This document shows, piece by piece, positions 1-64,000 of a DNA stretch of 64,000 nucleotides (the first letter of the stretch is position 1; each line of letters begins with the position of its first letter). A program made the translations under genes and the position numbers. The stretch comes from Tubulanus polymorphus (lineage: Eukaryota; Nemertea; Palaeonemertea; Tubulaniformes; Tubulanidae). Below the pieces are notes generated by a model. The model worked only from the letters and a program-made list of their open reading frames with translations, made no database searches and was not told the origin of the DNA. The stretch is from NCBI RefSeq assembly GCF_964204645.1, contig NC_134035.1, forward strand, positions 8,866,501 through 8,930,500, given 5' to 3'.

Positions 1-151
1 ATCAGTAAATTTTTTAGAAGCGATTGTTGACACTTGTACTTTACAATACAATGTTCGACTGTCTGAAGTGCAGGCTCAGGGCGGCAAATGATCAGATTTT
101 TGTTTACAATTAAGTTTTCCCTTTTCCATGAAGTTCCGCATTCATTTTCAG

Positions 152-924
152 CTAATGAAATAGACGCGGATGTGTTGTGCGCGGTGAATGATTTAATGAA
201 TGGTACCGTTCCGAACCTTCACGACGCTTTACCCCCTCAAACCGACGGACAACATACGTCGCCACCAAAATTGAATCTCAGTACTCCCGATTTCAAGAAT
301 CTCGATTTGTCAAATATCAATGAGGTTTGTTTATAGCGACGACGCTTATGAGGATTTTCTTGTTGAGATTTCTATTTTCGTTACTGACCAATGTATTCCA
401 CTTTCAGTCATTGCCATGGGTATCCGGATTCGAAATGGATTTGTTCAAACATATGTTTGATGAGAAAACTCTAGAAGCATCTTCTCCGATTGCTCTGACA
501 CTAGTAAGTAAAATACAGTGGCCGCTTTTATAGAAGAGAACATCTTTAATCCCGAGGTTAAAGATGTTCCCTGGGCCTGGTTTTATAGACTGGTATAACC
601 TTTAACCCGGGGGTTAACTCAATTGATCATGAATTGAGTTAGCCCTCGGGTTAAAGGTAATACCAGTCTAACCAACCGGGCCCTTACTCTTGGGTTAGTT
701 TATACCAGTCTACAAAACTGGCCCCATAATCCCTCACTAGTCTGATATGGGGTTAAGACACAGTTTCTCAGTGTTTAGGCCCCTCCTTACGATGGTGTGA
801 AATATACGAATATTTGTCTATTTTTCAGGCTGACGCCGATGATTGGCAGTTGATCAATCCTCTTGATCTCAGTGTTCCCGTCAATAAACGGCTATCATTG
901 AACCTCCCGCTGCATGAAGAGTAA
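152..924 (+). CDS. 3'-terminal exons of an unrecognised protein gene (partial)
   Basis: Three exons join in phase: 152-324, 408-503 and 829-924, ending in TAA at 922-924. Acceptors are TTTTCAG, CTTTCAG and TTTTTCAG; donors are GTTTGT and GTAAGT. The first exon begins in phase 1, so the gene starts left of the window. The roughly 121 residues are acidic and leucine rich, with stretches such as NLDLSNINE, LPWVSGFEMDLF and DDWQLINPLDLSV. That composition resembles a transcription-activation tail, but I recognise no family and assign no function. AATAAA at 1234-1239 is a possible poly(A) signal. The exon-intron structure is well supported; the identity is unknown. Confidence 0.6.
533..735. repeat. 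Palindromic foldback element in an intron
   Basis: The left part (TAGACTGGTATAACCTTTAA) is answered by its inverse (TTAAAGGTAATACCAGTCTA). The arms fold around a centre AACTCAATTGATCATGAATTG. A smaller hairpin, CATCTTTAA/TTAAAGATG, lies just left. The form is a non-autonomous foldback or MITE; no coding sequence is present. It sits in the last intron of the first gene. Confidence 0.6.
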
Positions 925-2164
925 CCAAACTATGCTTCAAACCCAGAGCAGCGCATTTAATCGATTCCAGTTAAATCTTTGTTTGTTTTGATCATTTTCG
1001 AAATCTTTATACGTTGTTTTCATTTTGTTTAAGTATTCTATACTAGAAAGTTTTTTCATGTTTATTGTATCACTATTTAAATTGTTAAAGTTTAGTGTTG
1101 CACAACGGTTAATTTATTAGAATAATGAAAGTTCTGAGTTTATTTCTGTCTGATTTTTGGGCGAATCGAAAGTTTAAAGTACTTGCCAGAAAACCTTGTA
1201 AATGATGTTTACTTAGATGTTGTTGATTGATTAAATAAATTATTAGTTCTCGAATTAGATTGCTGTCTATGTTTGATTTTTTGGGATCTCCTGTCACGAT
1301 GTCAAGAGCAGGATATGAATATGAATTTGGCCTTGAATTAAAATGTCAGTAGGGTATTGTCCTGTCGGTTCGTCACTCGTGACCGCGGTTTCGTGGTAAT
1401 TGTACTTACCGAGTATCATGCCTGATAAGACTACCAATATAACCAAGAAAAATTGATACGATTTATTGATCGTTGTACAGTTGGTTGAAAGGTACTCTGC
1501 CATTTCAGGTTCTTGGCTTAAGAACCCGTGATAACGATAAAGTACGATATTTCGTCAGAGCATTATCAATAAAACAGTCAATTATAACCTGACCCGATTC
1601 GCACTGCGTAAAAGACAAGTTATTCTCGTCTAAACAATTGATAATAGTTGAGGGAAGTTTTGGACGATTTTCATGACTTTGGCCATCATTGATAGGGTTT
1701 TGATTTCTGAATTTAAGTACTATCCTTGATTCAGCTTCAAAGACTTTTTCGTGTCAGACCCCTGTGAAAAATACCGATTGACAGATCCTAAACCGATTTT
1801 TGTATGTTGAATATGAATCCATCAAATATAAAGAAATCTAAGATTTTAGTTCATTAACTTAAAACCATTCAGTTATAGACTGGAAAGTGTCCCGTGCCCC
1901 AACACGTGAATACTGGATACTCGCGCATTACTCGCCCGCGAAGTTGAATTCGAAGTCGGGCCTACTCAGATACGGTATTAAACTTTATTCATCCTGATAA
2001 TGTCAATTGTATAAGGATATAGAAAAACACGCATATTGATATACTATGTAAAAAAAAAAAAAAAATTTAAAAGGAAAAAAACGTATACAAAACACATGGA
2101 ATCATTCAAGTCAGACACAGTTTAGAAATCAGGGAACAATTCCTGTCCACTTGATAATAACTAC
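925..2164. other. 3' UTR and unassigned AT-rich sequence
   Basis: No supported gene lies here apart from the weak minus-strand exon candidate at 1410-1503. The first few hundred bases are probably 3' UTR of the preceding gene. A run of A residues lies near 2048-2065. Confidence 0.4.
1410..1503 (-). CDS. Weak candidate first exon with a hydrophobic segment
   Basis: Reading leftwards from an ATG at 1503, 94 nt encode a short polar N-terminus and then a hydrophobic run (FFLVILVVLSGMIL) before a consensus donor GTAAGT at 1404-1409. This could be a signal-anchor exon of a gene on the minus strand, or chance. No following exon was found between here and the window start. Confidence 0.15.
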
Positions 2165-5100
2165 AATGGAAAAAAGAAATGAATGTCTCAATCTCTTCTG
2201 TTTCTGTAAACGCTTCAAAAGCTTCAACTCAAACAGTTAAAAAGGTTCTAAAAACCTTTTGAGAAATAATGTAGCAGCCCTCGAAATTTACTCACCACTG
2301 ACTGACATCCGTTTGACAGGGATATTTGCAGTTTTACGGGGGAAAACGACAGCGCACACAAGACTCAAAACACCTCTAATGGAAAAAAGATATGGATGTC
2401 TCAATCTTTTAGGATTTAATGTGCTAAAATATCCGGAATGATACTTTTTAAAATGTATCATATTCGGAGCTGAGTTTCTGTAAACGCTTTAAAAGCTTCA
2501 ACTCAAACAGTTAAAAAGGTTCTCAATGTAATAACCTTTTGAGAAATGTAGCGGCCCTTTACAAACCTTAGCTGACTCATCCCGACAGCGACCCGTGCTG
2601 GACAGACTAGCCCCCTCTCCAGACCTACCGATGAAAACCGTGTGAACCCTGGACTAGTATCTGATTAGCAACGGCGGAGCCTCTGTCGAAATTCTTCTAA
2701 CTAAAGCCTGGAAATTACCACCACTGACTGACATCCGTTTGACCGGTCTATTACCGGTTTTACGGGAGAAAGAAAGCGAACACCAGATTCAAAATACCTC
2801 AAATGGAAAAAGAAATGAATGTCTCAATCTCTTTGACATTTTCAAGTGTTGAAATATCCAAAATGTTACTTTTCAAAGTGTATCATATTCGAAGCTAAGT
2901 TTCTGTAAACGCTTTAAAAGCTTCAACTCAAACAGTTAAAAAGGTTCTAAAAAACCTTTTGAGAAATAATGTAGCAGCCCTTGAAATTTACCACTACTGA
3001 CTGACATCCGTTTGACGAGTATATTTGCGGTTTTACGAGGAAAACAAAAGCGCACGCAAGACTCAAAACACCTCCAATGGAAAAAGAAATGAATGTCTCA
3101 ATATCTTTGAGATTTTCAAGTGTTAAAATATCCGGGAAGATACTTTTCAAAGTGTGTCATATTCGAAGCTGAGTTTCTGTAAACGCTTCAAATGCGTCAA
3201 CTCAAACAGTTAAAAAGGTTCTCAATGTAATAACCTTTTGAGAAATGTAGCGGCCCTTTACAAACCTTAGCTGACTCTTCCCGACAGCGACCCGTGCTGG
3301 ACAGACTAGCCCCCTCTCCAGACCTACCGATGAAAACCGTGTGAACCCTGGACTAGTATCTGATTAGCAACGGCGGAGCCTCTGTCGAAATTCTTCTAAC
3401 TAAAGCCTGGAAATTACCGCCACTGACTGACATCCGTTTGACCGGTCTATTTCCGGTTTTACGGGAGAAAAGAACGGAACACAAGATTCGAAATACCTCA
3501 AATGGAAAAAGAAAAGAATGTCTCAATATCCTTAAGATTTTCAAGTGTTGAAATATCCGGAATGATACTTTTCAAAGTGCATCATATTCGAAGCTGAGTT
3601 TCTGTAAACGCTTCAGATGCGTCAAATCAAACAGTTAAAAAGGTTCTAAAAAACCTTTTGAGAAATAATGTAGCAGCCCTTGAAATTTACCACCACTGAC
3701 TGACATCCGTTTGACGAGTATATTCGCGGTTTTACGAGGAAAACAAAAGCGCACGCAAGACTCAAAATACTTCCAACGGAAAAAGAAATGAATGTGTCAA
3801 TCTTTTAAGATTTTCATGTGTCAAAATATCAGGAATGATACTTCTCAAAGTGTGTCATATTCGAAGCTGAGTTTCTGTATACACGCTTCAAAAGCTTCAA
3901 CTCAAACAGTTAAAAAGGTTCTCAATGTAATAACCTTTTGAGAAATGTAGCGGCCCTTTACAAACCTTAGCTGACTCATCCCGACAGCGACCCGTGCTGG
4001 ACAGACTAGCCCCCTCTCCAGACCTACCGATGAAAACCGTGTGAACCCTGGACTAGTATCTGATTAGCAACGGCGGAGCCTCTGTCGAAATTCTTCTAAC
4101 TAAAGCCTGGAAATTACCGCCACTGACTGACATCCGTTTGACCGGTATATTTCCGGTTTTACGGGAGAAAAGAACGGAACACAAGATTCAAAATACCTCA
4201 AATGGAAAAAGAAAAGAATGTCTCAATATCTTTGAGATTTTCAAGTGTTAAAATATCCGGAATGATACTTTTCAAAGTGTCTCATATTCGAAGCTGAGTT
4301 TCTGTAAACGCTTCAAATGCGTCAACTCAAACAGTTAAAAAGGTTCTCAATGTAATAACCTTTTGAGAAATGAAGCGGCCCTTTACAAACCTTAGCTGAC
4401 TCTTCCCGACAGCGACCCGTGCTGGACAGACTAGCCCCCTCTCCAGACCTACCGATGAAAACCGTGTGAACCCTGGACTAGTATCTGATTAGCAACGGCG
4501 GAGCCTCTGTCGAAATTCTTCTAACTAAAGCCTGGAAATTACCGCCACTGACTGACATCCGTTTGACCGGTCTATTTCCGGTTTTACGGGAGAAAAGAAC
4601 GGAACACAAGATTCAAAATACCTCAAATGGAAAAAGAAAAGAATGTCTCAATATCTTTGAGATTTTCAAGTGTTAAAATATCCGGAATGATACTTTTCAA
4701 AGTGTCTCATATTCGAAGCTGAGTTTCTGTAAACGCTTCAAATGCGTCAACTCAAACAGTTAAAAAGGTTCTCAATGTAATAACCTTTTGAGAAATGAAG
4801 CGGCCCTTTACAAACCTTAGCTGACTCTTCCCGACAGCGACCCGTGCTGGACAGACTAGCCCCCTCTCCAGACCTACCGATGAAAACCGTGTGAACCCTG
4901 GACTAGTATCTGATTAGCAACGGCGGAGCCTCTGTCGAAATTCTTCTAACTAAAGCCTGGAAATTACCACCACTGACTGACATCCGTTTGACCGGTCTAT
5001 TACCGGTTTTACGGGAGAAAGAAAGCGAACACCAGATTCAAAATACCTCAAATGGAAAAAGAAATGAATGTCTCAATCTCTTTGACATTTTCAAGTGTTG

Positions 5101-8100
5101 AAATATCCAAAATGTTTCTTTTCAAAGTGTATCATATTCGAAGCTAAGTTTCTGTAAACGCTTTAAAAGCTTCAACTCAAACAGTTAAAAAGGTTCTAAA
5201 AAACCTTTTGAGAAATAATGTAGCAGCCCTTGAAATTTACCACTACTGACTGACATCCGTTTGACGAGTATATTTGCGGTTTTACGAGGAAAACAAAAGC
5301 GCACGCAAGACTCAAAACACCTCCAATGGAAAAAGAAATGAATGTCTCAATATCTTTGAGATTTTCAAGTGTTAAAATATCCGGAATGATACTTTTCAAA
5401 GTGTCTCATATTCGAAGCTGAGTTTCTGTAAACGCTTCAAATGCGTCAACTCAAACAGTTAAAAAGGTTCTAAAAAACCTTTTGAGAAATAATGTAGCAG
5501 CCCTTGAAATTTACCACCACTGACTGACATCCGTTTGACGAGTATATTTGCGGTTTTACGAGGAAAACAAAAGCGCACGCAAGACTCAAAACACCTCCAA
5601 TGGAAAAAGAAATGAATGTCTCAATATCTTTGAGATTTTCAAGTGTTAAAATATCCGGGAAGATACTTTTCAAAGTGTGTCATATTCGAAGCTGAGTTTC
5701 TGTAAACGCTTCAAATGCGTCAACTCAAACAGTTAAAAAGGTTCTCAATGTAATAACCTTTTGAGAAATGAAGCGGCCCTTTACAAACCTTAGCTGACTC
5801 TTCCCGACAGCGACCCGTGCTGGACAGACTAGCCCCCTCTCCAGACCTACCGATGAAAACCGTGTGAACCCTGGACTAGTATCTGATTAGCAACGGCGGA
5901 GCCTCTGTCGAAATTCTTCTAACTAAAGCCTGGAAATTACCACCACTGACTGACATCCGTTTGACCGGTCTATTTCCGGTTTTACGGGAGAAAAAAGCGA
6001 ACACAAGATTCAAAATACCTCAAATGGAAAAAGAAAAGAATGTCTCAATATCGTTGAGATTTTCAAGTGTTAAAATATCCGGAATGATACTTTTCAAAGT
6101 GTCTCATATTCGAAGCTGAGTTTCTGTAAACGCTTCAAATGCGTCAACTCAAACAGTTAAAAAGGTTCTCAATGTAATAACCTTTTGAGAAATGAAGCGG
6201 CCCTTTACAAACCTTAGCTGACTCTTCCCGACAGCGACCCGTGCTGGACAGACTAGCCCCCTCTCCAGACCTACCGATGAAAAACCGTGTGAACCCTGGA
6301 CTAGTATCTGATTAGCAACGGCGGAGCCTCTGTCGAAATTCTTCTAACTAAAGCCTGGAAATTACCACCACTGACTGACATCCGTTTGACCGGTATATTT
6401 CCGGTTTTACGGGAGAAAAGAACGGAACACAAGATTCAAAATACCTCAAATGGAAAAAGAAAAGAATGTCTCAATATCTTTAAGATTTTCAAGTGTTGAA
6501 ATATCCGGAATGATACTTTTCAAAGTGCATCATATTCGAAGCTGAGTTTCTGTAAACGCTTCAGATGCGTCAACTCAAACAGTTAAAAAGGTTCTAAAAA
6601 ACCTTTTGAGAAATAATGTAGCAGCCCTTGAAATTTACCACTACTGACTGACATCCGTTTGACGAGTATATTCGCGGTTTTACGAGGAAAACAAAAGCGC
6701 ACGCAAGACTCAAAATACTTCCAACGGAAAAAGAAATGAATGTGTCAATCTTTTAAGATTTTCATGTGTCAAAATATCAGGAATGATACTTCTCAAAGTG
6801 TGTCATATTCGAAGCTGAGTTTCTGTATACACGCTTCAAAAGCTTCAACTCAAACAGTTAAAAAGGTTCTCAATGTAATAACCTTTTGAGAAATGTAGCG
6901 GCCCTTTACAAACCTTAGCTGACTCTTCCCGACAGCGACCCGTGCTGGACAGACTAGCCCCCTATCCAGACCTACCGATGAAAACCGTGTGAACACTGGA
7001 CTAGTATCTGATTAGCAACGGCGGAGCCTCTGTCGAAATTCTTCTAACTAAAGCCTGGAAATTTACCACCACTGACTGACATCCGTTTGACGAGTATATT
7101 TGCGGTTTTACGAGGAAAACAAAAGCGCACACAAGATTCAAAATACCTCAAATGGAAAAAGAAATGAATGTCTCAATATCTTTGAGATTTTCAAGTGTTA
7201 AAATATCCGGAATTATACTTTTCAAAGTGTATCATATTCGAAGCTGAGTTTCTGTAAACGCTTCAGATGCGTCAACTCAAACAGTTAAAAAGGTTCTCAA
7301 TGTAATAACCTTTTGAGAAATGTAGCGGCCCTTTACAAACCTTAGCTGACTCATCCCGACAGCGACCCGTGCTGGACAGACTAGCCCCCTCTCCAGACCT
7401 ACCGATGAAAACCGTGTGAACCCTGGACTAGTATCTGATTAGCAACGGCGGAGCCTCTGTCGAAATTCTTCTAACTAAAGCCTGGAAATTACCGCCACTG
7501 ACTGACATCCGTTTGACCGGTCTATTTCCGGTTTAACGGGAGAAAAAAAGCGCACAGAAGATTCAAAATACCTCAAATGGAAAAAGAAACGAATGTCTCA
7601 ATCTCTTTGACATTTTCAAGTGTTGAAATATCCAAAATGTTACTTTTCAAAGTGTATCATATTCGAAGCTGAGTTTCTGTAAACGCTTTAAAAAGCTTCA
7701 ACTCAAACAGTTAAAAAGGTTCTAAAAAACCTTTTGAGAAATAATGTAGCAGCCCTTGAAATTTACCACTACTGACTGACATCCGTTTGACGAGTATATT
7801 TGCGGTTTTACGAGGAAAACAAAAGCGCACGCAAGACTCAAAACACCTCCAATGGAAAAAGAAATGAATGTCTCAATATCTTTGAGATTTTCAAGTGTTA
7901 AAATATCCGGGAAGATACTTTTCAAAGTGTGTCATATTCGAAGCTGAGTTTCTGTAAACGCTTCAAATGCGTCAACTCAAACAATTAAAAAGGTTCTCAA
8001 TGTAATAACCTTTTGAGAAATGAAGCGGCCCTTTACAAACCTTAGCTGACTCTTCCCGACAGCGACCCGTGCTGGACAGACTAGCCCCCTCTCCAGACCT

Positions 8101-8790
8101 ACCGATGAAAACCGTGTGAACCCTGGACTAGTATCTGATAAGCAACGGCGGAGCCTCTGTCGAAATTCTTCTAACTAAAGCCTGGAAATTACCACCACTG
8201 ACTGACATCCGTTTGACCGGTCTATTTCCGGTTTTACGGGAGAAAAAAGCGAACACAAGATTCAAAATACCTCAAATGGAAAAAGAAAAGAATGTCTCAA
8301 TATCTTTAAGATTTTCAAGTGTTAAAATATCCGGAATGATACTTTTCAAAGTGTCTCATATTCGAAGCTGAGTTTCTGTAAACGCTTCAAATGCGTCAAC
8401 TCAAACAGTTAAAAAGGTTCTAAAAAACCTTTTGAGAAAAATAATGTAGCAGCCCTTGAAATTTACCACCACTGACTGACATCCGTTTGACGAGTATATT
8501 CGCGGTTTTACGAGGAAAACAAAAGCGCACGCAAGACTCAAAATACTTCCAACGGAAAAAGAAATGAATGTGTCAATCTTTTAAGATTTTCATGTGTCAA
8601 AATATCAGGAATGATACTTCTCAAAGTGTGTCATATTCGAAGCTGAGTTTCTGTATACACGCTTCAAAAGCTTCAACTCAAACAGTTAAAAAGGTTCTTA
8701 ATGTAATAACCTTTTGAGAAATGTAGCGGCCCTTTACAAACCTTAGCTGACTCTTCCCGACAGCGACCCGTGCTGGACAGACTAGCCCCC
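2165..8790. repeat. Satellite array of two interleaved unit sizes (274 bp and 425 bp)
   Basis: The marker TCATATTCGAAGCTGAGTTT recurs (with small changes) at 2458, 2883, 3157, 3582, 3855, 4282, 4707, 5132, 5406, 5680, 6104, 6530, 6803, 7232, 7657, 7932, 8356 and 8631. The spacings are therefore 425, 274, 425, 273, 427, 425, 425, 274, 274, 424, 426, 273, 429, 425, 275, 424 and 275 bp, giving ten long and seven short units. Long units equal the short unit plus about 150 bp, running from CGGCCCTTTACAAACC to GCCTGGAAATTACC. A hairpin (AAAAAGGTT ... AACCTTTT) sits at each unit joint. The array stops abruptly inside the extra segment at 8790. Open frames of about 67 codons on the minus strand recur with the short units and look accidental. 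Confidence 0.92.
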
Positions 8791-8808
8791 TCTCTCGGAA
8801 AGAACATT

Positions 8809-9190
8809 GATCAAACAAGAGTTGTGATCCTACAAGAGTTGTGATCCTACAAGAGTTGTAATCCTACAAGAGTTGTAATCCTACGTTGTAATCCTACAAG
8901 AGTTATAATTATACACGAGTTGTAATCCTACACGAGTTATAATCCTGAAAGAGTTTTAATCCTACAAGAGTTTTAATCCTACAAGAGTTTTAATCCTACA
9001 AGAGTTTTAATCCTACAAGAGTTATAATCCTACAAGAGTTTTAATCCTACAAGAGTTGTAATCCTACAAGAGTTTTAATCCTACAAGAGTTTTAATCCTA
9101 CAAGAGTTTTAATCCTACAAGAGTTTTAATCCTACAAGAGTTGTAATCCTACAAGAGTTGTAATCCTACAAGAGTTGTAATCCTACAAAA
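8809..9190. repeat. 17-bp minisatellite
   Basis: About 22 tandem copies of a unit close to CTACAAGAGTTGTAATC, with TTGTAA/TTTTAA/TTATAA variants and one short copy near 8885. It directly abuts the end of the long satellite. No coding potential is seen. Confidence 0.9.
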
Positions 9191-9384
9191 CTTAGATCAA
9201 AATTAAAACCATTACCGGGTAACATAGAACTAACCAGAACTAAGAGACAAATTCAACAGCTTGCGACTTAGAAATCAACTCCGAGTGGTTAGAGATTGCG
9301 ACCGTCCGAAGGAAGATCAGCTGCTAGTATATTGTTGATATCGTATCATCATCAGATGATGATACGATCTAAATGACCGACAAC

Positions 9385-9935
9385 GCAACTACACTTCAGA
9401 AAATCCTTGAAATGTTAATCGCTTATGTAAAGTGAAAATTGGTAATTGATATTAGTAAAACTAAAGTTATTGCATTCGAAATTAAATAAAGTGAGACAGC
9501 CAGCGGTCCTGTATCGACGGGCTGTTATTTGATATACTGTATCTGAATTCTAACAGACTTGCCATGGATTGATGATATCAACCTCTAAATGTACGTATGA
9601 AATGTAGAATACCTCTGCATAGAATGAATACCTCTAGATACAGAATGTACAAAATGATTCGAGGACAAGAACAATACTTTACATCATTATATGGTGAAGC
9701 CAAAAAATCTCACTCTGTAGATTTAGATGTTGCATCAACCATGAATTACCATTAGAGACTCTGTGGTAGATATGGAAAAAAAACCACGGAACGAACGAGT
9801 TTGCAATAAATGCAAACTGAATACAATTGGCGCCGAATACCATTTTATAGTGGAGTGTGAATTTTTCAGCGATGTTAGGAATTTGTGTTTATCGAACAGA
9901 TATAAAAAATTGTGCAAATCACTTCGAATTTAATC
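9385..9935 (+). mobile_element. Decayed non-LTR retrotransposon (LINE ORF2 remnant)
   Basis: Two pieces typical of invertebrate LINE ORF2 proteins are readable with stops and shifts. Near 9393-9487 the frame gives LQKILEMLIA and then KLVIDISKTKVIAFE, matching the reverse-transcriptase segment usually ending in W-L-x-x-x-x-x-KTKV-x-x-F. Near 9726-9933 it gives INHELPLET, a stop, and then RNERVCNKCKLNTIGAEYHF followed by a C-rich stretch, the usual C-terminal zinc-finger-like region. The sequence between them is deleted or scrambled. A short tRNA-like SINE head (CCGAGTGGTTAGAG at 9281) lies just upstream. Confidence 0.7.
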
Positions 9936-11877
9936 AGATAACAGTCTATCTAAATAGATTACTACTACCCGGCTGTTATAGCTAGAGCTTTTATTATGTA
10001 CAAATTAGCCAGCTTCGATTCGTATATAGTTGTATTCATATCATATTTTGTTATGCTCGATCGGAAGAATTGTATATCTAGGAACAATAAACTAAACTTA
10101 AAGCTACACGAGTGACCGGCGATATAGAAACGCTTCATTCGCTGTCTTTTTTTCTAAATTGATGAAGCCTATTTATTTTGTCCAATAGATCCATTGCTTG
10201 TTCAATAATTCTATGTTGTTTTTATATATACTATAAGTTTAGATATGAACGCACGTCGATAATAGGATCATCTTTTAAGTTGCAAAAGTTAAATATCAAT
10301 GGTTTCTATACTCACCATTACTGGATCAGTTGACACATTACGGCTGAGTTGTTCTCTTTGTGGGCCAGTGGTTTGTGGAGCAAACATTCAAGTTGTTGTA
10401 GAACAATAAATATCCTTACAGTCGCGTTCCGAATTGAGTGTCTTCTTGCTTACGTCACATAGGTTATATAGAAGTTCGTTGAAGCATGGATCGTACCGCG
10501 CTGATATGACGTATTACCGCGAACCTGTGCACAAAAATGAAATCAGAGATTTTAAAACAAAATCTTGCTATCGAAAGCCATACATTGTAATATCTTGAAA
10601 ACATTGAATCATCCGGAATTTGCTGGATTTTTTCAACGAATTTAAAAAAGTATTGAATGTCTGAAATCATGAAACACGGGCCTTGTAAATGCTATGGATG
10701 AACAAGTCTCCCGATGTTGAATATTTCAGAGGATAAAATAAGTTAAATGTCGATTCTAAAAAGAACAATCGAATACAGTTTTCACAGAAAGAGTTTGACT
10801 GTTTGAGAGTTTAAGTTTAGCGCGTAAAATCAAAAGGAAGCAACAAAATCTAAACCGACACAAATTTTGTTTGATTTAGATCATTAAAGTATTGATAAAA
10901 TCGAGAATTATACTTACTGTCTTCGATAGTTGTTCCATGCGAGAAACTTTCGTCGTTTGCATTTGTAGTACAAATTCAAAAGAAAGGTTTTAATAATTGA
11001 AGAACTCGGTGCGGTGCGGTGTCGTCGCCCGTGTCCAGTAGTTTGTGTTTCGCGCTAGAGTGACCAGAACTATATTCGGCCTAACGATTTTATACCGGAG
11101 GGCAAATAATCCTTCCGCCCAGATATAGTTCTTCAATAATTATATTTTGACGCCCTAAATACAGAGGATAAACATCAAATCATGTGTTTATAACATGAAA
11201 CATTAGCGGGTATTTAAAACCCGGTTTGCTGCTTATTGTGTCACCTATTGAACAAACCCTGAAATCATACACCACTGTATTTCATATCGCATTTAATGAA
11301 GGAATGCTTATAACAACTGTACATTTCGAAACTGTCAGAAAATCATCAAAATGGCTGTCTGTGGCCGCTTTTAGCTATTCGGGCTATGGTGATACTTTAA
11401 AATAGGGTCCAAATTCTGTTAGAACATTTCAACATATCCCCCATGAAATTCATTGATAATTTCGGGTCCTCAGGCCGGACTCGAGCCCGGTTTGGATTTT
11501 CGCAATAATAACTAATTAGTTAGGTATCTTCTTCTCAGTGTTGTGAGAATGACAGATCATTGAATAATGACTCAATGAGGTATGTATTTTCAAACTCAAA
11601 ATTCTTTTTAATCAGTAGGGTAATCGGTACATTCCATCCCGCCACTGTTGAATACTCGCATATACCGTACAGTGCTGCCATCTTCAAGCTGGCAATCTGT
11701 CAAAACATCGAGGTCACCGGGTCGATATATGACGTCATAGAGAGATTTATAAACAGAAAAGTCACATGAAATCAGTACCACACACATGAACCAGTTTGAT
11801 TGAACCAACAGTTCATTCACTCGTTGCACTAATACTATATAGATAGAGAAGCTCGACATAAAAAGCACGAAAACAAC
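9936..11877. other. Intergenic, upstream of TMEM86; one shared repeat
   Basis: No gene is supported. At 11491-11555 a segment containing GGTATCTTCTTCTCAG and GTGAGAATGACA matches, in opposite orientation, a block found in the GPCR-array spacers (for example 46020-46080), so it is a dispersed repeat. The final few hundred bases should contain the TMEM86 promoter, but no clear core element is visible. Confidence 0.4.
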
Positions 11878-12831
11878 ATGACGCGTCCACTTACAGTGGT
11901 AAGTGTTTTGCTGTTTTTTTATCTGCGTATCATTTTTAAATGAAAATTAAAAAGTGGATTTTGCCAATCCGCCATCAGGCATCAGCTGTTAAAAACTTTC
12001 TGTCACGAATCGTTTGTTTGGTTTGATTTGAATTCAGATTAAGCTACTAAACGAGTATTTCAAGTTATAGCAAGTCCTTATATAATATTTAATTTCTCTC
12101 TGATATTTTCGCAGTTGAAGAGCGTCGGACCGAAGTTAGTTCCGTTTTTCAAAACGGTGGCGCTGTTCTTCGTGTTGTACCGCGGCGAATCGTACTCGTC
12201 GATATTCTACGCGATATTCAAGTGCCTGCCGATAATATCGTTGATATTTTTCGTCCTGTTGCACGGCATGAATTTCTCCGAGGTCTACTCGTATTCGCGA
12301 CGCATCCTGATCGGTCTCGTGTTCTCGCTACTCGGCGACATCTGCATGGTTTATAAAACGGCCGGTTACTTCCTTCACGGCGTCGCTCTCTTCGGCGTCG
12401 CTCAGCTACTATACGCCTCGGCGTTCGGTATGCGCCCTTTTAACTTCAAGGCCGGCGGCGTGGTCGCGTCCCTCGGCGTAATAATCTACACGTTCGTTTT
12501 CTACCCGGCGATCACCGGTGTTTTATCGCCGGCGATCGGCGTGTACATGGCGCTGATCGGCGTAATGGTATGGCGCGCCGTTTCGCGCGTACAGCTATTC
12601 GACGACTTGTGGACGTGGACGAAGCTGTGCAGCTGCGGCGGCGCGATCCTGTTCGGGATTTCCGACATGATAATCGCGTTGGATAAATTCGTCATCGACA
12701 TACCGCTGTCGCAGACGATCATCATGATCACGTATTACGGAGCGCAGTTGGGTATTACGCTTTCGGTCGTCGACAGTCACGTCGATTCCCTCATCGAAAC
12801 GACGAAGCCGCGACCGATTAAGGTCGATTAA
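11878..12831 (+). CDS. TMEM86: TMEM86-type lysoplasmalogenase (YhhN family)
   Basis: Two exons, 11878-11898 (seven codons, donor GTAAGT) and 12115-12831 (acceptor TTTTCGCAG), give 245 residues, close to vertebrate TMEM86A/B. The protein is almost wholly hydrophobic, with about eight membrane spans. Two conserved acidic sites are visible: SLLGDICMV with the aspartate at residue 82, and GISDMIIALDKF with one at about 191. They fit the two aspartates known to be essential in the family. TMEM86 proteins hydrolyse the vinyl-ether bond of lysoplasmalogens in the endoplasmic reticulum. I cannot separate A from B type. The gene stands alone between large intergenic stretches; AATAAA at 15320-15325 might end a long 3' UTR. 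Confidence 0.9.
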
Positions 12832-15800
12832 AAAGACAGTTATCGCACGTAAAATAAACTAGGCCTATTAAGGACTACGAACTAGGAGCAGTAGACCTTC
12901 AGTATTATCATAACATCTTTTGAAAGCAACTGAAAGTTGTTGCTATTTTGAATGATCGCGTAAGTTTGGGTATCAATCTACAGCCTGGATCCAGCTCCCC
13001 CTCGACGTGAAGCGTTGGTACTCGGTTCTTGAAAACGCGTCGATAAAATCAGGTTCTTATAGTTCATTTTAGATTGAAAATGTCTCGGGTGAAGTACTGA
13101 ACACAAGTGAAGTGCGGACGATCAGTTTTTGATTGTGTGCTGATAAGATGTCTTATGCCTGGTGTTCGTAGTTCATTTTCAATTAGCTATTTCTTAATGC
13201 TGAAAACATGTTTAGCGTGGACGATCAGTTTTTGAAAGTATCTGATAGAATGTATAACATCTGGTTTTACTTAAAATGTGTCGGGTGAAATCCGAAGCCT
13301 GGATGATCAAAAATTAGAAGAAGGGCGATAAAATATCGAAAGGGGCTGCAGGGTCAAGGCAGCAGATTGATACCTATGTAAGCAAAAAAGGGGCATTTTA
13401 GATTGTTAATGATACTATAGGAATATAGCAATATTTGGTCTGTGCTGTGGCTGTCCTGTTGGTTGTAAAGCAGTTTCTCTCTTCAACGGAATATTCCGTC
13501 GATATTGAAGTTGCGCGTGTTGTACCGGAGTGGGATTAAATATAAACTAGCCAGATTTCACTCAGGGACATTTTTCTGTACAGTTTTATCCTCTTAAAAC
13601 GAGACATTATTTGTAAAAAGTGTTTGTATCGATAACCGAGTAATGATTAAAAGGACTTGATGTAAATGATTACTTAGAATGGGGGGATAGCCTCTAGGTT
13701 TAAGTTCTATCCGATGCGTTTAAAAATGGTCTGTAACAAAAATCCAGGGGCTGCAGTTGCTCAAAAGATGGTTAGAGTTAACCAGTGGATAGTTGACATA
13801 GTGACGTTTAAATCTGAATTGTTAATATGGACCCAGTTCCACAGTTGTGACTTAACTCTGAGTTAAAGTTAGTTCATTTTCAATGAGTTATCTCTTAGTC
13901 AAATCTTCACTCATAACTGTGGACCTGGACCTATAGTATTTATCCAGCAGCTTATCTTTGACCAACTTCTGAGCGACTGGCTCTAGCATTTACGGTTTTT
14001 AATTGTAATTGAAATGTTTGGTTTTCTGCTTGAAAAATTGGCACGATATCCTTGTAAGGCACATGATACGTTTAAGTTAAATATGGGGTTAAGTGTCAAG
14101 CAAAGTTCATGGTTGCGTAATGTATAAGTATACTTTGGCTCATAATATAAATGTCATGTAAGGTTTTTTTCACCAATATTTCTTAGCCAATATATGCGCA
14201 CTGAATGTTTGGCGAGAGAATTAGAACACTTAGTTTTACCGGGATGATGAATAGTGCAGATAGAGCCTATAGTGATAAATTAATTATAAAGGAACAAATA
14301 AGGTGTTGAAGAATAAGGCAGCGTTTTAAATTTGTCAATCAGATTTTGTTCGATACTTAAAAAGATAAAGGGTTTCTTTTCGTACATTCATGTCATCATG
14401 ATCTATCTTTGACCTTTCCAACTTTTTTTCGGTTTGTTAGTTTCATCACGTGCGTGTACCATCGGTCATAATATTCTCAGCAAATTTGGCTAATGTCCAT
14501 TAACTAGGGGCAGAATTAACCTAATGTTTTCTCCTAATTTGGCTGATGTCCATAAAGTAGGAGCTTAAACTAATTGTAATGTTTTCAATTCATTTTCACG
14601 GGGGGGGGGGGGGGGGCCCAATAGAACCCTTGAGCCATTTGGACTCGAGCCATATTTGTTGTTACGAGAGAATATGTTTGAATTATTATAAATCTGGCAC
14701 TGAACTAAATTAAATTCTCTTGGGGGGATTCAATCTGATTTGTCGAGGTGCGCGTCATGTTTTGTTATTAAAACATTGATGGTCGAAATCCTGTTGTTCG
14801 CATCAGGAACAGCTGGTCCATTGTCAAGTCATTGAAAACATAATAATCCGCTGCAGAAAGGAAAATAAAACTAGCGTGTAAATATGTAGTACAGCTGCCT
14901 GTTTTCCAAATGAATCAAAGGCATTTAAGTCGCGAGTCGGATAAGATAATTACGTAGATAACGTCACAATCTGCGAACATGTGCCTCGATTTCGATCGGA
15001 AAATATTCAGATTTCTGCATTTTAAGCGAAGATACATAACATATCAACACGATAGAAGAGGTTCGCCGTTTTCTTATAACGGTATAAACGACATTTAAAT
15101 ACCGGTATTTATTTCATTTTGATGTACATAGTCTCTAGACGTGCGTCATTTCCACAATTTCATCTATCAATGCAAAATTATAATATATATATCTGTATAT
15201 GTGTAAAGTAGATCGAATTGCTGTATTTTGTATGAATATTCTGTTCGTGTTATGAAAAAAGACTGTAATGTAAATATTTCAGTCGGTAGTCGGTGTTAGA
15301 CCCGGTGAATGAAAGAATGAATAAAAGGATATTTGTATGAATTTTTTGTGCGCCCCAAAAATGTATTATTACTATAGAATACTACTGCCCCGATTGTCAA
15401 TACTTCTATGTAAGGTTTCTAGACTATAGCTTCGTTTGATTGTTAGAGGTTGCCAACCTTTGCGATTTTTTTTTGTTCGCCAAACGAAAAGTGAAAATGA
15501 GTCAAGTCGTCACATGCTTTTTGTAATATCGTGTACTAATCTAATCTGTTTAAGTCGTGTCAACTTATTGTAACCTGAAGATTTTTTGTGTCACCACTAA
15601 AATACCAGATAAATTTTTTGATTCCAAAGTACATTTTAATAGCACACTTTATTTCTATTGTTATAATGAGAATATATAGTATTGGAAGTTTAAAGTCTTA
15701 CAAGCGAAGCACGTCTTACATATTTGTACTCATCGTTCTTGTTGTTGTTCATAAAATTTTGAGAAATCTGAATAAATTTAGTGAATTTTCCTCAAAAACG

Positions 15801-16195
15801 ATCTTTCGTTTTGATTCTTTTGCATATCGGGGGCATTAGAGAAACGAGATATGGATTCAGAGATCGACCCCTTTACTACTGAAGTTTATGAAGCCTCCTT
15901 ATTGTATTACAACGACAATGATTACAATGATTATGGATAGATTGAGTGTTTTACCCATCAGAACTGGTTTCATACGTATTTCCACTTCAATTGAAAAAGG
16001 CGTGTAATCGCTTGTATTTCATGGAATTACCCGTTACAATGGTACACGTATTGATTGATTCATTGGTGTAGATTTCCAGGTTTTGCTACTGACAAAACCC
16101 CGGGGGACATTTTTGAATAGACAGCGACAGCTAGTTACCATGGTATCATGATGTAGTTAACCATGATAATAACTATTAAATCCATATGTGGAACT
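12832..16195. other. Long non-coding stretch 3' of TMEM86
   Basis: No gene is supported. It may include a long TMEM86 3' UTR up to the AATAAA at 15320-15325. It holds a fragment of a foldback family (GGGGCTGCAGTTGCTCAAAA at about 13748), the GGACCCAGTTCCACAG element at 13829-13931, and a run of about 18 G at 14600. An open frame at 15588-15839 encodes an unremarkable hydrophobic peptide and is probably chance. Confidence 0.4.
13829..13931. repeat. Copy of the GGACCCAGTTCCACAG foldback family
   Basis: About 103 bp start with GGACCCAGTTCCACAG and end with the inverse CTGTGGACCTGGACC. An internal AGTTAAAGTTAGTTCATTTTC is shared with copies at 22774, 25276 and 35300. This is a small non-autonomous inverted-repeat element. 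Confidence 0.7.
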
Positions 16196-16395
16196 TGGTC
16201 CTGGTCCTACTGATGTCAACCAGGGGTCCTGGTCCTACTACTGTCAACTGGTGGTCCTGGTACTGCTGACATCAACTGGTGGTCCTGGTCCGACTGATGT
16301 CAACTGGGGGTCCTGGTCCAATTGATGTCAACTGATGGTCCTGGTAGTGCTGACATACTGGTGGTCTTACTGATGTCAGCTGGTAGTCCTGGTAC
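16196..16395. repeat. About 31-bp minisatellite
   Basis: Six to seven imperfect copies of a unit like GGTCCTGGTCCTACTGATGT plus CAACTGG. Copies vary (CCGACTG, CAATTG, TAGTGCTGACAT). Non-coding. Confidence 0.8.
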
Positions 16396-17090
16396 ACATT
16401 GATCGTGCAGTTTTTTCTAGGGCAGTGCTTTACAGATTCTCAGAAATGGAACCACCTGTGTCGGTTGATTAGTTTTGTTCAATTCATTGCTGGGTGAACT
16501 CACTCCAGGGTTCTATATTTGACAACTGAACAGCTGTTGTATGACATGTACTATAATACGCACATTATGACAACTGTTTTTGCGTGAATTTTTTCCCCGC
16601 GTCATATCGAATCATATGTTACGCCATAGACATCACCTATACAGCAAACGCATTCAAAGAAAAAATTGTCAAAAAAATATTTTTTTCCACGATAAAATGT
16701 TCTTTTATTCATATTCGCATCCGAAAATGTAACAATTTTTGATGTTATAGTTAGGCGTATAAAGGACTGAGGCAATGTCTGAGAGAATTGATCAATGTTT
16801 TGAAGTAACAACACACAAAATTTAGCATACTTGCTTCAGGCTTATGCAATACATACATCACTGGAACCATTACTTTATCTGACGAATTCATGGCGTACTG
16901 TAAGATATCTCATCTTTCTGATGAAAAAAATTCATTCAACTATCTATGACTGGATGAGCTCTGAGGTTACTATTACTAACAACCACTGTCAGTGCGGAAT
17001 AGCCCTCACTGTTTATAGAGTTCATTTGGTCGACAAATTTCAACTTCAATGAACGAACTCGAATCTCTGATTTCAAACTTCCGAGTTCGT
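16396..17090. other. Intergenic / TAF11 3' UTR
   Basis: No separate gene is supported. For the minus-strand TAF11 gene this is 3' flank; an AATAAA on the minus strand lies at 16704-16709. The open frame at 16831-17052 (+) has no recognisable content. Confidence 0.4.
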
Positions 17091-19250
17091 TCAACTAAAT
17101 CGCGCTCTCTTTTTATATTTCGTGTTAGGTATTGCGTTGTGTTGTCTCATTACTCGTACGGCTTCTCGTAAGTGTTTCGGTTGAAGGGGTCCTTCTTCAT
17201 TTAACTTCTCCTTCATATTCAATGCTGCAAAAATAGAAAACAAAAAATAAAAAACATCATAAAAACAATTGAATAGGAGTTTTGCTTTTTTAAATAGAGA
17301 GCCAAGTGGGTGTCAGATATCTAGGAGTCTAGTGTCTTGAAACAAGAGAGTTCTATGGGCACTGAGTGGAGTGTCAGATATCTAGGAGTCTAGCGTTTTG
17401 AAACAAGAGGGTTCTATGGGCACTGAGTGGAGTGTCAGATATCTAGGAGTCTAGTGTTTTGAAACAAGAGGGTTCTATGGGCACTGAGTGGAGTGTCAGA
17501 TATCTAGGAGTCTAGTGTTTTGAAACAAGAGGGTTCTATGGGCACTGAGTGGAGTGTCAGATATCTAGGAGTCTAGTGTTTTGAAACAAGAGGGTTCTAT
17601 GGGCACCGAGTGGAGTGTCAGATATCTAGGAGTCTAGTGTTTTGAAACAAGAGGGTTCTATGGGCACCGAGTGGAGTGACTGATATCTAGGAGTCTAGTG
17701 TTTTGAAACAAGAGGGTTCTATAGTATTGGCAGGTGAAAGATACGTAAGTGATAACTGGTATCTACTGCATCACGGAAAACAAGACTGGTGAAGTCAACT
17801 ATCAGTGAGTTATCCACCACTATTGGACCGATGTCTTTGAGGGTGATTAGTGAATAAGACAACTGAACATCCATAAAGGACAAAATTTTTGTAATCAAGA
17901 GATTCATTGAAAACAGAATATTCCAATGGGGACCCTGTACAATCCGATCAAATGAGAAACTACTATTTACCTTCTTCGACTATTTCACCGACATAAACTT
18001 TGGCAATTCCCGACATGGCTATCACTACATTCTGAGAGATGGATGTACCAGCAATAGACTGCATTAACTAGAAATGTAATTAGAAATCACGTTTCATTCA
18101 ATTTCGAACAGATTTTAACGAGAAGACCCAATTATTATCATTAGTTACTTACTCTTTTAACGGCAGCTTTCGGAAAAGCCGCTCGACGAAACATTTCATA
18201 TCTGTTCAGCTGACTTTCCGAGAAATTAGACACAAGTAATCTGTGAGATAATAAACATTTGTGACTCTATAATCAGGAAAGTGCAAGAGCAACAAACAAG
18301 CCCTGGCAAACTAATCGTTTGTAGTTTAGCTTTCATAATTGGATCAGCTTTAGTCTCATACCTAGCTGTTGTTCCCAAAAATTTTTTTTTCTTTTTTTAA
18401 GGTGCCATCAATTTGACAAGCTTTGGCTTTCTTTTGGCATCCTTGCTGTTATATTGGAATTATTTACCACCCATTAGACTATTATATAGTGTAACTTACG
18501 TTTTTTCTACGTATAATGTTTTTATGTTTACTTGTAATTTCAAATCATTCAGAAATAAAGAATATCTATCAATCAATCAATCAGTTGTGAACCCGTAACA
18601 ACGACTGGTATTCAGACGAGTTGGTTACCTAATCTTTGGTGGTAAGCTTTTATAATCGGATGTTTTAAAAATATCCGATCATGAAATTTAACGACAGACA
18701 AGGTCCTGACTACCCCCTTTTATCACACCATTAGAACGCCCTCCCCGTATGATCTCGTCCATAAGATCGCAAGAACCCCCTGCAACACGTACTGCAGTTT
18801 TTGACGTTCTTCCTCTTGTTTGATTTTCCTGGATTTAGCCGCAGCCACTTGACCATCATCATTGCGCTCCTCATCGGCAGCAGCGGCAGCTTCTCCTTGA
18901 GTCGTCTTCGAGGTCGAGAGTGCGGCAGAAGGCGCAGTAGCTCCGCTATCGCCACTTGTCGTTCCACGATCCGAACTTTTCTTATCCTTTTCATCGACGA
19001 CTGGCACCGATTTTTCGGTTTTTGGGGCTCCAGCATCTGTATTCTTAGATTGCTGGAGGATAGGCTTTTCCTCAGCAGATTCCTCACAATTCGAAGAGGA
19101 TTTTTTTTCGACTCGACTTTTTTCACCAACATTAACAACCTCCTGCATGTTCTCATCTTGCTCGAATTCGTCATTTTCTACTTTTATTTTCACTTCGTCA
19201 TAATCTGTCGTTATTTTCACTTCTTCCACGATTTTATTTTCACAATCCAT
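17091..19250 (-). CDS. TAF11: Transcription initiation factor TFIID subunit 11 (TAF11)
   Basis: Four exons join in phase: 19250-18793, 18240-18153, 18067-17971 and 17224-17091, giving 258 residues. The first exon is a low-complexity acidic, K/S/A-rich N-terminal half. The C-terminal half is the TAFII28 histone fold, read across the joins as [62 protein letters not shown] and [15 protein letters not shown]. It closely follows the known TAF11 family pattern. TAF11 pairs with TAF13 inside TFIID and contacts TBP-TFIIA at promoters. The start ATG at 19250 faces TXNDC9 across 351 bp. Intron 3 carries a 61-bp tandem repeat and intron 1 a LINE tail. Confidence 0.95.
17311..17722. repeat. 61-bp tandem repeat in TAF11 intron 3
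   Basis: Nearly seven copies of a 61-bp unit containing TGTCAGATATCTAGGAGTCT and GAGGGTTCTATGGGCACTGA, over 95% alike by eye. The outer copies are slightly diverged. It lies wholly within the intron. Confidence 0.95.
18401..18586 (+). mobile_element. LINE 3' tail in TAF11 intron 1
   Basis: The segment ends AATAAAGAATATCTATCAAT followed by repeated CAAT. This is the AATAAA-plus-tetranucleotide tail typical of CR1/L2-like non-LTR elements. No intact ORF is seen in the short preceding part. It is inserted opposite to the TAF11 transcript. Confidence 0.55.
18619..18680 (-). repeat. Partial copy of the GGTTACCT/AGGTAACT element
   Basis: GGTTACCTAATCTTTGGTGG followed by TAAGCTTTTATAATCGGAT is the inverse of the right end of the elements at 20936-21047 and 25831-26073. 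Confidence 0.6.
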
Positions 19251-19601
19251 CGTTTAATACTGCACGAAAACTAAAAAGAACTTTTCTTGAAATAAATTTT
19301 GATTGAATTGATCGAGAAAGTTTGCTTGCCAGGGTCGGCTCATACAACACAATTCAATAGAAGTTTATTGACGCTTGCATTTTACAATAAAGCCCTTCTT
19401 GATCATTGTTTTATATGTGAATAACTAGTTCTCAGTCTGTATCATTTGAAACCTTTTTTGGCGATGGGTCAGCAGTTTTTTGTGGGTAATTTTGAAAGTT
19501 CGCTAGAGAGGGCAGCACCTGCCGTAAACCCGAAAGTGAAGTAGTTGTTCGCAGGAATTCATCATTTTATCACTGTTTAACACCGTTTATCACCGTTTAT
19601 C
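19251..19601. promoter_or_regulatory. Shared divergent promoter region, TAF11 / TXNDC9
   Basis: Only 351 bp separate the two start codons, which face away from each other, so both promoters must lie here or overlap the genes. No TATA box in a convincing place was seen. The assignment rests on gene layout alone. Confidence 0.5.
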
Positions 19602-22115
19602 ATGAACGAAGCCAACGAAAATCAACAACATGAATCGTTGACCGATGAGGTAAATACTAACCCCGCCCCGAGCAAGTCTCGATCACCAAATGATATTGAT
19701 GATTTATTTTATAAAGAATTGTCAAAAATGTCAACAACAATCATACCGTGCGGCGTGTTTTCACCCCTGCACTAGCCCAATCTGAGATAATCCATAACTA
19801 TCATCACCCGAAACACAGAAAATGCTTATAATGGGAACAGTGATTGTTTGGGCTTTCAGTTACATGTTATGTGCTGCTGAAGAAAGGCCTTTCTTGGCAC
19901 CAAAACTTCTAAAAGTGAATATCACCATGGTAACAGCATCATAAACAACAATCTCTTATCATTGCTGATATACCTTCAGCATAAGTGTATTAATGATGAT
20001 AATGATAATTGTCATTTATATAGTGCAGGTATCCCAAAGGTCAACTGCGCTCCAAATTTGGTATTATTATCCCCCTCCTCCCAGCACGTAACTCTATTCC
20101 ACGTATCAGTCAACTCTCCCTGCCCGGGGAGAGGTAACATCCGGGCAGCTGCTAGGTGCTCAGGAGTCATCTATCAGGCCAGGTACCCATTTACTCCTTG
20201 GGTGGAGAGAGGCAATGAGGATAAGTGTCTTGCCCGAGGACACAACGGTACAGTGTTCGAACCCACGACCTGGCTTGCCAGAGTCGAACGCTCTAACCAC
20301 TCGCAACCACAACCACTTGCTTAGCACGTTTATGAAGTTATCAAATAGAGGAAGACCGCGGCAGTGGTGACTGTGGACTTCAGGGATGTTTAATTCTCAC
20401 TCTCTTCTGCTCCTCATTGTTGCAGCAATTGTTTGAGATGCTTGAAAATGAAGCAATGCCGGCGCATATAGAACACGCCAGACTGGAATCATTGAAACAA
20501 GAAATCAGACACGCTCATCTTTCTAAAGAAGGGCACGGAAAATATCGGTATGTATAACCATTGATGAAACGCTATATACGTGTTGTAATGATAATATATA
20601 GAGAAATCCCACAATAATAGTGAAAAAATAATTGAAAGTCTGAAAATCTTGAACTAGTAATTTTTATATTACCCCCAGTTTGCTCCTCTAATCTGTTTAA
20701 CTTGTTACCTGTTTGTATGTTAATTTTCCTTTAGTTCATATCACTTCTGATTACTGGAATTAGTCTCTGGATTCTATATCGATTTCATAACTTATGTTAG
20801 AACTCAGTATTCTTGAAGAGGACTATCAGAAGATGACTATTAGTATACAGTTGAAATGTTGAATAAACTAGTACCTCGAGGAATCATTCTAAGACTTTGA
20901 ATATTTTTTCGCCGTTATCGTGGGATTCTCTATAGGTAGTCAGTAACCTGACTGTGGTTTAGTTTTGCGATCGGATATTTTCACAAACCACATATATAAT
21001 CCGATTATAAAAAGCTTACCACCAATGATTTATAGGTAACTAACTACTCTATAGGTTACATGTATATGTCTTATAGATATGAGAGCAGCGACTGCTTCGT
21101 CCATAATCCGAGTAATGAAGCGTCAATATTTATATTTCAGTGATCTCAGCACGGAACAAGATTTCTTCGATTTATCGCGGTCTGAAGACAGCTGCGTAGT
21201 GCATTTTTATCACTCCGACTTCCGTAGATGCGCGATTATGGATAAACATTTGAGCGTGAGTATCCACGATTCTGTCGCTAATTCTGATGCCGCTTCATCC
21301 ATTCTTCAGTTAGATATAATCGAGGTTTTGTGTTTTTATCTTAAGACGTTAGCGGAAAAATATTTCGAGGTGAAATTCGCGAAAATCAACGCGGAAAAAG
21401 CTGATTTTTTCAGGAAGAAATTGAGTATCCAAGTGCTGCCTACGGTTATCTGCTTTAAAAAAGGCATTGTCGTAAAAAGGTAATATGTTATAACATATTG
21501 CCAGGACCATGACATCCTCCCCCGGCAGGGATTTGAACCTGTGGCTTCGCTACACTCAGCCACAGCACGAAACCCTCCCACACTAGGCCGGGTGCACAGG
21601 TTTGCTGCATGAAAACTTGGCAGTACTGATCAGATTGCTTGTTGTATATTCGCTGAGATAAATTTCATGGAAGAACTATTCACGGTAAAACCCAGGCTGA
21701 AATAAAACGGAATATCTGATTTGCTAATATCAAAGACATCGAAGCTTCGTGTGCAGTTGCGCACTCGGGCTAGTCAGGCAGGGTTTTGAATTCTAATGAA
21801 AACGTGAAAGCCTAAAAACTAAAAATCTTTTTTCTAAATTTGATAATTTTTGCAGAATTCTGGGAGAGGGCAGAATGCGTGCTCCGAGTAATTTTAGAAA
21901 AATGAAATGCCTAAATACAGGTATTTATCGTTTCTTTCAGACTCACTGGATTTCAAGATCTCGGAAGCACGGATGATTTCCAAACGTCTGAATTAGAAAA
22001 AAAGCTCGCTGAATGCGGTGTGATCAGTTTTGAAGATGAAGATGTTCATAAAAAGACTATATTCGGTCGACAATCCGTGAATAAACACGAAGATTCGGAT
22101 AGTGATTCCGACTGA
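19602..22115 (+). CDS. TXNDC9: Thioredoxin domain-containing protein 9
   Basis: Exons 19602-19649, 20426-20547, 21141-21255, 21346-21479 and 21941-22115 give 197 residues (human about 226). The N-terminus is a short helix (LFEMLENEAMPAHIEHARL) leading into HGKYRDLSTEQDFF. The thioredoxin-like fold follows, with VVHFYHSDFRRCAIMDKHL, VKFAKINAEKADFF and IQVLPTVICFKKG, then LTGFQDLGSTDDF and an acidic DSDSDSD tail. The usual CxxC is absent, as in the family. TXNDC9/PLP-like proteins bind the CCT chaperonin and modulate folding of actin and tubulin. The 90-nt intron 21256-21345 is a multiple of three with no stop, but skipping it restores family alignment. Introns hold two SINEs and two small inverted-repeat elements. 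Confidence 0.95.
20015..20318 (-). mobile_element. tRNA-derived SINE in TXNDC9 intron 1
   Basis: On the minus strand the head reads GCGAGTGGTTAGAGCG (A-box-like) and then GTGGGTTCGAACAC (B box). The body has GGGCAAGACACTTATCC, ACCCAAGGAGTAAATGGGTA and CCTGGCC. This head-and-body layout is common to many metazoan SINEs. The 3' limit is uncertain. Confidence 0.8.
20597..20934. mobile_element. MITE with about 30-bp terminal inverted repeats
   Basis: The left end TATAGAGAAATCCCACAATA and the right end, whose inverse is TATAGAGAATCCCACGATAA, match across about 30 bp. The 338-bp interior has no ORF. A partial copy in inverse orientation lies at about 34456-34545, in the intron of the Crypton-derived gene. 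Confidence 0.7.
20936..21047. repeat. Copy of the GGTTACCT/AGGTAACT element
   Basis: It begins GTCAGTAACCTGACTGTGGT, contains GATCGGATATTTTCACAAAC and AAGCTTACCACCAATGATT, and ends AGGTAACTAAC. It shares both ends with 25831-26073. It lies directly beside the preceding MITE in TXNDC9 intron 2. Confidence 0.65.
21519..21600 (-). mobile_element. tRNA-like SINE head in TXNDC9 intron 4
   Basis: Read on the minus strand it has GGCCTAGTGTGGGAGG, an arm GTGGCTGAGTGTAGCGAAGC, and a B box AGGTTCAAATCC followed by CTGCCGGGG. It does not fold as a complete tRNA, so a tRNA-derived SINE is preferred. Confidence 0.6.
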
Positions 22116-22231
22116 TTCTCACGCCGATTCCGACACTCGATTCCGTTTTGTTCACAATTACCGGATGGTACTAAACTACATACATTTCTTCATATTTCGT
22201 TCAAAACTTTTTTATACTGAATTTTTTAATG

Positions 22232-22246
22232 AATAAAATCTTTATT
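22232..22246. terminator. Bidirectional poly(A) signal, TXNDC9 / TMEM237
   Basis: AATAAAATCTTTATT reads AATAAA on both strands, with three bases between. TXNDC9 stops at 22115 (+) and TMEM237 at 22529 (-), so each has a plausible 3' end here and their mRNAs would overlap by a few tens of bases. Confidence 0.65.
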
Positions 22247-22528
22247 TATATCATTTATTATGTCTGGAAGATACGAATTTAAAATTATCAATCATCGGTT
22301 TTTAGTTCCCTCTTCTTCTTTTGCTGTTGACTCGATGCCGACAATTTTTTCCCGACGATAAAGATTCCTTCTCGGAAACAAAACAAGAAATTTCATTCAT
22401 ACTAAACATATTTCATATATATTTTTCTATGTACAATAACACAAATAGCTGTATACAATGTATAAATATTCATTCTTTCGGCTAAAAAAGTCTACAAACA
22501 AATCTCTTGCGGTAAATATAGAATTGAA

Positions 22529-25500
22529 TCAAGCCGCAGATATCATTACATTCTTGTTTTCGGCTCCACTGATAATACTATCGGTAGACTCGAGGTTTTT
22601 ACGCAATCGATCGTTCACCGGTTGAATAGTGATTATTATCCAACCGAAAACAGCTCCCGCAGCTCGTAGCGCGTTCATTATTCTCCACGTATTCAACGTC
22701 GCTTCAGATTCCTACAAATATATCGATGAATTTAGTTATGTTTTCATTTTCACGGGTATGTTGGTTAAAATGCAGGACCAAGATCCACAGTTCTGTGTAA
22801 AGATATAACTCCGAGTTAACGCATTGAAAATGAACTAATTTTGAATCGTAGTTAACTCTAACTCAGAACTGTGGAACTGGAGCCAGGAAACAACTCATCT
22901 ATCGTAACATAGATCCATTCATGAACTTATTACACATTTATTACATAATGCTTACAGATCAATCAATCATTCCTGGATATAAAGGAGTTTTAAAGAAGAA
23001 AATTCAAAATATTGAGGAAGTGTCCGCATCACTTTCATATACCGAAGACTCAAACTAAATCAATACCAGCACTGTTTATCTCAGTAAACCATTAATTCCA
23101 AGGTTGTGTAAGCAAATTTTTATACTTTATAAATTATATGACTAACCTCGGTTTCTAATTCGGTAACCGTCTAATTGGGTAAACAAAAATCCTGGTCCAA
23201 ACTGTACTGATTAAAGCGTAGTTTACCGTACAACTTTAAATATCTCCAATTGACTATTTCTCAATCAGGAATTTTGCTCAAAGTGATTTCAAGCACGCTT
23301 AAAAGCATTTTTCTGTTTAGTTTTAAGGAATCAAGGAGTCGTAGGGACAATAAACGGAAGGCAAGCCGACACTGACCTGTTGCGAACTCCATAAAGTGTT
23401 GTTGATATCCTCGAACAAGTTGATTTTATCATCGATCGCCGCGATACTCAAACTCAACATCATCGTGATGAAATAAACGATGCACGAAATCGCGCCGGAT
23501 TGTAACGTGATGCAGCGCAAGAAAAACAGTCGCGTCGGTCGGCCGATATCATAGCTGAAAAATACATACGATTCCAACAATCAAATATTACGAACAACAG
23601 TATACAGGATGGTTACTTGAAATGCACATTGTTTTCCTGGACTTTATCCATCTACTAAGAAGCCAATCAATCAACACAGTCAAATACGTAAGACATAGAT
23701 GGAAACAGTTTGATTGTATGCACAATCTAACAATCTCAATATATTTCCATGACTTTTCCCTGATTTTTAGCTTTGTTACAAAATTCCCTATTTCTCACAT
23801 CAACATGATATTTTAAAGAAAATAAAATTCCCATACATGTTTTAAGAAAATAAAATTCCCTGATTTCCAGGCAAGTGGTCACCCTGCAGTATATTGAGGT
23901 GGTCGCTGGAATTAAACTTACCGATCGAAGGCGGAAACTGTACAAATGATAAACAGTAAGTAGTAGAGAGCTTGCGTAGGTAAAGCGACGCGTTGATAGT
24001 GTTTCAAAAAGTCGATGTAATCGAAATTCAAAGCCAACACGAACACCATGATGCAATGCCAGAACGCGAAACCGGCCAGCAACCCGTGACAGAATAGAGA
24101 AAACGTCTGGATAACCTTGTGCGTAGTCAGCGCCAGTGCCAGCGTCGTCCGGTCCGGTTGATCTAGGTATTCGTCGTCTAGTTGAGACTGTAATTCCTCC
24201 CACTTTCGAGCCAGTTTATCTTTGTTCTCGCTGCGAAATCCACCTTTTAAGTCCATAGTAAAGAAAATAGATTTTATAGACGCGATTCTAGTGAGAGTTT
24301 ATTCTTTTAGCGAGAGTATTTGACTTCAAGAGTTGATCCTACGGTAAGTACAGTCAACCGCCGATATACTGCCATCATCGGTGCGCAACAATTTGGGCGG
24401 TATATCGGGGATGTTTTACTATGTATTTGTAGAGAGATGTATATTGAGAAAACCTGACGGTATGCGGTGGTGACGGTACATGGGAGGACAGTACATCGGG
24501 GGTGTTTTACTACTATGTATTTGTATTGAGATGTACAATGAGAAAACCGGGCGGTAGCCAGGTGTGAGGGTGATATATCGGGGGGTTGACTGTATTTATG
24601 ATAAGATAGGCAATAGCAGTTGGTTGACTTTTAAACCGACCTCTTTCCTCGATGAATAAACGCCCGACCGGTTGACTCTTCAGAGCAGCAGCCGTCGTTT
24701 GAGGCTTCGACGATTCATCCTCATCCTCCTCTTCATCTTCATCCTCGGTTTCTTTCGGTTTGTCGACGATGATGTCGTCTTTCAGATCGGCTAATTCCGC
24801 CGCTAATCCCTGATTTTCATGCGACTCTTCATCTCTATAAATTAGAGAGAACGGATACGAGTTTTAACAATGAATGCAAGTATTTCACTCCACACACATT
24901 CTGGATCCAGTTTCAAAGTTAGGGGTAAGAATTTGAGAACAAATTGACTGTTCAGTTCATCCTTGTCATAGCTTTTACATGTTTGCCACACTGTAGTCAG
25001 TAACCTATCTTAATTCGGATGACTAGAGACTGCGCCCAGATTTCTCCGAATTATGAATTATAGTTTATACAAGGTTCCAGGTTAAATGGACCGAATATTT
25101 CATCCGAATTAAATGGAAATCCAGATTGAAAAATGCAAATTAAGTAAGTTCCACTGTATAAGCCCATTTAATTGTAAAGACTTACCGACAAAGATTAAAG
25201 GTCACTAATAGCGACATCGATACCTGACCAGTTATCCTTAGAGATAACTCTTATACCGTATTTTTTGTTCCTCCAGGACCCAGTTCCACAGTTCTGAGTT
25301 AGAGTTAACTCTGAGTTAAAATTAGTTCATTTTCAATGTTTTAACTCCGGGTCAAATCTTAACTCACGACTGTGGAACTGGGTCCTGATGATGAGGTTTA
25401 TAGTTTGAACCTCAAAACTGTAAGGTAATAAACTGTTTTTACAGAAGTAATTGTGGGTTTTATTCGTTAACTTTATTTACACTGAGATTTACATCAGTTC

Positions 25501-26598
25501 ACTGCAGTCATAACTCTTACACCATTACATACTTGAGTAGCTCAAGAACAACACCCAAGGGGCCACAAGCGGTATAGACTTCAAAATTGTACGCTAAAAA
25601 CAACAAAAATATTGGTGCATTCAATTTACCGGTAGACCTACCCGGAAGCTTCTACTGGTTTCTTCTTTTTGACTCTCTTCTTTTTCGGTTTCTCTCCGGC
25701 TGTTTCGCCGGTTTGATCAGCACCACTCAATAAACTATTCTGACTCCCGTGTGGTTCCTGTTGTAACAAATAAAAAACAGATCATCATCATTAAACAAAC
25801 AAAAAAGAGAAAAAGTATGTTTCAGTGCAAGTTAGTCGGTAACCTGTCTGTGGTTTAGTTTCACGATCGGATATTTTCACAAACCACAAAAGGTTCGGCG
25901 TATTTCAAAAGGTACCAGTGCTAGTTTGTGAAGTAACCCATTAATTGTGGACTGATGTCAATAGATAATACACTTTTGAAGCTTTACTTTTTCCAACAGT
26001 GTTTTGGCCCTTATTATCATTTATATAAGCTCATTCGATTATTAAAGCTTACCACCAATGATTAGGTAACTAAAATGCAAGGGAGAAGGTTACAGCACCT
26101 CCTCAGTGTTGTTAGTCGTAATAAGGATTTCAGGTGAAGTCATTATGAATGACGTACTTTAGTTTTTCTGCGTGGAGATCGTTTCCGTCGTCGCGGCGTC
26201 TCATCTAACTCATCGTCGGGTGTCGTTGCTCCATCCCTATCTTCGTCTCTCATTTTACTTCTTGGTCTCGTTCGTTTTTTCTTTATCGGTTCTTCGCCGT
26301 CGGTTGCCGTCATTGATTTGTCTTCGCCGTCTGGCGGTTGTTTCTTTGCACCTTTCTTGCCACCAACAGCGGGTTTCTTTTTACGAGGAGTTGGCACTTT
26401 TTCGCTGGCATCTTTAGTTTCATCCAGGTTAGCCGAATTCTCGTCCGGTTTACTGGCTGAAGTTGGACGTTTTTTCTTTCTCTTTGTTTTCGGTTTATTT
26501 TCTGTCGGTTCTGCGGGTCCTGCGCCCTCGCCTGTACCCGCTAAAGGGGGCAATTTTCGACGAATTCCGTCCAGTTTGTTGCTATCATCGTCCGCCAT
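22529..26598 (-). CDS. TMEM237: Transmembrane protein 237 (ciliary transition zone)
   Basis: Six exons join in phase: 26598-26158, 25757-25642, 24834-24641, 24243-23922, 23554-23377 and 22711-22529, giving 477 residues (human 408). The first half is a cytosolic K/R-, P- and E-rich region. The second half has four membrane segments. THKVIQTFSLFCHGLLAGFA, YYLLFIICTVSAFDR and LWSSQQ correspond to the human protein's THKV, LLYLL-STISAFDR and LW regions. TMEM237 belongs to the MKS/JBTS module at the transition zone of cilia; human mutations cause Joubert syndrome 14. ATG at 26598 (MADDDSNK) is preferred over in-frame ATGs up to 26760, which would add an unlikely hydrophobic leader. The donor after exon 3 (GTCGGT) is weak. 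Introns contain several small elements. Confidence 0.93.
22774..22884. repeat. Copy of the GGACCCAGTTCCACAG foldback family
   Basis: AGGACCAAGATCCACAGTTC at the left and CTGTGGAACTGGAGCCAGG at the right flank AAATGAACTAATTTTGAAT; inverse orientation of the 25276 copy. Located in TMEM237 intron 5. Confidence 0.65.
22950..23350. repeat. Degenerate copy of the ACAGGGTCCCTA element
   Basis: This intronic stretch shares order and wording with 27709-28110: CATTCCTGGATAT, GAGGAAGTGTCCGCATCACT, TTTCAAGCACGCTTAAAAGC and GTAGGGACA at the end. The termini are decayed. Confidence 0.6.
24351..24592. mobile_element. Tc1/pogo-type MITE with TA target site
   Basis: Ends CAGTCAACCGCCGATATA and TATATCGGGGGGTTGACTG are inverted copies, flanked on both sides by TA. 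Inside, a block with TGTTTTACTA, TGTATTTGTA and GAGAAAACC occurs twice, so the element has an internal duplication. No transposase frame. Located in TMEM237 intron 3. Confidence 0.75.
25276..25386. repeat. Copy of the GGACCCAGTTCCACAG foldback family
   Basis: Well-preserved 111-bp copy: GGACCCAGTTCCACAGTTCT on the left, and GACTGTGGAACTGGGTCC as its inverse on the right. Located in TMEM237 intron 2. Confidence 0.75.
25831..26073. repeat. Longer copy of the GGTTACCT/AGGTAACT element
   Basis: Left end GTTAGTCGGTAACCTGTCTG and right end ACCACCAATGATTAGGTAAC, with about 130 bp more interior than the 20936 copy. The short copy is therefore an internal-deletion form. Located in TMEM237 intron 1. 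Confidence 0.65.
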
Positions 26599-27552
26599 TT
26601 TTAAACAAAAATATTGTAGCGCAGTAGCTGTAACGAATCGTAATGATAAGATTGTTGCGCGGAGATTATTTATCGACACGAACAGACCTACTGCGGAAAT
26701 AACCCCAATTAAACAAAAGAATGTTAAAAAGTCCTCGCCAAGAAACAAGAAATCAAACACATAAAATTCAATTATAAATATAATGTATTTGAATATTTAT
26801 CATAATTCTAGCGTTCATACTCAACCCATTCAGCTTACAATATTTCGTAATTTCGTAAAATACATTTCAACCATTCGTTAAACACATGTATAACAACTAT
26901 ATCATTCACAAAAAGTGCAAGAATTTACAAAAAGATTTAATTAAATAACAAAAATCACGGTTTGAACGTTCTTCATTCGATGTTTAATCGTTTCAATCAG
27001 TTTTGTTCAGATATGTGTAGATAATCAGATGTATTCTACATTTCATCGAGATCTAAAAATGCTAAAACAATGAGGTGCGTGCAAGGAATCTTCAGGGATC
27101 CACCAAGTATTTCTCTAGTATTTCGTAACGTCACAGGTACTTGAATGACGTGGTTGGTGTATGAAAATGATGAAAATTTACCATAATCTTCATTTATAAA
27201 TAGAAAATTCACCAGATTCGCCATCTTAATTGACCATGATGACAATTGTTTTGCCCATGATCCAATACACACTAATCGTCTATCTGTACTAAACCGATAT
27301 AGTATAGAAAGGACATGTTGCGCATGTTGGGTAAATTCCTAACAAAGCATAGCAGATGATCGAAGCAGAAATAACAAATCTCTGCAAGTCATCAAATCCC
27401 ATATTCAAGTGCCTGTGACCAAGTATACCTTACAATTGAGTGGAAAAGTCAATTTTACAATCCTTTTTTTGATATTTGGATTTGATCGAACCTAAAAATC
27501 CAGTCCATCGAAAATGAACACATTTTGGCCTCATTGTTACAATTGCATGAAG
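26599..27552. other. Spacer between HSD17B12 and TMEM237 (same strand)
   Basis: No gene is supported. It should hold the HSD17B12 3' UTR and the TMEM237 promoter, both on the minus strand. A 78-codon frame at 27036-27272 (-) has no recognisable content. Confidence 0.45.
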
Positions 27553-30246
27553 TTATTCTTTTTTCTGTTGGGCTTTGATTTTCTTCAAGGCCTTTGCCCT
27601 CGGTCCGCTAAGAATCATTTTCGACAGCGTCATGTGCAGATCTTCTGGCACTTGCAACGTGACCATGCTCTGAAAAATATGACATTGAAATACATACCGA
27701 GTACCTTTACAGGGTCCCTACAGATCACTCATTCCTGGATATGAGTTTTAAAGGAAAATTTCATATTTCGAGGAAGTTTCTGCATCACTTTCACATCCAA
27801 ATTACTGTAGCCTCCTCCTAAATCGGTTCTGAAACCATTGGTTATATTACCAAATTTTCATCCTTTACGCTACCAAAACTTGGTTGCTTAATTCAGTAAC
27901 CGCCAATTAGGGTAAAAAAAGATCCTGTTTCCAACTATACTGATTTAGGTGTAGTCTACTGTACAACTTCTTAAGTATCTTATAACCTATTTCTCAAAAT
28001 TGAAGGTGTATCAGGCATTTTGGACAAATAAAGGGAGTTTCAAGCACCTTCAAAAGCATTTTCTGTTTATAAGGAGTTTCTAAGGAATTAAGAAGTCATA
28101 GGGACCCTGTGTAGAGATCCTCTGCATGTTTTCAGTTTCCCACAGGGAGTGGATAAATGATCGTTTACCTGTAACGCATGTGACAAACAGCCGAATGTTC
28201 TTCCTTGTCGTCCAATCGTAGCCATCGTCTGTTCAACAAACGTTTTTGGGGTCGGAGCCATGAAATTCGAACGACGAATTCCGCTCAATTTCGTCGCGAC
28301 GAAAAATGGCATCACGCACTGCAGAAAAAGACACAAATTACGCACGAACGATTGAGAGAAAATAACGACTTTTCGTCGAAATTGATATCGAGAAACATAA
28401 TACCTGAATTGTAATTCCTTTAGATTCGTATTCCTTGCGAAGTCCTTGAGAGAAGAAATCGACATAAACCTAAAATGATGAAAATCATACGTTAAAAGAT
28501 TTTAAAGTACACTTAGTAACCCTAATACTCCTCACTCAAATACCCAGGCTTTGTTTGAAGCATCTTTCAAACCTGGCTACCTCCATTTGTAGTAGTTTTC
28601 AGCTCAACTCAAGTTATTGTCGAATGAACTAGAAATGATTCTTATTTTGAGTTATTTCATCATTTTCTGTGTGTGTGTGATTATCTTTTTATATCCTACT
28701 TAATTTCTCAATGTTTTATTGTACCTTAATGATTCTTATACTTTTATACTTTGTAAAATGCTGTGATTTAGGCCTAATTGAATTAGTACTGCGCTATATC
28801 AGAAGATAAATTAGCTTTCAAAGTAGTAGTTATTGCTCTCAAATAGTACTGGTAGCCAGAAGCCATATTCTTGTAAAAAGCGTAGCTCAGTTCCTTAGTT
28901 ACTTTAACTAACTAAGTTAGTAAGCGTTTATGAATATGGTAGGCAGGTCTGCTAAATTGTTGAATTACCTTAGTAGCAGAGTACACGCTAAGTAGAGGTG
29001 TGGGCATCGCTCCTGATGCGGATGAAACATTTACGATAACTCCTTTTTTCTTTTCAACCATCCCTGGTAAAACTATACTGGTCATCTGAAAACAATAGAG
29101 TAATTTATCAGTAATTTCAAGACGAGCTTTACATGAAATCCCGAAGATCGATACAATTCTTTCAGTGCGACTTACCATTGTTACAGAAGTCATGTTGCAG
29201 TGAATCATATTCAAGAAAAACTGAAAATGAATTAAGTAAAAAATGTTTTTTAAAGCGTAACCAAAATAATAAGTTGTCTATACAAATCCTAGCGCTAATC
29301 AATTGATTAATCGTTTACCTTTTCGCGGTTGGTTATTTCAGTAAAGTATTCTGGATATTGATAAGCCATGCCAACATTGTTCACTACAAAATAAACAAAT
29401 ATATAAATTATATTCTCTCATGCATCTGGACTGGGGCAAACATTTCCGCCGAAAACCGAAAACCTAACCTAGAATTCCGATATCGAGTCCATCTAAACCG
29501 GGTCTAATAATTGAATCGTAAATATCTGGTTTCGTGAAGTCAGCCGCGATGACTTTTGTTTTCACTTTATGTTTTGCCTCTGAAAGAAATTGAAATACAA
29601 ACATTGTTAACTTGCAACAAGCGTTTGTCAATTGATTATCAGAAATCAAATTATGAAATGCTCACCAATTTCTTGCCCGACATCCAATAGTTTTTCATAT
29701 GTTCGACTAATAAGAACCACATTCATACCAATCCGCGCTAGCTGGAAAATCATATTTAGAAATTGTACATTTTGTTCTTGACATTGAACTTGAAGACAAC
29801 TTATCTTACTAAAAAAGAAAACATTTTTTTCGAAAGTAATTAGTAATGAGCCGGGCAAGAAGAAGAGGAAAATACTGTAATCACCTCATGAGCGTAGGCT
29901 TTTCCTATTCCATCAGTAGCTCCTGTCACAACTATAGAAAATATAAAACTTAAAATGTATCCATGTAACCTAGTATAAGTATCCCTGTATAAGAGATGGA
30001 CATGAAGAAGTGCCTGCGAAAAGAGGGTTAAATCGTTTTTATTTCCGGGTTCAACTTACCGGCCCATTCTCCACATTTCTTCAAATTTATAGCCGGCCCG
30101 AGGATGCCATTAAATAAATACAGCTGGGCAATACGGAATGCTTTCAGTAGAAGCTTTACGCTGTAATAACCGGACACTGCAGTGCCGATCAGAGTGAAAA
30201 TCTGACTAAAATTGCCCAAAAAGTTCAAGTCGATGACCGCCCCCAT
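27553..30246 (-). CDS. HSD17B12: Very-long-chain 3-oxoacyl-CoA reductase (17-beta-HSD type 12)
   Basis: Ten exons join in phase: 30246-30060, 29931-29885, 29741-29666, 29579-29469, 29383-29319, 29220-29176, 29085-28969, 28469-28404, 28318-28169 and 27669-27553, giving 326 residues (human 312). An N-terminal hydrophobic anchor leads to the Rossmann motif TGATDGIG at 65-72, then VVLISRT, NNVG at 142-145, VNVSSASG with the catalytic serine near 199, and YSATK with tyrosine 212 and lysine 216. CVMPFFVATKLSGIR and a lysine-rich tail follow. The order and wording match the HSD17B12/LET-767 family of short-chain dehydrogenases. It reduces 3-ketoacyl-CoA in the ER elongation cycle. The start lies 678 bp from the divergent Crypton-derived gene. 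Confidence 0.95.
27709..28110. mobile_element. 402-bp element with 12-bp perfect terminal inverted repeats
   Basis: ACAGGGTCCCTA at 27709-27720 is exactly inverted by TAGGGACCCTGT at 28099-28110. The interior has no ORF. It fills most of the last HSD17B12 intron, starting 39 bp from exon 10. The CAGGG terminus suggests a hAT-like MITE, but no 8-bp target duplication is evident. Confidence 0.75.
28485..28965. other. HSD17B12 intron 7, no gene
   Basis: AT-rich intron. Near 28862-28942 an inverted pair (CCATATTC ... GAATATGG, around AACTAACTAAGTTAGT) forms a small foldback; nothing else was recognised. Confidence 0.4.
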
Positions 30247-30924
30247 TTTCTCAATTGTCGTAAAGAAAGATGGCTTCGCAGGAAACCTATTTATCTCTTA
30301 GCAAACCCAACTATACCGATAAAGAATTTCAATTTTCCGGCTCAATAACCGATTCTATTTATTTATTCATAATTTTTAAAGAACATTTCATATCAAACTT
30401 TGATCCTGAACGAATGACAGTTCGACGAGTTTGAAAGGTAGAGAAATCGCGGTACAGCGGTATCGCCGTAAATAGTGAGGTCCGCCCGTTGAATGTATTA
30501 TGCGAGGCATAAAATTAATCAGCTCGGTCCTAATAATACATCGACCAGTTACCGGTGGAGTATACTCAGTAATTAACAGGTGAGTTTGGGTGTAATTAGT
30601 GTGTCTTGTTAGTGTTAGTGTGTGTCGTGCGTGTGTTTGGATGTTATCGGATTGTGTTTGAGTAGTGTATGAGTTGAAGAGACCGGGTCCGCTCTGAGCG
30701 GGGGCTGCATGCATAATGAGATGATGATTGACTGGCAGCGGCGGCGGTCCGACACGTGATGCTGACTGGCTGATGCTATGAATAGTCGACGTCATCACCA
30801 GGTCAATTACCGGCCAATGCTATGACCCGATTCTCTGAACAAAGATAGAGTAGACTAGAGCTGGTGCTGGGCATTGATGGTTGTTAGTTGTGCAGCATCT
30901 CGAGCCGTTGCAGGGAACGCTACA
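30247..30924. promoter_or_regulatory. Divergent promoter region, HSD17B12 / Crypton-derived gene
   Basis: 678 bp lie between the two start codons. The middle contains a GTGT/GTTAGTGT-rich run (30590-30670). No core promoter motif is assigned; the call rests on layout. Confidence 0.45.
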
Positions 30925-33900
30925 ATGGCGGCCATTATGATCAAAACAGAGCCTTTGGATTTTGAATACGGAGATGCAGGAGGTGATGGTACAGCTTTTG
31001 TAATAGATGAAGATACGTATGTAGTGTTACCCACTGATGCCGATGACGTTACTGATGGAGATATCAACGAGACCGGATTAGCTATAGGCGAACCTTACTC
31101 GCTGGTGAACGCCGATCAACTCGATTCCGATCTGACCGGCGCCGATTCGCTGCTCGCGAAGGAGGACTCAAGTTTGTTAGATCAGGCGTGCGTTCAGCTG
31201 TCGTCGCCGTCGGGAATCTCGACGCAAAACGCCACCAAATACGCCGTGTCGGTTTTCAAAGATTTCTGCGTCGGTAAAAGCTATTCGCCGGCCGCCGTCG
31301 ACGAACTTACGTCGTCCTGTTTACAAGCGTTGTTGACGAGTTTCTATCAGGAAGTTCGCACGGGACGCGGCGCCCTCTATACGAAGAAATCGCTGCAGTG
31401 CATACGCCACGGGTTACAGCGCCATTTTCTGAACCTCGGCACGGGTATCGACATCGTGAAGGACGAAGAGTTCAAAGACGCGAACGTGATTTTCGCGACC
31501 GTCTGCAAAGACCCGGCGCGCAACAACACGGCGCAGTCGGTTCAGATTCAAAAACCGCTTCTCATCAAATCGGACATAAAAAAAATCGAAACGTATTTCC
31601 TCGACTACGACAAATCGAACAAGAAACTGCAGCAGAAAATATTCTACGATTTCATCACGTTTTTAGGGTTTAAAGGTCGCGAGGCGTTGCGACACGTGTC
31701 GACGGAGGTGTTCATCGTGCGCCAGGACGACACAGGTCAGAAATACGTGCTGCTAACGGACGGAACTAACTACCTCGGCGATCTGATCAGCGGTTGGAAG
31801 GAGGACGATACGGCCGACGTGAGCGGGGCCGTCATGTTCGAACGGCCCGGCGACCCGCTCTGCCCGGTGAAAGCGTTCGAATTATACGTGTCGAAGTTGA
31901 ACCCGTGTTGCAATGCATTTTTTCAGTACCCGCGCGACACGTATTCGCGAACCGACGGCGTCTGGTTCGAAAACCGTCCGGTCGGCAAAAACAATCTCGG
32001 TCAGATGATGCAGGTGATCTCGAAGGAGGCCGAACTGTCGCAGATCTACACGAACTATTCGATACGCGTGACGTGTTTGAACGTGCTCGGCGAGTTCGGG
32101 TTCACGCCGTTCAGCGCGGCGATCTCGTCGAAGTACGCCGACTTCGCGACGTTGAAACGACAGATCGCCGACACGGTCGCCGAGGAGCTCGGATACACGT
32201 CGGGCAGTACGTGTCGTACGAACGGCGAAGAGTACCGCGCGCCGCCGACGCCGCCCGTCAAAACGCCGACCGCCGCCATCGAAAAACGTACGTCGTCGAA
32301 CAAAAAACGTAAGTCGGACACGCCGGTGCGCCGGACGCCGACGAAAAAAAATAAAGTCGAAATCGTAACGTGCGACACTCCGGATTCTGGTAAGTATTCG
32401 ATCGTTTACAGGGTTCCGCTGAAATTCAGACTAGTTCAAATAAGACTTGAGAAGACGGATCGAGGTCGGTTCTAAATTTCAGAATGGGCCATTTCTCCGC
32501 GTGTCCAGCTGGACCGGTGAGAATAGCTTAAATTCTTCGAAAAATATTGGTGTCTTTTGTTAATCGGTTGTATTTCTTGTCGGTAGTATTTTTCTTAGGT
32601 AGTATTTATTGGGAACGGATTAAGCATTAGCATTTATTTGAAAAGCCTGTCCTATATAGGTTAGATCTGTTCCATCGAATGGACCGAAAAGTCTGATCGA
32701 GGTTCATTCTAAATTTCAGAGTGGGCCGTTTCTCCGCGTGTCCAGCTGGACCGGCGAGAATAGCTTAAATTCTTCGAAAACTACTGGTGTTAATTCGGTC
32801 AATACAAAGTATGGGTCAAATTAGTATTGACCACTAGCTGATATTGTGAATGCAGTTTAAGGTGTAACCAGTTTATTCTGAGTTGGTCAAGGTTTATTGT
32901 TCTGCTGGTGGATGTATGTGGCAGGTGATTTTCCTCAGAGGCACAGTTGCTACGGGTTACAATTTCAATGCCCCTGTTATATGAGAATATTCGAGAAGGA
33001 TTGAGAGCCTCTACGCGCGCGTTTAGTATGGCTAATCGATGATGTCAGGCCTGCTTAGAAACGTGTTAGAATTTCTCTTGAATCGCCCTGTTATTATAAG
33101 AATAGGACCCACTTTCATAGTTTGGGCCTCGCTTGTAGCAGCTGTGGCTAGTTGCGCGGTGCATCACATGCTAGTCATTGTGTATCGCAATGGTCTTTAT
33201 GTAAGACCATCACTACTTTATTGATGCCCTATACAGATTATACGGGTTGATCGTTACGCAGAATCGCCGAATAGAATGTATTGCGAAGTTCTGTGAGAAT
33301 TAGGTTTTTCTATTATCTTGAGTGGTCGTGCTTGATCGATTCATCGAGTGACTTTTTCCTGTTGAAAATTCGACCGCAATGCATTTAGTCTCCCTATATG
33401 ATTGATAGTTGAACCTTTATTATTGATTTAGGCTGGATTACTGTATTAGGCAAAATGAACCTTTGTTCGATAAATAATACGGTGAAAAAATTAGGTCAAA
33501 TGAGAAGCGATATAATTTTATCAGGAATCTATGCCCCCTCGTTGCGGATGCTATTTGATTTACTGATGGATCTGGTTTGTGGATATTTCGAGGGCTGGTT
33601 TTAAAGTACGGATGGACTCGGTATGCTATGCTATGCTATGCGATAATGGTAAAAGGCTGACATTTAGAGATGACCAATAATGTATGAGTCACGTATACGG
33701 CTAGTGTATAGCGGGTTACAGTACACTCTCTCTCTCACATACACAGTAAACATCAGGCTTCTCTCAATAACTGCGGCGATGTATATGCTCTGTATACAGT
33801 ACAACGCCTGCAGTCCGCCACTCTATTCATCTGTACTACTCGGCGCTCAGCTCTCGCTGCTGTAGCCATGCCTACAGGCTTTAGGAATTGATTTCATACA

Positions 33901-34892
33901 CACTGACTGCTGACATAAGCATCAGGGCGGGGAACAGGCGGTAACCGTTATCTGAGTAGATCTCAGTCGGTCATGCCCACTGAGAGCTGCTTTCAGTAAC
34001 TAGTGACTGGCTCACTAGAGGGCACCATCGTACAGCAGTCACGTTTAGTTTCAAGTCTGAACCAGATGATCCGAGGGATTCCGAGGGATCTCTTTAAATG
34101 AACTCTACGTGATCTATCGATAAGCCTAGGTCTCTTTCAGTTAGAGAATTATATGAATATGAGGACCTCAAGTTTTGTTAACGATATCTCACATCTGACT
34201 ACGACTTCTATTTGAGAGTAGAGTTTCCATTCTTTTTAAGAACTCAACAAATATAAAAATACCTAGAAAATCAGAATAATTTCGAGCTCATTTTCTATTA
34301 AACTATTAAACTCTGGTGAAAACTTAACTACAAACTGGTATATCAGGTCTGGTCTGGTATCCGCCGCTTGTCTTCAATATTGTCGAATATTGTCTCGTGT
34401 CATTTCTTGCTGTTGAAATGCCTGTCTTCTTGTTTTATAAGAAATTTCTAATGTATAAAGAGAATCCCACAATAATAACGAAAATTTTTCCTGGGGCTAG
34501 TAGTTTATTCGACGTTTCAACTATATTCGGATAGTCACCATCAGGCCCTACCACAACGTAGGAGATTTCTGATCTTCGACGAGACGACCGAACACGACGC
34601 GCGCGGCAGTTAAAGTCGGAAGATGATTTAAAATCGTGATATTTGTCTCTGAACGTGCGTACGTGTGTATTTCGTTGTAGATTACGAGTATAACGTGTAC
34701 GCGCCGCTAGAACAGCCGTCTAGTCAACAGCAGATCATCGCCAGCATCGCCGAACATGAAGCGATCAACGGACACAATTCGGACGACAGTCTCACGCCGC
34801 TCACCGAGTTCCAGCCATCGCCGATCACGACTTTACAACCGTTGCGAGAAGAGCGTATTTCGTCGACGAGTAAAATAATGACGCCCTTGTGA
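30925..34892 (+). CDS. Crypton tyrosine-recombinase-derived protein (ZMYM/QRICH1/KCTD1-type domain)
   Basis: Exon 1 (30925-32389) and exon 2 (34681-34892, stop TGA) join in phase, giving 558 residues. ATGGCGG at 30925 has a good Kozak context; an in-frame ATG at 30877 is possible. MIKTEPLD near the start looks like a sumoylation site. Residues of about 80-395 form the Crypton-like domain of ZMYM2-4, QRICH1 and long KCTD1: FITFLGFKGREALRHVS, CPVKAFELYVSKLNP, VWFENRPVGKNNLGQMM and YTNYSIRVTCLNVLGEFGF. The recombinase H-x-x-R box (HSLR in relatives) is YSIR here, so it is probably not catalytic. A basic, proline-rich stretch (KRKSDTPVRRTPTKKNK) suggests a nuclear protein. AATAAA at 35261-35266 fits its end. 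The exact orthologue is not determined. Confidence 0.85.
32390..34680 (+). other. Intron of the Crypton-derived gene
   Basis: A 2291-bp intron. It contains a duplicated block (32459-32790), a short TATGC repeat near 33630, and a partial MITE at about 34456-34545 related to 20597-20934. No exon was recognised inside. Confidence 0.6.
32459..32790. repeat. Pair of about 94-bp direct repeats
   Basis: The blocks 32459-32552 and 32697-32790 share CTAAATTTCAGA, TCTCCGCGTGTCCAGCTGGA and GAGAATAGCTTAAATTCTTC. They differ at roughly ten positions. The first begins only 70 bp after the exon 1 donor. Confidence 0.85.
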
Positions 34893-34895
34893 GTT

Positions 34896-34931
34896 TGAAA
34901 CGATATATATATATATATCTATATATATATA
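34896..34931. repeat. TA microsatellite
   Basis: A run of alternating TA with two interruptions, directly after the stop codon of the Crypton-derived gene. Confidence 0.9.
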
Positions 34932-35260
34932 CGACGTTGTTACGGTGTTTTTGTGCGTGTGGTGTGTTTGTGCATGTCGTGAATTCTTTTTTTTATTTCG
35001 ATAAATTTCGTTTATCTTTTTTTTGTTGTCGATCACTCGGTTATCGAGTTTTTCCTAGTTCCGAACTTTTTATTTTAATTTCATCGCGCATAAGCGGTAG
35101 ATTCTGGAAGATTTAAAAAAAGCTTTATTATCGCTGTTCTTTAATTTTATAAATTCCGTAGTAGTATATTCTGTTCATCTTTATTTTCGTCATTGTTTTG
35201 GCTTTGTTCGTATTTTCTAGCGAAACCCGTTTAAATCACTGATCATTTTGATTCGACAAA

Positions 35261-35266
35261 AATAAA
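35261..35266 (+). terminator. Probable poly(A) signal of the Crypton-derived gene
   Basis: AATAAA lies 369 bp after the TGA at 34890-34892. It supports ending the gene here instead of splicing onward. Confidence 0.5.
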
Positions 35267-35299
35267 ACGATCACAGTTTCTTAGCGCGTATATTTCGGT

Positions 35300-35410
35300 A
35301 CAACTGGTTCCACAGTCCCGAGTTAAACTCTCGAGTTAAAATCAGTTCATTTTCAATGTTTTAACTCCCGAGTCAAATCTTAACTCGCACAACTGCGGAA
35401 CCGGGTCCTG
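35300..35410. repeat. Copy of the GGACCCAGTTCCACAG foldback family
   Basis: CAACTGGTTCCACAGTCCCG at the left and CTGCGGAACCGGGTCCTG at the right flank the shared AATCAGTTCATTTTCAATG core. Confidence 0.75.
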
Positions 35411-36435
35411 TAGTCTAAATAGCGTCGAAATATTCTTATCGAAATCGAGATTTAAGCGGTTTTCGACTCGGATGTTTCTGATTTGGTTTCCTTGATTCAT
35501 TTTGTCACGTGCATGAGCGTTTTGAGTTTGCTTTACAGGGCTATTGGTTCACAAAGCGCTAAATCATTGCTTAAAGCGAAATTCAGGTGAGTGTATACGT
35601 CGCATGGTTTTACCACTTTTACTACCCACGAGCCGCTGATACGGTTTTCAGTATAATGAAGTCAGTATTTGATTTGTGACGATGATTACCGATATAATTG
35701 TCTCGATCACCCGATATAATTTGTCTGATCAATATTTGCGGCGATGTTTTATACGTCAATATTTCTCTTCGCGGCAGATGTTGCGACAACGTTGTTTTAA
35801 ATGGCATTATTCTCGAACATGTGTTACCTCTGTAGCTTTCAGACGGATACTTATTCATTTTGCCAGGTTGTTATTTTACCATAGCCACACACGTATGTAT
35901 AGATAGATATATAGAGTACAGGTCCACGAATCATAATTGAATCGAATGTAACGAATTTGGAATACTCGGACAAATAAATAGAGCAGGGTTCCTGTCAGTT
36001 GAGATACTGGAAAGTCATGGAATTTGAAACTAGTTTTTGAGGTCTTTTTTGATAGTTAGGGAATTTCAGCTCTTAAGCCCTCACGTCGGGGAATTTTTGT
36101 TGTAATCACATTTTCATGTTTTCTGGTCTCTATTGATTATCAATTTCTTGGCTCTTGACGTTCATCACGAGTTGCAATTCCCTAGAAATCTGGTTACTCA
36201 TGGAATTCAGTGATATGGTATGATATGAAAACATTGCGACGAAAAGTCATGTAATTTAGTAGGCCTAGATTATTCAATATCATTTTTAGTGAAGTTTGTT
36301 GTAAATATCGTATTTGAAATTTTTTTTTTTTCACTGCTCCATTTTGGTTAATGTTAGAACATGTAATCTCTGCACTTAACGTAAAATTGGAAAGAAAAAG
36401 ATTAAAACTGCAATGTCATTCCTCGTCATTTTCAG
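35411..36435. other. Region upstream of NIF3L1
   Basis: Apart from the candidate exon at 35539-35586 no coding sequence is supported. Short open frames on both strands around 35622-35906 look accidental. The NIF3L1 promoter is expected here if translation starts at 36485. Confidence 0.4.
35539..35586 (+). CDS. Candidate 48-nt exon linking upstream sequence to NIF3L1
   Basis: The segment is bounded by a good acceptor (TTTGCTTTACAG) and a good donor (GTGAGT). It reads AIGSQSAKSLLKAKF and enters NIF3L1 exon 36436-36839 in the right frame as RSRANPTLHRHLSTAPGM. Upstream, it can join in phase to a cryptic donor TT/GTGAGT at 34888, inside the last exon of the Crypton-derived gene. An ATG there (34878) would then give a basic, serine-rich leader like a mitochondrial presequence, and a 387-residue NIF3L1. 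Alternatively it is 5' UTR. Confidence 0.45.
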
Positions 36436-36484
36436 ATCGCGTGCAAATCCTACGCTGCATCGGCACCTATCGACGGCACCGGGA

Positions 36485-39400
36485 ATGGATCTGAAAGAAG
36501 TCGTCAACTGTCTAGAGACGTACGCGCCGTCGAGTCTCTCCGAGGACTGGGACAACGTCGGCTTACTGGTCGAACCGTCGGCGCCGCATACCGTCCGCAA
36601 GATGCTACTGACGAACGACCTTACCGAACCGGTGCTCGACGAGGCGATCAGCGCCAAGTGCGACATGATCTTGTCGTATCATCCGCCGATTTTTGCGCCG
36701 TTGAAACGACTGACGCAGTCGTCGGTGAAAGAACGAATCATCGTGAAATGCATCGAGAATCGTTTAGCCGTTTATTCGCCGCACACTGCGTACGACGCTC
36801 TCGATAAAGGCGTTAATAAATGGCTTATATCTGCATTCTGTAAGTACCCTGAAAAATAACCTGTTGAAACCCTTTCAGTGCTGAATAATCAATACCCTAT
36901 AGTGCTGAAGATAATTTGAAAATTCTGAAAAATTCCACCCTTGTGTGTTATATAACCGGAATAGGTCGACACCCTGGCTTGGTATATCGTTAGTTACTAA
37001 TATTTCACTATGTTTGACAGGTGCTGCCATCTTTCAAGAGAGATAATTAGTAATTACATCAATACACCACAGTGCAGTGTACTAGTAAAATCCATCACTG
37101 ATTCGTACACCACACTGCGGTGTAGACGCACTGAAAGGGTTAAAACCTTTTAGTGCTGAATAATTGATACCTGAAAGTGCTGGAGATAATTTGAGAAATC
37201 CCACCCCCAGTGTTTTAAAAAACGAGCATACTGCTGTAGTGTGTCTACACCACAGTACGGTGTATCGTTAGTAACTAATATTTCACTGTTTGACAGGTAC
37301 TGCCATCTGGCAATAAAGATAAAAACTAATCGCTAGTAACATCGATAAAACCATGATACGGTGTACTAGCAAAGCATATCACCTTTTTATGCACTGTACT
37401 GCAGTGTCAACACACTGAAAGGGTTAAACAATGTCACGAGTCAGTTCACGATTATCGTGTAACTACAAATCCCCCTGGATCCAGTTCAATAGTTAGGGTT
37501 TAAGATTTTACTAAACAGTTGAATTATGGATTTTCGAGTTCATTACTCAAACTTTGATTCAGGGTTAGATATTTGAAATCCTTAAGTACTGAATTTTGCT
37601 TTCAACGGTGGAACAGGCCCTCCTTAAAATCAATGTTACCATATATGAACCAGTTTTCAAATCTTATCTTTATTCAATTATCATGTTATTTCCAGCCGTC
37701 AAGTCGAGTCGTCCGATAAAACAGTCGGAATCATCGACGCACCACTGCACCGGTGAATTCCGTTTAGAAGCGTGGGCCGACGCGTCGGGTAGTTCAACGT
37801 TACGTAACGAATTGAAAACGGTCACCGGCACGGACGTCATGTGTCAAAACAAGTATGTACGATAATTCTTCAGTCCGCTTTTGTAGTACGATAGCTTCTC
37901 CCGGGGCAGAGATGTCACTTCTTCCCAGGCAGAGATGTCACTTCTTCCCAGGCAGAGATGTCACTTCTTCCCAGGCAGATATGTCACTTCTTCCCGGGCA
38001 GAGATGTCCCTATGACGAGATGACTGATACACAGATACAGATATAGGCTAGGGGTAACAATACCAATGTCACTTCTCTCCAGGGAGAGATGATTGATACA
38101 CAGTTACTGATATAATATAGGGGTAATTAAACCAAAATCACTTGTCTTCAGGGAGAGATGACTGATCAAAAGTTATGGATATAGGCTAAGGGTAATGATA
38201 CCACCTAATGGAAGTGCTCTAACAAGAGAATGAGCTATTTGAAGTGCTTGATTACAACACCTCAAACGATTTGATATCAGTTAATTCATATATGAATAAT
38301 GTTAGCGCGACGTTTGACCCCCCTTGATAACTGATCCATAATACTGATAATATTGTATTTTCAGGATTAAGAGTAACGGTTCAGATGTAGTGAAATTGAG
38401 TATGAATTGTACGGAGAACATGTTGAGTAAAGCCGTACAGTGTTTACGTTTGAGTAACACGTCCGTCAGTCGTAGTATGGAAATATTCCAGTTGAAAAAG
38501 GTACGTTTTTCAGAAATGCTCGTTCTATATCATGAAAACAATGTCAGACCTCGTCTCTGACTGTAAGTATCATTTATTCATTTCAGCCACCGATGCCCGA
38601 TTTTGGTATGGGTCAAGTGGGCGAATTGAATCAGGACGTTTCGTTGCGAATGATGGTCGAAAAAGTGAAAACTCATCTGAAAATTCCGCACGTTCGTCTC
38701 GCCATCGGTACCGGTTTAGATATGGGTAAGCAATTTGATCTATATTGCCACCAGATGGCGTCAGTTCATAGTGTCAGTCGCTAGGCGTGTTTCTGTATTT
38801 GCAATTCATCAACTAATGTTCTCTCCATACGCCGACCCTATTATTTTTACACCAACCCCTCTGAAGATTTGCTGTAAAAAGATCTGCTCTCCCTCTTGTT
38901 GATGTCAATGTTCTATATTATTTTGCTATCAATTCTATGATAATAATATCATAAAAAGTAGTAGGTTAATGTGAGATTGCTCCAAAATTAAGCTTCCTTT
39001 TCAATCAAATTCCAAGCCTCTAAAAATTTGTCTTTTGTGCACGCAATGTTACACCTTGAAGTAACACCAAGAATGAATGGAGAACCTTCGAAAATAGAGA
39101 ACTGTGAAAAGTGATACAGATTATTAGTCCAAATTATAGTCAGAAAATGGGAACAACCTCCTAGTTGCAAGAAAGCACTTGTGAAATGTGTTAGATTGAC
39201 AATTCAATTGTTAGTTTCGGCCAAAGAAACTGAAGTTCAACTAGAAACTAGTTCAGGCCTATCAAAATATCTAATATTGAATGTATGATTTAGTGTATTT
39301 TGTATTTTAATTATAGATTCGTTAGTGAGTTCAGTAGCGGTGTGCGCCGGATCGGGCGCGAGCGTTTTGAAAGGTACGCCGGCCGACCTTTACCTCACCG

Positions 39401-39585
39401 GCGAGATGTCGCACCACGACGTATTGGACGCCGTATCGAAGGGTATCAGCGTGATACTGTGTGACCATAGCAACACGGAACGCGGGTATCTACACGTGTT
39501 GAGTAAAAACTTGCAGGAAGTGTTTTACGGGTGCGTTCAGACGGTCGTGTCAACCGTCGACGCCGATCCTCTGAACGTGGTCTGA
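36485..39585 (+). CDS. NIF3L1: NIF3-like protein 1
   Basis: Exons 36436-36839 (coding from ATG 36485), 37696-37852, 38365-38500, 38587-38725 and 39317-39585 join in phase, giving 351 residues. Family marks are plain: DWDNVGLLVEPS at 21-32, MILSYHPPIF with a metal-ligand histidine near 66, YSPHTAYDALDKGVNKWL, VCAGSGASVLKG, DLYLTGEMSHHDVLDA and CDHSNTERGYL. NIF3 proteins are hexameric metal-binding proteins of uncertain chemistry (GTP cyclohydrolase 1 type 2-like fold). The exon is open upstream of the ATG, so a longer N-terminus is possible. AATAAA at 40111-40116 is a likely 3' end. Introns carry two piggyBac-like MITEs and a 23-bp minisatellite. Confidence 0.95.
36868..37423. mobile_element. 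Two adjacent piggyBac-like MITEs sharing a TTAA
   Basis: Element 1 (36868-37139) starts ACCCTTTCAGTGCTGAATAA and ends GACGCACTGAAAGGG. Element 2 (37144-37423) repeats the pattern and ends ACACTGAAAGGG. TTAA lies between them (37140-37143) and after the second (37424-37427). TTAA plus CCCTTT termini is the piggyBac hallmark. Both lie in NIF3L1 intron 1. Internal CACCGCACTGCGGTG-type palindromes recur in all copies. Confidence 0.8.
37904..38010. repeat. 23-bp minisatellite in NIF3L1 intron 2
   Basis: Nearly five copies of GCAGAGATGTCACTTCTTCC plus CAG; later copies vary (GCAGATATG, TTCCCGG). Confidence 0.9.
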
Positions 39586-42197
39586 GAATCTCGTGGGTGA
39601 ATACGGAACCGGAGCTACGTCCGATGCAGAATTTGTCTCGGTTAACTCAGGATACCTAAGATTCGACTCGGTCATCAGAGCGTTAGGAAACAAGTCGCTG
39701 ATTTTTCAGTCTGGGAATTTTTGCGACGTGAATGAACTTTAGATCAGACCGGTCGCAGACCAGTCGTAAGTCGATCGGACATGTTGCATTTCTTACGATG
39801 ATCGGATCCTATGTGACCCGAGTGTACTTTAGACCAATCGTAACTAGCCAATGAACCACGATGTACACGTCAAGTGACAGTTCAAAATGATCGCGGGTGA
39901 CCCGGTGCCCGAATCAGCAACTCGAATTCTTGATATGATATGAGCGTTGTAAAGACTGAATCGTAGACGATCGGAATCAGGATCGGATCAGATCTTAGTG
40001 AGACCTGAGTTCGGCTTGACTGTGGAAATCCGTTCGTTGTTATGAGATTTGATTCGACTTTTGAAATTCGATTCACGTTAGACCCCGCCTGACCTGAATC
40101 ACGCGGGACCAATAAATCTCCAGGCCAGTCCGAGAAACTTCGCATGCGGAGGAGAATTTCGGATATATCGTCCGGGGGCATTCGCTTACTCGAGGTCATC
40201 AGCTCCGTGTAGCGAATGGAGTCTTATACTACTGAAACCCAACCCTGTCCTTTCTCAATCTCTCACATATACAAATACTCAACCGCGTCATTTCAAATAT
40301 TTGTACAGGATTTTTCGATCAATCTCGTCATTCGTTGCGAAAAACTTTTTATAATAATGGTTTCACACGAACACGTCGGCAGCAAACGAAATACGAGAAA
40401 TTCTTCAACAGTTGTTACAATTGCCTTATCGAGTACTTCACTTATATTCAAGCTTCATCGATCGATGTGTGGAATATTTTTTCTAAAATCAGTATTTTTT
40501 CTCTACTATGATATAAGGCATTCATTCGTGCTATTCTTATCTGAAAAATATCTGTTCTTAGCAGTGCCTGAATTTCATCATCATCATCATATCAGTTGCA
40601 TTTAACACATGATAACGCTATGTACCCGTTTATATTCTAATGAAAGTTGAACCTCGCCTAATTCCGACGACCTGTTTGAATATGTTCGGGGTTTTAAGTC
40701 GACCAGTAATTAATCTGGTCAAAACTGGTCGATTACAGAATTTTCTCAATTATTTTCGATATTTTGTTAAAGTCTACGAGCAATGTACATCAGGTCCGGA
40801 TATTAAGCAAGGTAAACTTAAGTGAAACCTCTAATTTCTACTTGTAAAGTACTTCAACAAAGTGCAGTCCAGCTTGCATTCATTGTACCAGTAATATGTT
40901 GTACATAGTCCAAAGTGCGTTTTTTTTTTGTGGTGACAAATAAGGTTTTCTAGTCTTTTTATGGAGGGACGTATTATAATAATGTAAATTATAGTGGTGA
41001 AAATACACTTAGTGTTTATATTCTTTGATATTGTAAAATCATGAAAAGGCAATCAATATATGAAAAAAATAACTATGATTATCATCATAGATATTATAAT
41101 TATTATTATTATTAATATTATCAAATGTATAAAAATGAATGATCCTTGTCTACACTAGAGAGAGTCTGTGAGCCGATAAATCAGGGTCTGCAGTTGCTCA
41201 AAAGTTGGTTAGAGTTAATCAGTGGATACCCGGTAGTTGACATATTGACAATTAGTAGTTCATTGTTACTATGGTATTCACCCGCTGGTTATCTTAACCA
41301 ACTTTTCAGCAGCCGACCCCGGCATTTTATAGGCCGCCTAATGACAGATCTCATTTTTATCTGGATTTGCTTCTTGCGAACCGCTCGGGATGTCTCGCCT
41401 GCGGGTATGTCGGCTCTATAGTGTAGACACGGCTATGTTCTCCTTATTCAGCAAATATGTGATAAAGCCTCTAAACTTCGACTACTATGATGAAATAAGC
41501 GGTTCATTTTGCTATGTTGTTTATATTTGAATTGACAATCATGCATAATACGCCTCTAAATAATTTTGCTATATTAAAACAATGGAGAAAACAGAGAGCG
41601 AGAGCCTTGTACAGAAATACAGTGATTCAGTATCCCAGTGATAACACAGATATCTTAGATTTCAAGAGTCAGTGTTCTGCACTCGGGATTATTGACCGTT
41701 TAGAAAATTTCATCATTTCAAAGTACCGGTTTTAACTAGGGGATAGGGTCAAAACAGTTGGAAGGTCATCAGGTATGCCTAAAGTTATTAATTGTGTTGT
41801 AAGCTAGAATTTTTCATTGAATCTCTTCTAATCGTACAGGGGCCATTGCTCAAACCTCGATTTAAGCGGAACCTCATTACAACGAACTTCAGGAGATCGG
41901 AAAATCTGTTCATATTAGCTATTATGCGTTATATCCCGGACAAAAATATTGAATTTGCGATATTCGGGATGGAATGCTAGATTTGTACTTACTGAGAGAT
42001 CGTTATATCTGAGGTCGTCGTAACGAAGTTCCGCTGTAGAGTTGAGACTGGTGAATAGTTGACTAAAATGACAATTACGATTTCATCGATGCTGTTTATC
42101 TCTCAGTTTACTCTATCCAACTCTTCTTTGAGTAATTGGTCGCAGGGTCCGATTTCATGAAAAAGTTTAACCTTAAACGGGTACGTTTGAATTGGGG

Positions 42198-42356
42198 TCA
42201 TACATTTATTACGTACGCATTAGGGGAGGGGGAGGGGGTCAGTGCAATTGCGTACTGTAATGCTTAATGTATATGAAAAAATGGCCGATTTTGTGTACAG
42301 AGGGGGAGGAGGGGTTGAAAATTTCAAATTTTATGCGTACGTAATAAATGAATGAT
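42198..42356. mobile_element. MITE with TCAT(A/T)CATTTATTACGTACGCA ends
   Basis: TCATACATTTATTACGTACG on the left is answered by GCGTACGTAATAAATGAATGA on the right. The interior is G/A-rich (GGGGGAGGGGG). Related shorter copies occur in every full GPCR-array spacer (for example 43641-43756). Confidence 0.75.
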
Positions 42357-42584
42357 CCCATTGTTGGTCTCGGCGAAAACACGACGATGTAGCTGATATA
42401 GCGATTTAACTAGAAATTTGGGTTTTAAAGTTTTTCGTGAAACTTGACCCAGTTTTACAAAAAAGGGTAAGCCTAAAACGGTTAAGTTTGAATTGTTGTC
42501 GTCATCGAAGAAATGCAGTAACCAATAGCAATTACACAACAAATTTGAGTTAAACTTTCTCGTACCGGTAAAACTGGACCCTGG

Positions 42585-42724
42585 GGCCAGTTGCACAGTC
42601 ATGACTTAGGTCCAAAAGTGGTCTTAAATCTTAAGACCAGTCTTAAGTTGTTAGATTGGCTATAGAACTAAGTTGGTCATAGACTGGTCTTAAGTCTAAG
42701 CCGTGACTGTGCAACCGGCCCCTG
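42585..42724. repeat. Palindromic foldback element
   Basis: CTGGGGCCAGTTGCACAGTC is mirrored by GACTGTGCAACCGGCCCCTGG, and the interior repeats TCTTAAG/CTTAAGA motifs. About 140 bp, non-coding. Confidence 0.75.
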
Positions 42725-43105
42725 GTCTTTATAACGATGAACATCAGGAGTGAATTTTGTTGTCCCCTTTCAGTCATTAACTATTGAGTATTGGTAGAGT
42801 ATTGGTTATCATTCTTAAAGGTTATTATTACCCCGTACATATATATTTACGTATATATATATATATATATATTGTGTAACGATTCGATGATTTGTTTTCG
42901 TTGTAAATTTAGAGTTTTTTTATGTTGTGTTTTTTCACACTTTTTGTAGTGAGAGAGAATTTTCTATTGCGGATAGCTGCAGGGTTGTACCGGTGCCAGA
43001 TTCTATCATATTAGTTCATCGCATGAAAGGTCCGGGATCTTGATTGTCAAATTATTTACGAAAAAAGTATGTGCTTTAAAGCACGGTTCATGTCGGGATT
43101 CTTAA

Positions 43106-43378
43106 ACCTTTCAGTGCTGACTAATCAATACCCTATAGTGCTGGAGATAATTTGGAATATTTGAAACATTCCACCCTAATGTGTTGAATAACGGGAATAC
43201 CACTATAGTGCGTCTACACCGCGGCGCAGTGTATCGTTAGTTATTAATATTCACTATGTTTGACAGGTGCTGCCATCCGTAGAGATGAAAACCAATTACT
43301 ATTTACATCAATACACCGCAGTGCGGTGTACTAGCAAAATCCAACACACCGCACTGCGGTGTAGACGCACTGAAAGGG
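43106..43378. mobile_element. Full-length piggyBac-like MITE
   Basis: TTAA at 43102-43105 and 43379-43382 flank a 273-bp element starting ACCTTTCAGTGCTGAC and ending GACGCACTGAAAGGG. It is a third copy of the family in NIF3L1 intron 1. Truncated relatives occupy five array spacers. Confidence 0.8.
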
Positions 43379-44297
43379 TTAAAGATTGGATAGATTTTTA
43401 AGTACAATTTTTTATCATTTTGAAACGTTTTTCTGACTCAACATTCGGTTGAACCAGAAACTGAGTCCCGAGACTTTATAGAGATAAACAGATAACTATA
43501 GAAATTCTGTTTTGTTTTAATTTCTTGTTGAAATGTACACACTTTGTATTGTTAGTTTTGTTAATTGCCAAGTAATATGAATCAATAAAGTGCGTGACTC
43601 CAAAAAAAACTTCTACTTCTTTGGATGGTCTACTCAGCGACATTCATTTATTGCGTGCACTTTGTGAGAGAAAGGGCTTAATGTACCTATGTCAAAAAAT
43701 GGCAGGGAGGGGAGTTAGAAAATTCAAATTTTGTGCGCACGTAATCAATGAATGAAACTTCAGCAAAGTGCTGAAGAGAGCTACTTTCGGACTTATGCAA
43801 GTTATCTAGTAGAATGTGACACAAATGTAGGTAATATTACGCAGTGTCCAACCTAAGCACTTAGTCTGATAGCCCAGATAAGTATATTTTCATAAGGGCA
43901 AGTAGGTTATCATTTTATCACTTGTCCATTCAGACACTGGACTACTACAATTTTATGTCTCAAAGCTTTTTTTGCCACTCGATACAACAGGGGCCAGTCG
44001 CTCAAAAGTTTAGTTTAAGATAACCGGCAGATAAATACCATAGTGACAATGAACTTTTAATGGTCACTATGTCAACTATCCACTGGTTAACTAAACAACT
44101 GCAATGAAGGGCAAGTTGATTTTTGAAGGGGCTAGCGAAATTTCAGACATGATATCTTGTTTGAAACCGACTCTTATGAATCCGATGACGAATTATGAAT
44201 TGCCATAATCACCATGATCAGAAACAAAAGGTTAACAAGGATTTTCTTATCGTATTACATTAGACTGGATGCACCACGTCGCGCTGACAGTTTATTG
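43379..44297. other. 3' flank of GPCR copy 1
   Basis: This block is repeated in later spacers. It contains AATAAA at 43584-43589 followed 15 bp later by a run of A (a gene-end-like motif), a MITE at 43641-43756, and a foldback at 43990-44102 starting CAGGGGCCAGTCGCTCAAAA. Confidence 0.6.
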
Positions 44298-45236
44298 TCA
44301 ACATTTCAACAACTGAAAGAAAGTTTTTCTGAATTGATTGTTTACAATCAAATAAATGAGTAGATTTACAGAGGAATTGACGGCCGATGTCAAGAGGTAG
44401 GTTGTGTTCAATATTTCCTGGAACGGATAGCGTCTTCCCATTTTACCGAGTAAACCTGGAAATTCCAAAACCGTGAATATGATACTCATTGTCAGCACCA
44501 TTTTCGTCGCCTTCGACATGCCCTGCTTTTCTGACTCAGGCGTTTTACAAGAAGCAGATAGAAATTTCCGTCGTTTTGCTTTAACTCGTAAAACAATCAT
44601 AAGTGTTATATTCGCTCCGAAAACTGCTATATTCGGTATAATGATTCGGAAGATAGGGTCGACGGAGCGGTTCATGAGGACAAAGCTACTGTCAGGTGAG
44701 TAGTACGCCCTGTAGTGAGGGCCGAGTCTGGATCGTTTTTGGAATATAACTCGCATAGTTATAGGGTAATATGAGGGCAGTGCCATTGAAAATATAAAGG
44801 CAAAGACAACGATAGAATTAATGAAGATATTGCGTCGAACCATTAAGATGAAAATCATCGTAATTAATCTTTCGCATTGAATGATAACGGTTAGATAGTT
44901 ACGGAACATTTGAAATCCGTGGTTAAACATAGTCATCCATATGTATATGTGAGGGAAGATCCACTCTGGAATGAAATATTTGATCATATCACCGTACGTA
45001 GCGTAGTGAATATAATAGCGAACCGGGCTCTGGATGAATTTCGTTACCAAAAACATGTTATCAGCAACAGCGAGGTATTTCAGTAAATAGATGCAGCGGT
45101 TTTTAGTCTTCATTCTGAGAAATACAATGAGAACGATCGAGTTTAAACCAACCCCGACTGTCAGTATAGGAGGCAAAATGAATCCTATCACAACCCATTT
45201 GTGGGCATATGAAGTTAAAGTAGAATTAGTTATCAT
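44298..45236 (-). CDS. Class A GPCR, array copy 1 (intact)
   Basis: A single exon of 312 residues from MITNSTLTS to the stop, with seven hydrophobic segments. Family marks: GLN in TM1 (N32), LAVAD in TM2 (D59), CER at the end of TM3 (in place of DRY, arginine 123), a proline in TM5 (IIIPN), FTVLEFP in TM6, and NSSVNLLIYLIVNNQFRKTF in TM7 (NLxIY in place of NPxxY). The layout is rhodopsin-like and resembles invertebrate peptide-receptor-like orphans; the ligand is unknown. N4-S-T is a possible N-glycosylation site. No cysteine occurs at the TM3 top (3.25) or in loop 2, so the usual disulfide is missing. It is the sister of copy 6. Confidence 0.85.
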   Translation of the reverse strand: MITNSTLTSYAHKWVVIGFILPPILTVGVGLNSIVLIVFLRMKTKNRCIYLLKYLAVADNMFLVTKFIQSPVRYYIHYATYGDMIKYFIPEWIFPHIYIWMTMFNHGFQMFRNYLTVIIQCERLITMIFILMVRRNIFINSIVVFAFIFSMALPSYYPITMRVIFQKRSRLGPHYRAYYSPDSSFVLMNRSVDPIFRIIIPNIAVFGANITLMIVLRVKAKRRKFLSASCKTPESEKQGMSKATKMVLTMSIIFTVLEFPGLLGKMGRRYPFQEILNTTYLLTSAVNSSVNLLIYLIVNNQFRKTFFQLLKC

Positions 45237-47744
45237 CCTGAATACGTACTAAATTAAATCTGATCAGCTATTTTAATATAGATTGAATATTGCGCGGCAC
45301 ATGCAGTGTTGTCAAAATTGCCTTTTCAGAAATAGTTCCACCACTTAAGCAACTACCGACAGAGTAAACCTAAGATTAAGAAACTAATATAATTTGTGAT
45401 GTACAACAGCACGGCATCCATGTACGCGAAATCGATAATTCCGCCGCCAGTTTTTAAACCAGAAACTGTAGACATTGGCAATTTCACGATATACAGGTAT
45501 CACATACAAATCTATAGCTCATGGTATATACTACAGTATGATATGTTGCTGAGTGTCTTCAGATGTTCACCATCGGGTTCTGATCAATCCTTGTCGGATT
45601 GATCTGATTAGTGTCAAATGTTGTTCCTATACACTAACATTTTCATTTTTTCATTTCTAATTTATTTTCAGCATTTTGTAATTCAAACTGTAATGTTTAT
45701 CAATCTTACTTTGTTATCATTCTTTTTAACTTCTTGTGGAACCCGGACTAGATTCATTAAATTACCGATCCGAACGACTCACGCGACGCGATGAACCTGC
45801 TGTCTCATTATATCGTAAGGTGCTGCCGCTATGCTCATCGTTAGCGGATTTTTCAAACACCAACAAAAGTCGACTCTGGCAATCACATACATACGATTGC
45901 CAGAGTTGACTCATGTTAGTGTATGAAAAATCCGCTAACGATGAGCATAGCGGCAGCACATTATGGTAAAATTATTATGATATGTAATTCAGGCGAAATA
46001 AGTGATGAATACCGTTGATTTGTCATTCTCACACCAAGCTGAGAAGAAGATACCTTACTAGTTATTATAACGAAAATCCGACCTAGATAAAATATTACGA
46101 GTTATTGAATACGAATGACACTAAATGATTATTGAATAATATTATAGATATGTTGAAATGTTCTGTAAATATTTTGTTTTTTTTACATAGTGTATTGATA
46201 TGCATGTTTTCTCTCCTTATACAATTGACATTGTCAGGTTGAATAAAATTATCTTGTCTTATCTTATCATGAAAGTAACAAAATATTCCCATAATCTACA
46301 TGTATTAGTGGAGTTTAGTTTTCCTCCTTATGCCATGGAAATAAGATTTGGTGTGTAATAAATATTCGTGATTTTGGTTTTTTGATCAGGTTACTCTGCT
46401 TTATATAGCCCCACATCTCATTGGCCCAAAATCCTGGAATGCCCTCCCCCATCTCATTATTGTCGTGTTGAAGCACACTTAATGTTTACTTTTTAGTAGA
46501 CTTGAAAAATTCCGCCCTATTGTGTTGATTAACGGGCGGAATACCACTATAGTGCATCTACACCCTGGCGCGGTGTATCGTTAGTTACTAATATTTAACT
46601 ATGTTTGACAGGTGCTGCCATTCATAGAGATAAAAACCAATTACTATTTACACCAATACACCGCAGTGCGGTGTACTAGCAAAATCCACCACCTACTCAT
46701 ACACCGCACTGCGGTGTAGACGCACTGAAAGGGTTAAAGATTGGATAGATTTTTAAGTACAATTTTTTATCATTTTGAAACGTTTTTCTGACTCATCATT
46801 AGGTTGAACCAGAAACTGAGTCCCGAGACTTTACAGAGATATACAGATAACTATAGAAATTCTGTTTTGTTTTAATTTCTTGTTGAAATGTACACACTTT
46901 GTATTGTTAGTTTTGTTAATTGCCAAGTAATATGAATCAATAAAGTGCGTGACTCCAAAAAAAACTTCTACGTTGGACTTAAAGTAGTTCTTATGTGGTT
47001 TTGAAGTCTACTTAGCGACATTCATTTATTGCGTACACTTTGTGAGGGAGAGGGCTTATGTACCTATGTGAAAAAATGGCAGGAAGGGGAGTTAAAAATT
47101 CAAATTTTGTGCGCACGTAGTCAATGAATGAAACTTCAGCATTGCACAGTGCGATTTCTTGGGGAAAACTTTGTGAAGGCCCTGATAAGTGCTTACTTCT
47201 CACTAAAGTGCTGAAAAGAGCTACTTTCTGATCTGACATACCAGTTATCTAGTAGAATGTGTCAAAAATGTAGGTAATATTACGTAGGGTCCAATCTAAG
47301 CACTTAGTCTGATAGCCCGGGATAAGTGTATTTTCATTAGGGCAAGTAGGTTATCATTTTATCACTTGTCCACTCAGACACTGGACTAGTACAATTTTAT
47401 GTCTCAAAGCTTTTTTTGCCACTCGATACAACAGGGGCCAGTCGCTCAAAAGTTTAGTTTAAGATAACCGGCAGATAAATACGATAGTGACAATGAACTT
47501 TTAATGGTCACTATGTCAACTATCCACTGGTTAACTAAACAACTGTTATGAAGGGCAAGTTGATTTTTGAAGGGGCTAGCGAAATTTCAGACATGATTTC
47601 TTGTTTGAAACCGACTCCAACTGAATCCGATGACGAATTATGTATTGCCACAATCACTATGATCAGAAACACAAAAGGTTACCAGGGATTTTCTTACCGT
47701 ATAACATTAGACTGGATGCACCACGTCGCACTGACAGTTTATTG
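45237..47744. other. Array spacer, copies 1 to 2
   Basis: In order it has an open-framed block (45396-45500), a long hairpin (45820-45959), a LINE-type tail ending GAATAAAATTATCTTGTCTT (46240-46267), a LINE C-terminal scrap reading IGPKSWNALP (about 46417-46446), a left-truncated piggyBac MITE (46504-46733, TTAA at 46734), an AATAAA plus A-run, a small MITE (47020-47131) and a foldback (47433-47545). No gene is supported. Confidence 0.6.
45820..45959. repeat. Long hairpin: 65-nt arms, 10-nt loop
   Basis: The left arm starts GTGCTGCCGCTATGCTCATC and the right arm ends with its inverse. The arms match at all but about five positions around the loop ACATACATAC. Further copies lie at 50066-50205, 56622-56761, 60072-60211 and 63555-63694. 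Confidence 0.9.
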
Positions 47745-48186
47745 TCAACATTTCAACAACTGAAAGAAAGTTTTTCTGAATTGATTGTTTACAATCAAAT
47801 AAATGAATAGATTTACAGAAGAATTGACGGCCGATGTCAAGAGGTAGGTTGTGTTCAATATTTTCTGGAAAGGAAAGTGTCTTCCCATTTTACCGAATAA
47901 ACCTGGAAATTCCAAAACCGTGAATATGATACTCATTGTCAGCACCATTTTCGTCGCCTTCGACATGCCCTGTTTTTCTGATTCTGGCGCTTTACAAGCG
48001 GCAGATAAAAATTTCCGTCGTTTTGCTTTAACTCGTAAAACAATGATTAGCGCTATATTCGCTGCGAAAACTGATATATTCGGTATAATGATTCGGAAGA
48101 TAGGGTCAACGTAACGGTTCATGAGGATAAAACTACTGTCACGTGAGTAGTGCGCTCTGTAGTGAGGACCGAGTCTGGATTTTTTT
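47745..48186 (-). pseudogene. GPCR array copy 2, 5'-truncated
   Basis: Only about the last 147 codons remain (from KSRLGPHYRAHYS to the stop), covering loop 2 to TM7. At 48187 the receptor sequence stops inside a T run and continues as the GCCACTCGATACAACAGG spacer that normally lies 3' of a receptor. The same residues are near-identical to copy 7. No start or TM1-TM4. Confidence 0.9.
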
Positions 48187-48515
48187 TAGCCACTCGATAC
48201 AACAGGGGCCAGTCGCTCAAAAGTTTAGTTTAAGATAACCGGCAGATAAATACCATAGTGACAATGAACTTTTAATGGTCACTATGTCAACTATCCACTG
48301 GTTAACTAAACAACTGCAATGAAGGGCAAGTTGATTTTTGAAGGGGCTAGCGAAATTTCAGACATGATTTCTTGTTTGAAACCGACTCCAACTGAATCCG
48401 ATGACGAATTATGTATTGCCACAATCACTATGATCAGAAACACAAAAGGTTACCAGGGATTTTCTTACTGTATTACATTAGACTGGATGCACCACGTCGC
48501 GCTGACAGTGTATTG
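48187..48515. other. Partial spacer joined to copy 2
   Basis: This is the 3' flank of copy 3, beginning in mid-spacer with the foldback CAGGGGCCAGTCGCTCAAAA. The rest of a normal spacer (hairpin, LINE tail, piggyBac MITE) is absent. Confidence 0.8.
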
Positions 48516-49449
48516 TCAGCTTTTCAACAACTGAAAGAAAGTTTTTCTGAATTGTTTGTTTACAATCAAATAGATGATTAGATTTACAGAAGAATTGACG
48601 ACTGATGTTAAGACGTAGGTTGTGTTCAATATTTCCTGGAAAGGATAGCGTCTTCCCATTTTACCGAGTAAACCTGGAAATTCCAAAATCGTGAATATGA
48701 TACTCATTGTCAGCACCATTTTCGTAGCTTTCGACATGCCCTGTTTTTCTGACTCTGATTTACTAGTCACTAAGAAATTTCCGTTGTTTTGCTTTGACTC
48801 GTCAAACAATGATAAGCGCTATATTCGCTGCGAAAACTAATATATTCGGTATAATGATTCGGACGATCGGGTCGACGTAACGGTTCATGAGGACAAAGCT
48901 ACTGTCACGTGAGTAGTACGCTCTGTAGTGAGGACCGAGTCTGGATCGTTTTTGGAAAATAACTTGCATAGTTATAGGGCAATATGAGCACAATGCCACT
49001 GAAAATATACATGCAAAGGCAACGATAAAATTGATGAAGATATTGCGTTGAACCTTTAAGATAAAAATCATCGTAACTAATCTTTCGCATTGAATGATAA
49101 CAGTTAAATAGTTACGGAACATTTGAAATCCGTTGTTAAACATAGTCATCCATATGTATATGTCAGGGAAGACCCACGTCGCATTGAAATATTTGATCAT
49201 ATCACCGTACGTAGCGTAGTGAATATAATAGCGAACCGGGTCCTGGATGAATTTCGTTACCAAAAACATGTTATCAGCAACAGCGAGGTATTTCAGTAAA
49301 TAGATGCAGCGGATTTTAGTCTTCATTCTGAGAAATAAAATGAGAACGATCGAGTTTAAACCAACTCCGACTGTCAGTATAGGAGGCAAAATGAATCCTA
49401 TCACAACCCATTTGTGGGCATATGAAGTTAAAGTAGAATTAGTTATCAT
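48516..49449 (-). pseudogene. GPCR array copy 3, broken by a stop and a frameshift
   Basis: From MITNSTLTS the frame runs 215 codons (49449-48802) to the end of TM5, where the codon for leucine after ALIIV (TTA in intact copies) is TGA. Shortly after, the loop-3 segment is five bases shorter than in its relatives, so the C-terminal part (48516 to about 48800, SEKQGMSKATKM onward) lies in another frame. TM6 and TM7 are otherwise well preserved, so decay is recent. Confidence 0.9.
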
Positions 49450-51965
49450 CCTGAATACGTACTAAATTAAATCTGATCAGCTATTTTGATATAGATTGAA
49501 TATTGCGCGGCACATGCCGCACACAATGCAAGCTGTAGCAGTGTGGAGCAGTGTTGTCAAAATTGCCTTTTCAGAAATAGTTCCACCACTTAAGCAACTA
49601 CCGACAGAGTAAACCTAAGATTAAGAAACTAATATAATTTGTGATGTACAACAGCACGGCATCCATGTACGCGAAATCGATAATTCCGCCGCCAGTTTTT
49701 AAACCAGAAACTGTAGACATTGGCAATTTCACGATACACAGGTATCACATACAAATCTATAGCTCATGGTATATACTACAGTATGATATGTTGCTGAGTG
49801 TCTTCAGATGTTCACCATCGGGTTCTGATCAGTCCTTGACGATTTGATCTGATTAGTGTCAGATGTTGTTCCTATACACTAACATTTTCATTTTTTTCAT
49901 TTCTAATTTATTTTCAGCATTTAGTAATTCAAACTGTAATGTTTATCAATCTTACTTTGTTATCATTCTGTTTAACTTCTTTTGAGACCCGGACTAGATT
50001 CATTAAATTACCGATCCGAACGACACAGGCGACGCGATAAACCTGCTGTCTCATTATATCGTAAGGTGCTGTCGCTATGCTCATCGTTAGCGGTCTTTTC
50101 AAACACTAACAAAAGTCGACTCTGGCAATCACATACATACGATTGCCAGAGTCGACTCATGTTAGTGTATGAAAAATCCGCTAACGATGAGCATAGCGGC
50201 AGCACATTATGGTAAAATTATTATGATATGTAATTCAGGCGAAATAAGTGATGAATACCGTTGATTTGTCATTCTCACACCAAGCTGAGAAGAAGATACC
50301 TTACTAGTTATTATAACGAAAATCCGACCTAGATAAAATATTACGAGTTATTGAATACGAATGACACTAAATGATTATTGAATAATATTATAGATATGTT
50401 GAGATGTGCTGTAAATATTTTGTTTCTAGTGTATTGATATGCATGTTTTTCTGTCCTTATACAATTGACATTGTCAGGATGAATGAAATTATCTTATCTT
50501 ATCCTATCATGAAAGTAACAAAATATTCCCATAACCAACAAGTATTAGTGGAGTTTAGTTTTCCTCCTTATGCCATGGAAATATGAGTTGGTGTGTAATA
50601 AATATTCGTGATCTTTTTTTTTGATCAGGTTACTCTGCTTTATATAGCCCCACATCTCATTGGCCCAAAATCCTGGAATGCCCCCCCCCAAACTCATTAT
50701 TTTTGTGTTGAAGCACATTTAATGTTCACTTTTTAGTTGACTTGAAAAATTCCACCCTAGTGTGTTGAATAACGGGAATACAGTGCATCTTCAACGCGGC
50801 GCAGTGTATCGTAGTTACTAATACTTCACTTTGTTTGACAGGTGCTGCCATTCATAGAGATAAAAACCAATTACTATTTACACCAATACACCGCAGTGCG
50901 ATGTACTAGCAAAATCCATCACCTATTTATAGACCGCACTGCGGTGTGGACGCACTGAAAGGGTTAAAGATTAGATAGATTTTTAAGTACAATTTTTTAT
51001 CATTTTGAAACGTTTTTCTGACTCCACATTCGGTTGAACCAGAAACTGAGTCCCAAGACTTTATAGAGATAAACAGATAACTATAGAAATTCTGTTTTGT
51101 TTTAATTTCTTGTTGAAATGTACACTTTTTGTTTTGTTAGTTTTGTTAATTGCCAAGTGATATGAATCAGTAAAGTGCGTGACTCCAAAAAAAAACTTCT
51201 ACTTCTTTGGACTTAACGTAGTTCTTATGTTTTGAAGTCTACTCAGTGACATTCATTTATTGCGTGCACTTTGTGAGGGAGAGGGCTTAATAAACCTATG
51301 TCAAAAAATGGCAGGGGGGGGAGTTAGAAAATTCAAATTTTGTGCGCACGTAATCAATGAATGAAACTTCAGCGTTACACAGTGCGATTTCTTGGGGAAA
51401 ACTTTGTGAAGGCCCTGATTAGTGCTTACTTCTCACTAAAGTGCTGAAGAGAGCTACTTTCTGACTTATACAAGTTATCTAGTAGAATGTATCAAAAATG
51501 TAGTACGCAGGGTCCAATCTAAGCACTTAGTCTGATAGCCCGGGATAAGTGTATTTTCATTAGGGCAAGTAGGTTATCATTTTATCACTTGTCCACTCAG
51601 ACACTGGACTAGTACAATGTTATGTCTCAAAGCTTTTTTGCCACTCGATACAACAGGGGTCAGTCGCTCAAAAGTTTAGTTAAAGATAACCGGCAGATAA
51701 ATACCATAGTGACAATGAACTTTTAATCGTCACTATGTCAACTATCCACTGGTTAACTAAACAACTGCAATGAAGGGCAAGTTGATTGTTGAAGGGGCTA
51801 GCGAAATTTCAGACATGATATCTTGTTTGAAACCGACTCTTTTGAATCCGATGACGAATTATGTATTGCCATAATCGCCATGATCAGAAACACAAAAGGT
51901 TACCAGGGATTTTCTTACCGTATTACATTAGACTGGATGCACCACGTCGCGCTGACAGTTTATTG
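49450..51965. other. Array spacer, copies 3 to 4
   Basis: Same order of parts as the first spacer: open-framed block (about 49641-49745), hairpin (50066-50205), LINE tail and GPKSWNA scrap (to about 50690), truncated piggyBac MITE (50740-50963, TTAA at 50964), AATAAA-like end (here AGTAAA), small MITE (about 51250-51362) and foldback (about 51652-51768). No gene. Confidence 0.6.
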
Positions 51966-52904
51966 TCAACAAATTAACAAATGAAAGAAAGTTTTTCTGA
52001 ATTGTTTGTTTACAATCAAATAGATGATTAGATTTACAGAAGAATTGACGACCGATGTCAAGAGGTAGGTTGTGTTCAATGTTTCCTGTAAAGGAAAGCG
52101 TCCTCCCATTTTACCGAGTAAACCTGGAAATTCCAAAACCGTAAATATGATACTCATTGTCAGCACCATTTTCGTCGCCTTCGACATGCCCTGTTTTTCT
52201 GACTCTGGCGGTTTAGAAGCGGCAGATAGAAATTTCCGTCGTTTTGCTTTAACTCGTAAAACAATCATTAGTGCTATATTCGCTGCGAAAACTAATATAT
52301 TCGGTATAATGATTCGGAAGATCGGGTCGACGTAACGGTTCATGAGGATAAAACTACTGTCACGTGAGTAGTGCGCTCTGTAGTGAGGACCGAGTCTAGA
52401 TCGTTTTTGGAAAATAACTCGCATAGTTATAGGGTAATATGAGCACAGTGCCACTGAAAATATACATGCAAAGACGATGATAGAATTAATGAAGATATTG
52501 CGTCGAACCATTAAGATGAAAATCATCGTAACTAATCTTTCGCATTGAATGATAACGGTTAGATAGTTACGGAACATTTGAAATCCGTTGTTAAACATAG
52601 TCATCCATATGTATATGTGAGGGAAGACCCACTTTGCATTGAAATGTTTGATCATATCACCGTACGTCGCATAGTGAATATAATAGCGAACCGGGCTCTG
52701 GATGAATTTCGTTACCAAAAACATGTTATCAGCAACGGCGAGGTATTTCAGTAAATAGATGCAGCGGTTTTTAGTCTTCATTCTGAGAAATACAATGAGA
52801 ACGATCGAGTTTAAACCAACCCCGACTGTCAGTATAGGAGGCAAAATGAATCCTATCATAACCCATTTGTGGGCATATGAAGTTAAAGTAGAATTAGTTA
52901 TCAT
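51966..52904 (-). CDS. Class A GPCR, array copy 4 (intact)
   Basis: A single exon of 312 residues, like copy 1 in every landmark: N32, D59, CER 121-123, P in IIIPN, LEFP, NLIIY. It differs at scattered positions (for example IKHFNAKWVF, ALCSYYP, SAASKPPESEK, GGRFPLQETLN and the tail FFHLLIC). Frame and lengths are undamaged, so it is probably a working receptor. Ligand unknown. Confidence 0.85.
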   Translation of the reverse strand: MITNSTLTSYAHKWVMIGFILPPILTVGVGLNSIVLIVFLRMKTKNRCIYLLKYLAVADNMFLVTKFIQSPVRYYIHYATYGDMIKHFNAKWVFPHIYIWMTMFNNGFQMFRNYLTVIIQCERLVTMIFILMVRRNIFINSIIVFACIFSVALCSYYPITMRVIFQKRSRLGPHYRAHYSRDSSFILMNRYVDPIFRIIIPNILVFAANIALMIVLRVKAKRRKFLSAASKPPESEKQGMSKATKMVLTMSIIFTVLEFPGLLGKMGGRFPLQETLNTTYLLTSVVNSSVNLIIYLIVNKQFRKTFFHLLIC

Positions 52905-55079
52905 CCTGAATACGTACTAAATTAAATCTGATCAGCTATTTTAATATAGATTGAATATTGCGCGGCACATGCCGCACACAATGCAAGCTGTAGCAGTGTG
53001 GAGCAGTGTTGTCAAAATTGCCTTTTCAGAAATAGTTCCACCACTTAAGCAACTACCGACAGAGTAAACCTAAGATTAAGAAACTAATATAATTTGTGAT
53101 GTACAACAGATGAAACGACATCCATGTACGCGAAATCGATTATTCCGCCGCCAGTTTTTAAACCAGAAACTGTAGACATTGGCAATTTCACGATATACAG
53201 GTATCACATACAAATCTATAGCTCATGGTATATACTACAGTATGATATGTTGCTGAGTGTCTTCAGATGTTCACCATTGGGTTCTGATCAGTCCTTGTCG
53301 GATTGATCTGATTAGTGTCAGATGTTGTTCCTATACACTAACATTTTCATTTTTTTCATTTCTAATTTATTTTCAGCATTTTGTAATTCAAACTGTAATG
53401 TTTATCAATCTTACTTTGTTATCATTCTTTTTAACTTCTTGTGAGACCCGGACTAGATTCATTAAATTACCGATCCGAACGACTCACGCGACGCGATCAA
53501 CCTGCTGTCTCATTATATCGTAAGGTGCTGCCGCTATGCTCATCGTTAGCGGACTTTTCAAACACTAACAAAAGTCGACTCTGGCAATCACATACATATC
53601 TTATCATGAAGGTAACAAAATATTCCCATAATCTACATGTATTAGTGGAGTTTAGTTTTCCTCCTTATGCCATGGAAATAAGATTTGGTGTGTAATAAAT
53701 ATTCGTGATTTTGTTTTTTGATCAGGTTACTCTGCTTTATATAGCCCCACATCTCATTGGCCCAAAATCCTGGAATGCCCTCCCCCCATCTCATTATTGT
53801 CGTGTTGAAGCACATTTAATGTTCACTTTTTAGTTGACTTGAAAAATTCCGCCCTATTGTGTTGATTAACGGGCGGAATACCACTATAGTGCATCTACAC
53901 CCTGGCGCGGTGTATCGTTAGTTACTATATTTCACTATGTTTGACAGGTGCTGCCATTCATAGAGATAAAAACCAATTACTATTTACACCGATACACCGC
54001 AGTGCGGTGTACTAGCAAAATCCATCACCTACTCATACACCGCACTGCGGTGTAGACGCACTGAAAGGGTTAAAGATTGGATAGATTTTTAAGTAAAATT
54101 TTCTATCATTTTGAAACGTTTTTCTGACTCATCATTCGGTTGAACCAGAAACTGAGTCCCGAGACTTTATAGAGATAAACAGATAACTATAGAAATTCTG
54201 TTTGTTTTAATTTCTTGTTGAAATGTACAAACTTTGTATTGTTAGTTTTGTTAATTGCCAAGTAATATGAATCAATAAAGTGCGTGACTCCAAAAAAAAA
54301 CTTCTACGTTGGACTTAAAGTAGTTCTTATGTGGTTTTGAAGTCTACTTAGCGACATTCATTTATTGCGTACACTTTGTGAGGGAGAGGGCTTATGTACC
54401 TATGTGAAAAAATGGCAGGAAGGGGAGTTAAAAATTCAAATTTTGTGCGCACGTAGTCAATGAATGAAACTTCAGCATTGCACAGTGCTATTTCTTGGGG
54501 AAAACTTTGTGAAGGCCCTGATTAGTGCTTACTTCTCACCTAAGTGCTGAAGAGAGCTACTTTCTGATTTATACAATTTATCTAGTAGAATTTGACAAAA
54601 ATGTAGGTAATGTTACGCAGGGTCCAACCTAAGCACTTAGTCTGATAGCCCGCGATAAGTATATTATCATTGGGGCAAGTAGGTTATTATTTTATCGCTT
54701 GTCCACTCAGACATTGGACTAGTACAATTTTATGTCTCAAAGCTTTTTTGCCACTCGATACAACAGGGGCCAGTCGCTCAAAAGTTTAGTTTAAGATAAC
54801 CGGCAGATAAATACCATAGTGACAATGAACTTTTAATTGTCACTATGTCAACTATCCACTGGTTAACTAAACAACTGCAATGAAGGGCAAGTTGATTTTT
54901 GAAGGGGCTAGCGAAATTTCAGACATGATTTCTTGTTTGAAACCGACTCCAACTGAATCCGATGACGAATTATGTATTGCCACAATCACTATGATCAGAA
55001 ACACAAAAGGTTACCAGGGATTTTCTTACCGTATTACATTAGACTGGATGCACCACGTCGCGCTGACAGTTTATTGTCA
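52905..55079. other. Array spacer, copies 4 to 5 (shortened)
   Basis: Like the others, but about 340 bp are lost. The hairpin's left arm (53525-53589) is followed at about 53598 directly by TCTTATCATGAA from the LINE tail, so the right arm and following sequence are deleted. The truncated piggyBac MITE lies at 53838-54069 with TTAA at 54070. Confidence 0.65.
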
Positions 55080-56015
55080 TCATTTCAACAACTGAAAGAA
55101 AGTTTTTCTGAATTGATTGTTTACAATCAAATAAATGAATAGATTTACAGAAGAATTGACGACCGATGTCAAGAGGTAGGTTGTGTTCAATATTTTCTGG
55201 AAAGAAAAGCGTCTTCCCATTTTACCGAGTAAACCTGGAAATTCCAAAACTGTGAATATGATACTCATTGTCAGCACCATTTTCGTCGCCTTCGACATGC
55301 CCTGTTTTTCTGACTCTGGCGGTTTACAAGCGGCAGATAAAAATTTCCGTCGTTTTGCTTTAACTCGTAAAACAATCATTAGTGCTATATTCGCTGCGAA
55401 AACTAATATATTCGGTATAATGACTCGGACGATCGGGTCGACGTAACGGTTCATGAGGACAAAACTACTGTCAGGTGAGTAGTACGCTCTGTAGTGAGGA
55501 CCGAGGCTAGAACGTTTTTGGAATATAACTTGCATGTTTATAGGGTAATATGAGCACAGTGCCACTGAAAATATACATGCAAAGACGACGATAAAATTAA
55601 TGAAGATATTGCGTCGAACCATTAAGATGAAAATCATCGTAACTAATCTTTCGCATTGAATGATAACGGTTAAATAGTTGCGGAACATTTGAAATCCGTT
55701 GTTAAACATAGTCATCCATATGTATATGTCAGGGAAGACCCGCTTTGCATTGAAATATTTGATCATATCACCGTACGTAGCGTAGTGAATATAATAGCGA
55801 ACCGGGCCCTGGATGAATTTCGTTACCAAAAACATGTTATCAGCAACGGCGAGACATTTCAGTAAATAGATGCAGCGGTTTTTAGTTTTCATTCTGAGAA
55901 ATACAATAAGAACGATCGAGTTTAAACCAACCCCGACTGTCAGTATAGGAGGCAAAATGAATCCTATCACAACCCATTTGTGGGCATATGAAGTTAAAGT
56001 AGAATTAGTTATCAT
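55080..56015 (-). CDS. Class A GPCR, array copy 5 (intact)
   Basis: A single exon of 311 residues; the last cysteine codon of other copies is lost, so the protein ends FFQLLK. All seven segments and motifs are kept. Changes include LLKCLAVAD, AKRVFPD, YPINMQVIFQKRSSLGP and VRVIIPN. Probably functional; ligand unknown. Confidence 0.85.
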   Translation of the reverse strand: MITNSTLTSYAHKWVVIGFILPPILTVGVGLNSIVLIVFLRMKTKNRCIYLLKCLAVADNMFLVTKFIQGPVRYYIHYATYGDMIKYFNAKRVFPDIYIWMTMFNNGFQMFRNYLTVIIQCERLVTMIFILMVRRNIFINFIVVFACIFSVALCSYYPINMQVIFQKRSSLGPHYRAYYSPDSSFVLMNRYVDPIVRVIIPNILVFAANIALMIVLRVKAKRRKFLSAACKPPESEKQGMSKATKMVLTMSIIFTVLEFPGLLGKMGRRFSFQKILNTTYLLTSVVNSSVNLFIYLIVNNQFRKTFFQLLK

Positions 56016-58544
56016 CCTGAATACGTACTAGATTAAATCTGATCAGCTATTTTAATATAGATTGAATATTGCGCGGCACATGCCGCACACAATGCAAGCT
56101 GTAGCATTGTGCAGCAGTGTTGTCAAAATTGCCTTTTCAGAAATAGTTCCACCACTAACTGACAGAGTTAACCTAAGATTAAGAAACTAATATAATTTGT
56201 GATGTACAACAGCACGGCATCCATGTACGCGAAATCGATTATTCCGCCGCCAGTTTTTAAACCAGAAACTGTAGACACTGGCAATTTCACGATATACAGG
56301 TATCACATACAAATGTATAGCTCATGGTATACTACGGTATGATAAGTTGCCGAGTGTCTTTAGATGTTCACCATTGGGATCCGATCAGTCCTTGACGATT
56401 TGATCTGGTTAGTGTCAGATGTTGTTCCTATACACTAACATTTTCATTTTTTTCATTTCTAATTTATTTTCAGCATTTTGTAATTCAAACTGTAATGTTT
56501 ATCAATCTTACTTTGTTATCATTCTTTTTAACTTCTTGTGAGACCCGGACTAGATTCATTAAATTACCGATCCGAACGACACACGCGACGCGATAAACCT
56601 GCTGTCTCATTATATCCTAAGGTGCTGTCGCTATGCTCATCGTTAGCGGATTTTTCAAACACCAACAAAAGTTGACTCTGGCAATCACATACATACGATT
56701 GCCAGAGTCGACTCATGTTAGTGTATGAAAAATCCGCTAACGATGAGCATAGCGGCAGCACATTATGGTAAAATTATTATGATATGTAATTCAGGCGAAA
56801 TAAGTGATGAATACCATTGATTTGTCATTCTCACACCAAGCTGAGATGAAGATACCTTACTAGTTATTATAACGAAAATCCGACCTAGATAAAATATTAC
56901 GAGTTATTGAATACGAATGACACTAAATGATTATTGAATAATATTATAGATATGTTGAAATGTTCTGTAAATATTTTGTTTTTTTACATAGTGTATTGAT
57001 ATGCATGTTTTCTGTCCTTATACAATTGACATTGTCAGGTTGAATAAAATTATCTTGTCTTATCTTATCATGAAAGTAACAAAATATTCCCATAATCTAC
57101 ATGTATTAGTGGAGTTTAGTTTTCCTCCTTATGCCATGGAAATAAGATTTGGTGTGTAATAAATATTCGTGATTTTGGTTTTTTGATCAGGTTACTCTGC
57201 TTTATATAGCCCCACATCTCATTGGCCCAAAATCCTGGAATGCCCTCCCCCATCTCATTATTGTCGTGTTGAAGCACACTTAATGTTTACTTTTTAGTTG
57301 ACTTGAAAAATTCCGCCCTATTGTGTTGATTAACGGGCGGAATACCACTATAGTGCATCTACACCCTGGCGCGGTGTATCGTTAGTTACTAATATTTAAC
57401 TATGTTTGACAGGTGCTGCCATTCATAGAGATAAAAACCAATTACTATTTACACCAATACACCGCAGTGCGGTGTACTAGCAAAATCCATCACCTACTCA
57501 TACACCGCACTGCGGTGTAGACGCACTGAAAGGGTTAAAGATTGGATAGATTTTTAAGTACAATTTTTTATCATTTTGAAACGTTTTTCTGACTCATCAT
57601 TAGGTTGAACTAGAAACTGAGTCCCGAGACTTTACAGAGATAAACAGATAACTATAGAAATTCTGTTTTGTTTTAATTTCTTGTTGAAATGTACACACTT
57701 TGTATTGTTAGTTTTGTTAATTGCCAAGTAATATGAATCAATAAAGTGCGTGACTCCAAAAAAACTTCTACGTTGGACTTAAAGTAGTTCTTATGTGGTT
57801 TTGAAGTCTACTTAGCGACATTCATTTATTGCGTACACTTTGTGAGGGAGAGGGCTTAATATGTACCTATATGAAAAAATGGCAGGAAGGGGAGTTAAAA
57901 ATTCAAATTTTGTGCGCACGTAGTCAATGAATGAAACTTCAGCATTGCACAGTGCGATTTTTTGGGGAAAACTTTGTGAAGGCCCTGATAAGCGCTTACT
58001 TCTCACTAAAGTGCTGAAAAGAGCTACTTTCTGATCTGACATACCAGTTATCTAGTAGAATGTGTCAAAAATGTAGGTAATATTACGTAGGGTCCAATCT
58101 AAGCACTTAGTCTGATAGCCCGGGATAAGTGTATTTTCATTAGGGCAAGTAGGTTATCATTTTATCACTTGTCCACTCAGACACTGGACTAGTACAATTT
58201 TATGTCTCAAAGCTTTTTTTGCCACTCGATACAACAGGGGCCAGTCGCTCAAAAGTTTAGTTTAAGATAACCGGCAGATAAATACCATAGTGACAATGAA
58301 CTTTTAATTGTCACTATGTCAACTATCCACTGGTTAACTAAACAACTGCAATGAAGGGCAAGTTGATTTTTGAAGGGGCTAGCGAAATTTCAGACATGAT
58401 ATCTTGTTTGAAACCGACTCTTATGAATCCGATGACGAATTATGAATTGCCATAATCACCATGATCAGAAACAAAAGCTTACCAAGGATTTTCTTACCGT
58501 ATTACATTAGACTGGATGCACCACGTCGCGCTGACAGTTTATTG
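56016..58544. other. Array spacer, copies 5 to 6
   Basis: Same elements in the same order: hairpin 56622-56761, LINE tail to about 57070, truncated piggyBac MITE 57300-57534 with TTAA at 57535, AATAAA with A-run near 57740, small MITE near 57820-57935, and foldback near 58233-58350. No gene. Confidence 0.6.
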
Positions 58545-59478
58545 TCAACATTTCAACAACTGAAAGAAAGTTTTTCTGAATTGATTGTTTACAATCAAAT
58601 AAATGAGTAGATTTACAGAGGAATTGACGGCCGATGTCAAGAGGTAGGTTGTGTTCAATATTTCCTGGAAAGGATAGCGTCTTCCCATTTTACCGAGTAA
58701 ACCTGGAAATTCCAAAACCGTGAATACTCATTGTCAGCACCATTTTCGTCGCCTTCGACATGCCCTGCTTTTCTGACTCAGGCGTTTTACAAGAGGCGGA
58801 TAGAAATTTCCGTCGTTTTGCTTTAACTCGTAAAACAATCATAAGTGTTATATTCGCTCCGAAAACTGCTATATTCGGTATAATGATTCGGAAGATAGGG
58901 TCGACGGAGCGGTTCATGAGGACAAAGCTACTGTCAGGTGAGTAGTACGCCCTGTAGTGAGGGCCGAGTCTGGATCGTGTTTGGAATATAACTCGCATAG
59001 TTATAGGGTAATATGAGGACAGTGCCATTGAAAATATAAAGGCAAAGACAACGATAGAATTAATGAAGATATTGCGTCGAACCATTAAGATAAAAATCAT
59101 CGTAATTAATCTTTCGCATTGAATGATAACGGTTAGATAGTTACGGAACATTTGAAATCCGTGGTTAAACATGGTCATCCATATGTATATGTGAGGGAAG
59201 ATCCACTCTGGAATGAAATATTTGATCATATCACCGTACGTAGCGTAGTGAATATAATAGCGAACCGGGCTCTGGATGAATTTCGTTTCCAAAAACATGT
59301 TATCAGCAACAGCGAGGTATTTCAGTAAATAGATGCAGCGGTTTTTAGTCTTCATTCTGAGAAATACAATGAGAACGATCGAGTTTAAACCAACCCCGAC
59401 TGTCAGTATAGGAGGCAAAATGAATCCTATCACAACCCATTTGTGGGCATATGAAGTTAAAGTAGAATTAGTTATCAT
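58545..59478 (-). pseudogene. GPCR array copy 6, frameshifted in TM6
   Basis: Nearly identical to copy 1 over its length. In TM6 the bases corresponding to copy 1's GTGAATATGATACTC read GTGAATACTC, a five-base loss. The frame therefore leaves the receptor after KMVLTMSI and stops at 58690, giving 262 codons without TM6-TM7. The old stop codon is still at 58545. A truncated receptor might be made, but loss of function is likelier. Confidence 0.88.
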
Positions 59479-62000
59479 CCTGAATACGTACTAAATTAAA
59501 TCTGATCAGCTATTTTAATATAGATTGAATATTGCGCGGCACATGCAGTGTTGTCAAAATTGCCTTTTCAGAAATAGTTCCACCACTTAAGCAACTACCG
59601 ACAGAGTAAACCTAAGATTAAGAAACTAATATAATTTGTGATGTACAACAGATGAAACGACATCCATGTACGCGAAATCGATTATTCCGCCGCCAGTTTT
59701 TAAACCAGAAACTGTAGACATTGGCAATTTCACGATACACAGGTATCACATACAAATCTATAGCTATAGCTCATGGTATATACTACAGTATGATATGTTG
59801 GTGAGTGTCTTCAGATGTTCACCATCGGGTTCTGATCAATCCTTTTCGGATTGATCTGATTAGTGTCAAATGTTGCTCCTATACACTAACATTTTCATTT
59901 TTTCATTTCTAATTTATTTTCAGCATTTTGTAATTCAAACTGTAATGTTTATCAATCTTACTTTGTTATCATTCTTTTTAACTTCTTGTGGAACCCGGAC
60001 TAGATTCATTAAATTACCGATCCGAACGACTCACGCGACGCGATAAACCTGCTGTCTCATTATATCGTAAGGTGCTGTCGCTATGCTCATCGTTAGCGGA
60101 TTTTTCAAACACCAACAAAAGTCGACTCTGGCAATCACATACATACGATTGCCAGAGTCGACTCATGTTAGTGTATGAAAAATCCGCTAACGATGAGCAT
60201 AGCGGCAGCACATTATGGTAGAATTATTATGATATGTAATTCAGGCGAAATAAGTGATGAATACCATTGATTTGTCATTCTCACACCAAGCTGAGAAGAA
60301 GATACCTTACTAGTTATTATAACGAAAATCCGACCTAGATAAAATATTACGAGTTATTGAATACGAATGACACTAAATGATTATTGAATAATATTATAGA
60401 TATGTTGAAATGTTCTGTAAATATTTTGTTTTTTTTACATAGTGTATTGATATGCATGTTTTCTCTCCTTATACAATTGACATTGTCAGGTTGAATAAAA
60501 TTATCTTGTCTTATCTTATCATGAAAGTAACAAAATATTCCCATAATCTACATGTATTAGTGGAGTTTAGTTTTCCTCCTTATGCCATGGAAATAAGATT
60601 TGGTGTGTAATAAATATTCGTGATTTTGGTTTTTTGATCAGGTTACTCTGCTTTATATAGCCCCACATCTCATTGGCCCAAAATCCTGGAATGCCCTCCC
60701 CCCATCTCATTATTGTCGTGTTGAAGCACACTTAATGTTTACTTTTTAGTTGACTTGAAAAATTCCGCCCTATTGTGTTGATTAACGGGCGGAATACCAC
60801 TATAGTGCATCTACACCCTGGCGCGGTGTATCGTTAGTTACTAATATTTAACTATGTTTGACAGGTGCTGCCATTCATAGAGATAAAAACCAATTACTAT
60901 TTACACCAATACACCGCAGTGCGGTGTACTAGCAAAATCCATCACCTACTCATACACCGCACTGCGGTGTAGACGCACTGAAAGGGTTAAAGATTGGATA
61001 GATTTTTAAGTACAATTTTCTATCATTTTGAAACGTTTTTCTGACTCATCATTCGGTTGAACCAGAAACTGAGTCCCGAGACTTTACAGAGATAAACAGA
61101 TAACTATAGAAATTCTGTTTTGTTTTAATTTCTTGTTGAAATGTACACACTTTGTATTGTTAGTTTTGTTAATTGCCAAGTAATATGAATCAATAAAGTG
61201 CGTGACTCCAAAAAAAACTTCTACGTTGGACTTAAAGTAGTTCTTATGTGGTTTTGAAGTCTACTTAGCGACATTCATTTATTGCGTACACTTTGTGAGG
61301 GAGAGGGCTTAATATGTACCTATGTGAAAAAATGGCAGGAAGGGGAGTTAAAAATTCAAATTTTGTGCGCACGTAGTCAATGAATGAAACTTCAGCATTG
61401 CACAGTGCGATTTCTTGGGGAAAACTTTGTGAAGGCCCTGATAAGTGCTTACTTCTCACTAAAGTGCTGAAAAGAGCTACTTTCTGATCTGACATACCAG
61501 TTATCTAGTAGAATGTGTCAAAAATGTAGGTAATATTACGCAGGGTCCAATCTAAGCACTTAGTCTGATAGCCCGGGATAAGTATAATTTCATTAGGGCA
61601 AGTAGGTTATCATTTTATCACTTGACCACTCAGACACTGGACTAGTACAATTTTATGTCTCAAAGCTTTTTTTGCCACTCGATACAACAGGGGCCAGTCG
61701 CTCAAAAGTTTAGTTTAAGATAAACGGCAGATAAATACCATAGTGACACTGAACTTTTAATGGTCACTATGTCAACTATCCACTGGTTAACTAAACAACT
61801 GTTATGAAGGGCAAGTTGATTTTTGAAGGGGCTAGCGAAATTTCAGACATGATTTCTTGTTTGAAACCGACTCCAACTGAATCCAATGACGAATTATGTA
61901 TTGCCACAATCACTATGATCAGAAACACAAAATGTTACCAAGGATTTTCTTACTGTATTACATTAGACTGGATGCACCACGTCGCACTGACAGTTTATTT
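59479..62000. other. Array spacer, copies 6 to 7
   Basis: Near-identical to the spacer after copy 1 (offset about 14.25 kb). Hairpin 60072-60211, LINE tail to about 60520, GPKSWNALP scrap, truncated piggyBac MITE 60753-60986 with TTAA at 60987, AATAAA with A-run, small MITE and foldback. No gene. Confidence 0.65.
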
Positions 62001-62939
62001 TCAACATTTCAACAACTGAAAGAAAGTTTTTCTGAATTGATTGTTTACAATCAAATAAATGAATAGATTTACAGAAGAATTGACGACCGATGTCAAGAGG
62101 TAGGTTGTGTTCAATATTTTCTGGAAAGGAAAGTGTCTTCCCATTTTACCGAATAAACCTGGAAATTCCAAAACCGTGAATATGATACTCATTGTCAGCA
62201 CCATTTTCGTCGCCTTCGACATGCCCTGTTTTTCTGATTCTGGTGCTTTACAAGCGGCAGATAAAAATTTCCGTCGTTTTGCTTTAACTCGTAAATCAAT
62301 GATTAGCGCTATATTCGCTGCGAAAACTGATATATTCGGTATAATGATTCGGAAGATAGGGTCAACGTAACGGTTCATGAGGATAAAACTACTGTCACGT
62401 GAGTAGTGCGCTCTGTAGTGAGGACCGAGTCTGGATTTTTTTTGGAATATAACTCGCATAGTTATAGGGTAATATGAGCACAGTGCCACTGAAAATATAC
62501 ATGCAAAGACGATGATAGAATTAATGAAGATATTGCGTCGAACCATTAAGATGAAAATCATCGTAACTAATCTTTCGCATTGAATGATAACGGTTATATA
62601 GTTACGGAACATTTGAAATCCGTTGTTAAACATGGTCATCCATATGTATATGTGAGGAAAGATCCACTTTGGAATGAAATATTTGATCATATCACCGTAC
62701 GTAGCGTAGTGAATATAATAGCGAACCGGGTCCTGGATGAATTTCGTTACCAAAAACATGTTATCAGCAACGGCGAGGTATTTCAGTAAATAGATGCAGC
62801 GGTTTTTAGTCTTCATTCTGAGAAATACAATGAGAACGATCGAGTTTAAACCAACCCCGACTATCAGTATAGGAGGCAAAATGAATCCTATCATAACCCA
62901 TTTGAGGGCATATGAAGTTAAAGTAGAATTAGTTATCAT
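62001..62939 (-). CDS. Class A GPCR, array copy 7 (intact)
   Basis: A single exon of 312 residues with all seven segments. It is the full-length sister of truncated copy 2 (shared GKMGRHFPFQKILNTTYLL). A notable change is IIDLRVKAKRRK, an aspartate at the inner end of TM5 where others have valine. Probably functional; ligand unknown. Confidence 0.85.
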   Translation of the reverse strand: MITNSTLTSYALKWVMIGFILPPILIVGVGLNSIVLIVFLRMKTKNRCIYLLKYLAVADNMFLVTKFIQDPVRYYIHYATYGDMIKYFIPKWIFPHIYIWMTMFNNGFQMFRNYITVIIQCERLVTMIFILMVRRNIFINSIIVFACIFSVALCSYYPITMRVIFQKKSRLGPHYRAHYSRDSSFILMNRYVDPIFRIIIPNISVFAANIALIIDLRVKAKRRKFLSAACKAPESEKQGMSKATKMVLTMSIIFTVLEFPGLFGKMGRHFPFQKILNTTYLLTSVVNSSVNLFIYLIVNNQFRKTFFQLLKC

Positions 62940-64000
62940 CCTGAATACGTACTAAATTAAATCTGATCAGCTATTTTGATATAGATTGAATATTGCGCGG
63001 CACATGCCGCACACAATGCAAGCTGTAGCTGTGTGGAGCAGTGTTGTCAAAATTGCCTTTTCAGAAATAGTTCCACCACTTAAGCAACTACCGACAGAGT
63101 AAACCTAAGATTAAGAAACTAATATAATTTGTGATGTACAACAGCACGGCATCCATGTACGCGAAATCGATAATTCCGCCGCCAGTTTTTAAACCAGAAA
63201 CTGTAGACATTGGCAATTTCACGATATACAGGTATCACATACAAATCTATAGCTCATGGTATATACTACAGTATGATATGTTGCTGAGTGTCTTCAGATG
63301 TTCACCATTGGGTTCTGATCAGTCCTTGACGATTTGATCTGATTAGTGTCAAATGTTGTTCCTATACACTAACATTTTCATTTTTTCATTTCTAATTTAT
63401 TTTCAGCATTTTGTAATTCAAACTGTAATGTTTATCAATCTTACTTTGTTATCATTCTTTTTAACTTCTTGTGGAACCCGGACTAGATTCATTAAATTAC
63501 CGATCCGAACGACTCACGCGACGCGATGAACCTGCTGTCTCATTATATCGTAAGGTGCTGCCGCTATGCTCATCGTTAGCGGATTTTTCAAACACCAACA
63601 AAAGTCGACTCTGGCAATCACATACATACGATTGCCAGAGTCGACTCATGTTAGTGTATGAAAAATCCGCTAACGATGAGCATAGCGGCAGAACATTATG
63701 GTAAAATTATTATGATATGTAATTCAGGCGAAATAAGTGATGAATACCATTGATCTGTCATTCTCACACCAAGCTGAGAAGAAGATACCTTACTAGTTAT
63801 TATAACGAAAATCCGACCTAGATAAAATATTACGAGTTATTGAATACGAATGACACTAAATGATTATTGAATAATATTATAGATATGTTGAAATGTTCTG
63901 TAAATATTTTGTTTTTTTTACATAGTGTATTGATATGCATGTTTTCTCTCCTTATACAATTGACATTGTCAGGTTGAATAAAATTATCTTGTCTTATCTT
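62940..64000. other. 5' flank of copy 7, array continues past the window
   Basis: The open-framed block (63131-63240), hairpin (63555-63694) and LINE tail are present, as in other spacers. The window ends inside the tail (CTTGTCTTATCTT), so further units may follow. Confidence 0.65.

Follow-up and report, generated by a model that had tools for sequence, protein, structure and literature searches.

Background

Among described systems a close comparison is offered by the candidate chemoreceptor genes of Aplysia, which are chiefly single-exon, clustered and rhodopsin-like (the AcCRb proteins are 319-364 amino acids long), and whose representatives are restricted to, or differentially expressed in, the rhinophore and oral tentacles (PMC2700072). 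Of 90 chemoreceptor-like genes in Aplysia, 29 have Srw as their best-scoring domain, as do 16 genes in Lottia (PMC3963977).

The locus considered here lies in a 64-kb window (G000:C11:8866501-8930500), the whole stretch of DNA that was analysed; extended coordinates run on past its right end, and the genome searched for relatives comprises 267.8 Mb in 77 contigs. On balance, and with some reserve, we regard this locus as the product of a recent tandem expansion, in a lophotrochozoan, of a single Srw-like (rhodopsin-class) GPCR; most of the open copies probably make receptors, with external chemosensing as their likeliest use.

Organization of the array

Between 43161 and 64000 the window holds seven copies of one 312-residue receptor, four of them open and three broken (Table 1). 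Self-alignment and reading frames bear out an earlier note on this DNA as to the seven copies in the same orientation, all on the minus strand, four intact and three differently broken, and as to the start codons at 45236, 49449, 52904, 56015, 59478 and 62939, to which a start-less copy (48187-47745) is to be added. Its description of the units as mostly 3.1-3.5 kb long is also right, the start-to-start distances of the copies with start codons being 4213, 3455, 3111, 3463 and 3461. As that note had recognized, the array leaves the window: it overruns it by 9.3 kb, adding three open copies before it stops at extended coordinate 73317, and in its entirety comprises ten copies head to tail, seven with open frames and three broken. 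The start given there for the array, 43106, does fall near the left end of a dispersed inverted-repeat element, and 43106-43161 lies inside a fuller copy of that element, but unit homology begins only at 43161. In the self-alignment the units are about 89-98% identical to each other over 0.6-7 kb, far beyond chance. Rfam gave no match anywhere in the array.

Table 1. Features of the receptor array, in window positions except where extended coordinates are indicated
Feature	Position	Strand	Evidence
Array left edge: dispersed ~300-base inverted-repeat element and unit sequence; unit homology from 43161	43106..43765		Self-alignment, genome search
Open receptor copy, 312 aa	44298..45236	-	Self-alignment and reading frame; Pfam Srw 22.4 bits vs cut-off 22.2
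5'-truncated copy, codons 167-312 only (first 496 bases gone)	47745..48187	-	Self-alignment
Exchange junction: mid-gene joined to region downstream of next gene, ~6 bases common to both sides	48182..48187		Self-alignment end points, sequence
Broken copy: codon 215 followed by an in-frame stop, with a 5-base deletion beyond it	48526..49449	-	Alignment of copies
Open receptor copy, 312 aa	51966..52904	-	Reading frame, Pfam Srw, self-alignment
Candidate promoter block, ~72-135 bases upstream of start codon	52976..53039	-	Dispersed relatives on C3, C5, C11 weakly similar in their upstream DNA
Truncated dispersed inverted-repeat element, example in one unit	53839..54073		Genome search
Open receptor copy, 311 aa; 99.3% identity with copy starting at 69525	55080..56015	-	Reading frame, Pfam Srw
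Broken copy: 5 bases lost around codon 251, end frameshifted	58545..59478	-	Self-alignment, alignment of copies
Open receptor copy, 312 aa; 99.4% identity with copy starting at 66417	62001..62939	-	Reading frame, Pfam Srw
Three further open copies right of window	starts at extended 66417, 69525, 72967	-	Window extension

The closest relative of a unit shifts along the unit's length, which makes the units mosaics; the first ~250 bases of copy 49449, for instance, are nearest to copies 45236, 62939 and 59478, while further in the copy that starts at 72967 is its closest relative. The truncated copy 48187-47745 ends at the exchange junction, and all of it matches, without a difference, the open copy that starts at 66417. 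Blocks 43765-48187 and 58008-62443 share 98.1% identity and represent a duplication of some one and a half units. The broken copy 59478-58545 is 99.1% identical to the open copy 45236-44298, and its 5-base deletion is a different one from that of 49449-48526. Unequal exchange between misaligned units built this mosaic array, and with mosaics, junctions and open and broken copies side by side, the characterization of the array as still turning over was apt.

Every complete unit contains a truncated copy of the dispersed inverted-repeat element, full-length copies of which (~296 bases) occur elsewhere in the genome; the simplest reading is a founding duplication with one break inside this element. 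The 5' flanks differ by 0-3.7% when the end copy (72967) is left out, as against 4-8% for most gene pairs, and the flanks are also exchanged between units. The gene diverges more than the 5' flank (third positions, 28 of 226 vs. 11 of 284; p = 0.0004), with no significant difference between its third positions and the 3' flank (p = 0.09). Because the flanks are exchanged, the excess over the 5' flank is not taken as proof of diversifying selection.

Family placement

The family, left as an orphan in the earlier note, finds its place in Pfam 7TM_GPCR_Srw (PF10324). The four open proteins of the window score 22.4, 28.3, 30.1 and 30.8 bits against a curated cut-off of 22.2, the weakest (copy 45236) being barely over it, and residues ~25-312 of the receptor align with positions 7-318 of the 319 in the profile. 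Pfam 7tm_1 (PF00001) gives no match to the window copies even at E<1. Among 16 family members at E<0.01, 12 match Srw, four Srx and two 7tm_1. Passing PF10324 and not PF00001 puts the array in the Srw-like branch, related to the rhodopsin-class (class A) receptors. The description "single-exon class A GPCRs" accordingly stands as regards the uninterrupted coding exon and the class A-like motifs, but the narrower label "Srw-like, related to class A" is to be preferred, there being no PF00001 match in the window copies.

Most of the signature positions of class A are kept in the 65 relatives compared: N1.50 and D2.50 in 64 each, the TM3 arginine (R3.50, the E/DRY position) in all 65, N7.49 in 64 and Y7.53 in 63. 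Position 6.48 is Glu in place of Trp in every one of the 65, and the TM7 motif is mostly NLxxY or NFxxY instead of NPxxY. The nearest solved structures by sequence are somatostatin, galanin, NPFF, dopamine, adrenergic and S1P receptors, the similarity lying mostly in TM6-TM7 (E 1e-7 to 1e-3). Hydropathy gives six clear peaks, with TM2 below threshold, and an AlphaFold model built from only the four near-identical window sequences reached pLDDT 35 and pTM 0.20.

The cysteines set the family apart. Class A receptors usually carry a cysteine 25 residues before the TM3 arginine (C3.25), paired with one in ECL2, though this is not universal, the S1P and LPA receptors being known exceptions. None of the 65 family members from this genome has a cysteine at that distance ahead of the TM3 arginine, while all six of the strong PF00001-matching receptors of the same genome, checked in the same way, have it. 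Outside the array's clade an N-terminal and an ECL2 cysteine occur together in 27 of 27 members; inside it the ECL2 cysteine is absent from all 38 and the N-terminal one from 37, and in the exception (L058) it sits where the reading frame is extended upstream. A single joint loss of both cysteines would explain this pattern. From the pairing we infer that the ancestor had a disulfide between N-terminus and ECL2, for which LPA1 provides a parallel. We suggest tentatively, giving the idea somewhat less than even weight, that in the Srw-like family this disulfide replaced the one between TM3 and ECL2, and that the array's clade then lost both cysteines and with them any covalent tether of ECL2. 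Should the cysteine pattern hold in other species, it would offer a test of how far class A receptors need such a tether.

Relatives in the genome

Some 30 further family members with at least 47% protein identity to the array are scattered over at least nine contigs. The closest are at C11 13.15 Mb (81%), C3 20.76 Mb (77%) and C5 21.88 Mb (76%, broken), followed by seven at C11 1.97-3.74 Mb (68-70%) and about 25 on C3, C4, C6, C7, C8, C9, C11, C12 and C33 (47-55%). In the tree the copies of the array group together (support 0.99) inside a clade of 38 (support 0.86), and this lineage shares only 28-40% identity with the remaining related groups of the genome. Retroposition of the dispersed copies, for which similarity limited to the ORF might be adduced, is not favoured: weak similarity upstream of the start is also seen between copies, and neutral flanks at dS near 0.5 would in any case be difficult to align.

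The seven copies at C11 1.97-3.74 Mb (L021-L027) are near-identical to each other (96-99.5% over ~2.5-3.9 kb), some of them 80-85 kb apart, with those at the left on the minus strand and those at the right on the plus strand; this looks like a recent large segmental duplication with inversion. Adjoining the duplicated receptor, L021:200-624 has 99% matches to repeats, spaced mostly 4.6-7 kb, that occur at the termini of C4 and C7 as well as on small contigs; its longest frame is without a Pfam match and by eye resembles a retroelement protein (KCRTPRCRTC, possibly Penelope-like). A second receptor cluster, at G000:C8 10.463-10.479 Mb, has at least seven members in 15 kb, mostly on the minus strand and 50-52% identical to the array.

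Two features outside the receptor family may be recorded here. A 520-residue open frame at window 30913-32475 (plus strand) matches DUF3504 (E 5e-7), with weak similarity to QRICH1, and may be a gene that descends from a tyrosine recombinase of the Crypton type. At G000:C6 5.318-5.635 Mb some ten Hox genes, every one on the plus strand, make up a compact cluster; among them are a Lox5-like gene whose homeodomain is followed by AKLNGP and a pair of genes in which an IKELN stretch resembles the Ubd-A peptide. Taken with established Hox knowledge, these signatures support the Lophotrochozoa, the group whose proteomes the earlier note proposed to search. Mitochondrial COX1 was looked for in the genome and gave no hit.

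Upstream DNA

The similarity score of the upstream block of Table 1 was reached against C3 by one of 200 shuffles, and that for the C3-C5 pair by none. Three of the relatives (L016, L018 and L019) and window 52976-53039 are alike in the region ~70-250 bases ahead of the start, near TGAAAAGAAAATC and TTTGCAT, the latter being octamer-like. The shared block is a candidate promoter element. Immediately before the ATG, AGG is found in eight of the nine array copies with a start (window 52905-52910 and the matching places) and also in the four nearest lineages, against a background of 0.8% of the ATGs in the window; it is absent from the sister clade at 50% identity. This conserved AGG may be the 3' splice site of an intron in the 5' leader.

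Selection and alternative explanations

Pairwise dN/dS is 0.32-0.59 between well-separated open copies and 0.16-0.33 against and among the dispersed relatives. In codon models omega is 0.556 for the seven open array copies (omega = 1 rejected, 2 x delta lnL 10.5, p about 0.001) and 0.25 for the dispersed members (omega = 1 rejected, 2 x delta lnL 203), both away from the value near 1 that the earlier note would have counted against working receptors. The open copies are thus under weak but detectable purifying selection; changes are spread near-evenly over the three codon positions (22, 19 and 28 of about 227 each), which indicates that constraint within the array is weak. With helix borders placed by eye on the alignment, variable residues number 4 of 50 in TM3 and TM6 and 17 of 40 in ECL1 and ECL3 (p = 0.00015), and parts of TM4-TM5 are variable too. 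Near-fixed helices and varying loops would fit working receptors with changing binding surfaces, though plain relaxation of the loops would look similar.

These figures bear directly on the view that the cluster is decaying and mostly non-functional, shaped by exchange and drift, with frames open mainly because they are young. Three of the ten copies are indeed broken, the array's omega (0.56) exceeds that of the relatives (0.25), and the codon positions vary almost equally. Yet rejection of omega = 1 (2 x delta lnL 10.5), the near-invariance of TM3 and TM6 while the loops vary, and the seven of ten frames still open at dS near 0.1 make wholesale decay decidedly improbable. An assembly artefact, in which haplotypes or false repeats were placed end to end, might be suspected from the 99% identity of some unit pairs, but is scarcely credible, as most units are 4-8% apart and show indels, junctions and a mosaic structure peculiar to each.

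A more substantial alternative, if still an unlikely one, is that the receptors answer to a neuropeptide or another messenger of internal origin and were multiplied for dosage or peptide variants. The profile's best matches among solved structures include the somatostatin, galanin and neuropeptide FF receptors, and tandem expansion is possible for peptide receptors too. However, the same structure searches return dopamine, adrenergic and S1P receptors, so that peptide receptors are not singled out; Pfam prefers Srw; and fast turnover, several broken copies and close paralogs scattered by the dozen are generally more usual for chemoreceptors.

The favoured reading, a chemosensory expansion, is as follows. 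Each unit carries one uninterrupted coding exon with its own upstream DNA and a truncated inverted-repeat element, and misaligned units exchange unequally, so being copied, deleted and shuffled. Most open copies probably yield receptors presumed to reach the cell surface, where the near-fixed TM3 and TM6 would retain G-protein coupling and the variable ECL1, ECL3 and parts of TM4-TM5 would alter what is bound. Their likeliest role would be to detect outside chemicals, as has been suggested for Aplysia's candidate chemoreceptors of the Srw-like kind, with both ligand type and sensory use being surmised.

Comparison with known systems

The array shares with the Srw-like receptors of other protostomes (PF10324; nematode srw and its mollusc, insect and Schistosoma relatives, PMC3963977) its multigene character, its rhodopsin-class motifs and a score above the cut-off; it differs in forming a lineage-specific clade that lacks both the TM3 and the ECL2 cysteine. 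With AcCRa, b and c of Aplysia (PMC2700072) it has in common clustering, an uninterrupted coding exon and, where TM3 ends, a Glu-Arg motif that reads ERC in the AcCRs and CERL in the array. The likeness as a whole, including the NSSVNI near the C-terminal end of AcCRa beside the NSSVNL in TM7 of the array, is a resemblance only, the sequences being unaligned. Several cysteines are conserved in the Aplysia receptors, whereas the array has none in the N-terminus or ECL2. Similarity to the solved class A receptors SSTR4, GALR2, NPFFR1, DRD2 and S1P1 is detectable, mostly in TM6-TM7 (E 1e-7 to 1e-3), but the array departs from them in having Glu instead of W6.48, NLxxY or NFxxY instead of NPxxY, and no C3.25.

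The chemoreceptor-type genomic traits, namely clustering, uninterrupted coding exons and rapid birth and death, are all present. The best reading of the sequence is a lineage-specific, still-changing cluster of Srw-like candidate chemoreceptors, with genes arising and decaying in the ordinary way of a receptor type already known. As such it adds one lineage to an already known pattern, and presents a clear natural case of a chemoreceptor-type cluster caught in mid-change, with open and broken copies, junctions, mosaic genes and dispersed relatives.
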